DNA from: Cliona cf. orientalis
Lineage: Eukaryota > Porifera > Demospongiae > Clionaida > Clionaidae
DNA length: 64,000 nucleotides
Assembly: GCA_963930775.1 (NCBI GenBank)
Contig: OZ005694.1
Span: forward strand, 8,386,899-8,450,898
Direction: 5' to 3'
Below, piece by piece: positions 1-64,000 of this stretch; position 1 is the first letter of the stretch; each line of letters begins with the position of its first letter. Position numbers and translations under genes: made by a program. The notes below the pieces were generated by a model that was not told the origin of the DNA, did no database searches, and worked only from the letters and a program-made list of their open reading frames with translations.

Positions 1-143
1 CAGAAGTAGTGCGTTTACTAGCAGGTAGCTACTAATTCTGGTGATTTTTCAAAATATATTCTATTTATTCGAAAATATAGTATTTGCAGGTACAAAAAAT
101 TGGGCAAATCGCTAATTTCACATTTAGTACCCACAAACAAAAT
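1..143. repeat. Truncated copy of the TTTGYGGGTAC inverted-repeat family
   Basis: Matches 14864-15056 along its length (words AGTAGTGCGTTTA, TTCTATTTATTCGAAAAT, AAATCGCTAATTT, TTTAGTACCC), cut by the left window edge. It lies in an intron or the end of gene A. Confidence 0.7.
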
Positions 144-3100
144 GGATATGATATTGTATGAATGATTCAGTACTTACTCTGGCCAATCTGCTCTGAAAGC
201 TGGCTCGTTAGCAATAGCAGCCATCACATCTATACAATATTATGCCAGAATACATTAATACATAGTGAACAGTATTGTATGACCATGGCAGAAATTTTTT
301 CAAGAGAAAGCTTAAACAAGCTCTCATTAATGGCGAAAAAAAATTTTTCCCGCCAGCAAATTTCTTGTCCTGTGCCACAGTTAATATTATTAGCTATACA
401 TAAGATTCTTCTATGCTTACATATCTGATTCCCTTGTCTGTTGTAGACAGCATTGACGAGAGTGGGGTATCCAAGAAAGTCCGGGTCAGTTGGCCATGCT
501 GTTTTATCAAAGCCGAAGGTCAGGTTGAGACGCAGGCGAAGACCGAGTTCAGTGGATCTCAAGCGATTACCATAGAAATCATTGGGATCTGCTGTAAACT
601 GAATGAATGAATACAAGTTTGTGTTATAGAAAATCATGCAAAATTACCAATAATAATCACTAAGTTAATTAGCACCATTTACCCTGGAATATAGTCCATT
701 GATGTAATCATTATCGAAGATCTGTGCAGGATACGCCGCTTGTGAGGTGATCGCTTCCACCTTCTCAATTGACCTCTGCTTGGAGAGGTCACTCAGCCAG
801 TCCATTTGATTGACACGCTCTTTAAAACCTTGCAGTATGTAGTCGATCATCATCAAGACACCCTCCTATATAATTATATAGCCATGATGATAATAACAAT
901 ATTGCAAGAGTATTATTATTATTATACGAAGAGGGGGAGGGGTGATCCAGTAGTCTGGCCAGCTAGATCCACTCCCCCCTCTCCTGTTGCATGAGGTTTA
1001 TCGTCCACTATAAAACTCAAACTAATAATCTGGAGAGGGCCGGGACAAGGTCACAAGGGTCTAACTGGCCAGAGTAGGTGACCTGGAGCTAACTATGCAC
1101 ACCAGTCTATATAGCTATATAGCCATAATCGATGATCTTATCAACTCCGAGTCCCACACAAACTGATGTACAACTTGAACGTTGGCCCATCCCCCCTCCC
1201 CCCACCCCACAATATTATTATAATAATTGTAGTATGTATGGTATTTAGGCATGCCAACCCTTGTTCCCTCTGGGACGAACTGCTCCACAAACGGCCTAGC
1301 CAGAGCAATTGGTAGTGTTCTTTGCACAAAAGAGACACAGGCTACAAGATCTCCAGGTGTAGGATCCGTGAAGTTGTTTCTTCGTCCTATAGCAAGTGGT
1401 AGTAGTATGCACATGCAGTAATAGAGGGACAGTAAATGATGAAGATTTATAGCTAGCTACTTACCTGCAAACTGACGGCTCAAACTTGAAACTTGAGACA
1501 GCACAAAGAATATCTTGGTATAATCACGAACTGTTCTGTGAACACAAAGATTATAGTGATGAACATGGCTCATGATAAATTATTGCATGGTAGCTAAAAG
1601 TCTAAATTTCAGAAATTTCATGCTACACTGCGGCTCCCAAAATTTGCCATAGAAGCAACCCAGCATGCAGGTCAACCCACTGAGTCAGCATAAAATTAGT
1701 ACTCCATATTATTATGCAACATGTATTCTAACCTAGTACACATGCACCTGCTTGTTTAACAGTTACAATATGGTCACAAAGTGGTATAAGGTTTTAATTT
1801 TTGTATGGGTATGTATATAATTAACTTAATTACTCTTGACTGGTGTTCTGAAGTAGTGGCCCCAGTCTTTCAAAGTAGGCTGGTGTGGTGACAACAATCT
1901 CAAGGTTTTCAGGAACTTCCAGTCCAGAAAGATCGACGAAGATGTAGTTTATGAATCCTTCCCAATTAAACTACACAACATGTTTAAAATTAATATCCTA
2001 GCATAAGTTGCACTATATATTAGTTAGACACTGTTTAGGAAGTTTCTATGTGATTTAGAAGACCGAAGGACTCTATATAGAATCCCGAGCGAAGCGAGGG
2101 TTCTATGAGAGCCCTGAGGTCTTCTAAATCACATAGAAACCGACTAAACAGTGTCTAACAAGTTTAGATCATATAGCTTTGTATTGCTAAGAGCCAGAGG
2201 GCAAAACTTGTAGGTGACTATGAAAATCTTGTAGGTGACTATGAGATATAGATACCTGTCAGTAGCCAATCAAATTGCAGTATTTGTTACAGCTATGATC
2301 TAAAAACTAGATATATTATTAATACTGTAATCAATGTCACATGTTGATTATTAATAATATTTTATAGTAGTATACGTAACTTACTCCTGGCCACAGTGTT
2401 TGCAAACGATTAATTGTATAGATGTTGCTTTCGTTGAGAAGAGGTACAGCATCACCATTCATAATATCTGGTACCTTTGATCGTGGTTCACGAATCTGTA
2501 TAATTATTATATTGCAACACAAATATTTAATAATCTTGTGCATGCAGATGACACCAGTAGCTATACACGAATTCTCTGTATATATTATTATATATGGCAT
2601 TGCAGGTTAACTTTTATCTTACTTCATTTAATCTCTGGTCAAACTCGAATACATTTTGAAGGGGCTCAACGTAGGTAGTTATATTAACCGACGCATTGAG
2701 CTGTGATAAGATGGCTGCTACCTATAAATAAAGACATTGTCGTATCAATTGAATATTAAATTTTGATGACCTATAATATACATTCTGACTAGCGTTAACT
2801 ACGTTACTCAATTACTTTAGTTGTATCCAGAGTGAAGTCTGTTAGTGATAGCAACTGCTGCTCAAACTACACGCATGAAAAAGACATACATGTAATCATT
2901 AAGTTAAACAAAGCCAATAGTGTTTTAGTTTCATGCATTGAAGAGGTAGCTACTGAACTAGAGAAGAAGGGATGATGGGAAGTAAATGTTTATTAAGTGG
3001 CTGAACTTACGTGAAGGGCATACTTTGATCTACTCTGGGTAACAGCGTTAAAGAATGGTTTGAGATTGAAAAGTGCAAAGCTTCCGAGTGCTTTCTCATA

Positions 3101-5321
3101 GAAGAAAGATGTGCTGTTTATGGACCAAGGCGGAGAAGATGTGTCTGGGATTCCAATCAGAGGCCACCCTCCTGTGTGAATTATTAACTATTAGTGGTAT
3201 ACAGCGACTAAATAGAAAATTAATTTGGCGAAACCACTTGACTTTCTCATAAAAGTCACTCCCATAGACATGCATGCATGCAAATCACTCTGTTTAAGTT
3301 ACACTCATGCATGTAGGTAACGTACCCAATGAGTCTCGAGTCAAATTGAGTAGAGGAGTGGCTCCCAGGCTCTCAATGGCAGCGGCATCCATGCAAGACT
3401 GATAAAGGTCAAAGGCTTTCCCTAGAGCTTCAAGTCCACCGCTGTTTCCGTTGGCAATCATGTTGGCCAGTCTCTCGTATATGGTGAGCTGTGGTTTAAG
3501 CAGCTGATTTTGTACTTCTCTGCCTGCATAGTTGTATATTTAATGCTGTAACCATAATCATAATTGTTTATTTTGCTCAACGAGAATTATATAGCTGTTA
3601 TGAATAATAATAAGTATGATATTTATAACTATAGCGTGATTATGATTGTCCATTCATTGCTACGTACATTGCTAAAATTTAATATTAAATTATCAATGCC
3701 GGTAGCTATGACCAAATTAATTTTTATGCTGCTCACTATCCTCTAGAAATGCACTACTAAATTCTTGCCAGACTTTCTGGTTAACTTTCTGGTTTTTCTA
3801 ACAGAAATTATGGCTTATGGCCACACATTATTTTAACATAATTATAGGATTGTATTGGTTACAGTGCACCTGTGTACATGTAGCTAGCTCTCACTATCTG
3901 AACCGTTTCACGTGATTCAGATAGTCACGCATGAGTGAGCAGATGGGCTCTGAAGTTATCAGTGACTATATAAATATTATAGCCCTGTTCCAGCCCACAC
4001 AGCCTATACCATGCACTAGCTTTATCAATGTCATAACTTAAGTGGGGCGAGTCTGCGCGCATGCATGCACTGTGGAGCATGGGTAACTGGTAGTGTAAAA
4101 AGTACAATTAACTCACCTGGAGGAATCAAGTTTCTCTGCCCCCAGTTTCCACAAGAAAATTGATAAAAATTTTGACAAGGGTCGACAGACTGATTCATTG
4201 CAGATGATATTTGTGCTGCCAACTGAACACATCCTTGGGTGGTGCATATGTCGGGGCCGGAATCTGTCGGAGACATGGTAGGACCACCCGTTTGACTTGA
4301 AGACTGGGATTGGGACTGTACTCCGAGTGCAATGGCCAAGCCGATTACTGCAATGATGGCTGAAACTATGCAAATAAACCATATTTTTTTAGTGAATAAT
4401 TCCTGTGTCCTGGCCAATCCATTGGTATAATAATACAGCGCTTAATGCATGCCTGCATCCATGTTATTATGTCATTAAATATTAGCTTGTGGTTAGCATA
4501 CCTGCCAATCTATCAAAACCTGAAAGTGGGACAAAATCTTTGAAAAAGTGGGATTTTTGGCCTGAAAGTGGGACATTGCTAAGAAACTTGGCAAAAATAG
4601 CCAAAATTACCAAGTTTGTTAGGAAAAAAGTGCACCGAAAAAAGTCACAAAAAATAGGGACAAAACTTATTTTAAGCAAAGAAAAAGCGGGACAGTGCAC
4701 CAAAAATAGGGACTGTCCCTCCAAAATAGGGACGGTTGGTAAGTATGGGTTAGCTAGCTACGGTACTAGACTGTCAACTAATATTGAAAGTAGGAAGAAC
4801 AAGTTTGAAGCACTTAGTATACTACTGAATGCCTACATGCTGTTAGTGTACTCATTGCAAGCAAAATTAATAGAAACAATGAGCATTGAAATATTTTGAA
4901 GCAACTGACTTACTTGCAATTATGGCAAAAAGAACCAATAGGAGGAACAAGCACTGTCCAGACTTTCCACCCTTCCTTTGCGTCCTGGTGATCTCTTCCT
5001 CATCTGGACCATGTTCTTCAGACACCATTGGTTCAAGATTTGAGCTGTTCAAGTTGTATGCATATGCATGTACACAGACAGAGGTAGCTCAGGTTAACTT
5101 TGAACTACAATACAACAACACGTATATAATTAATTTTGGCTATTTTTGTGTCCAATAGTCGGTACCTCAAGACTCAAATTTTATTGGTGATTCAGAACAG
5201 GACAATACAACTACCAGGTATACATGCATGATACTGCATGAGTCAGTGACAGTCTATGTATAATAATATGTATACTAGGGGGCAAATTGACTCACTCTAA
5301 TACGGTATATTGGCCTTCCAT
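1..5321 (-). CDS. M13 metallopeptidase gene A (neprilysin/ECE-like), 3' part outside window
   Basis: Partial gene. Fourteen exons are visible, in transcription order about 5296-5321, 4914-5044, 4117-4365, 3326-3523, 3011-3169, 2812-2866, 2623-2723, 2385-2502, 1834-1972, 1466-1534, 1250-1395, 682-857, 423-598 and 178-229. The start ATG (5319-5321) opens MEGQYTVLD, followed by an acidic cytosolic tail and one membrane anchor (LFLLLVLFAIIAISAIIAVI), so a type II membrane protein. After a Ser/Gln/Thr stalk come the M13 N-terminal signatures VDPCQNFYQFSCGNW, GGWPLIGIPD and, near the left end, PTLVNAVYN, the equivalent of the family's substrate-binding Asn-Ala motif. The HEXXH, ENIAD and C-terminal CxxW exons would lie left of base 1. 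M13 enzymes cleave small peptides at the cell surface; the substrate is unknown. First and most diverged copy of the tandem array. Exon edges marked approximate carry a few bases of uncertainty. Confidence 0.85.
2023..2159. mobile_element. Foldback element with CGAGCGAAGCGAG centre
   Basis: Inverted arms of about 40 bases: GTTAGACACTGTTTAG at the left, CTAAACAGTGTCTAAC at the right; GTTTCTATGTGATTTAGAAG also pairs. The loop contains CCCGAGCGAAGCGAGGG. In an intron of gene A. Confidence 0.75.
4497..4747. mobile_element. GGGACAGT-rich inverted-repeat element
   Basis: Ends CATACCTGCCAA and TTGGTAAGTATG are inverted with one mismatch and one shift. The interior repeats AAAGTGGGACA and AATAGGGACA several times. 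A related GGGACAGT fragment is at about 13070-13130. Lies in the second intron of gene A. Confidence 0.55.
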
Positions 5322-5460
5322 TGTTGAATACGGCTGAAGATATATAGGCACACGGAGGTCAGACGAGGCTGCAGCTGTAGCACGGTTCTGCTGGGACTCT
5401 GAGTCTCACCTCCCCTTTGACTGATACCAGTCGCGATCGCGTAGCTTTTTTATGTGCCCG
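5322..5460 (-). promoter_or_regulatory. Core promoter region of peptidase gene A
   Basis: Minus-strand reading shows a degenerate TATA-like word CATAAAAAAG (5445-5454), about 125 bases upstream of the ATG, next to a GC-rich stretch containing CACCC-type words. The same arrangement and spacing occurs upstream of genes B and C, which supports the call. Confidence 0.5.
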
Positions 5461-7555
5461 CATGCACGCGCAAGCCCCACCCCCCGCACCCTAGCCCTGC
5501 ATGCTGCAAGCAAGCAACGACGCGCGGCGGATATGATCCATGCACTATACCGGATGCATGGCATCCAGATCATCACTATGAATATACTCCTAGATCCTGA
5601 CCCCGGAGCCATTGTTATGCTGGCACCATTCTTCTCACCCCCTTGTCTGCAGCTGCATGACTGTGAATTTCTCCAGCCACGCTATAGTACTAGCACCAGC
5701 CTGGATGGCAATGTGGTCACTATGATGTCATTGTGTGATGTAATGTGGGCGGCAGTGATCTGACAATGATTTGACATGTTGGAAAAATACCCTAATAATT
5801 ATTTTGGTGAGTTAATTCTATAGTAATTAAATTAAATGTATGATAACAATATCATTGACTACTTTGTATACACCTTGTCATATCCTTGAACTTCTAGTCT
5901 GTAGGGTGTTACCCTTGTTCCAGTTATGATTGCAATGATGGGCGTTAATCTGCATGACCTTGAGACTAGACCCAGTCAAAGATAAGGGGAAAGGGGCTGG
6001 AAACTATGAGAGTTAAACTTAATCATGCCAATGCTTGGAATTTGTGAAGTGATAGTTATCAGATTCTTAAGTGTTTGAAGAGCACCGGTCATCCCCACGA
6101 TTGATAAAACTGCTTTGGGACGAGCTCGAGGCTAGCTATAGCTATTATTACACGAGTATGAAGTTAAAAAACCTAAAATTAATTACAGTTGCTCTGAGTC
6201 ATTAACATAATTTTTGTGATGTATTATTAGAGTCGGTAATTCTGCTCACTCGTGTATGTAGCTATTATGTACACACATAATATTATTATAGTCTAATGAG
6301 ATAATATTATAGGCATAGAATCTGATTGCATGCTATAGCGCTCTGAATAGCCGTTATTAATATTGAGAGCCATGGTAGACTAGTTGCTGCCATGACCCCC
6401 ATGCATTTGATTCGAGCTACTGTGGGAGAGTACATAGGCTAGCTATAGGCCGGCGGGGGATGAGACACCGAATCTGTGGCCAATTTCTGCGGTGAGTCTA
6501 ATAGTTCACAGCAGCTCTTAATTGTTTTGAGATCAGAAGAAGGGGCGTAAAGTGCTGCATGATATCGATCACGCCACTACGGTGGTCTGGAATGTCGTGA
6601 TGTGCACGTGTGTGTAAGTTTGGGGGGAGGGGAGAGACCGCACGTACTGTAGCTACTAAGCTTCCCATAATGCAGTATATCAGTAGTCACACTGGTCGTC
6701 TAGCTTAGAGTCATCCTGCAAAATTAAGGTTGAATCATACATCCCCTTCCTCCCTTCCTGCAATTCCCCTCGACTTAACTTGGCACCACTGATCTGTGAT
6801 GGTTGGGTTGTTAATTTTTTTAAGTCAGAAAGGTTACAAGGATGTGGATGTGAGTGAGAGAGTCAAAGCCAGGAAACTGATAGCGCTATGGCCACTGTTC
6901 CTATTGGAAACAGACTACTGGGCACCACTTCAAGAGACAAACTGTTGACCACCCACTCTGTGATGTTGTTACCCTAATAGCCTTAATTTAATAATCATTG
7001 GTTGATAAGCCAGTGTGCCTATGACATGTACTGTGCTATGCAGGTCGAGAGCCACTGCCTATATTTACCCTTTCTACTGGACAACTGACTTACAAAGCAC
7101 AGTACATGTACATGTAGCTATCTGGCCAGACCTATATAGTACCTGTAGGAACAATAAACATTCTATAGTACTGTTTTCAAACAAGTGGTATGCATATGAT
7201 GTCATCAGCAGGAAGTAGGGTTAGGCTATAGCTAAGGGGACTCCATAAAGTCGACCACAATGAATAGGTCAGTGTAGCCAGATCTAGCTGACCAATCACC
7301 TAGTGGCACGTGGGTGGCCCAAACGCTAGAGAGAATTCATGGATTGAGGCCCAAAAGTAATTGGCGCCAAAGAGTCTAAAATACAGTGTGGTATAGACAC
7401 CAAATTAGCCCACAATAGGCCTACTGTACAGAACGTTCCCACCAATAGCAACAACATGGTTGGATTATCAGTGATGAGGTACTAGGTATGTAGTAGTATC
7501 TCATCATAGCTATCTTCATTAAGTCACTAGTAGCTATCCTGGATTCCTGATTGAA

Positions 7556-7603
7556 TATATCGATATCGTATCAATATACTATATTGATACGATATCGATA
7601 TAT
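7556..7603. repeat. Near-perfect 48-bp palindrome
   Basis: ATATCGATATCGTATCAATA is followed after a few bases by its reverse complement. AT-rich, intergenic between A and B; could extrude as a cruciform. Confidence 0.8.
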
Positions 7604-7952
7604 TATAGTGTGCATGTAGTATTGTGTCTCTCTATTAGCTAATCTTTACTAGTCATGCATAGCCAATGTGTGTATTCAGTGGTGTGCCAGACCATTTAGC
7701 CCCTACCATTCGGATCATTGTTATATGTGTTCCCCGTCATCATGCACGCAAGCACCAGCTAGTTTATATCAATTACTAGTGAGCTGCATGCAGACTGATT
7801 GATGGACTGTACTGGTTAGCTACTGTATCACTGCATGGCCCCACAAAACAGTACTAGTACATCCTATCATGTGACATGCTAGCATGTGACATGCTAGCGG
7901 CAGTTACCATAGTTGTACACATTGGTTGACGACCTTTACCAGATAGGGTAAT

Positions 7953-7958
7953 TTTATT
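7953..7958 (-). promoter_or_regulatory. Candidate poly(A) signal of gene B
   Basis: AATAAA on the minus strand, about 265 bases past the stop codon. Position is plausible; no other support. Confidence 0.35.
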
Positions 7959-8222
7959 TTCAGCATACGGTATAGTGTAATAGTACACACAAGCTATGAA
8001 AATCATCCGATCCAATTGCTAACAGATTTCTGTATGGACAATGTAGATTAGGTAGTCATTAGGCAACCATATTCGATAGCTATAATAATCTAGTGTTAAT
8101 TATTAGCAGCGGCTGTCCTTATCTAGTTAGATAATACTATAATATTATAGGTCTTTGTTGCTATACTGCATAACTAAACTAGCTAATCATGTTTCACATA
8201 GAGTGTCAAAGTTCTAATTAAA

Positions 8223-11200
8223 TCACCATATCGTGCACTTGTTGGTAGGATTCATAGCAGTTCCTGCTGGACAATTGAATGCTTCAGCAAATTCCGGGGA
8301 GTTAGCCACTGTACGAACCCTGCATAATATTATTATTATATATGCCAATTGTAGCTAGTTCAAACAGTAAAACCCGGTGTGCCCCTCTCCACATAAACTT
8401 AATTACAACAACAACGGAGCTACTGCATGTAACATGTACAGTAATACCAGCACGTTGCCCACTCCAATCTGGCTTCAATTTTTCTAGGAATAGTATTATA
8501 CAAGATACATAATAATATTAATACATTACCGCTTTCCCCCTTTCCCTTAGAGATATAAAAAGTACTGTTACTTGAATACTTTACCTGGCAGGGTTTGGTG
8601 CATGCACACCACCACCAAGAAATTGATCGTAGTACGAGGGATTGTATGCCGATTCACACCAAGTCTATAATATGTGTATACAGAGAATATAATACTAACT
8701 GCTCACAGATTCTCATTACTGTTAGCAAGTATACTATAGTGACTTAATACCTGACCAAATGCGATGAAGAACAGCTGCTCAGGAGTGTACGGGAGTGTTG
8801 GAAGCTTGAGTTGGGGAGTCGTCTCTGCCCTCATGCGATAGGCCTGTAGTATTATTATTATTATAGTTAGACTATGGCCTATATATAGAGTGGTTAACTT
8901 TGTTTGATTGTACACTCGAGGTGCGTATTTAGTGGCTTTACTATGTACACCAGCACTTTGTACCTTCCCTTAGAATATAGTTGTACTGCAATCTGATTGG
9001 TAACTCAGACGTCTCTATTCCACATAGAGACCTACAAGTATAGCTAAGGGCAAAGAAAGACGCACAGTGCAACAGTAGCCTAGTCCTCAGGTCAACCAAC
9101 TACCACGGTTATATAGTTGCTATATTCTATAAATCAGTTAGAGACCTCGTCCAATGGTCTCTACGCTTTTAAGAGACCTTCAGGCCCTTAGTAGCACCCT
9201 CGCTTCGCTCGAAATGCTATAGCCTCGGGACTTAAAATGCGTAGAGACCTTGGACTCGGTCTCTAACTATTATTTAGGTACAGCTGCACAGCTGTGGTGT
9301 GGCTTCATGTATGCTGAGCCTTGTATTCATGGATACAACTGGCCCCTGGTATAATTATATGGATGGCAGTTATACCCTAGAGTATAACCGCTGCTTTCTT
9401 GTATCCTTGGACTTCTTGAATACTAAGGAAATCGGACAAACTTCATAATTAATTATGTGATTAAAAGTTACGAGGTCTTAGATATTTTTTACTCAGTACC
9501 GTTTATATTGAAATTTTCCCCAGCATAAAGTATTCCCTAATTTTGCAACCTGCTCTCATTGGCAAAATTTATCACACTAATTTGACTGCATAGAGGATAT
9601 AGTGACCTTTACCACACTGGCGAGAATGTATTCCCCCAAACTTTTCTGCAATACAACGATAGCTGGATAATTGGCAATATTTTTATCCAGCGGAAATTCC
9701 ATGTATACTATATGGCATTATAGGCGTGCTTATAAGTAGCTGAGTACTGCATATATTGATGAGGCCCCATTATAATAATAATTATTAGGCTGAAGCATGC
9801 AGCTGTCTGCAGTCATTTTTATGCTACCTGTTTCCTAAAGTTTCATGCACACAGTGGTAGAGTAGAATCCAGACTCACTCTGAATGAGGTAAGTAGTCCT
9901 CCTGTGTCTGCAATGTTTTCTGGAAGTGTTCTATCCCCATTCACCTGAATCGCATGGTTGGAGGGGAATAAAATTGACAACGATCATTACAATCATGCAG
10001 ATTATGATTACTTGTTACAGTATAGTGTAGCCAATAATTTATAAGCTTCATGTCATAAAAAAAGCATCATAATATAATAATATTATGAGCTTTGTAAGAT
10101 ATATTCACTGAGCACCACTTTGAAATTCCCTACCTTGTGACTCTTGTTTGACTGCACATGCAATTGGCAGCTAGCTACAATGTAGTTTAGAGGCACGGCT
10201 AGTTAATACGCTAAAACGACCTACTGCATGCACGTGCATGCATACATAGATGTACAGCTCATACTTAGAGGTGTATGTATAGGGCTTAAGCAGTTATTAT
10301 TACAGACCCACCTTATAACCCGAAACATTGTACTGGTTGTATTGGTCGATGAAACACTGCTTTCTGTTATTAAACTCATCCTGTGATTTATTGCTCCACA
10401 TCATTTGTCTGATACCATCTTTATCATACTGTTGACCTGCCAATTGATCAGGGGTAGGGTTTCATTTGGGGGGGGGGGGGGGGGGGGGTGGGGGGCATTT
10501 GGCCCCATTTTGGAAGCTGGCTGCCCCCCTTGAGAATAGCCACCATCCATACACGCAATACATGTACAAGTAAACAGACTTAGTTTGAATGGTGAAAGTG
10601 TCCAAAGCGGCAGTTTTGCTCATTTTTAACCCATAAACTAGCTGAAGCTTCGCACCACGTGCAGTGGGAAACATACTATATCCTTGCTTAAAATGGAGGG
10701 GAACCAGTGGATATTACTGACAGGCTTTTGCTCAGAAGCCACCAGAAACAGTCTCAGAAGTTGAAACATTAAAAAAATTTCCTGGGGGAGCATACCCCTA
10801 GACCCCCTAGTATAATCAAGTTAATGAGCACTACGTCATTCTTCGCAGATGGAAAAACACTTGAAATATTACTATATAGTCTTTGCCCCCCCCCCCTTAA
10901 GTCTGCAATTATTGTGTTTGCCCTCCCCCCTTGATGAAAATTCTAAATGAGAGGGATAAATTAATATAATGGTACAGTAGAATCCCAGTGCTGCCAAATT
11001 TGGGATTTCATTTGTACTAAGGCCAATCATGATAGATAGATAGATAGATAGATAGATATAGTGGAACCTCTTGGTTTGTTTTAAACTTGATATAAGTTGT
11101 CCACATAGAATCTTTGTTTGCATGTCTCTTCTTTCTTTCACATACTAAACTATTCCTTGGCCTCCCTAAGCTAGACACTATTGGCTAGCTATAATTCAAA

Positions 11201-14200
11201 TAATACCTTCATTGTCAAATCCGTGAGTGATTTCATGCCCCACAATCACTCCAAGTCCTCCAAATAATTGATAACTACATGAAGAAACAGTGACTACATT
11301 AGCTTCCACACTGGAGAACACCCCATAATCATAAAAGTAAAGTGCTACATTTACAGTACTGTGTTAGCTACAAGTAAATTGTAGTAAACTTACTCAGAGT
11401 CGGGCCAATCTGCACTGTATAGTGGTTCAGTTGCAATACCAGCTGAAATAACTATAAAAAATAAATGTCATTGTGATACAACTTCTCTCGGGTTAACTAG
11501 CTATAGCTACTATACCGTAGGTCGGGTTTTGAATGCGAGATTCTTTTGATTGCGAATTGTGAGTTTTTACATAAGACGCAATCAAAAGAATCGCAGGAAA
11601 AAGAATATGCAATGAATAATGTTACACGTGACCACATGTACACCCCTTTTGCACGCGTGCTTGCTTGCGATCCCAAACTTGGGCATGCATGCATGCGTTA
11701 CTTGCATGCATGTACGTACAGCTGTCGATCGTCGAGAATGAGTCTTCTTCGATGCTTCAAGCCAACTGCCAACCTGCCAACACCATAGCCAACGTCGAGC
11801 CAAGCGCCACTGTCACTCGAGCAGTATGGTATTCTATTAATAGCCCACCCCACATGCAGCTAGCCTCACAAGCCACACCTTAATAGCTAAGATTGAGGGT
11901 GTCATATAGTGAAGATTAGTGTGAAATAGGTAGTACATAAAATGAGTTCATAATATCATGTATGTTGATCCTTGGTAGTTCATGACTCCTATAGCTACTA
12001 CCGTAGCTAGGTTGGGTTCGAATGCGTAGTTAAACGATTGCGAATGGTGCTACAATATAAGCCAGATTGCAATTCTAATGATTGCGAATAGCCAACGAGA
12101 AAGCCACACAGCTTATACTCTCTGTCAGTGATTGGCGGTAACTGTTAGGACCTAAATTAAAACAGGCTTACTACATTGAAACATTGATGGAATAATGTAG
12201 CTAGCTACTGGCTATAATTAGCTATAAATTTTTAGAAAGGGGGTAGCTGTAATGCTTATTATCATTGCAGATAGGTACATTTTTTAAATTATAGCATGTA
12301 GAAATACTATGATTATAATACCCAAATTATGTGGGTCTAGGGCTTGAAATTTTGGACCTACGTACTAGCTATAAATTATTGAGACTCATTGACAATAACA
12401 TTATATATATAGCTAGCTATATACCAGAAGCATATCAGAGCACCGCGAGTATAGTATTCAGCCGAAAAGGGGGTGCACATGTAGCGCAAGCTGCCAATTA
12501 TTGATCCCTTTATTTCCCCGATTTGTAACTCCCTCCAAGAGTGACGTAGGAAGCTGGCTTTTGCACTGAAGGAGAGATTTTTAGCTATAATATAGCTAGA
12601 CTACAATCATATAGACTGGAGAGAGGTAGCTAGTCCCTATAATAATCATGGAGCTATGCGCTCTGTGATATTTGGTCAAAAAATCAATTATCACCACCTC
12701 ATAGTTGCTAATACGCCAATATCGCCATCTCGAACTTAGGGCTTATATCTCTTGCCCACAAAGTCATACAAATTCTGGATGAAATTCTACGGGTGTCTTT
12801 GGATGTCCTCTTGCTTCATCTCTCTTCTCAGCGAACTAGCTAATTTTTGAACTGTATCAGACGTTCACGCTGTCTAGTTGATCTCACTTGGCATATAGAT
12901 CTATAGGCCTTCTTTGCCACGCCTACTGGCTGGTCTCTTGCCCCATTCCTTCCTGTTAACTTCCTTTTGCCCAACTGGTAGTGCGCTGCAGGTCCGTAAT
13001 ACTCTTCAGCAAGATCCAGACACTACAATACCTGCTCCGGATAATCCTCTGATTCATAGCATAGGCTCCAACTGTCCCTGAATCTCCGGGACAGTCCTGG
13101 ATTTTTAGCAACTGTCTCTGGTCCCGGAAGGCTCTACGGCTCAGATATACTACTGAGCATAAACACTGGTGTATACACCTCTTGGTGGTAAGTGAACTAG
13201 CTGCTTGTGTTTGGTTTTTGCAGTAACGACACTACAGGAGGCTTGCAAATTCATGCTCTAGAAAGTAAATTTTAGGCATTGTGGTCATCAAATTCAATCA
13301 TATTGGGTGTGGTGTAGGTGGAGTTTTAGTTAATGATAGGCGGATCTAGTGGGTGTGGTCTGTGTCTGTTCAGGAAAGTCAGAGGCTACTGGTATGTCAT
13401 AGTAAACTACTATGTTGATAATCAGTACAGCAAGTGTCGATAATATAGGTACAAGTCCGAGGCTGCAATTAGCAGCTAGGTTACGCTACCCCCCTGCCTA
13501 CTGCATGTATACGTGGAAATTTTCAATTTTCACCAATTTGCTATCTGTTCTCATTGATGAAAATTTTATCATGCTAACTCGTTGTCATCTGTTAATGATT
13601 GCATGCATGGAGGACATGACAAAATCTTTACTGCATTGGTGAAAATTTAATATTCCTGCAATACAAAGGTATAATAGCAGCTGTGAATATATGGTATACT
13701 ATTATAAACCTGTACTGATTTTTAACTTGGCGGTACTATTGTGCATGTGTGAAGGCATGCATGCAGAAAAAACCAAATGCAAGTCTAGCTCTTCCAAATA
13801 TGATATTTTTACCAATTACAGAATGCTTACCTATAAGATTTATTATTGGTAGGTAGCCAGCATTGGCCTCTGTAGGGACACCAAAATATGGCCATGCTGT
13901 TTTATTGTAGCCGTGAGTGAGGCTAAGTTCCAGGCGAAGATTGAGTTCATATTGCCTCAAGCGATTTCCAAAGTAATCTTTTGAAAATGCATGAAACTGA
14001 AGAAATAAATAATAATAATTATTGTCATAAATTGCATGCATCATGGTTTGCCTATTTATTGTACTGTTACTGTATTATTATTATTATACTGCAGCATTGC
14101 CATGGGTAATAAAATTATATCAATTCAATTATTAAGTCAGCAAGAGTGCATTAGCAATTTAGCGTATGCATGCAAGACACTATAATCTCGTATCCAGGCC

Positions 14201-17200
14201 CTCCATTTTCTGCAATTCTTCATGTAGCTATTCAGTGTATAATCTCAGCCATGATTCAGGCCGGGGCGTAGATATAGGAAGAAATTCAATTTTAGAAGTG
14301 GTAAGGCTGGCTAGCAGGGTCGGAGTGTGGCAGCTCTATTGGTGCGCACTATTAATGGTCACCACGGTAATTAATCATGCAACTGCAGCAGATTACTTAC
14401 GTTGGAATAGAATCCATTGACATAATCAGCGTCATAGATCTCTGCTGGATATGCTGAGTATGCAGTGATGGCACTTAATTTCTCAATTGAACTTCGTTTG
14501 GAGAAGTCACTCAGCCAGTCCATTTGATTGATGCGTTCTCCAAAGCTTTTCCTTAGATAATCCACCATCATTTCAACTTTTTCCTGCAGTAAAAACTATC
14601 ATGATGAATTGTGCAGGAGTAATGATAAAGCCGATGAGAGTTCAGCTAGTTACAGTGGGGGGCAGAGGGGCTTCAGCCCCCCTCCCCCCCACCCACTTTC
14701 CACCCACTTTGACTCGGAAAAGAGTGGGGCTGAGCCCCCTCAGATTTCCAAATATCTATATAGATGGCATCATAGGCTACTAACTCACATTCATTAGACA
14801 CTCAGTAAAGAACATGATAATAATATTAGTAGACCAATAACAACTACCTTAGGGCTATGATTATTTGTGGGTACAAGTATTAGCGGATTTTTGAAATAGT
14901 GCGTTTAGCGGGTAGCTACTCATTTTAGCGATTTTTCAAAATTAACATTCTATTTATTCGAAAATGTTGAAAATTTTAATATTTGCGGGTACAAATAGCT
15001 ATTAGCGAAAATCAGATAAATCGCTAATTTTGCTAAATTTAGTACCCGCAAACAAAAGTGTCCTTAAGGTACCAGAATGCCTCATGCAGAAATGTTCTCC
15101 AGAGATCGAGTCTAAATTATCAAAATTTTCTGGAGGAGCATGCCCCCAGACCCACTAAGGCCATGGCATACCTGCTGCAGGAAGCTGAAAGTTATAACAT
15201 TACATATAAACCACTTCCTGACTCTTGTGTATTCAGGGCTCGCTCAGGCTCACCCCGACTGAATTAGCTAATAGAGAAAGGCTCTGTGTAGAATCCCAAG
15301 CAAACAGCATGCATGATCATAAATTGCATAAACCAAATATTATGTATCAGGTAGGTATTAGGCTAAGTGAGGTCAAGTCATCCCATCCTCACCCATTGAG
15401 TATACCACACATCATGTAACTACCCTCTCCCCCAGTTATTATATTAATTATTGTTATAGATGTACACGAGCAGTCTTTAATTTTGTATGACTACATTATA
15501 CCAACCCTTGTTTCCTCTGGAAAGATGTTCATCACATATGGTCGGGCCAGAGCAAGCGGTAGTGTGTCTTGTACATACCGCATACAGCATTCATGATTTC
15601 CAAGATTTAGTCTCTCTAGATCTCTTGGACATGTATTTACATTGCTAGCCTCTAGAAATGCAATGAATGCACACATGACATATTATACCATGAAGGTATA
15701 ATAATAATACTATATTATATACCGTATTTAAGGTTATGGGATAGTATTCGACGCGCAATTTATAAATGATTGTGCACGGACACAGTTCACGTGTGTTTTA
15801 ATGCGGTTTAATCGGAAACGCGAACGAACGTCGACCATTTCCAGATGTAAATAAACTCCAAGTTTCTAGAATCTGTGTCAACTTTTGAAGACAGAGACTC
15901 GAACGAACTGACGTTGCTGTCATTCACGATAGTCTATCGATCAGAGCAGGGCCAAGTATAGCACTTTTTCGAAAACTCTAAGATGGTGAGTCGTCAGACA
16001 AGGTTTTGTCCTGGAGGGCCGCCATTAAGCGAGTCACATGGCAGCTGAGCAGTAAGTTTTTATGTTCACTTTCTGTTCATATAACTCGACAGAGTTCAAA
16101 CGCTATACTTGGCCCTGTAGAGACTCGTAAGGTATCGTTTCATTTGTATATCATTACATAGAGGCTGTTTACCTTGGCAAAAACTGACACAGAAAATTGC
16201 AAAACTTACCCGTGCTTGCAGACAGACAGTGGCAGGTTTGCTTTGCCGCTAAATTAAACCATCCCCATGAGAGCTGTATGGGATCTATTGCCTGAGCCTG
16301 AGGGCAAAGCCCAAGGGTGAAGGCTATTAATTTCAGCCTTAATTACTGGAGTGTGGGCCAGGCTACTAATTGAGGGTGGCTTGTGCATGTTCAAGGGGTG
16401 CTTTAATTTACCGATACCTCACCGACAGTGCCATCCATAAAATATAGTACCATGGACAAAACACTGCATGGTCTATGAGGGCTGCACTTCAAATATATAC
16501 TCAGAAGGCTTGTGATCTCGCCCACTTGATTAAGCCGCACAGTCATGCACATAGCTATACATGCTATTTGACAGCGGCTACTATTTCTTTAGCTAAGCTC
16601 CAGGTACGGCAATATTATACAGTTTGAATTGGGTGGCTTCTATTCAGGGTGCGGCTTCTATTTGTAATACGGTATACGAATCTACAGAACTTACCAGGGT
16701 ACAAATTCTGAAGATTTTTATATACAAACCAAAATGTGGCATAATCACGAATCACTCTGTGAATAAAACATAAGTCTGAGTTAGTGTATGATGGAAAATG
16801 TTATATTAATTTACAATTAATTTTTGTACACAATGCACAAATTAGCACTTTAATGCAATATTATCACCCTTGAACAATTCGTCCCTCAATACAGCTAAGT
16901 GTAAATTCCTGGTAATCTCAAGTTCAATGCTGCAAAAGAAATCCACAGCTTGCTACCTGTATCCATTGACTCTTAATATATTTAATAGCCATCCAATGGA
17001 AAGAGTTTCTTCCTACAGGTATATTACTCTGGTGTGACAATCATAGAGGACCTATAAAGTAACACTTGGAGTATGGCCTTTAAGATTTATGGTCCCCATC
17101 TATTAATTTTAAGCATATTCGTGACTAGCAAAGAAATTTGCCCTCAAAATGCCTTATACGTATAAACAGTGGAACTCAAGTTACAAAGAACTCGTCCAAA

Positions 17201-20200
17201 TTAATATAGCTATCATGCAATTTAAGTCTTAGATGCCTCTATTAAAAGGTAACTATGCATCACCTATAAATAATTTTCATCAAAAAAGTGACCGTCTGGC
17301 TTGGCTTTCATTGAGAAAATAACTAATAGTATATTAATAATAGCTCCATTTGATTCTGCATAGTTTAAAGTCACAAGTATATACGGATGGTGTGGTATCG
17401 GTCTTAATGCTAAATTTTGTGCTCAATAATTATGGTAGTTGACCCAATCTCAAGGTGGTAACAAGGTTGTGATTGTATGTGTATACTTACTCTTGACTGG
17501 TGTTCTGAAGCAGTGGCCCCAGTCTTTCAAAGTAGGCTGGTGTGGTGACAACAATCTCAAGGTCTTGAGGAACTTCCAGTCCAGAAAGATTGTTGTACAT
17601 ATAGTTTATAAATCCTTCCCAGTCAAACTGATAGATAATTCAGAATTAAAATACCAATTATTATACTATTATTATAGCTATTGCATTTGATGTATACCCC
17701 TGGCCACAGTGCTCGTAAACGTTCAAATGTATAGATATTGCTTTCATTGAGGAGAGACATATTAGGATCACCATTCTCAATATCTGGTGGTGAGGGTAGA
17801 AGAATCTATAGCATATAATATAAGTAGCTAATAAACATGGGGACAACATACTACAAATACAATGCATACTCTATCTCATACATTATATATTCTCTGATCC
17901 AAGTCAATGATATTTCGAACAGCATCGTCATACATACTTCCACCCAAAGAGTCATTGAGGTATGATAGATAAAATTTCTATATAGGGGTAAAGAAGATTT
18001 ACTAACATGATAATATTGTGAATTTGAACGAAGGATTATAATCAATAATAATAATATTATCATGTCTTATTAACTTAGGAATTTTCACATATGCATGACT
18101 ACTATAATATCTAGCTGATATCATGACATGCATGCATGGGTTGGTGAGTAAGATTCTAATTACTACCATAACTGGGGTGTATGTATACGTGTATATTATC
18201 TCCCCAGTAGCAATTTACTTTTCTGTGGTTATTATTTAGATCCAAATACTCAAATCTGATTGGACCAAGCAGGTGGTATATATCTCAATGACATAATATA
18301 ATAAAATATCCATATCACTCATAAACTAGAGCTTTATAGAGCACATACCCCATGCGCTGCAGCGTCGATGTGAGAGCCATGCACATTGTACAGCAGCACG
18401 CATAAGAATAATAATTATAATTATTGCAATGCCGTGTGCACAAACAAGGGTGGCCATAGGAATGCAATGAATGGTACGAAATGCCACGTATTTCGAGAGG
18501 CCTGCTCAGCAGGCCATGTGCCACCGAGCCTCGAGTCGAGCGAAGCGAGAGATGAGGTCTAGCTGTTCTTTGTTATAATCTGGCAGTAGATTCGACGTTT
18601 GAGTAGAGTGAGAACATCACCATTGCAGTGGTGAGTTAGAGCAGTTCCTATTGACCTGCATCGAGGGGTCACAGTGTGGTCTATGAAGTAATAGGTTCAA
18701 AGTTCATGCTGCTGCATGCGCACTGTACTATAACGGTTGACATACAGCTAGGGGGATTATACTGTTTAGATTTTCTCTGAGTATGTGAGCTTACTGTGAA
18801 TAACTCATGCGTATTATAGCCACATTATCCCACATCAAATACACATGTACCCCGGTACTTGTTTACTCACTATAAAAGTTTCAGCATTTGCTATATCATA
18901 TGGTAGTGGTGTTCCTTGTTGCTGAACAAACTGCAATAATACAATTTCATATATACTGTAATAGCTATACATGTATATTATAGTATGCACACTGTGTAGT
19001 GCAGCATGCAGCTCAGGCATGCATGCAAACTTACATGAATGACAAATCTTGATCTACTCTGGGTGACAGCATTAAAGAACAGTTTGACATTAAAAAATGC
19101 AATGCTTCCATGTGTTTTCTCATAGAAGAAGTCTGTGCTGTTTATGGATGGCTCCATAATGATTTATGATTGTACGTACTCTAGTCAAGGCATTGCCTGT
19201 TGTCTTGACAACGTATACATTGCCGGTATATTAACCACCAGCCCGGCATGCATCAGTGGTATAACTTCCCTGGCACTAGCAGTTGGTTTCCAGATTCAAT
19301 GTGCAGGCTAGCTGAAATGGCGATCATTAATTAGAGGGCGTGGCCAAAAAGTGGGCGTGATCGTTAAATTTTTCGCGCGCTAGGAAACTCCTGGCTACGC
19401 CCCTGAAATCTATAGATTGCGCAATGTGCACGCGGGGGAATGTGCTGTACAGAGCTCTAGTAACTACAGTAAGTACAGAAGATGGGAGCTAGAGGTGCCG
19501 AAGTCAAAATGGTCAGTAGCTACTCAAACTAAGATGATAGGTCAAGGCAGTCTTGAGTTAGCCCTGATAATGAAAAAGAAAGAAAGATTGACAAAATATC
19601 TGGTTCTGGCATGTACAATTGTTTTGATGAATGATCTTGGTCTCAATAGATAGATTATTTGCTGGAGATTCTGATTTTGGCACTTAGAACATTCACAAAG
19701 TTACCTGTTTTGAGATATTTGGGTGTTTGTAATGTATTATGTATAATACAGGAGTGTCCGTGCCATCCCTCTTATAAAGTCTACTGACTCTATGATACAC
19801 TAGCTATTTTAGTTAACTCCAACGTACCTCTATCCCCTAACACATCAAGAAGAGGTTGGACTCCCTGATTCTCAATGGCTGTAGTATCCATGCAAGACCG
19901 ATAGAGATCAAGGGCATTTCGTGTTTGATACGTAATATTATAATGATTGTCCATCCTTTGCGGCACTTCCGAAAGGTCAGCCAGATATTGAAATATACGA
20001 GACTGTGTTGCTGTCAGTGGGTCAACTGCAGATGAGCCTGCATAGAAATAAATGCATTGATATAATATTAGCTACTATTATAATATATTATTCCCATGAG
20101 AATGCATGCAGTTAAGTGCAGAGTAGCTATATTATATATTATAGCTACGTAGATGCAGCATTCTAGCCACTTTTCCTTCGAAGGTCAACTGCAGTGTATT

Positions 20201-22204
20201 ATGGTTAATGCCGGTTACTATAGCTAATTCTGACAAATAATTACTAATTTTGCTAATGGTTCCTATTCTGCATCATCATAATTATATATAATAATGTGCA
20301 CATGAGTGCTTTTATATGACATTGTATTAAGATTCATTAGCTACCTGGAGGAATCGGGTTTCTCTGCCCCCAGTTTCCACAACTGAAATTATAGAAGTCC
20401 TCACAGGGGTCAACAGATTGATTCATTGCAGACGATATTTGTGCTGCCAACTGAATACATCCCTGGGTGAGGCATGTGTCAGATCCGGATTTTTGAGACA
20501 TAGCTTGGGACTGAGACGATCGTACTCCGAGTGCAATGGCCAAAGCGATTACTGCAATGATGGCTGAAACTGCATGAAAGGTCAAACAACTCCATGGACC
20601 GAAAGTATTATAATTATCAACTCTGGAACTGTACTTTATCAAATTTAATTGCAATAGCCTTGCTACTTGTCCACTACATTATTTGGATATTTGTATTACA
20701 TGATGACTAGCTTGAAATTCCATAATATTATTATTGTTTCAGTACAAATGGCTACTATAGAGCTCCCTGCACGGAGCACATAATATAATATCCCACTTGC
20801 TGCATCTGCATCTGGATCCGGAGACTCAGACTGAGTCACAGATGCAGATTGATATCGAGCTAGAAATGCAGAAGCAGCTGCAGCTGTATGCATGCATGCA
20901 CTGCATACAGCTGCAGCTGCTATGTATTTGTATTAATGATAAATTGCACTATTTGCCGGCGACGCACGTGGGCTGTGCTAAAATAATTTCAAGCCAGTTT
21001 TTGTTTGCTAATTTCGAAGAATAAGCTATAGTTACCTCGCGATCTGATCTGCATGGTGACCATTCGATGATAACTACCCTTGCACATGTGCGATAGGTAC
21101 TAATGCATATAATGGCACTCAATCTAGATCAGCATCTGTAGCTATAGCATGCTCCCATGGCTAGGTATATAGCTATACATAATAATTATTATTATCATAA
21201 TAATATTATTCCATTAACACTGCATGTGCTTTTACTAGCCTAATGGAGCAAACACTAAACTACATGTAAGTCCAGTTATGTAGCTAAATTTTTTTGCACA
21301 ATATAGCTACATCATGACTTTCATGATCACCCAGCCCACCTTAATTGGCAATTAACTTAGTGATAAAAATTTTCATTTCTGCTGATCATGAAAAATAATG
21401 CACAATATTAGGGGACTTGTCCAAAGTCCTTGTGGAAAAATTAACATCATTATGACGTGGGGGGGGGGGGGGGGGGTGGGAGGGCATGACGTTTTACAAT
21501 TGCATTGTCAGCAGATTTTAGCTTCAGTTGTGATTATGCATTCTTGTGGTTGAACAAGTCTAGACATGCCTCCAGCGGTGTTAAAATTAGTGACAGCTGT
21601 AAAAGCTACAGGCAAGCAAGAAGCTGTCAAATTAAAGAAGCATAGGTATGCAATGAATCCATGAAGACATAGCTAGCACTGTAGAATACAAGTGAATACC
21701 AAATGTGAGGCTAAATGGAGCATAATCAGAGTTTCCGTGTTGAATCTATGCTGAAATGCTGTGACGTTAAGGGGGGGGGGGGGTAAAATGTTAATGTCAT
21801 AATGACGTTAATTTTTCCATAAGGACTTTGCAATTGGACAAGGCCCCTTAATGCATGCTGAGCCTACCACATAATGATAGCTAGCTATACTCGTCACAGA
21901 ATAAGACCCATGTATATAGTGCCGGAGAACTGACTAGTGCTGAGCAACTGACTTACTTGCAACTATTGCAGTAATGACCAACAGCAGGTAGAGATACCGT
22001 CTGGACTTTCCACCCTTCCCTTGCGGCACTTTGACGATTTCTTCTTGGTCATCCAGGCCATGGTTCTCCGATTCGAGCTTTGACCTATTAATATTAATTT
22101 TACATGCATGACATCATACAAGGAAAAAGGGGTTAATTTATGGCATTGGCTAGCTATAGCTACATGTAGCTGACTCACCCTAATGCAATGGCCTGGCCTT
22201 CCAT
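8223..22204 (-). CDS. M13 metallopeptidase gene B (neprilysin/ECE-like), possibly defective
   Basis: About 20 exons from ATG 22202-22204 (MEGQAIALG) to TGA 8223-8225 (KCTIW, the usual M13 C-terminus). Landmarks in transcription order: cytosolic tail plus anchor 21958-22088; VDPCEDFYNFSCGNW 20345-20570; 19828-20038; 19033-19150; 18866-18928; 17880-17985; 17696-17810; 17489-17628; 16692-16757; 15498-15650; 14400-14587; 13829-13998; 11394-11442; GHEITHGFDN zinc site 11207-11274; 10312-10436; ENIAD 9879-9944; 8751-8843; 8585-8664; 8223-8319. Catalytic residues are present. Two oddities: the exon at 19033-19150 lacks its 5' part (no GGWP motif, and a splice at the only nearby AG does not keep the frame), and the NAYY-type motif reads EANAGY. 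The gene may therefore be a pseudogene or encode an altered enzyme. Length if intact is about 750 residues, normal for the family. Confidence 0.8.
9137..9268. mobile_element. Foldback element with the same Ser-like loop word in reverse
   Basis: Arms GTTAGAGACCTCGTCCAA and TTGGACTCGGTCTCTAAC, plus inner GTCTCTACGC / GCGTAGAGAC. The centre carries CCCTCGCTTCGCTCG, the reverse complement of the loop word of the element at 2023-2159. In an intron of gene B. Confidence 0.75.
10469..10488. repeat. Poly-G tract
   Basis: Uninterrupted run of about 20 G in gene B intron. Similar runs at 21461-21476, 21771-21783, 26401-26419, 32026-32041, 47216-47235 and 52549-52563. Each could form G-quadruplexes and is a likely sequencing weak spot. 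Confidence 0.8.
10775..10815. repeat. GGGGGAGCATnCCCC repeat fragment
   Basis: The word TCCTGGGGGAGCATACCCC and following AGACCCCC match a second copy at 15125-15165 (CTGGAGGAGCATGCCCCCAG). Fragment of a dispersed family; boundaries not seen. Confidence 0.45.
11030..11059. repeat. (TAGA)n microsatellite
   Basis: About seven GATA units in gene B intron. Confidence 0.9.
11512..11600. mobile_element. ACCGTAGGTYGG family copy (partial)
   Basis: Starts ATACCGTAGGTCGGGTTTTG, with an internal inverted pair GATTCTTTTGATTGCG / CGCAATCAAAAGAATC. Related copies at 12000-12080 and 29281-29492. Right end not located. Confidence 0.5.
12000..12080. mobile_element. ACCGTAGCTAGGTTGGG family copy (partial)
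   Basis: TACCGTAGCTAGGTTGGGTT followed by GATTGCGAATGG resembles the copies at 11512 and 29281. Its GGTTCGAAT word superficially resembles a tRNA B box. Confidence 0.4.
14864..15056. mobile_element. MITE-like element, TTTGYGGGTAC family, full copy
   Basis: About 193 bases with inverted ends: TTTGTGGGTAC at the left and GTACCCGCAAA at the right, with related internal inverted words (AGCGATTT / AAATCGCT). Second copy at 1-143. No coding capacity. In an intron of gene B. Confidence 0.7.
15722..16677. mobile_element. Possible larger element bounded by ATACCGTATT ends
   Basis: Left ATACCGTATTTAAGG and right AATACGGTAT are inverted. The interior is GC-richer than the flanks, with an inner inverted pair AGGGCCAAGTATAGC (15948) / GCTATACTTGGCCCT (16101). 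No transposase ORF. It lies in one intron of gene B. Boundaries uncertain. Confidence 0.4.
21411..21847. mobile_element. Inverted-repeat element with GGGGMCTTGTCCAA ends
   Basis: Left end GGGGACTTGTCCAAAGTCC pairs with the right end GGACAAGGCCCC; both arms then carry GGAAAAATTAACRTCATTAT and a poly-G run. About 437 bases, non-coding, in the intron after the second exon of gene B. Confidence 0.7.
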
Positions 22205-22375
22205 ATTATCACTGGTCCAGGATCCGAATTAGATTCAGAAGATACTCAGTGACTGATACTAGGTTGTTGTGAGCATGCAGTTGCAGTACGCTTTGGACTC
22301 AGCAACGACTGTTACTGCGGCGAGCAATATCGCGCTTTTATAAGCATCTCTCTAGCCCCACCCACCCACGCAAGG
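22205..22375 (-). promoter_or_regulatory. Core promoter region of peptidase gene B with TATA box
   Basis: On the minus strand TATAAAAG (22335-22342) lies about 130 bases before the ATG, directly followed by CGCG and preceded by a run of CACCC/GGGTGGG words (22355-22370). The block GCAAT...CGCGCTTTT...CACCCACGC is shared with gene C. Best TATA box in the array. Confidence 0.6.
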
Positions 22376-24959
22376 AGTCAGCGGAGTTGCGCCTATAATA
22401 AGATTTGTAGCTAGCTCCTCCGTTAGCCTCGTGTCCAGCATGCCCAGGCACGCCGAGGCTACTCCTCCGAGTATCGATCTGGGGCTTGCAATTCTTCGGG
22501 CATGCGCTATAAATGCATTGGCATCACAACGTATTATACGTAACGTGACGATCGATTATGGGTGGGGCTGCGGTGCGGCGCCCTGAACGCGCATGCGGCT
22601 GTGGTCTAGTCTATGCCACACATCATTGGCAATCAGGATGACGATAATAAAACTAGCTATTAAATTGAAATTCCATGCCAATTGAAGATCTGGACATCAG
22701 GTGCTCCGTGAGCACAAAAATCACCTGGCCAAGGTGATATAGGACGCGTGATAATGAACTTAAAAGAATGCAGGCTCTGCATCCTTGATGGGGCTCAATA
22801 TTAAACAAAATGCATGTCACTTAATATAGGCAACGCAAAAATTTGACAATCCTTAATATTGTATGCATTATAATTAGCTATACAAGAGATCTAGCTCAGA
22901 ATTAAAGCAGGGTGCATGCATGCATGCACATGTAGCTACACATGGTTTGATGACATTTAAATTATCAGCAGCAAGAGTCAATATTATTAGACATAATAAC
23001 TTAAATTAGCTCTTATGTATATAGCTACTATATACTGGATACAAATTAATTAATTAATATGTATACCACTCTGACCTTACATTAGTCATTAGCAAATTCC
23101 AGGAAGCTAGGAGTAATTATTCTAATAAGAGAGACTGATTAGATCATATTGTCCAACCTCAGGCTGAGTGGTTTTCCAAGAAAAGTGTATGTGTATACCC
23201 TGACCACCTCCCTGTGACCTTTCTCCTGATCTGAGGTGATGTAAAAGGTGGTTGATCATGAACACTACAGTTCCAACTGGGTTGTGATAAGAAGCTTCCA
23301 TGTAGCTACAGCTGCAGTTCACAGGTGCACATGTATACATACTCTGAATACCTCTAGCTAGTTACTAGCTACACCCTATATAGATTGGGTTCACCTATAT
23401 ACCATGCAGGGGCACATGCATACAGGCTGTAGCTACCTAAAATTCCAGGAATCAAGTTTACTACGAATCATAACAGGAGTGTAGCTATAGTTATTGCTAC
23501 CCATTGGGTGTAGTGGTAGTTATGGTGGCACCAGCCAAAGTACAAGTGAAGTACAGAGTACAGTGTTGGGAATGAATAACAATCATAGTGTGATGCACAA
23601 TTACCACGATGACAGTGTAAAGGTGGCACGAAGAATTCCAACTTGGTTATGATAAGAAGCTTCCATTATACATACAGCTATATTGTAACAGCACAATCAT
23701 GCCTCTGACTATCTCTACCTATGGCATCATCTACATGCAGTGGTGTAGCTATATAGCTAGCCCATGAACATTGGTGTGACTGAAGTATTTCAAACTGAAT
23801 TAAGGTGCGAAACTGAGAAGATGCATATTATAGCTACATGTTATTGTGGCAGCCAAGAATTTTAGTAAATAAATGTCTTTTCATGAAAGTTATTATCCAA
23901 TAAGGTTGGTCAGAGTGGTGCATGAGAGCACACACTGCACTCTAGATCAGCCACACCCTGGCCATACTGTGTCACTAGCTACCTCTACCTTAAATTCCAG
24001 GAATTAAATGATTAATTTTACGCATGAATGGATCATACCAACAAATTGATGTAGCTATTGGCTAGATGGGCACAATGCATGACATCACAGTGCATGGTAG
24101 CGCAGCCCAAGTACAAGTCATGCAAGTATGTAATGTTAACAAATTGGAAAAGAATTAGTCTAAGAGTGAAACACAACTATTGCTAAAAAGGTCAATTGAG
24201 TTATAATAGGTTTACACTGCTGCTGGCTGCCGTGGTATTCATGCTCCACGAAAACACCTTAATGGACTCATGTACGATTACAGTAGCTAGTCATTCTCTA
24301 TGAGATTGTGTGTGTGCAATTATTACAATGTGACAGTCACGTATCCATCTGTGTATCTGTTACCGTGCTGGCTTAGCCTAGTGAAATAATGTGTACTACT
24401 AGCTACTTGTACTCTGATCTACGTTATGCACTGTAAAAGTCTGAGCTCTTTAACAATCCTGCATAATATTATTATAGATTCTGGAAGTTTTCACTTGTTT
24501 TGTTTTGTTTTCAATCATAGATTGTCCATTGTGATACATGAGAAAGTTGAGGCCAAGGGGGAGGGGGTGGTTCCATGCAGGCAACCAAAAGAAATACAAC
24601 AAAATACACCTCTACCGTCTTCAGCTCTCTTATCTACTCATGTTGGGTAATAGGCTATACAGCTGGGTTATAATAATATTAGCTACATAATAATTATAAT
24701 ATACAGTTGTCTATTAACTTTAGCTACCCCATATTATGTTCAAGGCCAGAGTAAATAATAATTATTAAAGTGGTCAGTTTTGTCTACCTGCATGATTGAT
24801 CAATGTCATTAAGGTACACTGGTATGATATGTGTGCACACATACACAATAATTATTATTGGGGGTACATGATGGTATGTCATGGCATTGTCCTCCTTTAT
24901 GTGAAGTACACTAATTTGACATCGTAGTTGTTTGTAGTTAATGGAGGGATATTCGTACT

Positions 24960-25308
24960 TAGTCTCGTGCCCAGCCCCCTTCATTCACGTGCGAGAAAGG
25001 GTCTGGTCAAAAGGGTCGCACTTACGCGTCCGGTTGGAATGCAATAATTGGCAATTGAGGTGTGCGTACAATAGAAACTAACCGCCACTTCCGTATCGTG
25101 TGCATAGACCGAGCGCACGTGCGTACGTGGTATACGTACGGATCACGCATAATTATTACATTCCACTAATGTCATGTGACCATGGTTCTGCAACCTGATT
25201 GGGCCGCAATATACGTATATACCTCGAGGACAATTGCAAGGAAGTGCGACCCTTTTGACCAGACCCTTTCTCGCGCGTGCATGAAGGGGGCTGGGCATGA
25301 GACTAATT
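24960..25308. mobile_element. MITE with about 65-bp inverted ends and 9-bp target duplication
   Basis: Ends TAGTCTCGTGCCCAGCCCCC and GGGGGCTGGGCATGAGACTA; the arms continue through GAAAGGGTCTGGTCAAAAGG. Flanked by ATTCGTACT on both sides (24951-24959 and 25309-25317). The paralogous flank upstream of gene C (about 36327-36340) has a single TATTTGTACTATATGG, an empty site. Long arms and a 9-bp duplication fit Mutator-like (MULE) derived MITEs. Confidence 0.8.
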
Positions 25309-25621
25309 ATTCGTACTATGCATGATTACTGGCTAAAAGATCAAAGGTAACCATTCTTGTATACTGATGAATTAAAATTTAATGTCTATAAAATCAGTAT
25401 GACGTTGAGATTATAGCTATGTGGCTAATTAATTAGTGTGCTATTGTGTTCTGCCAGCAACTGATAACTATTATTATATAATAACAGGCAGTGAACACTA
25501 GCTGATGTACCCTCCCGTTTCAGGATAATAGTACGAAATATTCATTTAACAATAATTTTAAAATAATATTATGTACACACAAGCTACGAAGAACAGCAAA
25601 AAAAGCTATGGCTCAGACGTC

Positions 25622-25627
25622 TTTATT
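25622..25627 (-). promoter_or_regulatory. Candidate poly(A) signal of gene C
   Basis: AATAAA on the minus strand about 155 bases past the stop. A second AATAAA lies at 25714-25719, about 65 bases past the stop. The 3' flanks of B and C are recognisably related. Confidence 0.4.
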
Positions 25628-25781
25628 CAATAGTTATAATAGCCTAATACTAATAATGTTAATTAGTAGCTATATCCTAGCCAGCTGTCCCTATATCTAG
25701 ACTAATTTAAATCTTTATTGCTATGTATATACTGCACAACTAATCATGTGTAGCGTACGTGCACAGAGTGTCAAAGTTCAA

Positions 25782-28700
25782 TCACCATATCGTGCACTTG
25801 TCGGTAGGGTTCATGGGAGACCCAGCTGGACAGTTGAACACTTCAGCAAACTCTGGGGAGTTAGCCACTGTACGAACCCTGCATGAGTTATTATTATGTG
25901 ATTATAATAATATTATGGTAGTTCAAATCTATTGTGAAACCCTGGCTCTTTCTCTTTAAGGTCTAAAAAATAATATTATTATGTTACCTGGCAGGGTTTG
26001 GTGAATGCACAGCTACGCCATCGTCTGCATAGTAATCAGGATGGAATGCCGACTCACACCAAATCTATAATATAAAATGTATAGTATAATATAGTACCTT
26101 ATACCATATATAGCTGGGCAGTTATACGTACCATGGGTAGGTACAAGGTGTTGGTGGCCATAGTATATACAAGCCACTTAGACTAGGGCCTGTACATGGT
26201 TTATTAGAATAGTCCCCTCGGGTCCTATTCTAATAAACCACTACAAGCCATAGTCTAACTATAATGTAGAATCCTGCAATAATTATTATGCCCCCCTCGC
26301 ACATAAGCCCCCCTGCACTGACAGTGTATATATATAGTAGAAGTTTTGTCTCTCGCATATAAGCCCCCTTCCCACTTTTGCCCAATGCTAGCATGCACAA
26401 AGGGGGGGGGGGGGGGGGGAGGGAGCATAATCGCGGGATTCTCTGGTACAAGCTATATATATATAGGAATACGAACTGCATGCATGCTTGTTGGTAGTTG
26501 CCTAGCAACCAAAGTTTTTATAGGCAATTTGCCGGCTATCGGAAGGGGTTGGGTCATCATAACATAGGCCAATTGATGATGAACAGAGGTCAACTACCAA
26601 CAAAATAGTTATCTGCCAGCAATTGGGGTGCATGAGATGCATGGTTGAATGCACCCCAATTGCTGGCAGATAAAAACTTTGGTTGCTAGGCAACTATATA
26701 CCAACAAGCATGCATGCATGCAGTTCGTATTCCTATAGCTTGTACCGGAGAATCCCGCGATTACGCTCCCCCCGCCTTGTGCATGCTAGCATTGGGCAAA
26801 AGTGGGAAGGGGGCTTATATACGAGAGATAACTATTATAATAATATGTTGCAGACCCGGCTTGTATTACAGTGGCTTACTTGACCAAATGCGATGAAGAA
26901 CAGCTGCTCAGGAGTGTACGGGAGTGTTGGAAGTTTGAGTTGGGGAGTCGTCTCTGCCCTCATGCGATAGGCCTGTAGTATTATTATAATAATTATTATA
27001 ATAATCATACTTAGTCTATAATAAAAGAACCATATTTTTGCATATAATATTGACATTGAGCAGGAAATTTTGCATCATACCCCCCATGCAGGTTTGGGTC
27101 TCACTCTTAACATAGCTAACGCTTTAGCTCGATAATAATATTATTGTATTAATTTATCAGATACTAAGACACTTTTGGGACATAGCTATTCCTGAAGTTT
27201 CATGCACACGGTGATCACAGTCTCACTCTGAATGAGGTAAGCAGTCCTCCTGTATCCGCGATGTTTTCTGGAAGTGTTCTATTCCCATTCACCTGAATAA
27301 TTTATTAATATTGGTAGCTTTACTTAATAACACGCGTACATAGCTACATGTGAACAGCTTGTAATGTAGGGCTTGAGCTTATTGCTTCAGCTCGCCCCAA
27401 TAATAATATTATTACTATTATTAATCGCAGACCTGATGACCCATAACACTGTACTGGTTGAATTGGTTGATGAAACACTGCAATCTGCTGTGAAACTCGT
27501 CTTGTGACTCGCTGCTCCACATCATTCTCCTGGCACCATTTTTATCATACCGTTGACCTGCCAATCAATAGGGACAAGTTATATATTAATAATTATTATG
27601 TATGATTATGGCCTTTGAGATACATGGTGTCTTCGTCCATGGATTATTCTTGAGGAACTAGACTTGAATTTTATTCATAATAATTCTTGATGATGACCAT
27701 GCATGCCGCACATGCAATCATGTAAATTATATAATATAGGACTGGTACATCAAAGATATATATATATAATATTATTATATCTTACTGATTTGCATGCATA
27801 AATAAATTCACGCAGAAGAATTTTGCATCTCAATAATATATAATAGCTATAATATACCATCTAATAATAATAATACTAATAATTATAATAGTATTATACC
27901 TTCATTGTCAAATCCATGAGTGATTTCATGCCCTACAATCATTCCAAGTCCTCCAAACAATTGATAACTATTATTATGCATACATGAAGATTATTAAAAT
28001 CTAATGATTGACCAAGGAAATATATACCATTTTCAATAATCATAGCACACTACGGTTTCAAATTAGGAGATTCCATAATTACGATTAAGGACTATAGCTA
28101 GCTCTCTATACATGCAGAATCCCAAACAACATGCATGAGGGGTCTGCTCTGCCTGATCAGATGAGGGGATAGATCCGATCTCCAATCAACTGCAAATCAC
28201 TGTTACATGTAGCATTTGTTAATATTGATAAACTTACTCTGATCAGGAAGAGCAGACCCCTCACTTAAGCTTTGTTCGGGATTCTGCATGCATAGAGCTA
28301 GGTATAGTCCTTATAATCTTAATAATATGGAAACAGTGCACTATGATTATTGAAAATGGTATATAGTAAACTTACTCTGGCCAATCTGCACTGTATAGCG
28401 GTTCAGTTGCAATAGCAGCCAAAATAGCTAATAGTATAATACAATGCAGTAATTTAAAAGTGTAGTTATAGTGATCCTTAATTGATAACTCCCAGCTGCA
28501 TGCAGTGAGAGATATTATGCTTACCTAGCGAATTTACGAATGCAGCATAGAAAGCGTTTACCAGAGTAGGGGGAGCAAAATATGGCCATGCTATTTTGTC
28601 GTAACTGTGAGTGAGGTTTAGTTCCAGGCGAAGACCAAGTTCATATCCTCTCAAGCGATTGCCAAAGTAATCATTTGAAAGCGCATAAAACTAAACAAAA

Positions 28701-31700
28701 AAAATTGGTCACACACAAGGTGGTAACAAGGTTATGATTTTTGTATGGGTAAAATAATATACTTCTACTGCATGCATGATAAATGTAATCCTGCATGACA
28801 TTAGTATTATTATTTTGCTTACACTGGAATAGAATTGACTGACATAACCAGGGTCAAAGAGCTCTTCTGGATATGCTGAGTGTGCAGTGATAGCATTTAA
28901 TTTCTCAATTGAGCTTCGCTTTGAGAAGTCACTCAGCCAGTCCATTTGATTGATGCGTTCTCCAAAGCTTTTTCGTAGAAATTCCACCATCATTTCAACT
29001 TTTTCCTGCAGTAAAAACCATCATGATGAATTGTGCAGGAGTACATATAAAAGAAAGCCAATGAGAGTACAGCTAATACCTATAATGGAGGATACGATAA
29101 TTAACGCTCTAAAGTGATATATCAGCATGCAGGCGCGACTATAGGTAGATTGAATACTGCACATTGCCTATAATGACATATCCCCTCCCCGGCCCCCACC
29201 CCCACCACCACCATGCATCATTGAGCATATTATATTATGTCTGATTCTCTATGAGCCCTGAAATTTACATGCAAGACTCTATACCGTAGGTTGGATTTTA
29301 ATTGCAAGCATCTATTAATAATTGCGAATTGCGAGTTTTACTACGTTTCGTAATTAATAGATAAACTTGCACGTATACTACAGTACGGTACGGGGTCGTC
29401 CATCACAATTATTGGATTCGCAATTAAATTTTGGCCTGACTTGACTGGAACGCAATTATTAAATTACGCAATTAAAACCCGTCCTACGGTATGATTATGC
29501 CAACCTTTGTTGCCTCTGGAATTAAGTTCATCACATATGGACGGGCCAAAGCAAGTGGTAGTGTGGTTTGTGCCAATAACATACAGGAGATGTGGCTTCC
29601 AGGAAAAGTTGTGTCATCTGTTATTGGAGGGCCTAGCAATCGAGCAACTGGAATGCAATGAATCAATGCACACTTGATTTAATATATAAACCATCAAATT
29701 AATAGCTATAATAATAATTTATTATTGCCGCAAAATTTTGGGAGAAAAAGTTTTCGCCAATGTGATAAAATTAATTTTGCCACATCCTCTATGCAATCAT
29801 TACACCGATTAGCATAAAATTTCACCAATCATGCGAAGCAGGTGGCAAATTGGTGAAAATTTTCTCTGGCAAAAATTTCCACATATCAATCATACAACTA
29901 TTCACAACTTACGTGAGTTCAAATACTGCAGATTTTCGTACACAAACCAAAATTTAGCATAGTTATGAATCACTCTGTGAATAGAACATAGTGGGAAACC
30001 TTGGTGAGGTTTTAATTCTGGTAAGTTTGTAAAATTAATAGCTTTAGCCACGATTTTCTGGTAAAGGTCGTCACCGTTATACATTACTAGTAGTAAAATA
30101 TTATGTGCAGGGCAAGCCTTCGCGAAAGTCATATGATTTGAAACCACAGGCATGGGGCTGAAAGAATAATATTATGCCAGTCAGTTGCATGATAAGTAGT
30201 AGCTTTATTAAGTACACTACACAATATTATTAATATTTTTATACATACTCTGGATCAGTATTCTGAAGTAGCAGCCCCAGTTTTTCAAAGTAGGCTGGTG
30301 TGGTGACAACAATCTCAAGGTCTTGAGGAACTTCCACTTCAGCAGTATCGTTGTACATATAGTTTATGAATCCTTCCCAGTTAAACTGATAGAATAAGAA
30401 TTAGGTACCATGGCATATTATTATTGTATGAACCCTTGACCATCTCCCCAGTAGCTGCATAGTGTAATGGTGCATGTGGTAAAAGGTCGTCAATAGAATG
30501 CGTACACATCGATTGATGCTCGCCCCAGAAATCATGGAGATGGCGTCTAAGATCGACTCTCAGCCTTGATAGCGACAGGTTTTGATGCTTCAATCACAGA
30601 GATGAACTCGACAGTGCAGTATTCCTTCCAAAGTTCAGGTTGGTCACGCTGCTGCAGTCGCGCGTGGGCCAGCCCCTTGTGACAATGCGTGCTATATAGA
30701 CGGGTTGCCTTAATGTGATTCATGACATGAAAGTTCAAGCCACATGAACATGCGGCCATGATTAGGAAAATCAATACCATCAAGGCTTGTTGCTATGGCA
30801 ATGAATGTTTTTTAAGATAATGCTATTGACCCATGTAATCATCACACCAACTTTGAGACTTGTCTGATCTATTGCTGATTTTATAAAAATCTTAGAAGTG
30901 AGCAATTTTCCCATATGTTTGTATTGCGGTAGGGCACATTTTTGCCCTACCGCAATACAAACATATGGGAAAATTGCTCACTTCTAAGATTTTTATAAAA
31001 TCAGCAAAAGATCAGACAAGTCTCAAACTTCAGTGTGATGATTACATGGGTCAATAGCATTATCTAAAAAAAAATCATTGCCATAACGACATGTCTTGAG
31101 GGTACTGATTTTTCTAATTTATGACCTTGCCATGCTAATCATATTAAGGCAACCCGTCTATATAGCGCAAGGCTAGCTTTATTTATCCACGGCATTACGT
31201 AAGCCAAGAAAACACGTGAAGTTCAACCAACAGTACTTCTCAGAGAAAGTAGTGCTCAGCTTGTAATGTATTCGCTGGATACACGCGTAAGATACTCTAC
31301 ATATTTACTGATTTTCAAGTCCCAGAAAGGCTCCAGCGAGGCCCTGAATTTTCTCATAATTACCTCATAGATTACCTAAGAGATTACACCATAGGTTTCA
31401 TCATAATTACACCATAATTACCTCATAACCACAGAAAAGTAAATTGCTACTGGGGAGATAATGAAACGATTACCACATCCCTAGCAGCGCAGTGTATGTG
31501 GTAAAGGGTCACTATGTATGTAAATAACATACTTGAGTTATGCAACATTACATAATCATCAAATGCTTTAACTTGAAAATGAAAACAGATGACAAACTTT
31601 AAAGTGTTTACAGAACCATTTTCCATATTCACCTGTATCTGTGCCAAATTTCACGATTCGATACCCTTACTGGGCAAATAATATTGCTTGTTTCAGAAAA

Positions 31701-34700
31701 GTAAATTGCTACTAGGGATGTAATTAATTTGTCTTACTCCTGGCCACAGTGTCTGCAAAGTTTCAATTGTATAGATATTGCTTTCATTGAGGAGTGGTAC
31801 AGCATCGCCACGTAGGATATTTGGTACTTCTGAGGGTGGTACAAGAATCTATAATAAAATATAACAATAATTATTAAGTAATAATGATTGGAACAGTATT
31901 GTATACAATACTCTATCTCATACATCAGATATTCTCTGATCCAAGTCAGTGATATTTCGAACAGCATCGTCATACATACTTCCACCCAAAGAGTTATTGA
32001 GAAGCGACAAACGAGTTTTCTAAAGGGGGGGGGGGGGGGGGAGAAGATTCATGAATTTTGCACAAAGGATTAACACTATTGTGGTGATTTAACACTATAG
32101 CTAGCTGTGGGCTAGGAGTTGGAGAATAAAGTGTTGCAATAATTATTATTATAGTAATCAAATTTCAGGTTTTATTGCAAGGTGCATGCACCAAGGTAAC
32201 AAAATGAATGTTTTCCATGCATGCACAAAGCTGTATAATACAGTCTACATGCATGCATGGATTAATTGACGATATTGATGATACGATTTCACTCACTATA
32301 AAAGTTTCAGCATCTTCTGGAGAGAGAGAATAAAGTGGTGTAAAGCCACGCTGCTCAAACTGCAAATGAATAAGGTCCAATTTCAAGTGGTATTAGCTAC
32401 TAGCTAGCTATATTATTATGTTAACTTAATTGTTAGCTACATACAGCATGGCACGGTAAACTTACATGAATGGTTAATCTTGATCTATTCTGGGTGACAG
32501 CATTGAAGAATCGTGTGACATTGAAAAAAGCGGTGCTTCCGTGCGTTTTCTCATAGAAAAAGTCTCTGCTGTTTATGGACCATGGCAATATCTCTGGAAT
32601 TCCAATTAGTGGCCACCCCCCTGCAATTTAGTGCCATGGTATTTTGTAATGTAGTTATACTCCAGGACTCCTGAAGCATATAGTTACCTAGAAAATTATT
32701 AATCACATCGAGAAGAGGTTGGACTCCCAGACTCTCGATGGTTTTATCATCCAGACAAGACTGATAGAGATCAAAAGCGTTCTGTGTTTGAAGATCTGTG
32801 ACTGTCCTACTATCACCAAGGTCAGCCAGATATCGAAATATACGAAGTTGTAGTGCTAGCAGTGGGTTGATTGCACTTAGGCCTGCATAATACAATATAG
32901 AGACAAATTAATGCATCAGTTTGACGTATTTAAATAGCTGATGATATACCAATTGAAGTGGGATATTATAGCTATTTGCCATAAGAATTAATGCATGCAG
33001 TAGTGCAGTTTACCCTGACTGTACAGATGCATGCAAACTTCTAGCTCCTTTAATTGAAAAATTAAATGGCTCCCATATATATATATATATATATATATGT
33101 ATAATTGATATTGTTGCATCATCAATTAAATTTTAATGGATAAATCAATGTATGATTATATATGCTGTTAGAAGTGTTAAAATTTAGCTACCTGGAGGAA
33201 TCGGGTTTTTCTGGCCCCAGTTTCCACAACTGAATTCATAGAAGTCCTCACAGGGGTCAACAGACTGATTCATCGCAGCTGTCATTTGTGCCGCCAGCTG
33301 AACACATCCTGGGGTGGTGCATGTGCTGGGACCGGAATCTGTCGGAGATACTGTGGTAGAGCCACCTGTTGGAGACATGGTAGGACCACCCGTTTGACTT
33401 GAAGACTGGGATTGGGACTGAGACGACCGTACTCCGAGTGCAATGGCCAAAGCGATTACTGCAATGATGGCTGAAACTGCATGAAAGATCAACCCGGGTA
33501 TGGAATTCTTGGTATTTGTAGCTGGAACTCTCTAGAGCATAATAATTATTATGCCATTTGTGAAATTCGTTTTCAGTACGTGTTTCACCAGAGCTGAAAC
33601 TGGTGTAGATGCAGCATGTGGGATATGCGCTCTGGATTGATAGCCTAGATCTAGAATGCTGGAGCACATGTTACTGTGTAGGTTTCTGTATTGACGACCT
33701 TTACCTACCCATAGTCGGGGGGGGGGCTACCAACAAAAATTGTGGTGGGCTATGCAAGAGTGCTTTTGAATCTCCCAGGTGCCTAGATCTTGCGATGTGA
33801 TGATAATAATTATTATAATGATTATCTATAATACCTTATATTATTTTGTGCATGGAATCACCCAGGATGCAGGATACAATCACTATGAAAATCAATAATC
33901 TGGTAGTTAGAAGCTATACGTAGCCCGCAGGCTATGGACTCTCATGGCCGCTGAGGTGTATATTGGTTCATCAACTCTGAGCTTATAGCCTAATGGAGCA
34001 TACAAACGCTGACATTAGCTGTGTTTTCTACACAGCATCGCTATAGCCAATTGCAAAAGTTTTCACAGGAGTAGATTAAATTCCAACTGCATGCAAATGC
34101 GTTCGGGGAGGATGACATAGACAATACACAGTAAATGATCTGAGGTCATGTAGTTGAGTAGAGCAGATGTGTCCCACCCAGACCACCATAGTACCAGCTG
34201 CACTATACAGTTGTATAGCTGCAGTCTGCGTTTGCATAACACCCAAGATGTTGATAGCCTTGCATGATTAGCTACAATTTGTCTACATCATCCTACGCTG
34301 TTACTATGTTTGTACTGTAGCTCAACACTCCTATCTAATCCACTCCTGGTTTTTCACCCCATGGATCTTTCTCAGTTGCATTACGCCACCAAGGGCTTAT
34401 CTATAGGCAGCTCGATAAGCCCTTTGCCACACAGAATGAAACGTATGACCACAAAATAGTAGGATCAGTATTGGGCTGGTGATAATTTTAACCAAAGAAT
34501 TTTTAATAATAATATTATTATTATTACAAGTGCCTATATATAATATATAGAGTAAACTATTCCAGCTGTCTAGAGGGGTGCACTATGTGGTATATATAGC
34601 TTATATTTTCAAGGTCGATATACATATACCAGGGAGCTCAAGCCTATAATAACAATATTATACCCAATCCATATGTATGTACACCCACCCTGTACAATAC

Positions 34701-35376
34701 ATTAATAGTTTTGTAAGTTTGGTGTTTAAAACATGTTAATCCACTGTATTTAGAATGATAGCTACATTTTTTTTTACTCTACTACCACCGACAGTGACAA
34801 AATAATAATATTATGCCAGTATATCGATCTGTCTATATGGAATATCACCTATTCAATAGGTGCTATTCCATGTACTATCTGTAGTCAGAATTGGTATGCT
34901 ATTAAAAACATCCATTAGCCACAGACAGTAACAATAATATTAACATTAATTTTAATTATTACCTGTATAACATGATAGCTATTATACCATAGCTACTAGT
35001 TAGTATACCAGCTACCCAGCACAGAATGAGACTTGTGCAGTGAAGGAATTGGAACTGACTTACTTGCAACTATTGCAGTAATGACCAACAGCAGATAGAG
35101 ATACCGTCTGGACTTTCCACCCTTCCCTTGCTGCACTTTGACGATTTTTTCTTGGTCATCCAGGCCGTATTTCTCCGAATCGAGCTTTGAGCTTTCGGTT
35201 TTTTAAAATACACAAGAAAAAAATTTTAAAGGTTAAGCTTACTATTAATTATTATTATGTTTATACGCAATCTTCACGGAATTAGCTAGTAACTAATTAG
35301 CCCAACTTGAACTAGGTCTAGCTACTCGATTTAAGCTGTCCACAGAGAATCTTTCCCGGACTCACTCTAATTCCAT
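25782..35376 (-). CDS. M13 metallopeptidase gene C (neprilysin/ECE-like), apparently intact
   Basis: About 20 exons from ATG 35374-35376 to TGA 25782-25784, giving roughly 780 residues. Exons in transcription order: 35366-35376 (only MEL plus two bases, five codons shorter than in the paralogues), 35062-35200, 33190-33478, 32688-32885, 32464-32620, 32295-32360, 31919-32021, 31739-31850, 30248-30388, 29913-29985, 29503-29645, 28829-29008, 28525-28690, 28378-28428, 27901-27968, 27433-27559, 27228-27293, 26880-26972, 25988-26064, 25782-25878. Visible features: single N-terminal anchor, Thr/Ser/Gly stalk expanded relative to A and B, VDPCEDFYEFSCGNW, GGWPLIGIPE, PPTLVNAFY, zinc motif GHEITHGFDN, the third-ligand motif ENIAD, and C-terminal CTIW. 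All M13 landmarks are present, so a working ectopeptidase is likely. Substrate unknown. Neighbour B is the nearest paralogue. Confidence 0.88.
26190..26245. repeat. Hairpin with TTTATTAGAATAG arms
   Basis: GGTTTATTAGAATAG (from 26198) is followed by CTATTCTAATAAACC ending near 26240, with a CCCCTCGGGTC loop. Gene C intron. Confidence 0.75.
26349..26829. mobile_element. 480-bp foldback element with a nested hairpin
   Basis: Arms run TCTCTCGCATATAAGCCCCC on the left against GGGGGCTTATATACGAGAGA on the right, and continue through GCCCAATGCTAGCATGCAC, the poly-G tract and GCATGCTTGTTGG. Centre has a second perfect hairpin at 26611-26672 with arms ATCTGCCAGCAATTGGGGTG. Related sequence at 54483-54550. 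In a gene C intron. Confidence 0.8.
28023..28363. mobile_element. Foldback element filling most of a gene C intron
   Basis: Arms TATACCATTTTCAATAATCA and TGATTATTGAAAATGGTATA. Further pairing: GACTATAGCTAGCTC / GAGCTAGGTATAGTC, GCAGAATCCC / GGGATTCTGC, GAGGGGTCTGCTC / GAGCAGACCCCTC. It occupies all but about 65 bases of the intron between exons 27901-27968 and 28378-28428. Confidence 0.8.
29281..29492. mobile_element. ACCGTAGG family MITE, full copy
   Basis: 212 bases with inverted ends ATACCGTAGGTTGGATTTTA and CGTCCTACGGTAT; inner pairs TTAATTGC / GCAATTAA. Its right end stops about 10 bases from the splice donor of the gene C exon 29503-29645. Confidence 0.75.
30691..31166. mobile_element. 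476-bp foldback element with 63-bp perfect inner arms
   Basis: Ends GCTATATAGACGGGTTGCCT and AGGCAACCCGTCTATATAGC are perfect inverted repeats. The inner arms 30874-30936 and 30943-31005 match without mismatch around a six-base loop. No ORF. In a gene C intron. Confidence 0.85.
33075..33100. repeat. (AT)n microsatellite
   Basis: About 12 AT units in a gene C intron. Confidence 0.85.
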
Positions 35377-35535
35377 TATCGCTGGATCCGAAACAGTGAG
35401 AAGTTGCTGTGACTGTGCCGCGAATCGTAGTACAAATTGGGACTCCTAGAACGCCTAGAACGCTGATTGTCTCTGGTACTTTGCGCAATCAACACCGCGC
35501 TTTTTCCCAGTCCCATACACCCACGCTGGGAGGAA
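35377..35535 (-). promoter_or_regulatory. Core promoter region of peptidase gene C, TATA word lost
   Basis: Aligns with the gene B promoter (shared GCAAT, CGCGCTTTT and CACCCACGC words), but the TATAAAAG position reads GGGAAAAAG (35500-35509). Spacing to the ATG (about 125 bases) is kept. Confidence 0.5.
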
Positions 35536-37066
35536 CTATTAATTTTAGCGGCGCCGTGTATGCATTAGCCCTCTGCGCATGCGCTAGGGGTATGCGAGCG
35601 GCAGTGCTGTGATAGGGCTGATAGTGCTTGTAAAAACTTTTCTAGGAATAGGCCTATATAGGTCACCGCTAGATAGATAGGTCTGATCTAGCTAGTCTAC
35701 GTAGAATATTAATTGTGTTTCTTACAACTTGGTTACATATGTATCTTGGTTATGATAATTATTACCACAATGATAATTAATATTGACAATGTCACCTTTA
35801 CATTGTCAATCATATTATTTAATATGTATCATACTCTGAATACCTCTGTCTGTGCTCACTAGCTACACTCTTAGATTAGAATAAATTTGCCTGAAGGCTA
35901 TAGCTAGGAGCATAGGCTGTAGCTAACTCTCATACCTTAACTTCCAGGAATTGCACTCACACTGAATCACACCAAGAATACTTAATAGGTGCAATGACAG
36001 TGCTTATCGATTGTGTGCAGCCTAAATGAAATTACTTCCTCTAATAGCTGATCTTTGTAGCTCTTTTGTCCACCCTTGTTGGGCAACAGGGATAGCTATA
36101 GAGTTATGTCTACACGACATCGTGCAAGGAGTGAAGTGACAGTGGTCAGCTTTTATATATGTGACTGTATAATGTCGTGTTATCTGACCAACGTCAATTA
36201 ATTATAAGGTACACTCTATTATAGGTGTGCACATCAATTGAGGTATTAGTAATTGACTCTGTATGTTAGCAATAATGCCCTTGTTAATTTGACATCTAAC
36301 TATTGTAGTTAATGGAAAATATTTGTACTATATGGGGTGACCTAGCTAAAAGCTCAAAGGTACTGCCTGCATGCATTTATAATTATTATTAGAAAACCAC
36401 TGTCTGCCAGCTATGTACATTGTGACATTGTGGTCCAGTTATCATTATGTATGGTATCGAGTGATAAGCACTGCTAGCGTTATGGGATGGAGTGAGTATG
36501 GATAACCTGTAATATAATATAGTAACTATTCTCTTTAATAACAATAATTGTTAATAAGAATGATATCAGAGAAAAAAAAATACATAATGAATTTCAATAA
36601 ATTTTGCGTACAAAAAAATAATATTGAGTGAAAAGTTGAAGTGTTTAATTGTCAATGAGCAGAACTAAACAAAGGTGGCACTCTTGTTACTACCATACAT
36701 GTACATGTATAATAATGTATGGAGCAAATAATTTATAATCTTAAGGTTGGTGCGGTGGCTTCATATCCTGATTGGCTCTCTCCAAAATGGCGACCCACTC
36801 CTCCATTCCGGCAAAGCACCAGCTCGAGATGCCAACTACATGATAAGAATTTTGATATACAGGATGACAATAGAATAGGAAACAAGACAAATGTTCTGAC
36901 ACTGAATTTACAGCGTATAATATAATTTAATGTTTCGCTTGAAAAACAATATTACAGTCATGGGTACTTGGCTACAACAACATTGCACAAAGGAGGACCT
37001 CTGGTTAGGTATTCCATGAATGGTGTGATAGCCACAGTCAAAGATTATTGACTACTCTGCTGAAAT
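35536..37066. other. Intergenic DNA between peptidase gene C and the kinase gene
   Basis: The left 900 bases are the counterpart of the gene B upstream flank. About 36745-36800 carries an isolated promoter-like cluster (ATTGG, then CCAAAATGGCGACC, a YY1-like word) with no gene that I can attach to it. Nothing else recognised. Confidence 0.5.
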
Positions 37067-40000
37067 CTACCATTCCACGTTCGCACAATCGGTTGTAAGA
37101 CTAGCCTTGACCCCAAGCCCTTCATAGCCTTTCAGCAGTTACATGCTGAAAAATAAGAGGCAGTGCACCTACATAATATTCTAGGCACTTACCCGGGATA
37201 TAACTTCCATACGTTTGTATAGAAGCTGCTACATTGACCCCTTGAAATGAGGTACATACATGGGCGCTTACCCGGGACACTACAGTACATACATGTACAA
37301 ACTCACTTGCTCCAGTCTCCTGGTCCACTAGTACAAGTCTTGCCGAGAACTCCGACGTGTTGCCACGGCAATACAGGCACAGCTGCTCACTGAGGACCAC
37401 CTGGTAGAGTCCGTAGCTACACAGCAGACCAGACAGCTTACAGAACTCGGATGCCGCCCTGGACAACATTAAACAAAAATTGATGTGGCCACTGTATGTA
37501 GTCAATTTGAGAGTTGTACCTTTCATTACTGATCATGGGGTAAAAATATACACACATACATGTACATGTACACATAGCAGTTAAGTATTAGCAATGAATT
37601 TCTCAACATATAGGCTGAGTGGACATCTTGAAATTTCCTGCTATATGCAGTACACGACAGTTTGGGCTTAGCCTATCACAGATGGAGGCCTTCATAATTA
37701 TTCATTTGATAGCAGCTAAACTGTACTAGAGCACCACAGATCCTTTTTCTATTATACGTGTTCTATGCTTGCATTGGGGTTTGTAGATAGATAACTCATG
37801 CATGAAGCTGCCTACCTGTACATAGGTTTGGGTGTTCTTGTCACAATGCACTTGTCCAATGTTATGAGAGCGTGGTTTCTCGCCAGCTCGGCCCCGCCCA
37901 TTTCCACCATGGCCTCGGGGCACTCTTCCTGTGAGCTCTGTGTGCTGATGGAGCCGCCGCCAAGGCTGTACTGTGTCCAGCACATACCACTATTGCTGTC
38001 CTGGGAACCTGCACAGGATTTTTAGATTTCAACGACTTTTCACATTGACGACCTTTACCTACAAACCAAATTTGGTAATGGTCGTCAACCGAAACTGCAT
38101 CCCACCCCCACTAGATAATACTGTCACCCCACCATTGCACCTCCAGAGATAGGAGGGATAAAAAAGAATTAAAATATTAACCCCTATCTTCCAACTCACT
38201 GCTGAAGGTGGGTGTGGTCGCCAATGTGTCCATCTGTGAGTCCTGCGAGTGAAATCCCATTCTGGTGGCATCGTCGTCGTAGCCACTGTCAATGCTAGCG
38301 ACAGGAAGAGGACTGCACATGTATATAAGAGGAGGAAGAGCTTGATTTTACATACAGTGGAATTTGATAACAAAAATTTAGCAACACGTACAGGTATACC
38401 ATCGATTGCCAGCCTTGCCCCAGCTCCCTTAGCTCCCTTAGCTCCCTGAGTATGTATGTACATTTTTTAGTAAAAAACTGGGAATAGGGCCTGGGAATAG
38501 GAATGAGGCTATAGCATTAGATAGAGTATAATATAAAATTAATCTCAGGAGTGGGAATCGATGCGCTGACAGCTATATATATAGCACTGTTGCCCGACGA
38601 CCTTTACCTACTCCCACATGGTCATCGGGCTAGCTATTGCATGCATACAATACGTATATGGGTAGCAAAATTAATAACTAATTAACCAGACCTACTTTTG
38701 CTGTAGTGGCAGCTGCACTGTGTCAGTCACCATGGCCATCTCATCCTCCTCTTCATCAGAGGCATCAGGACTGCTGGATAATTAAAGGGAAAAAATTTTG
38801 ACTATAGGTCAGTTACATTCTAATATGGATGAAGGCCTTCATATTCATTCATGTCAGTGTTCTCCCCAGCATATCCAAGGCATATCGGCCCAACAAGCCT
38901 TCAGTACAGAGTTTCCTTTGATGTGGGAACAGAGATAACCCATGTACTTTGATATGACCACAGGCTCCACCCAAACTATGCCCTCCCGTCATGCCTTAAA
39001 TTTAGCTTGGGGAGAACACTGCATGTCTATGTTAATTGATAGCAGCCAAAATGTACTAGAGCACCACAGACCAGTAAAATTGTACATAGCTAATCATAAC
39101 TATCCTACGTGCATGTACCTCGCTACATGGATGGCTCCCCTGGTCACTGCCAGCTCCACCCCATCGATGACGGCCAGAGCCGTGGAGAGCAGGAGGAGGT
39201 CGAGATGGTCCGGAGGGAGGTAGAGGAGCTTAGCCTGGGGCAGGAAACCGACGGCACACAGCAATGATGTCATCCACGACGACACCAAAACGCTCAAGTT
39301 GACCGTTCTGGGTGTGTTAAGAAGAGGAGGAAGAAAAGTGCAATGAGTTACATATTGCAGGGGGAGAAGAATAATTATAAGCATACAATGTAGTGCTACC
39401 CATACATGTATATACCGTGTTTATGCTAATAAAACGCATGATCTAATTAGTGTATCTTAATGAGTGCATGACGACCTTTACCGGAAAATTGCGCAAAATA
39501 TAAAATCATTTAAATTTTAGCTTGCGTTCTATTAGCATAAACACGGTAGTTCAATATTACAGTAGTAGCTCACCTGTTCTCCTCCTTGTGCGGTGCCGCC
39601 AAGATGTCCTTCAGTATCTGACGAATCAAAGTGAGATCAATGACCATTCCCTGAGTGAATATGATCATAGGAAAAGAGTATCCACAGGTACACTGGTACA
39701 TTGGTACACAGACGTGCATCCCAGACCTATTAAAGGGCACCCATCCCCATTGCCTGCTCAGGCAAACCTAATCCCAGGGAAAAGGCAGAGTCACTTAATT
39801 ACATATGTAGGTACCCAGCCTTGAGAACTAGGAATGGTTACCTGTATGTCATTCTTGACAATACTGAGCTGTATTGCTTCCAGCTGTCTCACAGTGTCCG
39901 TGAACGCCCAGAGCTCTGAGTCATTCAAATAGTCCACCACGGGGTTCTGTGAGTCGCCATGGCGACTGAGGGACTGTCGTAGCGTTGCCTGGTCGACTCC

Positions 40001-43000
40001 GCCCAGTTGCTTTCTGGAGAGAGCCTTGGGCTGAGCGTGGGCACTAGGACTGGCGTCTCTAGGACAGCTGCAGATGCAGACACACAACAAAACAAGAATT
40101 GAAAATGGACAAAAATGGAAAACTTGACATATCTACATGTACATGTACATCCTACTTATACGTATACTTGCATATGTAACCATCTGAAAATTTAATACAG
40201 AGCAAAAGGCAAAGCCACTTGCCCAGCACTTAGCCTTGAGAACTATATGTAAGTACATATAAGTACATGTACATGTACATGTAGCATTAAAAAGCTGGAG
40301 ACGAGGTTACCCTTTGTACTCCTAAAACCAATCTCGAGTGGGACGGTCACGGTAGGTCATGTGACTCACCGTTCTCTCATGAGTCTGTTGATGTCGTCAG
40401 GATTCAGCTTGGTTGCCTTGGAAACCCAAGGGTGGCGCACTATGTCCTGCATGGTGATCCGCAGTGAAGGCTCCAGCAGGAAAATCCGGTTAAACAGGTT
40501 AGTCAAGCTCGAAGATATGCTCTCGCCGAGTTTTGACCACTCCCGCCAGAAGAGCTCGTTAGGCAGGGGCACCCCCAATGCGCTGAGTTCACCTGCTGTT
40601 CTCATGTAGGAGTCCAGTTTGGAACAGTGAATGGGGAATGGGAATAGAATCCCAAGGGGTGCCAGAACGGAACGCGCGTAGTGGTCCAATTCCTTTACCT
40701 TTTCCACCATTGCCTCAACACCAACCTACATGTACATGTACATGTACATAATAATTACAATACACATGCGATATCGATAATACGTAGCATAATAGTTTAG
40801 GAAGATTGCTAAACGGATCAAGTAACAAGATCTACATGTACTTTCTGGCATTTCCGTGATTTAATGAATCATGACAAGGCCATGATAGTATATAATATAA
40901 TAATATTATTTATGGTAAAGAAATGTAATACATGTAATATGAAAATCTTACTTCAGAAATAGAGACTATTGCAGGTATTATGATAAATTATATGTGTACA
41001 CCAGCACATGCATAACATGTAAAAAGCTTACCAAGAAAAATAGGGTGACTCCTAGTGACCATATATCAGCAGCTGAGGGGTCATAACTATGGATACCGGC
41101 GTTGACCTCTGGCGCTCTGTAGTTATCGGTTCCTATTCCTTTCGTCTTTGTTCTCAGCACCTTAGTGGGGTCGTCCGATACGGGAAGAAACTGGAACCAA
41201 ATTCACACACAAGAACACACTCGTAAACACAAGAATTGGTACATGTACATAATATTATGTAGTTGCATCCATAGTATTTCACTCACATTACAAATGTTTC
41301 ACCCGGCCAGTAATACTAATGATGTGCAGGTGTGCAGTAAGGTACATGTACATGTAGATGTAAAGTACACGATTGGACAGCGTATACAGGAAGGCATACA
41401 ATATTATTATAGCGAACGGCTTTTGGCTGCTAACAGCTGCACTATATCAGGCTTGTCCTTCATTGCTCTCTCTCTCTCCCTCCCCCTCCCTCTCCCTCCT
41501 TCCCCCTCTGTGTCCATTCTCCCCGGACCCATGCATTCACTTTCACAACTTTCTCACTATCTCAAAAATTGCTCCCTCTCTCCCTCTCTCTCTCTCTCTC
41601 TGTGTGTCCATTTCCCCCGGGCCCATGCATTCACTTTCACAACTTTCTCACTAACTCAAAAATTGCTCCCTCTCTCTCTCTCTCTGTGTCCATTTCCCCC
41701 GGGCCCATGCATTCACTTTCACAACTTTCTCACTAACTCAAAAATTGCTCCCTCTCTCCCTCTCTCTCTCTCTCTCTGTGTCCATTTCCCCCGGACCCAT
41801 GCATTCACTTTCACAACTTTCTCACTATCTCAAAAATTGCTCCCTCTCTCCCTCTCTCTCTCTCTCTCTGTGTCCATTTCCCCCGGGCCCATGCATTCAC
41901 TTTCACAACTTTCTCACTAACTCAAAAAACTGTCACAAAAGAACAGCAAACAAAACGAACTATTGCTGGCATACTTTATTTGTTCCAAAATCGGTCAGCT
42001 TCAGGTTGAAGTGTTCGTCGAGGACACAGTTCTCAGGTTTGATGTCTCTGTGGTAGACCCCTCTCTCGTGAAGGTAGATGACGGCCAGTGAGGCCTGAGT
42101 GAAGTAGTGCGCAGCAAGGGGCTCCGAAAAATTGCTCACTCTGCATTTTTGTATAATAATGCATACGATGCCGTGTACAATAATCGGTGCGAAATAATAC
42201 ATGTATATGCACATGTGTACATGTACAATGGAGAATGAAAGATTATTACGTAGTATTTGCATATTATTATTATATAGACAGTCCCAGAAGCCATCCAATT
42301 CTTGGTTTGTTGTGTGTATAGTTTCTCTACACGTATGTGCATTTTAGAGGGAACCTCAGGGGCGGGGGAAGCATTGCATTATAGCCTTATACATGTAAAT
42401 GTACCTTTTGTGACGTTCAAATGGTCCAGTGACAAGAAAACTGAACAGGTCAGTTCCACTACAGTACTCAAACACCACGTACTGTGCCCTCATAACAATG
42501 CAGCCTGGAGTAATACAACAAAGAATACAATAATTGTAGTGTACTGTACATCTAGTTAATTACATCATTATGACATCAGTGATAAATGTGGGAGGTAATA
42601 CCGCACACGCATTGCAATGGAAGAGGGATATTCAAGCATGGGCCCTCTTATGGGACCTCCTATAAAGAACGGACAAGGCCATGTACGAGAGGGGTCAGGG
42701 GTTGGGTTTCGGGTAAGATTGTTTGTCAGGGTTAGTCTCCAGGGTCTTGTCTGTTCTTAAAAGGAGATCCCTTTTATGAAACTACAATAATTACCGTCTC
42801 TTCTTGATACTGGTGCATGTTTCAGTGAGACGTCCAGCACAGTGCACAGGTTCTCGTGGGAGAAGTGGCCATCTCTGAGCTGCTTCAGCACACTCAGCTC
42901 TTTCTCCTCCGCCGGGCTCTCTTGGAAGAAGGTCTGAGACATTATTAATAACCATGGTGATACATGTACATTGAGATGGGTTAACTTTACAGCAAAAAGT

Positions 43001-43421
43001 ATATGAAGAATGCAGTTGTATATTTTAAATTATTGTACAGTGAAATCCCTTTGTAAGGATATTAAATATTGATTCCCGAGGCAATATCAGCTGAGATGGA
43101 CAAAAAGTCTGATTCTGCTCAAGGTCCCACTGCACTGAAAAACAGTGCACCTATCAGGGGAGGCATGCACAGGGCCTGTACTTCCACCCACGACTATATG
43201 TACATCCACGACCAGATTAAGTGTAATATTAAATACCGTAAACACAATGTCATAATATTTTGACACTGGCATAATTGAGTTACCTTCAGACAGACGTCCT
43301 TGTAGTCATTCTTGGCGTCAGTGGCCAGCCAAGTAGCTCCGTAGAAGCCGCTCTGGAGCCTCTTGCACACGGTGTAGCGATCGTCGATGATATAGCCTTC
43401 CAAAGGCTGCGTAGTCGCCAT
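37067..43421 (-). CDS. Ser/Thr protein kinase with long unrecognised C-terminal region
   Basis: About 14 exons from ATG 43419-43421 (MATTQPLEGY), roughly 700 residues: 43284-43421, 42795-42933, about 42403-42505, 41975-42134, about 41033-41190, 40372-40727, about 39842-40066, 39573-39650, 39121-39308, 38690-38770, 38205-38310, 37818-38010, 37305-37460 and a short last exon. Kinase signatures: glycine loop LQSGFYG (first Gly replaced by Gln), VCLK lysine, VVFEYC hinge, YHRDIKPEN catalytic loop, DFG followed by TNK, YRAPE, DIWSLGVTLFF, and RITMQDIVRHPW at the end of the C-lobe. The layout resembles CAMK-group or other soluble Ser/Thr kinases, but I cannot name a family. The C-terminal half carries a Ser/Asp/Glu-rich segment and no domain I recognise. 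The last exon is uncertain: splicing to AAAG before 37102 ends at TAG 37067-37069, while the stronger upstream acceptor would end within a few codons. Confidence 0.82.
37681..37733. repeat. GATGGAGGCCTTCAT repeat family, copy 1
   Basis: GATGGAGGCCTTCATAATTA through TAGAGCACCACAGATCC; other copies at 38828-39071 (split) and 62788-62860. Kinase gene intron. Confidence 0.65.
38828..39071. repeat. GATGGAGGCCTTCAT repeat family, copy 2, interrupted
   Basis: The left part is 38828-38854 and the right part 39022-39071 (CATGTCTATGTTAATTGATA to AGCACCACAGA). The two halves are separated by the element at 38855-39021. Confidence 0.7.
38855..39021. mobile_element. 167-bp MITE with CAGTGTTCTCCCC ends, nested insertion
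   Basis: Starts CAGTGTTCTCCCCAGC and ends GCTTGGGGAGAACACTG. Flanked by CATGT on both sides (38850-38854, 39022-39026). Copy 3 of the host repeat (62788-62860) reads straight through as TTCATTCATGTCTATGTTG, so it is an empty site. CAGTG ends suggest a hAT-like or related cut-and-paste element, although hAT duplications are normally 8 bp. Confidence 0.75.
39413..39548. mobile_element. 136-bp MITE with TACCGTGTTTATGCTAAT ends
   Basis: Left TACCGTGTTTATGCTAATAA and right TTAGCATAAACACGGTA are inverted over about 25 bases with one mismatch. A TA dinucleotide at each end would fit a Tc1/mariner-type TA target. Contains a GACGACCTTTACC word at 39470-39482. Kinase intron. Confidence 0.75.
41461..41935. 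repeat. Minisatellite, five units of about 84-96 bp
   Basis: Each unit has a (CT)n block of varying length, then GTGTCCATTYYCCCCGGRCCC, CATGCATTCACTTTCACAAC and TTTCTCACTAWCTCAAAAAT. Units start near 41508, 41605, 41688, 41781 and 41870. It lies in a kinase intron directly after exon 41975-42134 is read in the other direction, so it sits near that exon's donor. The long open frame across it on the plus strand is a repeat artefact. Confidence 0.85.
42651..42771. mobile_element. Small foldback element
   Basis: GGGACCTCCTATAAAGAACG / reverse of CTGTTCTTAAAAGGAGATCCC with a few mismatches, then GGACAAGGCC / GGTCTTGTC. Kinase intron. Confidence 0.6.
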
Positions 43422-43958
43422 AGCTCAGAAGCCTAGCTCAGCATTAAAGGATAGTGGGCACTAAATGGAATCATGGTGGGCGTTAATTAGAAGAAACAAG
43501 CCCCACCCCTCAAATCATCAAAATTAAAAAAAAGCAAAGTTTTGGCCTATTCTACCGGTGTGTATACGATGTTTGGCATGTTGACAAACAGTATTATGTC
43601 AACTGACATCTGCATGGTCTCGAGCTCGTGAATGCCTAATATGGAGATTTTTAGATCTTCAATATCAACACAAGTGTCACTCGATAGCAACACAGATAAT
43701 AGCATGCAGTTACATTCACAATCAATGACCATCGGATCAATCATTCTCCTTTCCACAACACAATAATATGATCATGTATTCAACAAAAAGCCCCTCTCGA
43801 GGCTTGCTCCATTGATAAATGCATGCAGCACGATCAATAATAATATCAACGACCTCCTATATGTCCATATAAAACTAACTATAGGAATCACAGTATATAA
43901 TTTTGTTCAAATCAGTAACAATCCAGTACAGTATATACAGGGGTTGACCCCTTCATCA
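43422..43958. other. Short spacer: kinase promoter side and cyclophilin 3' UTR
   Basis: Only 537 bases separate the cyclophilin stop from the kinase ATG on the same strand. No ORF, no repeat family and no clear TATA box were recognised; a canonical AATAAA on the minus strand was not found. Confidence 0.5.
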
Positions 43959-45733
43959 TTACAGCTGTCCAGAGTCAGCAATGACGATCTTCTTGGAGGT
44001 CTTTCCACTGTCAGAGCCGTAGCCCTCGATCCTTTTCACCACGTCCATTCCATCAATAACGCTCCCAAAGACCACATGCTTACCATCGAGCCTGCACACA
44101 CACGACGGAACAATTAAATAATTATAATTTTACTAGCCAAGTGGGAGTGTCCTAATTAACGATACAGCCTCATTTCAGGGGTGTCCTTGCGTTAATTATT
44201 ATAGAGGGGTTCTAGTATACACGTACGTCAAGGCTCCATTTCCCTCCCAAAACCTGCTCTATCCATAGCCATACCTTACCTTAGGATAGCCCATTTATTT
44301 AGCATAATATAATGTGGATCATGCATCTTCTTAGCAAGTGCACGGTATATACTTAAGCTGGGCTAGCATAGCATAGCATAGGGGGTCTATTGCCAAAGCT
44401 GGAGTGCATGGTCAGACAAGACTAAGACCAGACGAACGAGTCAACTACATGTACATACCACTGGGTCTTGACGGTGCAGAGGAAGAACTGGGATCCGTTG
44501 GTGTTGGGTCCAGCGTTGGCCATAGACAGAATTCCCTCTCCAGTGTGCTTCAGCTGGAAGTTCTCATCGGCAAACCTAGGGGAGGGGAATGATGCAAGTA
44601 CTTTATTTTTTTTAAAAAACCTGGTTACAACATGCAAGTTGCTTAGAGGGTGTTCCCACCCCTGAGGTTGATTCCCCCCCCCCTCCCTGAAAATTAAAAA
44701 CTGTACATAGAGAATAGTTGTTAAAAGAGTACTATTGGAAGGATTGTAGGCAACACTTGGCATCACAGTCACACACCAGTGAGCACAGGGTATGCGCAAC
44801 ACGCACGCATGCACACACACACCTATACGTGCCATACACATACTCATATACCCTATAAGTGCCCTGAAAACCCCTCACTAACATGTATGGTAAGAAAATG
44901 CACTGAGCCTATATACATATTGTTACTGGGACGCATCAGATTAGGACATATCCAACAGCAATTAAGTCAAGTGTAAACAGTCTCACACCAATTAATGGAA
45001 AGCATAAATTCTATACTTCGTGCAAATCGCCTAGCTGGCATACAAATATATCACCCCTTCAAATTTTCTAAGATACTAATAAACGAGCATCACAGGTTTT
45101 TTGTTGTTGTTGTTGTTAGCAGTCTTACTTCTCTCCGTAGATGGACTTTCCGCCGGTTCCGTTGCCACGGGTGAAGTCCCCTCCCTGGCACATGAAGTTG
45201 GGGATCACACGATGGAATGCGCTGCCCTTGTAGCCAAAGCCCTTCTCGCCGGTGCAAAGGGCACGGAAGTTCTCTGAGATGGTGGCAAAACAAAAGGAAG
45301 ATCGGGTCAAGTTTAGTGGCAATACAAAATTCTATGCTCAAAAAAAGTGCCACCCTAATTAAAGCACCACCTGAGTAGTTTTAGCTCGTTATAAAAAAAA
45401 TGTAATTAGCACCAGATGAAATTGAAGAACATGTCTAAAGGGTAATTTTTTTGCCAAAAATTACATGTTCATGTGTTAACAGTGTAGGACCCTATTTCTT
45501 ACCAGCAGTCTTTGGTACGACATCTGCGCGGAGCTGTAAAAAAAAAAAGGGCAACAAATTATGCAACAAAATGATCCGCAGAGAAACCATACCAATGAAA
45601 TTCAAAAAGAGCAGTTTTGCCCACCAGGGCTGGTTGGCTGAACGTAAATTATAAGACGACTCACCTCCATAGTTATCCTACCGAGGGATTTGCCGTCGGC
45701 GGTTATATCAAAGAACACTTTTGGCTTCGACAT
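43959..45733 (-). CDS. PPIA: Cyclophilin A-type peptidyl-prolyl cis-trans isomerase
   Basis: Five coding exons, 45665-45733, 45503-45533, 45129-45273, 44459-44575 and 43959-44091, have compatible phases and sum to 495 bases, so 164 residues plus stop TAA. The enzyme catalyses cis-trans isomerisation of Xaa-Pro bonds and is the usual cyclosporin target. Family landmarks are all present: [10 protein letters not shown] start, [25 protein letters not shown] (the catalytic Arg and the active-site Phe/Met/Gln), NGSQFF, and [15 protein letters not shown] with the cyclosporin-contact Trp; it ends IADSGQL. Length equals the single-domain cytosolic form. The reading frame stays open 49 codons upstream to another ATG (45878-45880) with a basic segment lacking acidic residues, so a longer organellar form is conceivable. 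Head-to-head with the DBB-PDZ gene. Confidence 0.96.
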
Positions 45734-46694
45734 GACTGTTGCTAAACTCCTGAAGAGAACGCCGAAATACGAGAAGAACCTTTGCTTTGGGTGCAACAAC
45801 ACGGAGGATCTGCCGTACATCCAAAATGGTGGGGTGATCGCGGCACTACTGCGCATGCGTACAAAACACGTGGCACCCATGCCATGCGCGTGCGCGCGAT
45901 ATGCCGATATGCGCTAATGCGCGCGCTATATGCATGCCGTAAATGTGCTACCTATCCAATTTTTCGAAACCCCTATTTCAACTTTTCCGGATTACTCATT
46001 TCCGGGTAGACGGTGCATGCTCAGCTAGCTCAGCGCATGTCAGCGAGCGAGCGGGAGAAGCTGGAATCGAAGGATCTTTGGACCACAAAAGAAGGCGATT
46101 GAAGAGTTCTAAGCTTTGAAGATTGACAGAGAGAGGTAGGGTTGTAAGATAATAGGGTTCTTTATCGTCGATCGCTTCTTTTTCGCGATCGCGGTGAGTC
46201 AAAACCGTACCAAACCTGCTCAGAGTGCAGTTGGAATTTGTTTATGTGCAGTTTGGGGTTTTGGAAAGGGGTAATCTAATAGGTGAACTGGTTGAACGTC
46301 ACCGTTGTTACAAAGATATTAAAAAGATTCAGCGCTGTAGCTACCATCTTCCACGTGATGTTCGGTGGAAGTAGACAAACCTGTTGAAAATCTTCAAGCT
46401 CCCGTTTGCTGACTAGCTACGTATTCGTCAGCAGCCTTGCGGTCAAATTGGTACTATATTATTTGATAATTATAGGCCCCCCTCCAATAGCTTAAAGTAT
46501 AAATTTGAGAAAGCTATAAGTGTATTTGCTAACTCTGCTGACCTCCCCTGTAGGTGCTAGGTCCAGTTTGCTGTGCTGACTCTATAAAAAACTCAATAGT
46601 GAGTTCATATTCAGCCAGCTCCCTGAAAAGGAGAGAGACTGAAGTATTAGTCCCGAAGAAGGAAGAGAGAGTATCATCGAGAAGGGAACACGTG
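45734..46694. promoter_or_regulatory. Divergent promoter of cyclophilin and DBB-PDZ genes, with a 5' UTR intron
   Basis: GC- and CpG-rich core at about 45840-46070 with an NRF-1-like palindrome (GCGCATGCG, 45850-45858) and a TTCCGG ETS-like word near 45999. Going right, a probable noncoding first exon ends at a donor GCG|GTGAGTC (about 46192) and joins an acceptor TGTAG (46549-46553), 142 bases before the chosen ATG. There is no TATA box, which fits broad CpG-type housekeeping promoters. The left side also carries the in-frame extension of cyclophilin (45734-45880). Confidence 0.55.
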
Positions 46695-47871
46695 ATGTCG
46701 ATGATGTACATGAATCCACCGACGGGCCCCTCGCTAGTCGGCCCCGGTCACGCCGCTCAGCAACAGCAGCCGCAGCAGGTACACCAGGCCACGCCCTCCG
46801 CCTCCTACCAGGAATGGCTGAAGGCATGGAAGTCGTGGGCAGGCACCAGAAAGAGGGGAAAAATGGCACAGTTCATCGTACAGAAACTGGAAGAAAACGT
46901 GAGTAAAGAAAGAATACCTACGATGTATACGCATAGCTTAGAGTAGGTTTTTTTTGTGTGGGAGGGGGGAGAGGGGATTTGTATGTGTTTGTGTGTGTAA
47001 ATAGTTGTATTGTGTACGACATTGTATGCAATTTTTTTCTGTTGTAAGTGATGTCATGAGGGGTTAATTTTGAGCATTCTTCGAAACTTCCAAAAACGTT
47101 CCCAACTCCTGAGCTATTATTATTGGCTTGAACCATGGCATGATTTATTCTAACACCGTCCTGCTAGTATAGCACTCACAATAAATTCATCCACTTCCAG
47201 TATGGGCGGAGAGTGGGGGGGGGGGGGGGGGGGGGAGGGGACGCATCGATCATGTTAGAAAATTGCCAGTTTTTACCTCAATTTGATGGCTCGCTGTTCA
47301 GGATGGATGTTTTACTGAACATTATCAGTCAAGCAGAGAGTAATGTACATCTATGTATAATACTCCACTAAGGTTGTTTACTCATGCCTTAAAAATGATT
47401 AAAAAATTGTGTCTTCCTGGAAATTGGCCCCATTATCAGATCCTGTGGCAATTTTTAGGAATACATGTAGCTACTATTTTTAAAATGGAGGGATAGAGTG
47501 AGGGAGGAAGGGGGAAGATAAATACATGTACATGTAATAGTGTGTGCTAGCCCATGGATAGCGGAATTGGTAATTACCAGGGTTGATAAAACAATAATTA
47601 TTAGCAACAGTGAGTATCTACCAACGAACCAAAATAGTATGGGTGATGAGTATTGTAGTATATGTGTAAGTACAGTATCGAGATATTTTTTTTCTCTCGT
47701 GATTCAATGATTTTTATTTGTGCAGAAACAAGCAAAGTGGATCGATGTCACCATCGGGAAGTTTGAACTCACCGAGTGGCACAGGATTGCTGAGGAATGG
47801 TTTAAGGAAAAACCCAGGAACTCAGACCAGGTGAGCTTAATGATGAATTTAGAAATATACTTGTGCCACAA

Positions 47872-47920
<49 letters not shown>

Positions 47921-50482
47921 GGGAGGGGAGGGCGAGGGAGAGAGAGAAAGAAAGAGAGAATATGAAGTACATGAACATCACTCTCATTGATACACCCTTA
48001 CTCATGATAATATTATGGATAAACCCACACACACACACACACGCTCACAGAGTAACGCTTCACTGCCCTTTAATGTAGTGTGTGACTGTCCAATTTGTCT
48101 TTGTTCTGCATGCCCACCTTCCTTCCTCTGTCTTCTTGTCTGATGCGTTGTTTTTGTCGATGGTCTGAGCATTTTTCAACACTTCACACATACAATTCAT
48201 TCATACGTGCATGTGTGTATAGAGATGGAGGGAAAGAAAGGGAGGAGGGGAGAGGAAAGAGAGAGATGGGTGAAAAGGGAAAGAGGGAGAGAGAGAGAGA
48301 GGGGTGTGGAGAGAGGGAGAGAGAGAAACAGAGAGAGGAGGGGGTAGATGAAATAGCATTTTTTTTATCTTGGTCAGCTGCATCCTGGCCATCAAGGAAG
48401 TGTTCCCCCTCAGGATTCTCTTTGTAGGCACACTAATATAATATAATTTTGCACACACTAGGGGCACAACATCTGGACTCCATGCATTGCAATTAGTATC
48501 AGATTAAACACTCTACATGTATTTCAAGAATAGATCTTTACTGCAGTTTTATGTTTGTCATTGTTAGAATGGCATACTCCATTGATTTTGTTTATTATTC
48601 AGGTTGATGCCCCCTGTATGTTGCGAAAAGGCCTGCCCCGGGCTTTTCCCGGGCTCGATGAGGTCAAAGGTGAAAGCATCAAGGAGGGGACTCAGTACAG
48701 GAGCCGAGTGTTTCAGGCTCCGGCCTCCCTTGTGCAAGGTCAGCACATCATCATTATGTAACCTGATCTAGTTACCCATAGTTGTGTCACTGGATGACTC
48801 AACATTGTATGGAAGTGCTTCTTCATCTTAATGCTTGTATTTACAATGTACTTGTATGTGTGCGTGCATGCATGCATATTACACATAACTACCGTAAATC
48901 TTAAGACTAAAAGGCTTTTAGTTCAGTATCATGTACACAAATACAGCATACGTGCATGCACATAATTGTCTATGCCTGAACCAGTACCAAGTGCTTGGGA
49001 TGATTTCTCCCATACATACATACATACAGTGTACATACATGTACATGTACATGCATGTATACATGTATACATACACTGTACATTGTACACATGACAAATT
49101 ATAGAAAATGAGTTCTATTAATTGTAATTATATTGAGGTAAAAGTATACATACATATACTTCTACGTGTACACATGTACAAGAATAATTAAATTTGCTGA
49201 TAATTATAGTTTACATGTTACAGTACATTACGCACATGTATACATGTATACATATCTATACAGAGGTGCAGCTATACGTGAGCAAGCCATCCATCATGTA
49301 CCCCACTTCAGCCGTGGGTCCCGATATGTCGTCCTACAGTGGGGTAAGCTATCATTAGAAGTATCAGTCCATACGTACGTTCGTGTTTGCCTTTCATCTC
49401 TCTCTATGTCTCTCTCTTTTCTTGATCATTTCTTTTCTCCCAATTGAGTCAAGTTGTTTTGTACAAAACTAACCGGTGTGTGTTTATGCAGCATATGGCC
49501 GCCATGCAAATGTCTTCTGCTGCATACGCACAGACAAGCAACGGACCTACAGGTATGTGTACATGTACATGTGCATGTGCATACATGTGTACAGGCGAGT
49601 GTATGGGGGTATGTGTGTGTGTGTGTGAGTGAGTGAGTGAGTAGAGTGAGTGTGTGGGTGTAGTGGTGTGCATTATCTGGAATCGGAACTGGAACTTTAT
49701 AGTTCTCGTGTGAGTGTCATATGTTACTAAACATTGGCCATAAATGATTTTACAACTTGGCACTTTTCAGGCTACAACTATGTGATGGCAGGGGGATCCA
49801 TGCATTCCCCCTCAAGCATCAGAATGAAGCCAGAGCCTGTAGTGGACCCCCTCGACCACATAGGGGGAAGTCCCTCTTCGTCAGACACAGCCTCCCCTTA
49901 CAACTATTCCAACTACGATGGGCTTCACAATGGGGGTGGAGCTACTATGGTGGCCCCGCCCATGATCACTGACAGTCCCGGTGAGTGTACTACAATGTAT
50001 CTTACGTAATGGAAGCGTATATTATCTTCGGAGATGCCTTAATTTTGTTTTGCATTCAGAGAGGGGTCTAAAAAGCTTTTGTTTCAGAGAAACGAGTATT
50101 GCATTAATTATTGCCGAATGCTATGATAGTGCATTCTGAAAGTGGATATTTAAGCCAAGGATAATTGAAGTATCATTTGTTTCTCCTATTGTGCCCCCTC
50201 CTCTCCCATACTCTTCCAGTTGCCGCTAGCGATGTCATCTCCGTTGGCAACGGCTACCACTCCCCCTACAATAGGGGTCCGAGTCCGTATTCCATGGAGA
50301 GTACGAGCCCCGCCCACACACAGACGACGGCCTATGCCCAGCAACAGGCGGCACAGCAGATGCTGCAGGTGAGCAGAGAGAGAGAGAGAGATATTTTATT
50401 TTGTTAGCTTGAGGGTCAGATTTTTGGTGATATTTTGGTATAACCATTAAATTTTGCTTTCTCATTGACAAAGGAGGGAGGT

Positions 50483-50579
<97 letters not shown>

Positions 50580-53176
50580 GAGGAGGGAGGGAAGAGAAGA
50601 GTGGTGGGGGGAGGCCATTAAAGTATATATACTTGCACAGTTGTAAAGGTTCCCTCACAATAGACCCACTATCAACTGCCCACTTACAGTCCTGGACCTT
50701 CACATGCTAATTTTATTTATCATCAAAAGCCCTAAGAAGAACTCGTGTCTACTCTAGCTTTGCTCAACAATGCCTGGAATGTGTCTACCCGTTGTAGTGT
50801 GTGGGTGGGAATGGCTCAAAAAATTACCTACATGTAAATTACAATGGTATGGGTACTGTATTATTATAATAATGACATTGCCTGCTGGGCATGAGCCTGA
50901 TTAAGTTGGGGTCTTTGATGCACAGGTGTGCCCTGGTCACATGGCTCCTGCATGACAACCGATCAGTTCCGGAAATCTAATTCAATTTTTAGGCGCTGCC
51001 AAACCCAATTGACCCGAGTGTACATGTACACGTGCGTGGCCAAAAAGCATAATTTTCTGAAGGCCTTTTGTAGCGAAAGATTGGCCTGACTCTCCTATTA
51101 TAGTATCAAGATTAAAAGGAGGTGTTTCAATGTCATGTATATTATAGTTCTGGAACCTACATAATAATATAAAATTTGATGCTATTTGCTGCCAAATTAG
51201 CATTAATTTTATTTCTTGCATTTGGACATTGTGAATTGTACTTTTAAAGCTACTTTATAGTTGGCAAGTGCTAATGTACTCTTGGTATTGGCTGTGGTGG
51301 TATAAAGCAGTGCTAGCTACAGTAGCTAAGATTCATGAGCAGTGGCTCTCATGTACAAAGTCTCAAAATTTGTTTATGGAAAAAAATTATAAGTGGGGAT
51401 TGAACCAATAGCTAGTGCTAGAATTCGCATACTTAACTTTTCAGATGTATACTCATAGACACTCCACTGTATAAATATTCTAGTAACAATGATATCGTTC
51501 TATATTTAGGTGCCTACGTCTGCCGGAGTTGGTGAGGTGGACGGCTGGTCCAACGGGAGCAGCCATAACTCGCCGCGGTACTCCCCCGATCCAACCTACC
51601 CTCAGGATATGGTGAGCTAACAACTGAACAGATTACATGTACATGTACCTGTAGCTATACGAAAATCCAGGGTTTATTTCAGGAGGCATAGCAGCAAACT
51701 TCAAGGGGGCACTCCCATATTGATATAGGGAACGCCAATTTTCAAGGGGGGGGGGTGAAGGCACCCCCTGGCCCCCTGAAATAAACCCTGTAAACCAAAA
51801 GGAGGAGGGGGTAACCTTCCCATTGGCTGCCTACTCAGGCAAACCTAACCTGGTCTAGAGGATAAAGAATAATTACAATTTCATGGAGATGGAAGGGAAT
51901 TATGTTGCCAAAGTGGAGAGGGGGGCACCTTTAGCTGATTATCAAGGGCTTATAAGGCCTTGCTATTGGAAGAGTATATATTGCTATTGGTAGGGTAAGC
52001 ATTGAAAAGTTCTTGCATAAATACAGGGGAAATGCTTGGAAGTAATGATGGGAATGATTTTCTTTACCAAAAGCGGTTTTTTGTGCAGTTTCACTAACAT
52101 GCATCAATTGTAGTGATAGTACATCACTCTTCATGCATGTACATGTATACTCAGCTACTGAGAGTAAGTTATTACTACACTACACTGTATATACTAGTAG
52201 AAGCTCATAGTAGAGTAGACCCCTTGCAGACTTTTTGTTCCCATCATGGGCTCAAGATTATTATTCTTACACAAAGTTCCCCTGCACAAATCCCTCAAAA
52301 TGATTTTCACTACCAAGTGTGTCATCATTATACTCTTAAGCTTGGTACTGTACAGTTTGCTATAATATCATCATCTTGGTGCCGGCCATGACATGATGTG
52401 CATATATTATAGTTCATGTATGGTACAGATTAGTCCATACCAGGAAAATGTTCCAATAGCTGGCTGTGAAAGATCTTAAATTTACATAAACTGTTCACTT
52501 AGTTTGTCAGTTACGAAATATAATAGATACATAGTTGGCAAAGTGGGATGGGGGGGGGGGGGGTGGGGATACATTACGAGTATTAAGACAGGTGGTCCTC
52601 AAGCCACAGCTCAGCGCATGCTTAGTTACGAACTGAACTTTCCATTGCGCTACTTTAGAAGGACATCTTCCATCCATGTGTGTGTATGTATGACTGTAGA
52701 AGAGCATTAAATTTAGTCATAACAAGTAACACAAAACCTTTGTAGTTGCCAAAGAAGTGGTACGCAGGTGTGCACGTACAAGTGTGTGTGTGTGTGTGTG
52801 TATCGGAAACAAAGCGATAGTGTACATGTACATGTACGTGGTGCAGTGTATATTATACATACAGGATGTACACAATAATATTATTGCAATAGTAACTATG
52901 GTGGGTATATTATTGTACGTATGGTATTATAACTGTATGTACATGTATTTGGTGTACTTGGCATGTATCCTGATATCACCGAGGAAGGGTCTGATTGTAA
53001 CGAGCGTCCTGTCTGCTCGGCCAATTTGATCCTGTTTTGACATGGTTTCTGTGCTGGTTGCCATGTTTGAGTTTATTTGATACTGGAGCTCTCTCTGTAT
53101 ATGGCATTCCTGAACTAGTTTTAGTCATGCCTCTTGAGGAAGGTCACCTCTCTCTCCCTCTCTCTCTCTCTCTTTC

Positions 53177-53216
<40 letters not shown>

Positions 53217-56200
53217 TCTCTCTTTCCCTCGTCTCTCTCTCTCCCTCTCATGCTAATGCGATAACTTTACCTAGTAAATATTTATGATGCAAGGGGTACT
53301 CAAACACAAACCCTATCACTCCCATTGAGTACTATAAAGGGGGAAGCCCTGCTCGTTATTGAGGAAACAGTTGTACCGCTTCTGTTCATAACTCATGAAA
53401 CCGTCCCTGGTCTTCATCTTGGCTTCATGGCGTTCAATAGAGATAGGTGCTTGTTTATGCAACTGAGCTATAGCTTGCAATTCTTGTTAGATGACAAGTG
53501 GACAGATCACTTAGAAATAGTGTGTAAATTGCAACAATTATGTGATGTGTAGTGTGCATGTAAGTGTAGGATCATGTTGCCTACTGCTACTTACTGTATA
53601 GCCAGAAATATTGGTGGGAATTAAATTTGGCGGTTGAGCCCGAAATCGCCATTGCAAGAATATTAGCGGATTTAAAGTAAATTTGGCAGTTTGGTATGGG
53701 ATCGCCATACGTATTAAATTTGGTGGAGACCACCAAACCACCAAATTTTCCGGCTATACGGTAATATCAATATTATGCGGCAGTCGTACATGTGCGTAGA
53801 TAGAGAGATCTACACTATTTCTGTCACTTTTTGATGACTTTGCAATGCCGTAACTTAGTTAATAAGGGGCAGTCCAGAAGCCTCAAAATTATGCTGAAAG
53901 AGTGGCCCTAAAATATTTGAGGCAGGAAATTCTAATTATGCTAATTAAATTTTAAGATAATGAATGACATATAGTACATGGATAATGAATGACATATAGT
54001 ACATGTACATGTGCACACGCTTGCTCGCTCACTTGCTTGACCCCGCCCATCTACTCACAGAGTCAGCAGCCCCTGAGCCCTCCAATGATGGTGCCTTCTC
54101 AGCTCAGCCCCGGACCCAACCAGCAAGTACAAGGTACAGTTACCACACTGTGTGCTATTCATGTATGCATGTACATTGATTCGTGTAAAATTTGACATTA
54201 GTCATGTCAAGGGCATATCGAGCCGCCGCTCGATACGCCCTTGGTCATGTATGCTGTGCTGGTGTACATTTTGTGGTTTAGGTTTACATTGTACATGTAC
54301 TACATGTACATGCCTTGTGTACATGTATGCAAATACAAATTTAAAAATGCAAGTTAGGTCAGCTGAGTCTAAGTGTCTAATTTTTGTATACAAAAAGCTA
54401 AGAAGCTCCTAGGCAATCAGCATGTACATGCACATCTACATGTATAATTATTATTCCAGCATGAAGGGTGAAGATATCCTTTATGATGACCCAACCCCTT
54501 CCCATAGCTGGCAAATTGCCTGTAAAATATAAAAACTTTGGTTGCTGGGTAACTACCAACAAATTATCATGCGAGAGAACTTTCCATAATATAGGAACAT
54601 TATGCTGGTATCTAGGGGGCATTGCTAGGATAAGGGTCATAAAGTATCATTCCATTCTTGCTGGTATCTAGGGACAGAGATGTCACAGGGATAGGGGTAA
54701 TAAAAGAATCATTTGTATCTAGGGATATGTTGCAATGGATAAGGGTCACCCCAGTAGAAGTATGCGCGTTCGAAGACAAACCAGTGCAATCTGTACATGT
54801 AAATTGGGCTCCATTCACAGTATCTATGGAGACCTGTAATAGATCAAAGAGAGGGGTGAAGGGTTAGTGGTCATTTTGCATGCCGTAGTGGTGTCCTAGC
54901 AACTGTGCGGCCTGTTGGTTGTCATGCGCGCGCACTTGCGCCCATGCGGCGCCATCATAATATCAATATCATCAGATAATAATGACGAAGCCAGCAATAT
55001 GCACACGCTTGTATGTAGTGTGAGTTCCAATAATAATACAGCCTTGTTATGGGTATAGGTACTGTACTCTATGCATGTGTACTATGTATGGTTACACTTA
55101 AGTGTATTCATAACGCACACTTGTGCGGTGTTGTTGCTGTGAATACACACACACGCGGGCACACACACAACTATGGGTTAGTTGCAGTTCCAATACGTGG
55201 AATAACTGATGTTTATAAGGCAGCTGCCAGATCAGACTGGGCTCATTTTGCACACAGTCAGGTAGTTGCTGCGTAGCTAGCTGCTGAAGATAGCCAGCCA
55301 GTTTTTAGCTTAGCCTAAAGCTGTACAGCTACAGTCAAATTTATATACATATGTGTCACTATGGTTATTACAGTACTCGTGGATGTGAAGGCCTACCCAG
55401 ACCAGAGCCCTCTTGAGGTAAGATATGATAAATAATGCTTATAACAGGAGCACATAATAATAATAATTATGCTCTTGATGATTTTAATACACTTGATTAC
55501 CTTTGGTTGTTATGTGGAATGGATGAGTGGGCTGCAATAACATTGACATTGGAATGGAGTATGTATTAAAAGCCAGTGTATGTGTGTGTGTGGAGAGAGA
55601 GAGAGAGAGTGAGAGGGGGGAGGGGTTGGGGAGCAAATTGAATTAGCAATAATATTGTATACTACGATTATAGTGTACTCTCCTAGGGCATCTATTGAAT
55701 GGTTGGCTTGGCACATGATAGCCTCAGGCATTGGCAGCGTCATACTTGTTAATAATCTAGATAGTAGTTATTGAGTAGTGGCTTTGCAATTACTCGAGTG
55801 TTGGTACTTTCCACGGTTGGCTACTGAACGTGAACCAAACGCCTTAATGCTGGCCATGCATGAGAGCTGTTACTACTAGCTAGCTAGCTAGCTAGCTACA
55901 GTATCGTTGGGGTTAACAGAAAAATAAACTTGTACTGTTCCCGACAGTATTTCATGCTGAGATTATAGTGCATGATGGGATTATAAGAGAGTGGCGGTGA
56001 CTGTGTTTTGGGGCATGACCGCTTTTCCCTCTGCGCTTGCTTGCTTGCATCCTGTCTTTCCGTCCTGTTTTTCCTGCCCGATAGAGCTGTCCTTGGCATG
56101 AAGTGGCTACCTTTGTAGTCGTCGTTTGGCTAACTGGGTTTCTTGAAACTACAAAATTTAGTAATAATATCCTTTGATCAGTAACTTAAATCTTTACTGG

Positions 56201-56584
56201 CACATGATAATTCATCCTCTCTCTCTTTCTCTCTCCCCTCTTTCTCTCTCCCTCCCTCCCTCTCTCTCCCTCTCTTTCTCTCTCCCTCCCTCTCCTCTCT
56301 CTCTCCTTCCTCCCCTCTCCTCTCAGGGTGGAGGTCAGCTAGCCTTGCTGTTCAGTGGTCAGCTTCCTCCCGGTCCAAAGTGGCTTAGCTTCATCTCTCA
56401 GACTCGGCCCGAATATGTCCACCAGGTGGAGGCCATCGAGAATAATGCCGTAGCCCTCACCACCATCATACCTAGTAAGTCCTCAATGCACAATCTCCTG
56501 AAATATTATTATAAATTTTCTGAGATACTGCTGTCCATATCCCCATACACATATATATCTAGAAGTACTCTATTGCCTCGTACC

Positions 56585-56657
<73 letters not shown>

Positions 56658-59600
56658 TCTAAGCAAAGTATAAATTATTTTGCAGTGATAGTTGGGAAAG
56701 GCCTTGGAGACGAGGCTACATGTACATGTGTATGTGTACTAATACTTCACTAGTTCTTCCATATGAGTCGATCAGGATACTGACTCACATGGTCACATGA
56801 CTTGCGTAGTACAGACATGCCATGGTCACATGGCAGTACACTTCATTCATGAACTGGATCCTTTCCTGTACACGAAGGAATGTGATCACATGCTACTATT
56901 ACGTACGTACCTTTAGTTAATGCAGGGTTTTTTCGTGAAAAAAATTTCATGGCTTGAGAGATCGAATCCACAACTATAGCATGCTAGTTAGGCCTAGCTA
57001 CCAGTAAGCCCTTATTGCTGGAACACTCGTGTAAATTTATTATACAGAGTGATGACCTCAAATAGTTGTTATGATTGTGCATGTCATTATGATAATGACT
57101 CATTAATAGTTATGAGAGTGTGCTCTCTAGCTCTCTGTGCCAGCTACACAATCATGTATCTGTATAATATACACTATAGTGTAGCTAGCTACATGTGTAT
57201 ATTATTGGATTGTACCTTTTATGTGTAGTAACAGAGGTGGTTTCAGTTCCCATTCTTAGTTCATCAGGAGTCAGCTCTCACCACCAGCCCCACACAGACA
57301 GTATGCCTCAACAACAGCACAATGTCATAATCTTACATCTAGCTGTTACTTAATGGTTATAATAATATATCCTAGGCCGCTCTGTACCTGCTAGAGACTA
57401 TATATATAGTATTGATGTTTCTCTATATTGGAGAATATTCTGTCACTAGTTACCTAGGTAACATCTAACAAATATGCATGCGGAGTCATATGCTGTAGAT
57501 GTATGTCACAGAGGTAGAATAGAAGTGAGGGCGAAGGTTGATTGCCATTCTATGCCACTGTCTATAATTATTATAAAACGTTATTATGCAGTTGGCTATC
57601 TGCTGCATGATCTAACTTACATGTACACCATCCTAGTGTTTATATCATGCGTTATGTTGTTATGTGTAATGTTGTTATGTGTAGGGGTGCCCACTGTATG
57701 GTCTCTTAGTGCTTGTATCATTCAGTTGTACTTGCAGTTCCTGCCCTTTGAAAAGATGACCATCCTTGAACCTTGAACCTTAAACCTTAAAATTACAGTC
57801 TGCAATTGGAGAGATAGAAATTAAACTAAGCAACTATTATTGCAGTCTAGGTTGATTTCATGAGCTGATCAGCATGTACGTGTCCGTAGCTAGGCAGCTC
57901 TGTATAGTGTACCTTGACCCTTGTGTTTTGTTTGTGTTCGAGTGTATAATTACACTGAAAGTGCCCAAGTTATCATAACCAATAGCATCCCTATTATACA
58001 TGTAGAAACTGACAGTGTGTTCTTTTACGTGTACTAACATGTATTCATTGCATTGAGCATTTGGATAGTATCCCATAATATTATTATGAACTGAACTGTC
58101 GTTTAGCGTACTACCTACATGTACAGTACAACGTACGGTGTGTATTATGTTCAGTTCTAAAATGTACAGAGCATCCTGTCCTGGTACCGTACAAACAGCC
58201 ATTCGCAATCGTGTTAATTAGATGCTTGAATTTTGGGACCAAATTAAAATAAATGTACGATAACGTAGCACTAGTACATGTACCTGCAAAATAATTAATA
58301 CGCACATACATACACACTACTGTTTATGTGTATCCAATTTTTTATGCTATGCCGCCATCATTTTTTTTTTTTCACAGAACATGACATCCCGGAGACCATG
58401 AATCTCCAGGTGGTGTGTGGGGGTCAGGTGATCGCTTCAACGGAGTTCACCTACTTTGCCAACACCCAGTACCACAGTGACCTTCTCTTCCAGTACCTCA
58501 CCCAAACCTTCCCTACCTACTTTCCAGACGTGGGCGCGGGGGGAATGGGCGGAGCCATGGGTCCAGACGGGAGCGACGGCGGCTACGGGGGCGCGGGCGG
58601 AGGGGGGTACTATGGCGGAAACATCCCCTCCACCTCCTACAGTCTCCTCCTCGGGGCATGCCGACTCGGAATTGAGCCGCTCATCTTTGCCACCCTGGAG
58701 CTGCCCAGCATGGCCCCCATCAGCCGCGCTCAGCTGACCAAAGCTAAGGAGCTAGCCGAAGAGCACGGACACTTGAATGCCGCCAAGGTCCTGGGGATCA
58801 TCTGTGAACTGCCAACTGTCACGGTGAAAGGTGGACCGGCGGGACAGGAGGCCACGACGGAGCAGATCTTGGCCAACGAGAAGAGCAAGGAGGCTCTCCA
58901 GGGACTGGATAATGTCAAGGATAACCTCAAAGGTAAGGGTCGGTTATTGTGCGATTACATCATCGTAAATACGTAGCCTGTTTCAGATATGTATCAGGGT
59001 CACAAAAACGATAGCCCCCAGATGTTGTAGAGATACCATATAGCCGGAAAAAGTGGCAGTTTGTCTTGCGACTGCCAAAAATAATAATATCATCTATCTT
59101 TGATATTTTCTTACTTTGCAGCTGCCGGGCAGAAGATCCTCGACCACCTCGCCAAGATCCAGAAGATGGAGCAGAGGGTGAAGGACCAGGAGGAGAGGGA
59201 CAGTGCCACCTCTAGCCCCGCCCACCAGCCGTCCATCGAGAGGAGCGACTCCTCCTCTAGCGAGACGCGACGTCGTCACAGCGCCAACAGGCTCCAGCGC
59301 CAGGACGTCTCCGTCAGAGAAGGTATGGGAAAATTATCAATATAATTATTAATTTTAGTCAGGATTACATCCAAATCTGTATTGATGGTGTGCTAAAAAG
59401 TGCACAATAATCTTCAGTGGTCTTGGTCTCGCAATGACCTGCTGCCACTTTAAAAGTTTACCAGTAAAGATACTGGTAATGTGGTTCCTGAACTGTGAAA
59501 TGGAATTAAGCTACATGTAGTTAGGTAAGGGAATCGATCCAAGACACCTCAATACCACATGTATGATGACAGTGCGAAGGAAATGATAGTTAGTTTTTGT

Positions 59601-61303
59601 TTACGTGATAGTTGGTATACAATAGTGGGATAGGGTGAGATTGTTTTTTTTGTTGTTGTTGTTGGGGGGGGGGGAGGATGGAGAAGTGCTTGGGAACTAC
59701 GAAGGGATGTTGATCACAGCTCTGGGAAGCTGTCTGGTGTCAAAAAGCATCAAGTGGGGGGGGGGGGGTACCAATGTCCGGAAGTTAGCTCCAATTAGCA
59801 CATGTAAGTATTCGTCGGAGGGGAAGAAGAGTGTACTTATCAGGAAAGGTCTGTATATCCTGATACCCTTGAGAGAAATATTATTATTACAGTGAAGTAC
59901 CTGTTTACTTCCCGCACTGCAAATTAGTGGTTTGTGTGTATGAGATAATAGTTTACATTGTGTGGATGCATCTTCATGTAGCTATAGGGACGTAGTTACG
60001 AGCGATAATCCCCTCGTCTCTCTCTCTCTCTCTCTCTCCCTCCCTCCCTTTCTCTCTTTTTCTCTCTCACTCACTTTCTGTCTCAGAAGATGAACCTCCA
60101 CAGACTGCCAGCGGTGGGGTAGACGAGCTTACCCCTCCTGTCCAGATCCACAGCCGAGCGTCTATCTCAGAACAGGACGACCAGCTCCCCCCACTCCGCC
60201 CAACCAGGTCCCTCAAGTCCAGGTCCGCAGGCGGAGCCATGGGGCAGAGGAAGATGCTCGTGGCCTCGTACTCGGACGCTGCTGACTCGGCTGTTTCCAT
60301 GGTGAGTTGGCATGTGGTCGTGCAGTATTTCTCAGGAATTGTAATCTGTTGAGTGCGTGACATTTTTGGCGGTCTAAACATAGCCAGTCTATTGGTTTTG
60401 ACTGGTTCTTAGTAGTTTCAAACCTTTTAATTTAGAAATAGGTACATTTTAGGTAGTGGCTATAAGGAATTTGTAGCAATTGGTCCATATTGAAATGACT
60501 CTGTGTGTGTGCTAGCTTGACCTAAGCTGATCATTTTCTGTGGGAGTCACTGATTCAACTTGTTACCTCCTTTGTTAATTTGCTCCTTATTCAGTCGTTT
60601 GACCATGACCTGGAGCAGGAGATGATTCGTCGAGGCAGCGCTAGCCTCGTCTCATCTGGTCTCTACTCCTTCAACAGCTCTGTCTCACAGCAGCTGCTCA
60701 GCATCACCATTCAGGCACAGGAGGGAGAGACATGTAAGACTCCAAGCTGAAGAGAGGAAGATTGGAGAGAGAGAAAGAGGGAGAGAGGGGGAGAGATAGA
60801 GAGGGAGAGAGGGGGGAGGGAGAGGGCAATACAAGTCTACTAAAAGATATTATATTTGCATGTTTGTCCTGGGATGGCATGATTATACATGTAGATGTAA
60901 AAATTTTATTTCTTTGGGTTTGTTATCAATTGTCCAGCTGTACTGCAACTATAGCATCTGTTTTTGGTATTGAGTGGCTCAGTACAGTATTATAACAATA
61001 CCCATAATGGCATGTGGCAGTGTCATATTGATGCTGATAGTATTCATTGTGGTAAGGGGACCTAAGCAGGAAACTGCAACTAAGCTGTTTGTCCAGCAAT
61101 GAATATCAGTGTGTGGGTGTACAGTGGTGATCTTGTTCTCAAATTTGGCTGACACCATGAGCATGAATGTGGAATAGCAACCAATGCCATAATTATACAT
61201 ATATATTCCATATGCATGTGTAGAGGAATGTGATCTAGCTTATTCATAGCTGAGCTACAGTGTCAGTTGAAGTTGCAATGGATGACTATATTTATTTTTC
61301 CAT

Positions 61304-61366
<63 letters not shown>

Positions 61367-63041
61367 TGCAGTTGCCAATGGTCTCCAGTATGAGTGTGTG
61401 TACCAGGTGATGGAGGACTTTCCTCCCAACAGTGACTCCTCCAATGTGGTGCTCAAGAGTGGGGACAGAATCATCCAGGTAAGACTCACTCTTGAAATTA
61501 ATGGCTACTTGATGCAATTATGAAGTGAGAGAGAGAGAGGGTGGGAGAGGGAGAGAGAGAGAATGAGAGAGAGAGGGGGGAGGGAGGGGAGAGAGAAAAG
61601 ATGAAAGTAGAAAATGGGAGAGATAGACTAAAAATTGACTAAAATCACATCAATTTTCACATCATCATCATCTTTAGGTTGGTGACCACCTTGTGCGTGA
61701 TAAAGGACCCGAAGACTTTGCCGAGATTCTCCGCACCGAGGCCTCCCACGGCACCACCGTCAAGATCCTCCCCCAACTCTCCTCCTCCACTGGCGGTAGC
61801 ACCAGCGTCCACAGCATTGCCTCGTCCATTGGGTACAGCTCCCTCGACGTGGCCGAGAGGAAACAGCTGGTGAGGAGACAGAGCGACAGAGAGATGGCAT
61901 CGTCCCTCACAACCAAGGTCACCAATCTCCTCACGATGAAGGCTTCCATGTAAGCAAGGGGTTTAAATTTATTATTCATGTAGGTACATGTAGATCTATA
62001 TGAGAGCAGCTCAACTTCACTTTCTCTCTCTCTCTTTCTTTTCTCCTTTAGCTACCCTCGCAGTGTGACTGTTCCCTTCGTGGCCGGTGAGGGGTGGGGC
62101 TTCGAGGTTACCGGGGGCAACGCTGTCGGCATCTTCATTTCAAAAGTCAGCAGCAGCAGAAAAGAGCTCCTGGTAAGAGAAATACACATGCACCATGTAC
62201 ATACATGTACATGTAATTATACATTACTTTCTTGTAAAAGTTATGATATTGTGTTGATGTTGCTGTTTATTTTTGCAGGTCGGTGACCAAGTTCTGGAGC
62301 TCGGCGGTCAAAGTACAGTTGGCATGAGCCACTACGAGGCCACCAGCATCCTTCGCTCCTCCAAGGACAAGATCCAGCTCAGAGTGGCTGAGAATACTGC
62401 CAGTAAGTCTGGGTGGGCTTTATTTAGAACCAGCCCAGAACATATCTGTACATGTATTAATTATGACAAAAAAAACTCATTTTGCAGAATTCACTGCTAT
62501 CAAAGATCAATTCGAACTCGAATCCTACTATATTCGGAGCCACGTTGACCACACCCCCAGCGACTCCAAGGACATGCCCCTGAAGAAGGGTGGCATAGTT
62601 CGCGTGGTCAACACGGTCCTATTCCCAGGCTACTGGCTGGCATGGAGTGTGGACCCCAACACAGGAATGGATCTTGACCTGCGTAGGATCCCATCCCCTT
62701 CTGCGTAAGTGCCCGAGTTTGGTACAAGTATAATATGCTTACAATTTCGTGATAGTTCAGGCATAGCCTATACTATAATAACATAAGATGGAGGCCTTCA
62801 CATTCATTCATGTCTATGTTGATATAATATAGCAGCATATAGCAGCCAAACTGTACTCATTCACACAATGTCATGGGTTCTGTTTAGGCATATGGGATAA
62901 TTCAGATTATTGCTTCCTAGGTTTGGAAATTAACTTACAATGACTCTTTTTTTTTTCTCCTGTAGGGCCAAGCAGCTCCACGGCAAAGACGTCTACGAGG
63001 CAGTCAGCGCCCCCCAGCCACAGAACATTGCAGTTTCGTAA
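46695..63041 (+). CDS. DBB/TIG-ankyrin-coiled-coil-PDZ-PDZ-SH3 scaffold protein (novel architecture)
   Basis: Twenty-one coding exons: 46695-46898, 47726-47830, 48603-48738, 49264-49343, 49492-49552, 49771-49980, 50220-50368, 51510-51611, 54061-54133, 55374-55417, 56327-56474, 58378-58932, 59122-59322, 60087-60301, 60595-60733, 61372-61478, 61678-61949, 62052-62172, 62279-62402, 62488-62704, 62966-63041. All phases agree; the sum is 3339 bases, 1112 residues. Start chosen as the first in-frame ATG (MSMMYMNPP). Domains: residues about 25-150 a Trp/charged region I do not recognise; 150-370 Gln/Ser/Tyr/Pro-rich, probably disordered; 374-465 an Ig-like TIG/DBB fold ([11 protein letters not shown] to STEFTYF); 525-580 ankyrin-like helices ([15 protein letters not shown]); Gly-rich insert 489-518; 599-650 coiled coil; PDZ1 about 793-877 (no clear GLGF loop); PDZ2 about 935-1015 (GWGFEV); SH3 about 1016-1090 (SYYIRSH, WLAWSVD) of ZO/CARMA type; no guanylate-kinase domain. 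Probably an adaptor at membranes or junctions; function inferred. Confidence 0.88.
47874..47960 (+). repeat. (GA)n tract after exon 2 donor of the scaffold gene
   Basis: Begins 44 bases after the donor at 47831. Purine-only on the transcribed-sense strand. Confidence 0.9.
50484..50577 (+). repeat. (AG)n microsatellite, about 94 bp
   Basis: Nearly pure AG run in intron 7 of the scaffold gene; a shorter AG run begins six bases after the exon 7 donor (50374-50391). Confidence 0.95.
51668..51790. mobile_element. 123-bp MITE with CAGGGTTTATTTCAGG ends
   Basis: Left CAGGGTTTATTTCAGGAGGC, right GGCCCCCTGAAATAAACCCTG: inverted over about 20 bases. In intron 8 of the scaffold gene, about 57 bases after the donor. 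Confidence 0.75.
53148..53252 (+). repeat. (CT)n tract in intron 8 of the scaffold gene
   Basis: Imperfect CT repeat of about 105 bases in the middle of the intron. Confidence 0.9.
53591..53763. mobile_element. MITE with TTACYGTATAGCCRG ends
   Basis: Left TTACTGTATAGCCAGAAATA, right TTTTCCGGCTATACGGTAA, inverted with few mismatches. The interior repeats ATTAAATTTGGYGG. A partial relative (TATAGCCGGAAAAAGTGGC) is at 59040-59060. Confidence 0.65.
54483..54550. repeat. Fragment of the 26349-26829 foldback family
   Basis: GATGACCCAACCCCTTCCC, GGCAAATTGCC and AAAACTTTGGTTGCTRGG match the minus-strand reading of 26515-26575. In intron 9 of the scaffold gene. Confidence 0.65.
56219..56325 (+). repeat. 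(CT)n tract abutting the acceptor of exon 11
   Basis: Runs into the TCTCAG acceptor, so it serves as the polypyrimidine tract of intron 10. A GA tract lies in the same intron at 55593-55625. Confidence 0.9.
56588..56659 (+). repeat. (TC)n microsatellite in intron 11
   Basis: About 72 bases of TC about 115 bases after the exon 11 donor. Confidence 0.95.
60760..60828 (+). repeat. (GA)n tract near the 5' end of intron 15
   Basis: Starts about 27 bases after the exon 15 donor and is complementary to the CT tract at the 3' end of the same intron. Confidence 0.9.
61304..61363 (+). repeat. (TC)n tract abutting the acceptor of exon 16
   Basis: About 60 bases of TC ending eight bases before the CAG acceptor of exon 16. 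Confidence 0.95.
62788..62860. repeat. GATGGAGGCCTTCAT repeat family, copy 3
   Basis: GATGGAGGCCTTCACATTCA and TCATGTCTATGTTGATA, then AGCAGCCAAACTGTACT. In the last intron of the scaffold gene. Confidence 0.65.
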
Positions 63042-63782
63042 AAATTAGTTATATACTCCATCACACGCTTCAAGCTATTATGTTGTCATTTTTTGAGACT
63101 CTTCTACAGAGCAAACCCTTCAATTCTTTTATTTCGCAGCATATTATTTGCATGTCAATTTTCTTCTATGTTATATCCTTATTTTCATGATGAACTTTTT
63201 TTATGCACCTACATGATTGTACATGTATATCCATCCATCTTGTCTTGATCATAATTAAAATTATTTTATCTTTGTTAATTAGTGCTGTTCCATCAATCCC
63301 TAATAATTAATTGATTGTTGTAATTATAAGGCAGTATTGAACTTTCAATGTTGTTTTGTTGTCTTTTTCAGATTCAATTGGTGTTGATAATTATTGTTGG
63401 TATATATAATATAAAAGCAGCATAATATTATACTTGGACTCATGGGTAGTCTCATGAACCAGACCACTCCCTCCGCGCTGCTGGATGTATTGCATCACCA
63501 GCAAATACATCCAGTGCTGTGAAGGGAGTGGTCTGGTTCACGTGTATGACACTAGACTCATGGGCTTGTCATGATATGTATAGACCGGAGTACACTATCT
63601 ATAGCTATTTAATACAGGTGATCTGACATACTGTTTTAGTGACTTTTGCGAAGGCTCACCCCACACAGATGAGTTTCATCACCACTAGTACAACAATCAC
63701 ATCATTATTATAGATAGTCACAAACTTAATTATGCAGCAGATCAACAGACTATATACTAAGCGATTATTAATTATTGCCAAG
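63042..63782. other. 3' UTR and convergent spacer after the scaffold gene
   Basis: AT-rich. A variant poly(A) signal ATTAAA is at 63254-63259, about 215 bases after the stop, followed by a T/GT-rich stretch. It contains the inverted-repeat element 63447-63554. No ORF supported. Confidence 0.5.
63447..63554. mobile_element. Small MITE with 10-bp target duplication
   Basis: Begins TAGTCTCATGAACCAGACCA and ends with the inverted counterpart GGTCTGGTTCACGTG...GACACTA. Flanked by GACTCATGGG at 63437-63446 and 63555-63564. The TAGTCTC end and the duplication size relate it to the element at 24960-25308. Confidence 0.75.
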
Positions 63783-63933
63783 CTAGATTTCGTCTAGGTG
63801 TTCTGTAGAGCCCATTGGAGTGTGGACCTGGGACCCAGGGTCAGTATGGAGCTGGAGGCTCTCATTCCAGCCACGCCCACCGGAAGTGATGGCACTAGCT
63901 TCAAGAGTGGACCGAAGAATGTCTGGATTGGAT
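63783..63933 (-). CDS. Probable last coding exon of a convergent minus-strand gene
   Basis: On the minus strand an acceptor with a pyrimidine-rich lead (TTTCAG, 63934-63939) is followed by an open frame of about 49 codons, starting SNPDILRSTLEASAITSGG and ending STEHLDEI before TAG at 63783-63785. Base composition is clearly richer in GC than the flanks, as in coding exons elsewhere in the window. No family is recognised. The opposite strand is also open here, so orientation rests on the splice site and stop. The rest of the gene would lie beyond the right edge. Confidence 0.5.
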
Positions 63934-64000
63934 CTGAAATAATGATATCAACAGTTATTACTTCATACTACTATTACGAGCTGCAAAGCTAATAAAAATG

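Follow-up and report, generated by a model that had tools for sequence, protein, structure and literature searches.

A demosponge protein family with an ETS/IRF-like N-terminal domain, a DBB-type TIG core and a ZO-like PDZ-PDZ-SH3 tail, possibly built like a dimeric transcription factor

A single gene on the forward strand of the window (the whole stretch of 64,000 nucleotides of Cliona cf. orientalis DNA that was analyzed) encodes a member of a demosponge protein family that, with a probability of about one half, has the build of a dimeric transcription factor but ends in the tail of a junction scaffold. One gene, one reading frame and the same order of parts are found in several sponges. Sequence comparison supports reading these parts as an ETS/IRF-like domain, a linker that carries a SUMO-type site, a TIG domain of the DBB type with helices and putative ankyrin-like repeats behind it, and a ZO-like PDZ-PDZ-SH3 end. 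The features are given below in positions of the window and residues of the encoded protein.

46695..63041, + strand: whole coding region, 21 exons, 1112 residues; relatives align along most of its length
46695-46898, 47726-47830, 48603-48738, 49264-49343, 49492-49552, 49771-49980, 50220-50368, + strand: exons 1-7
51510-51611, 54061-54133, 55374-55417, 56327-56474, 58378-58932, 59122-59322, 60087-60301, + strand: exons 8-14
60595-60733, 61372-61478, 61678-61949, 62052-62172, 62279-62402, 62488-62704, 62966-63041, + strand: exons 15-21
46845..49274, + strand: N-terminal ETS/IRF-like winged-helix-type domain, residues 51-152, exons 1-4 (Pfam Ets, PDB profile, identity)
49275..54132, + strand: low-complexity linker with abundant S, P, G, A, Q and Y and hardly any lysine, residues 153-373, exons 4-9 (composition of 11 linkers)
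49824..49835, + strand: SUMO-type psi-K-x-E site MKPE, residues 214-217, holding the sole lysine of this linker
54133..58463, + strand: DBB/TIG (Ig-like) domain, residues 374-466, exons 9-12 (Pfam DBB in relatives, PDB profile)
58503..58619, + strand: end of the post-TIG helical stretch and a glycine-rich stretch, residues 480-518 (sequence, aligned relatives)
58620..58805, + strand: putative ankyrin-like helical repeats, residues 519-580 (PDB profile)
58932..59204, + strand: short charged helix, a possible coiled coil judged from sequence only, residues 623-650
60272..60603, + strand: conserved short motif ahead of PDZ1, residues 752-764, exons 14-15 (recognizable in 9/9 family proteins that cover it)
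60679..61773, + strand: PDZ1, divergent, residues 790-875 (Pfam PDZ_6)
61948..62398, + strand: PDZ2, residues 934-1014 (Pfam PDZ, 2e-11, 44.5 bits, above cut-off)
62402..62681, + strand: SH3 with YIRSH start, residues 1016-1080 (joint ZO-1 alignment)

The gene was rebuilt independently, and this yielded the same 21 exons and single 1112-residue frame as the initial annotation, with GT-AG boundaries at all 20 introns and consistent exon phases. The presence of a 102-nt in-frame linker exon (51510..51611) was signalled by alignment to relatives. The whole-chain searches of Pfam, the PDB and relatives, as well as alignment A1, were carried out with a 1078-residue version without the 34 residues of this exon, which are low-complexity linker, and no domain is affected. 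When the genome (216.8 Mb in 149 contigs) was searched, all three matches to the DBB-ANK piece and all four matches to the N-terminal piece were to this gene itself.

Relatives were sought among about 5.8 billion proteins by a search requiring shared five-residue words, which distant relatives can escape. Of 8000 candidates scored with the whole chain, at least four were relatives; the N-terminal region of P0002 as query gave six out of 33 candidates, and a joined-domain profile gave at least ten out of 8000 scored. In total, at least 14 distinct relatives were obtained (P0001-P0007 and P0009-P0015; P0008, an IRF from this genome, lies outside the family). Three demosponge orders are represented by P0002 (Halichondria panicea LOC135343497), P0004 (Ephydatia muelleri Em0002g1888a, a species assignment based on the EukProt source and the prefix of the gene name) and P0005 (Amphimedon queenslandica LOC105313719). 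In a blastp comparison with the 1112-residue protein, P0002 aligned to residues 30-1112 with 48.3% identity, P0001 to residues 1-1105 with 47.3%, P0004 to residues 32-1087 with 35.9% and P0005 to residues 35-1106 with 35.2%. P0006 lacks PDZ2-SH3, P0009-P0012 are N-terminal pieces and P0013-P0015 inner pieces; each protein was entered in the family counts only for the regions that it covers.

These relatives also bear on whether two adjacent genes, one encoding the N-terminal and DBB parts and the other the PDZ-SH3 end, could have been taken as one. In favor of such an error are introns as long as about 2.4 kb in the first half of the gene and low-complexity linkers that conceal joints, but the halves are joined in P0001, P0003 and P0007 as well as in the proteins of Halichondria, Ephydatia and Amphimedon, which already contradicts it. 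P0001 has 1163 residues coded on a 4024-nt contig, leaving nearly no space for introns, and this contig looks like a transcript; in P0003 (719 amino acids on 3243 nt), which lacks the N-terminal domain, the TIG half continues into the PDZ half; in P0007 (1050 amino acids, longest contig 5591 nt) the TIG and PDZ halves are likewise joined. Because the halves are joined in P0001 and P0003 on nearly intron-free contigs, a fusion made by the gene model is very unlikely, and we regard a wrong join as highly improbable. The earlier placement of both halves in one transcript model is thus borne out. Its view that one protein links the two modules also stands. The protein is not confined to this animal, and the family spans at least three demosponge orders; the combination may be an ancestral one that was split later or a fusion made in sponges. 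A search of other proteomes for the same domain order had been proposed at the same time, and that order recurs in several demosponges.

The N-terminal 150 residues, described initially as unrecognized, contain the region with the highest conservation in the whole chain, which is probably (about three chances in four) an ETS/IRF-like winged helix. Identity in this domain is 88, 86, 70 and 76% to P0001, P0002, P0004 and P0005, respectively, the highest among ten regions compared in each of these four relatives; the corresponding ranges are 41-73% for TIG, 36-55% for PDZ1, 32-51% for PDZ2, 45-70% for SH3 and 24-33% for the linker. Ets is the sole Pfam family matched by the N-terminal segments, in 11/11 cases with E from 0.00014 to 0.056, and none of the 11 reaches the Ets cut-off of 26.9 bits (best 22.6 bits). 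Whole-protein Pfam scans listed Ets in three of five proteins, the 1078-residue version being used for this gene, and did not list it in P0005. The match covers the first ~45 residues of the domain, within profile positions 1-50 of 81, and ends before the recognition helix. The region expected to hold that helix gives no convincing alignment and contains invariant prolines, which counts against the transcription-factor reading. As to the recognition-helix arginines that read GGA, the Ets match ends short of them and the longer hhalign alignments are unreliable.

A profile of seven N-terminal sequences was then compared with 177,635 distinct PDB sequences at E values up to 10. All 21 matches were to ETS (19) or IRF2 (2) chains; the ETS proteins were SpiD, PU.1, ETV1/4/5 and FLI-1, with SpiD, counted as ETS on the strength of its alignment, and PU.1 at the top. 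As the best E is 0.073, no single match is significant, and the weight rests on the purity of the list. An earlier profile of four N-terminal sequences had retrieved neither ETS nor IRF chains from the PDB. The profiles that did match there (A6, A7 and A9) represent single parts with more sequences and were chosen after a first miss, which weakens the PDB matches somewhat. With hhalign, the domain scored 20.3 (probability 5.2%) against six ETS domains of this genome, where 200 shuffles averaged 12.0 and reached at most 21.6; these six come from eight fetched loci, of which L025 and L027 were missed by the pattern and left out. Against eight IRF domains the score was 14.6 (shuffle mean 12.4, maximum 20.0), and with 11 family sequences the scores were 20.5 (7.7%) for ETS and 12.0 for IRF. 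The Pfam IRF model (PF00605) matched none of the 11 N-terminal segments; the same model detects IRF domains elsewhere in this genome, at four of five places above cut-off. Around residues 108-142, the letters are similar to those at the end of the IRF1/2 domain.

Membership of the IRF family was rejected, the hhalign score lying inside the shuffle range and Pfam IRF being silent, and the joint ETS/IRF-like fold was kept. With no Ets segment above cut-off, the domain was assigned as ETS/IRF-like and not as ETS. Given this domain, the label 'scaffold' alone leaves out half of the protein.

Across the 11 linkers that follow this domain, lysine makes up 0.7% of residues. A psi-K-x-E site, the SUMO consensus that is frequent in transcription factors, is present in eight of the 11 and contains the sole linker lysine in six of those eight; it is missing in P0004, P0010 (which has IKLD instead) and P0012. 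Shuffled linkers had the site in at most two of 11, and none of 2000 shuffled sets attained eight. Because the sequences are related, the count represents one conserved site and not independent gains.

For the DBB/TIG domain, the support is at the level of the family. Pfam DBB (PF14545) matches four of eight family segments, one of them above cut-off (P0006, 1.4e-5, 25.5 bits against a cut-off of 22.2); the matches below cut-off are P0005 (9.2e-4), P0007 (0.0018) and P0004 (0.026). The P0002 segment matched Pfam TIG_plexin at 0.096, and nothing in Pfam matched the segments of this gene, P0001 and P0003. When an eight-sequence TIG profile (A6) was compared with the PDB, the best of six matches was 6sws, the BCAP DBB (E 0.072); the other five are not DBB, being a dynein heavy chain (0.41) and four seemingly unrelated chains. 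The DBB/TIG fold proposed for this region is supported by the P0006 match together with this best PDB match. A joint DBB-ANK profile (A3) gave nothing useful against the PDB, and a search with a BCAP fragment listed no BCAP. The Pfam DBB scan of the sponge's own genome returned nothing and missed this gene too, so absence is not implied. The ankyrin repeats proposed for the stretch beyond the TIG domain fared less well. A ten-sequence profile of this part matched 13 PDB chains, 10 of which are ankyrin or DARPin chains (best E 0.064; we take 4gmr and 9jxq to be ankyrin-type chains among these 10), in their favor, and Pfam ankyrin matched none of eight family segments, against them. Further on, residues 623-650 may form a coiled coil.

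At the C-terminal end, the two PDZ domains and the ZO-like PDZ-SH3 arrangement that had been recognized from the start are upheld by Pfam and by an alignment to ZO-1. The identity of PDZ2 is secure. PDZ1 of this gene matches Pfam PDZ_6 at E 0.0036, below cut-off, and PDZ_6 is matched in all five whole family proteins (best 2e-10). The ZO-1 chain 3tsw aligns with PDZ2 and SH3 in a single alignment (residues 902-1059 of the 1078-residue model, E 6.7e-8) that includes the YIR start, and the SH3 call is made because of this joint match; Pfam SH3 models match three of the seven SH3 segments of the family, each time below cut-off. The chain stops about 30 residues after the SH3 and includes no guanylate-kinase domain. 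The reported absence of this domain holds for this species. The domain may have been lost secondarily, since the Ephydatia protein P0004 extends beyond the SH3 with a tail that shows a very faint alignment to the guanylate-kinase region of ZO-1 (two short collinear phmmer pieces of 3.5 and 1.4 bits). Pfam GUK matched neither of the C-terminal tails of P0004 and P0005; the P0005 tail gave only Integrin_A_Ig_1 (0.014). With PDZ followed by SH3 and no guanylate-kinase domain, the protein was not filed as a MAGUK.

The combination resembles several known systems without coinciding with any of them. Like Dof/stumps, BCAP (PIK3AP1) and BANK1, the sponge protein has a TIG domain of the DBB type with helices behind it and, less certainly, ankyrin-like repeats; to our knowledge, these adaptors have neither an ETS/IRF-like N-terminal domain nor a PDZ-PDZ-SH3 tail, and the sponge protein has both. 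No TIR appeared in the Pfam lists, in line with the initial annotation, a lack shared with cnidarian Dof (PMC7260276). With ZO-1 and the ZO/CARMA/DLG5 branch of MAGUKs it shares a PDZ-SH3 unit that aligns in one piece with ZO-1, the YIRSH start of the SH3 and, in the Ephydatia protein, a possible degenerate guanylate-kinase tail; unlike those MAGUKs, it has only two PDZ domains and, in this species, no guanylate kinase. We know of no MAGUK class that its N-terminal half resembles. The first half of its putative winged helix is like that of ETS/IRF factors in the QF of helix 1, the Trp of strand 1 and the Trp of helix 2; unlike in those factors, the second half is not confidently alignable, and TIG, PDZ and SH3 domains are carried as well. 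In EBF1, NF-kB and CAMTA, a DNA-binding domain is followed by TIG and then by helices or ankyrin repeats. The sponge protein has the same order, with a DNA-binding-type domain and putative ankyrin-like repeats, but its TIG domain is nearest to the BCAP DBB, its DNA-binding-type domain is a different one, and it ends in a scaffold tail.

If the family is built like a dimeric transcription factor, the TIG domain and the helices after it would dimerize the protein, as in BCAP and EBF1, and the PDZ-PDZ-SH3 tail would tether it at a receptor or cell contact. A signal would release the protein or send it into the nucleus; there, DNA would be bound by the winged helices of the dimer and the linker would act on transcription, damped by SUMO. 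One chain would then do what a receptor adaptor and a transcription factor do elsewhere. The strong conservation of the N-terminal domain is as expected of a DNA-contact surface. The BCAP DBB shares its fold and dimer interface with the TIG domains of transcription factors, and C-terminal helices stabilize the BCAP dimer as in EBF1 (PMC7128310). More tentatively, and at less than even odds, the family may represent a new class of scaffold-tethered transcription factor, with a DNA-binding winged helix, a DBB/TIG dimerization core and a ZO-like PDZ-PDZ-SH3(-GUK) tail in one chain, that was present in the ancestor of heteroscleromorph sponges.

A reading with a real, if minority, chance of being right is that the protein is a cytoplasmic adaptor-scaffold only, a Dof/BCAP-like adaptor with a ZO-like tail, whose N-terminal fold is a protein-protein module that takes the position of TIR and makes no contact with DNA. 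In known proteins, DBB and PDZ-SH3 serve as signalling and scaffold modules, DNA binding is absent from BCAP itself (PMC7128310), and the Ets matches stay below cut-off with the recognition-helix half unmatched. This reading has to contend with an N-terminal domain that is better conserved than TIG, PDZ and SH3 and whose sole family-level matches are DNA-binding domains, and with a linker that resembles a transcription-factor linker with its conserved SUMO-type site. The succession of DNA-binding-type domain, TIG, glycine-rich stretch and ankyrin, which is that of p100/p105, could instead point to an NF-kB-like protein with its Rel DNA-binding half replaced and a scaffold tail added. A single-sequence phmmer match to NF-kB p52 (residues 408-492 of the 1078-residue model, E 3.7e-5) agrees with this, but the match extends into the glycine-rich stretch and may reflect composition, the family profiles A3 and A6 retrieved no NF-kB chain, and A6 prefers BCAP; we consider this origin unlikely.

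Searches of open-access papers for this architecture and for the named genes yielded no account of the family. One survey could find Dof, BANK and BCAP in none of Amphimedon, Mnemiopsis and Trichoplax and states that the appearance of Dof correlates with that of FGFR (PMC7260276); a survey of MAGUKs reports Amphimedon to be without a ZO homologue (PMC2859873). The sponge family described here combines a DBB-type domain with a ZO-like PDZ-SH3 end and has an Amphimedon member, P0005, whose own DBB match (9.2e-4) is below cut-off and whose PDZ-SH3 is not the source of the ZO comparison. If the family is indeed a class of scaffold-tethered transcription factor, there would be a DBB protein outside cnidarians and bilaterians, where surveys have found DBB, and the DBB of Dof, BCAP and BANK would be a transcription-factor TIG domain that later lost its DNA-binding partner domain. 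Should the N-terminal domain bind DNA, the likeness between the BCAP DBB and transcription-factor TIG domains, pointed out in PMC7128310, would gain a testable evolutionary explanation. Such a combination of parts could relay signals between the membrane and the genes, in that direction.

Ahead of PDZ1 (residues 790-875) in the studied 1112-residue protein lies a 13-residue motif at residues 752-764, which is retained with changes in all nine of the family proteins that span that region (9/9). This motif is listed below with the other features, which were read from the sequence (window coordinates).

60272-60603 (+), the 13-residue motif
~47880-47920, ~50490-50575, ~56590-56655 and ~61310-61365, (GA)n/(CT)n intron runs
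44425-45913 (-), frames with two motif stretches of 24 and 21 protein letters
40369-42343 (-), frames carrying HRDIKPENCVLDEHFNLKLTDFG and a PWVSKAT piece
4034-4441, 20340-20678 and 33187-33531 (-), three similar frames

The (GA)n/(CT)n runs in the introns of the studied gene are long. Upstream of that gene, the frames with two motif stretches presumably belong to a cyclophilin gene, assigned by motif; this putative gene and the studied gene stand head to head, spaced ~1 kb apart. By the same kind of assignment, we take the HRDIKPENCVLDEHFNLKLTDFG/PWVSKAT frames to be a probable serine/threonine protein kinase gene. The three similar minus-strand frames have AQ.SSAMNQSVDPC..FY.FSCGNWGQ..PIPPG-like ends and look like a cluster of putative M13 (neprilysin/ECE-like) metallopeptidase genes arranged in tandem.
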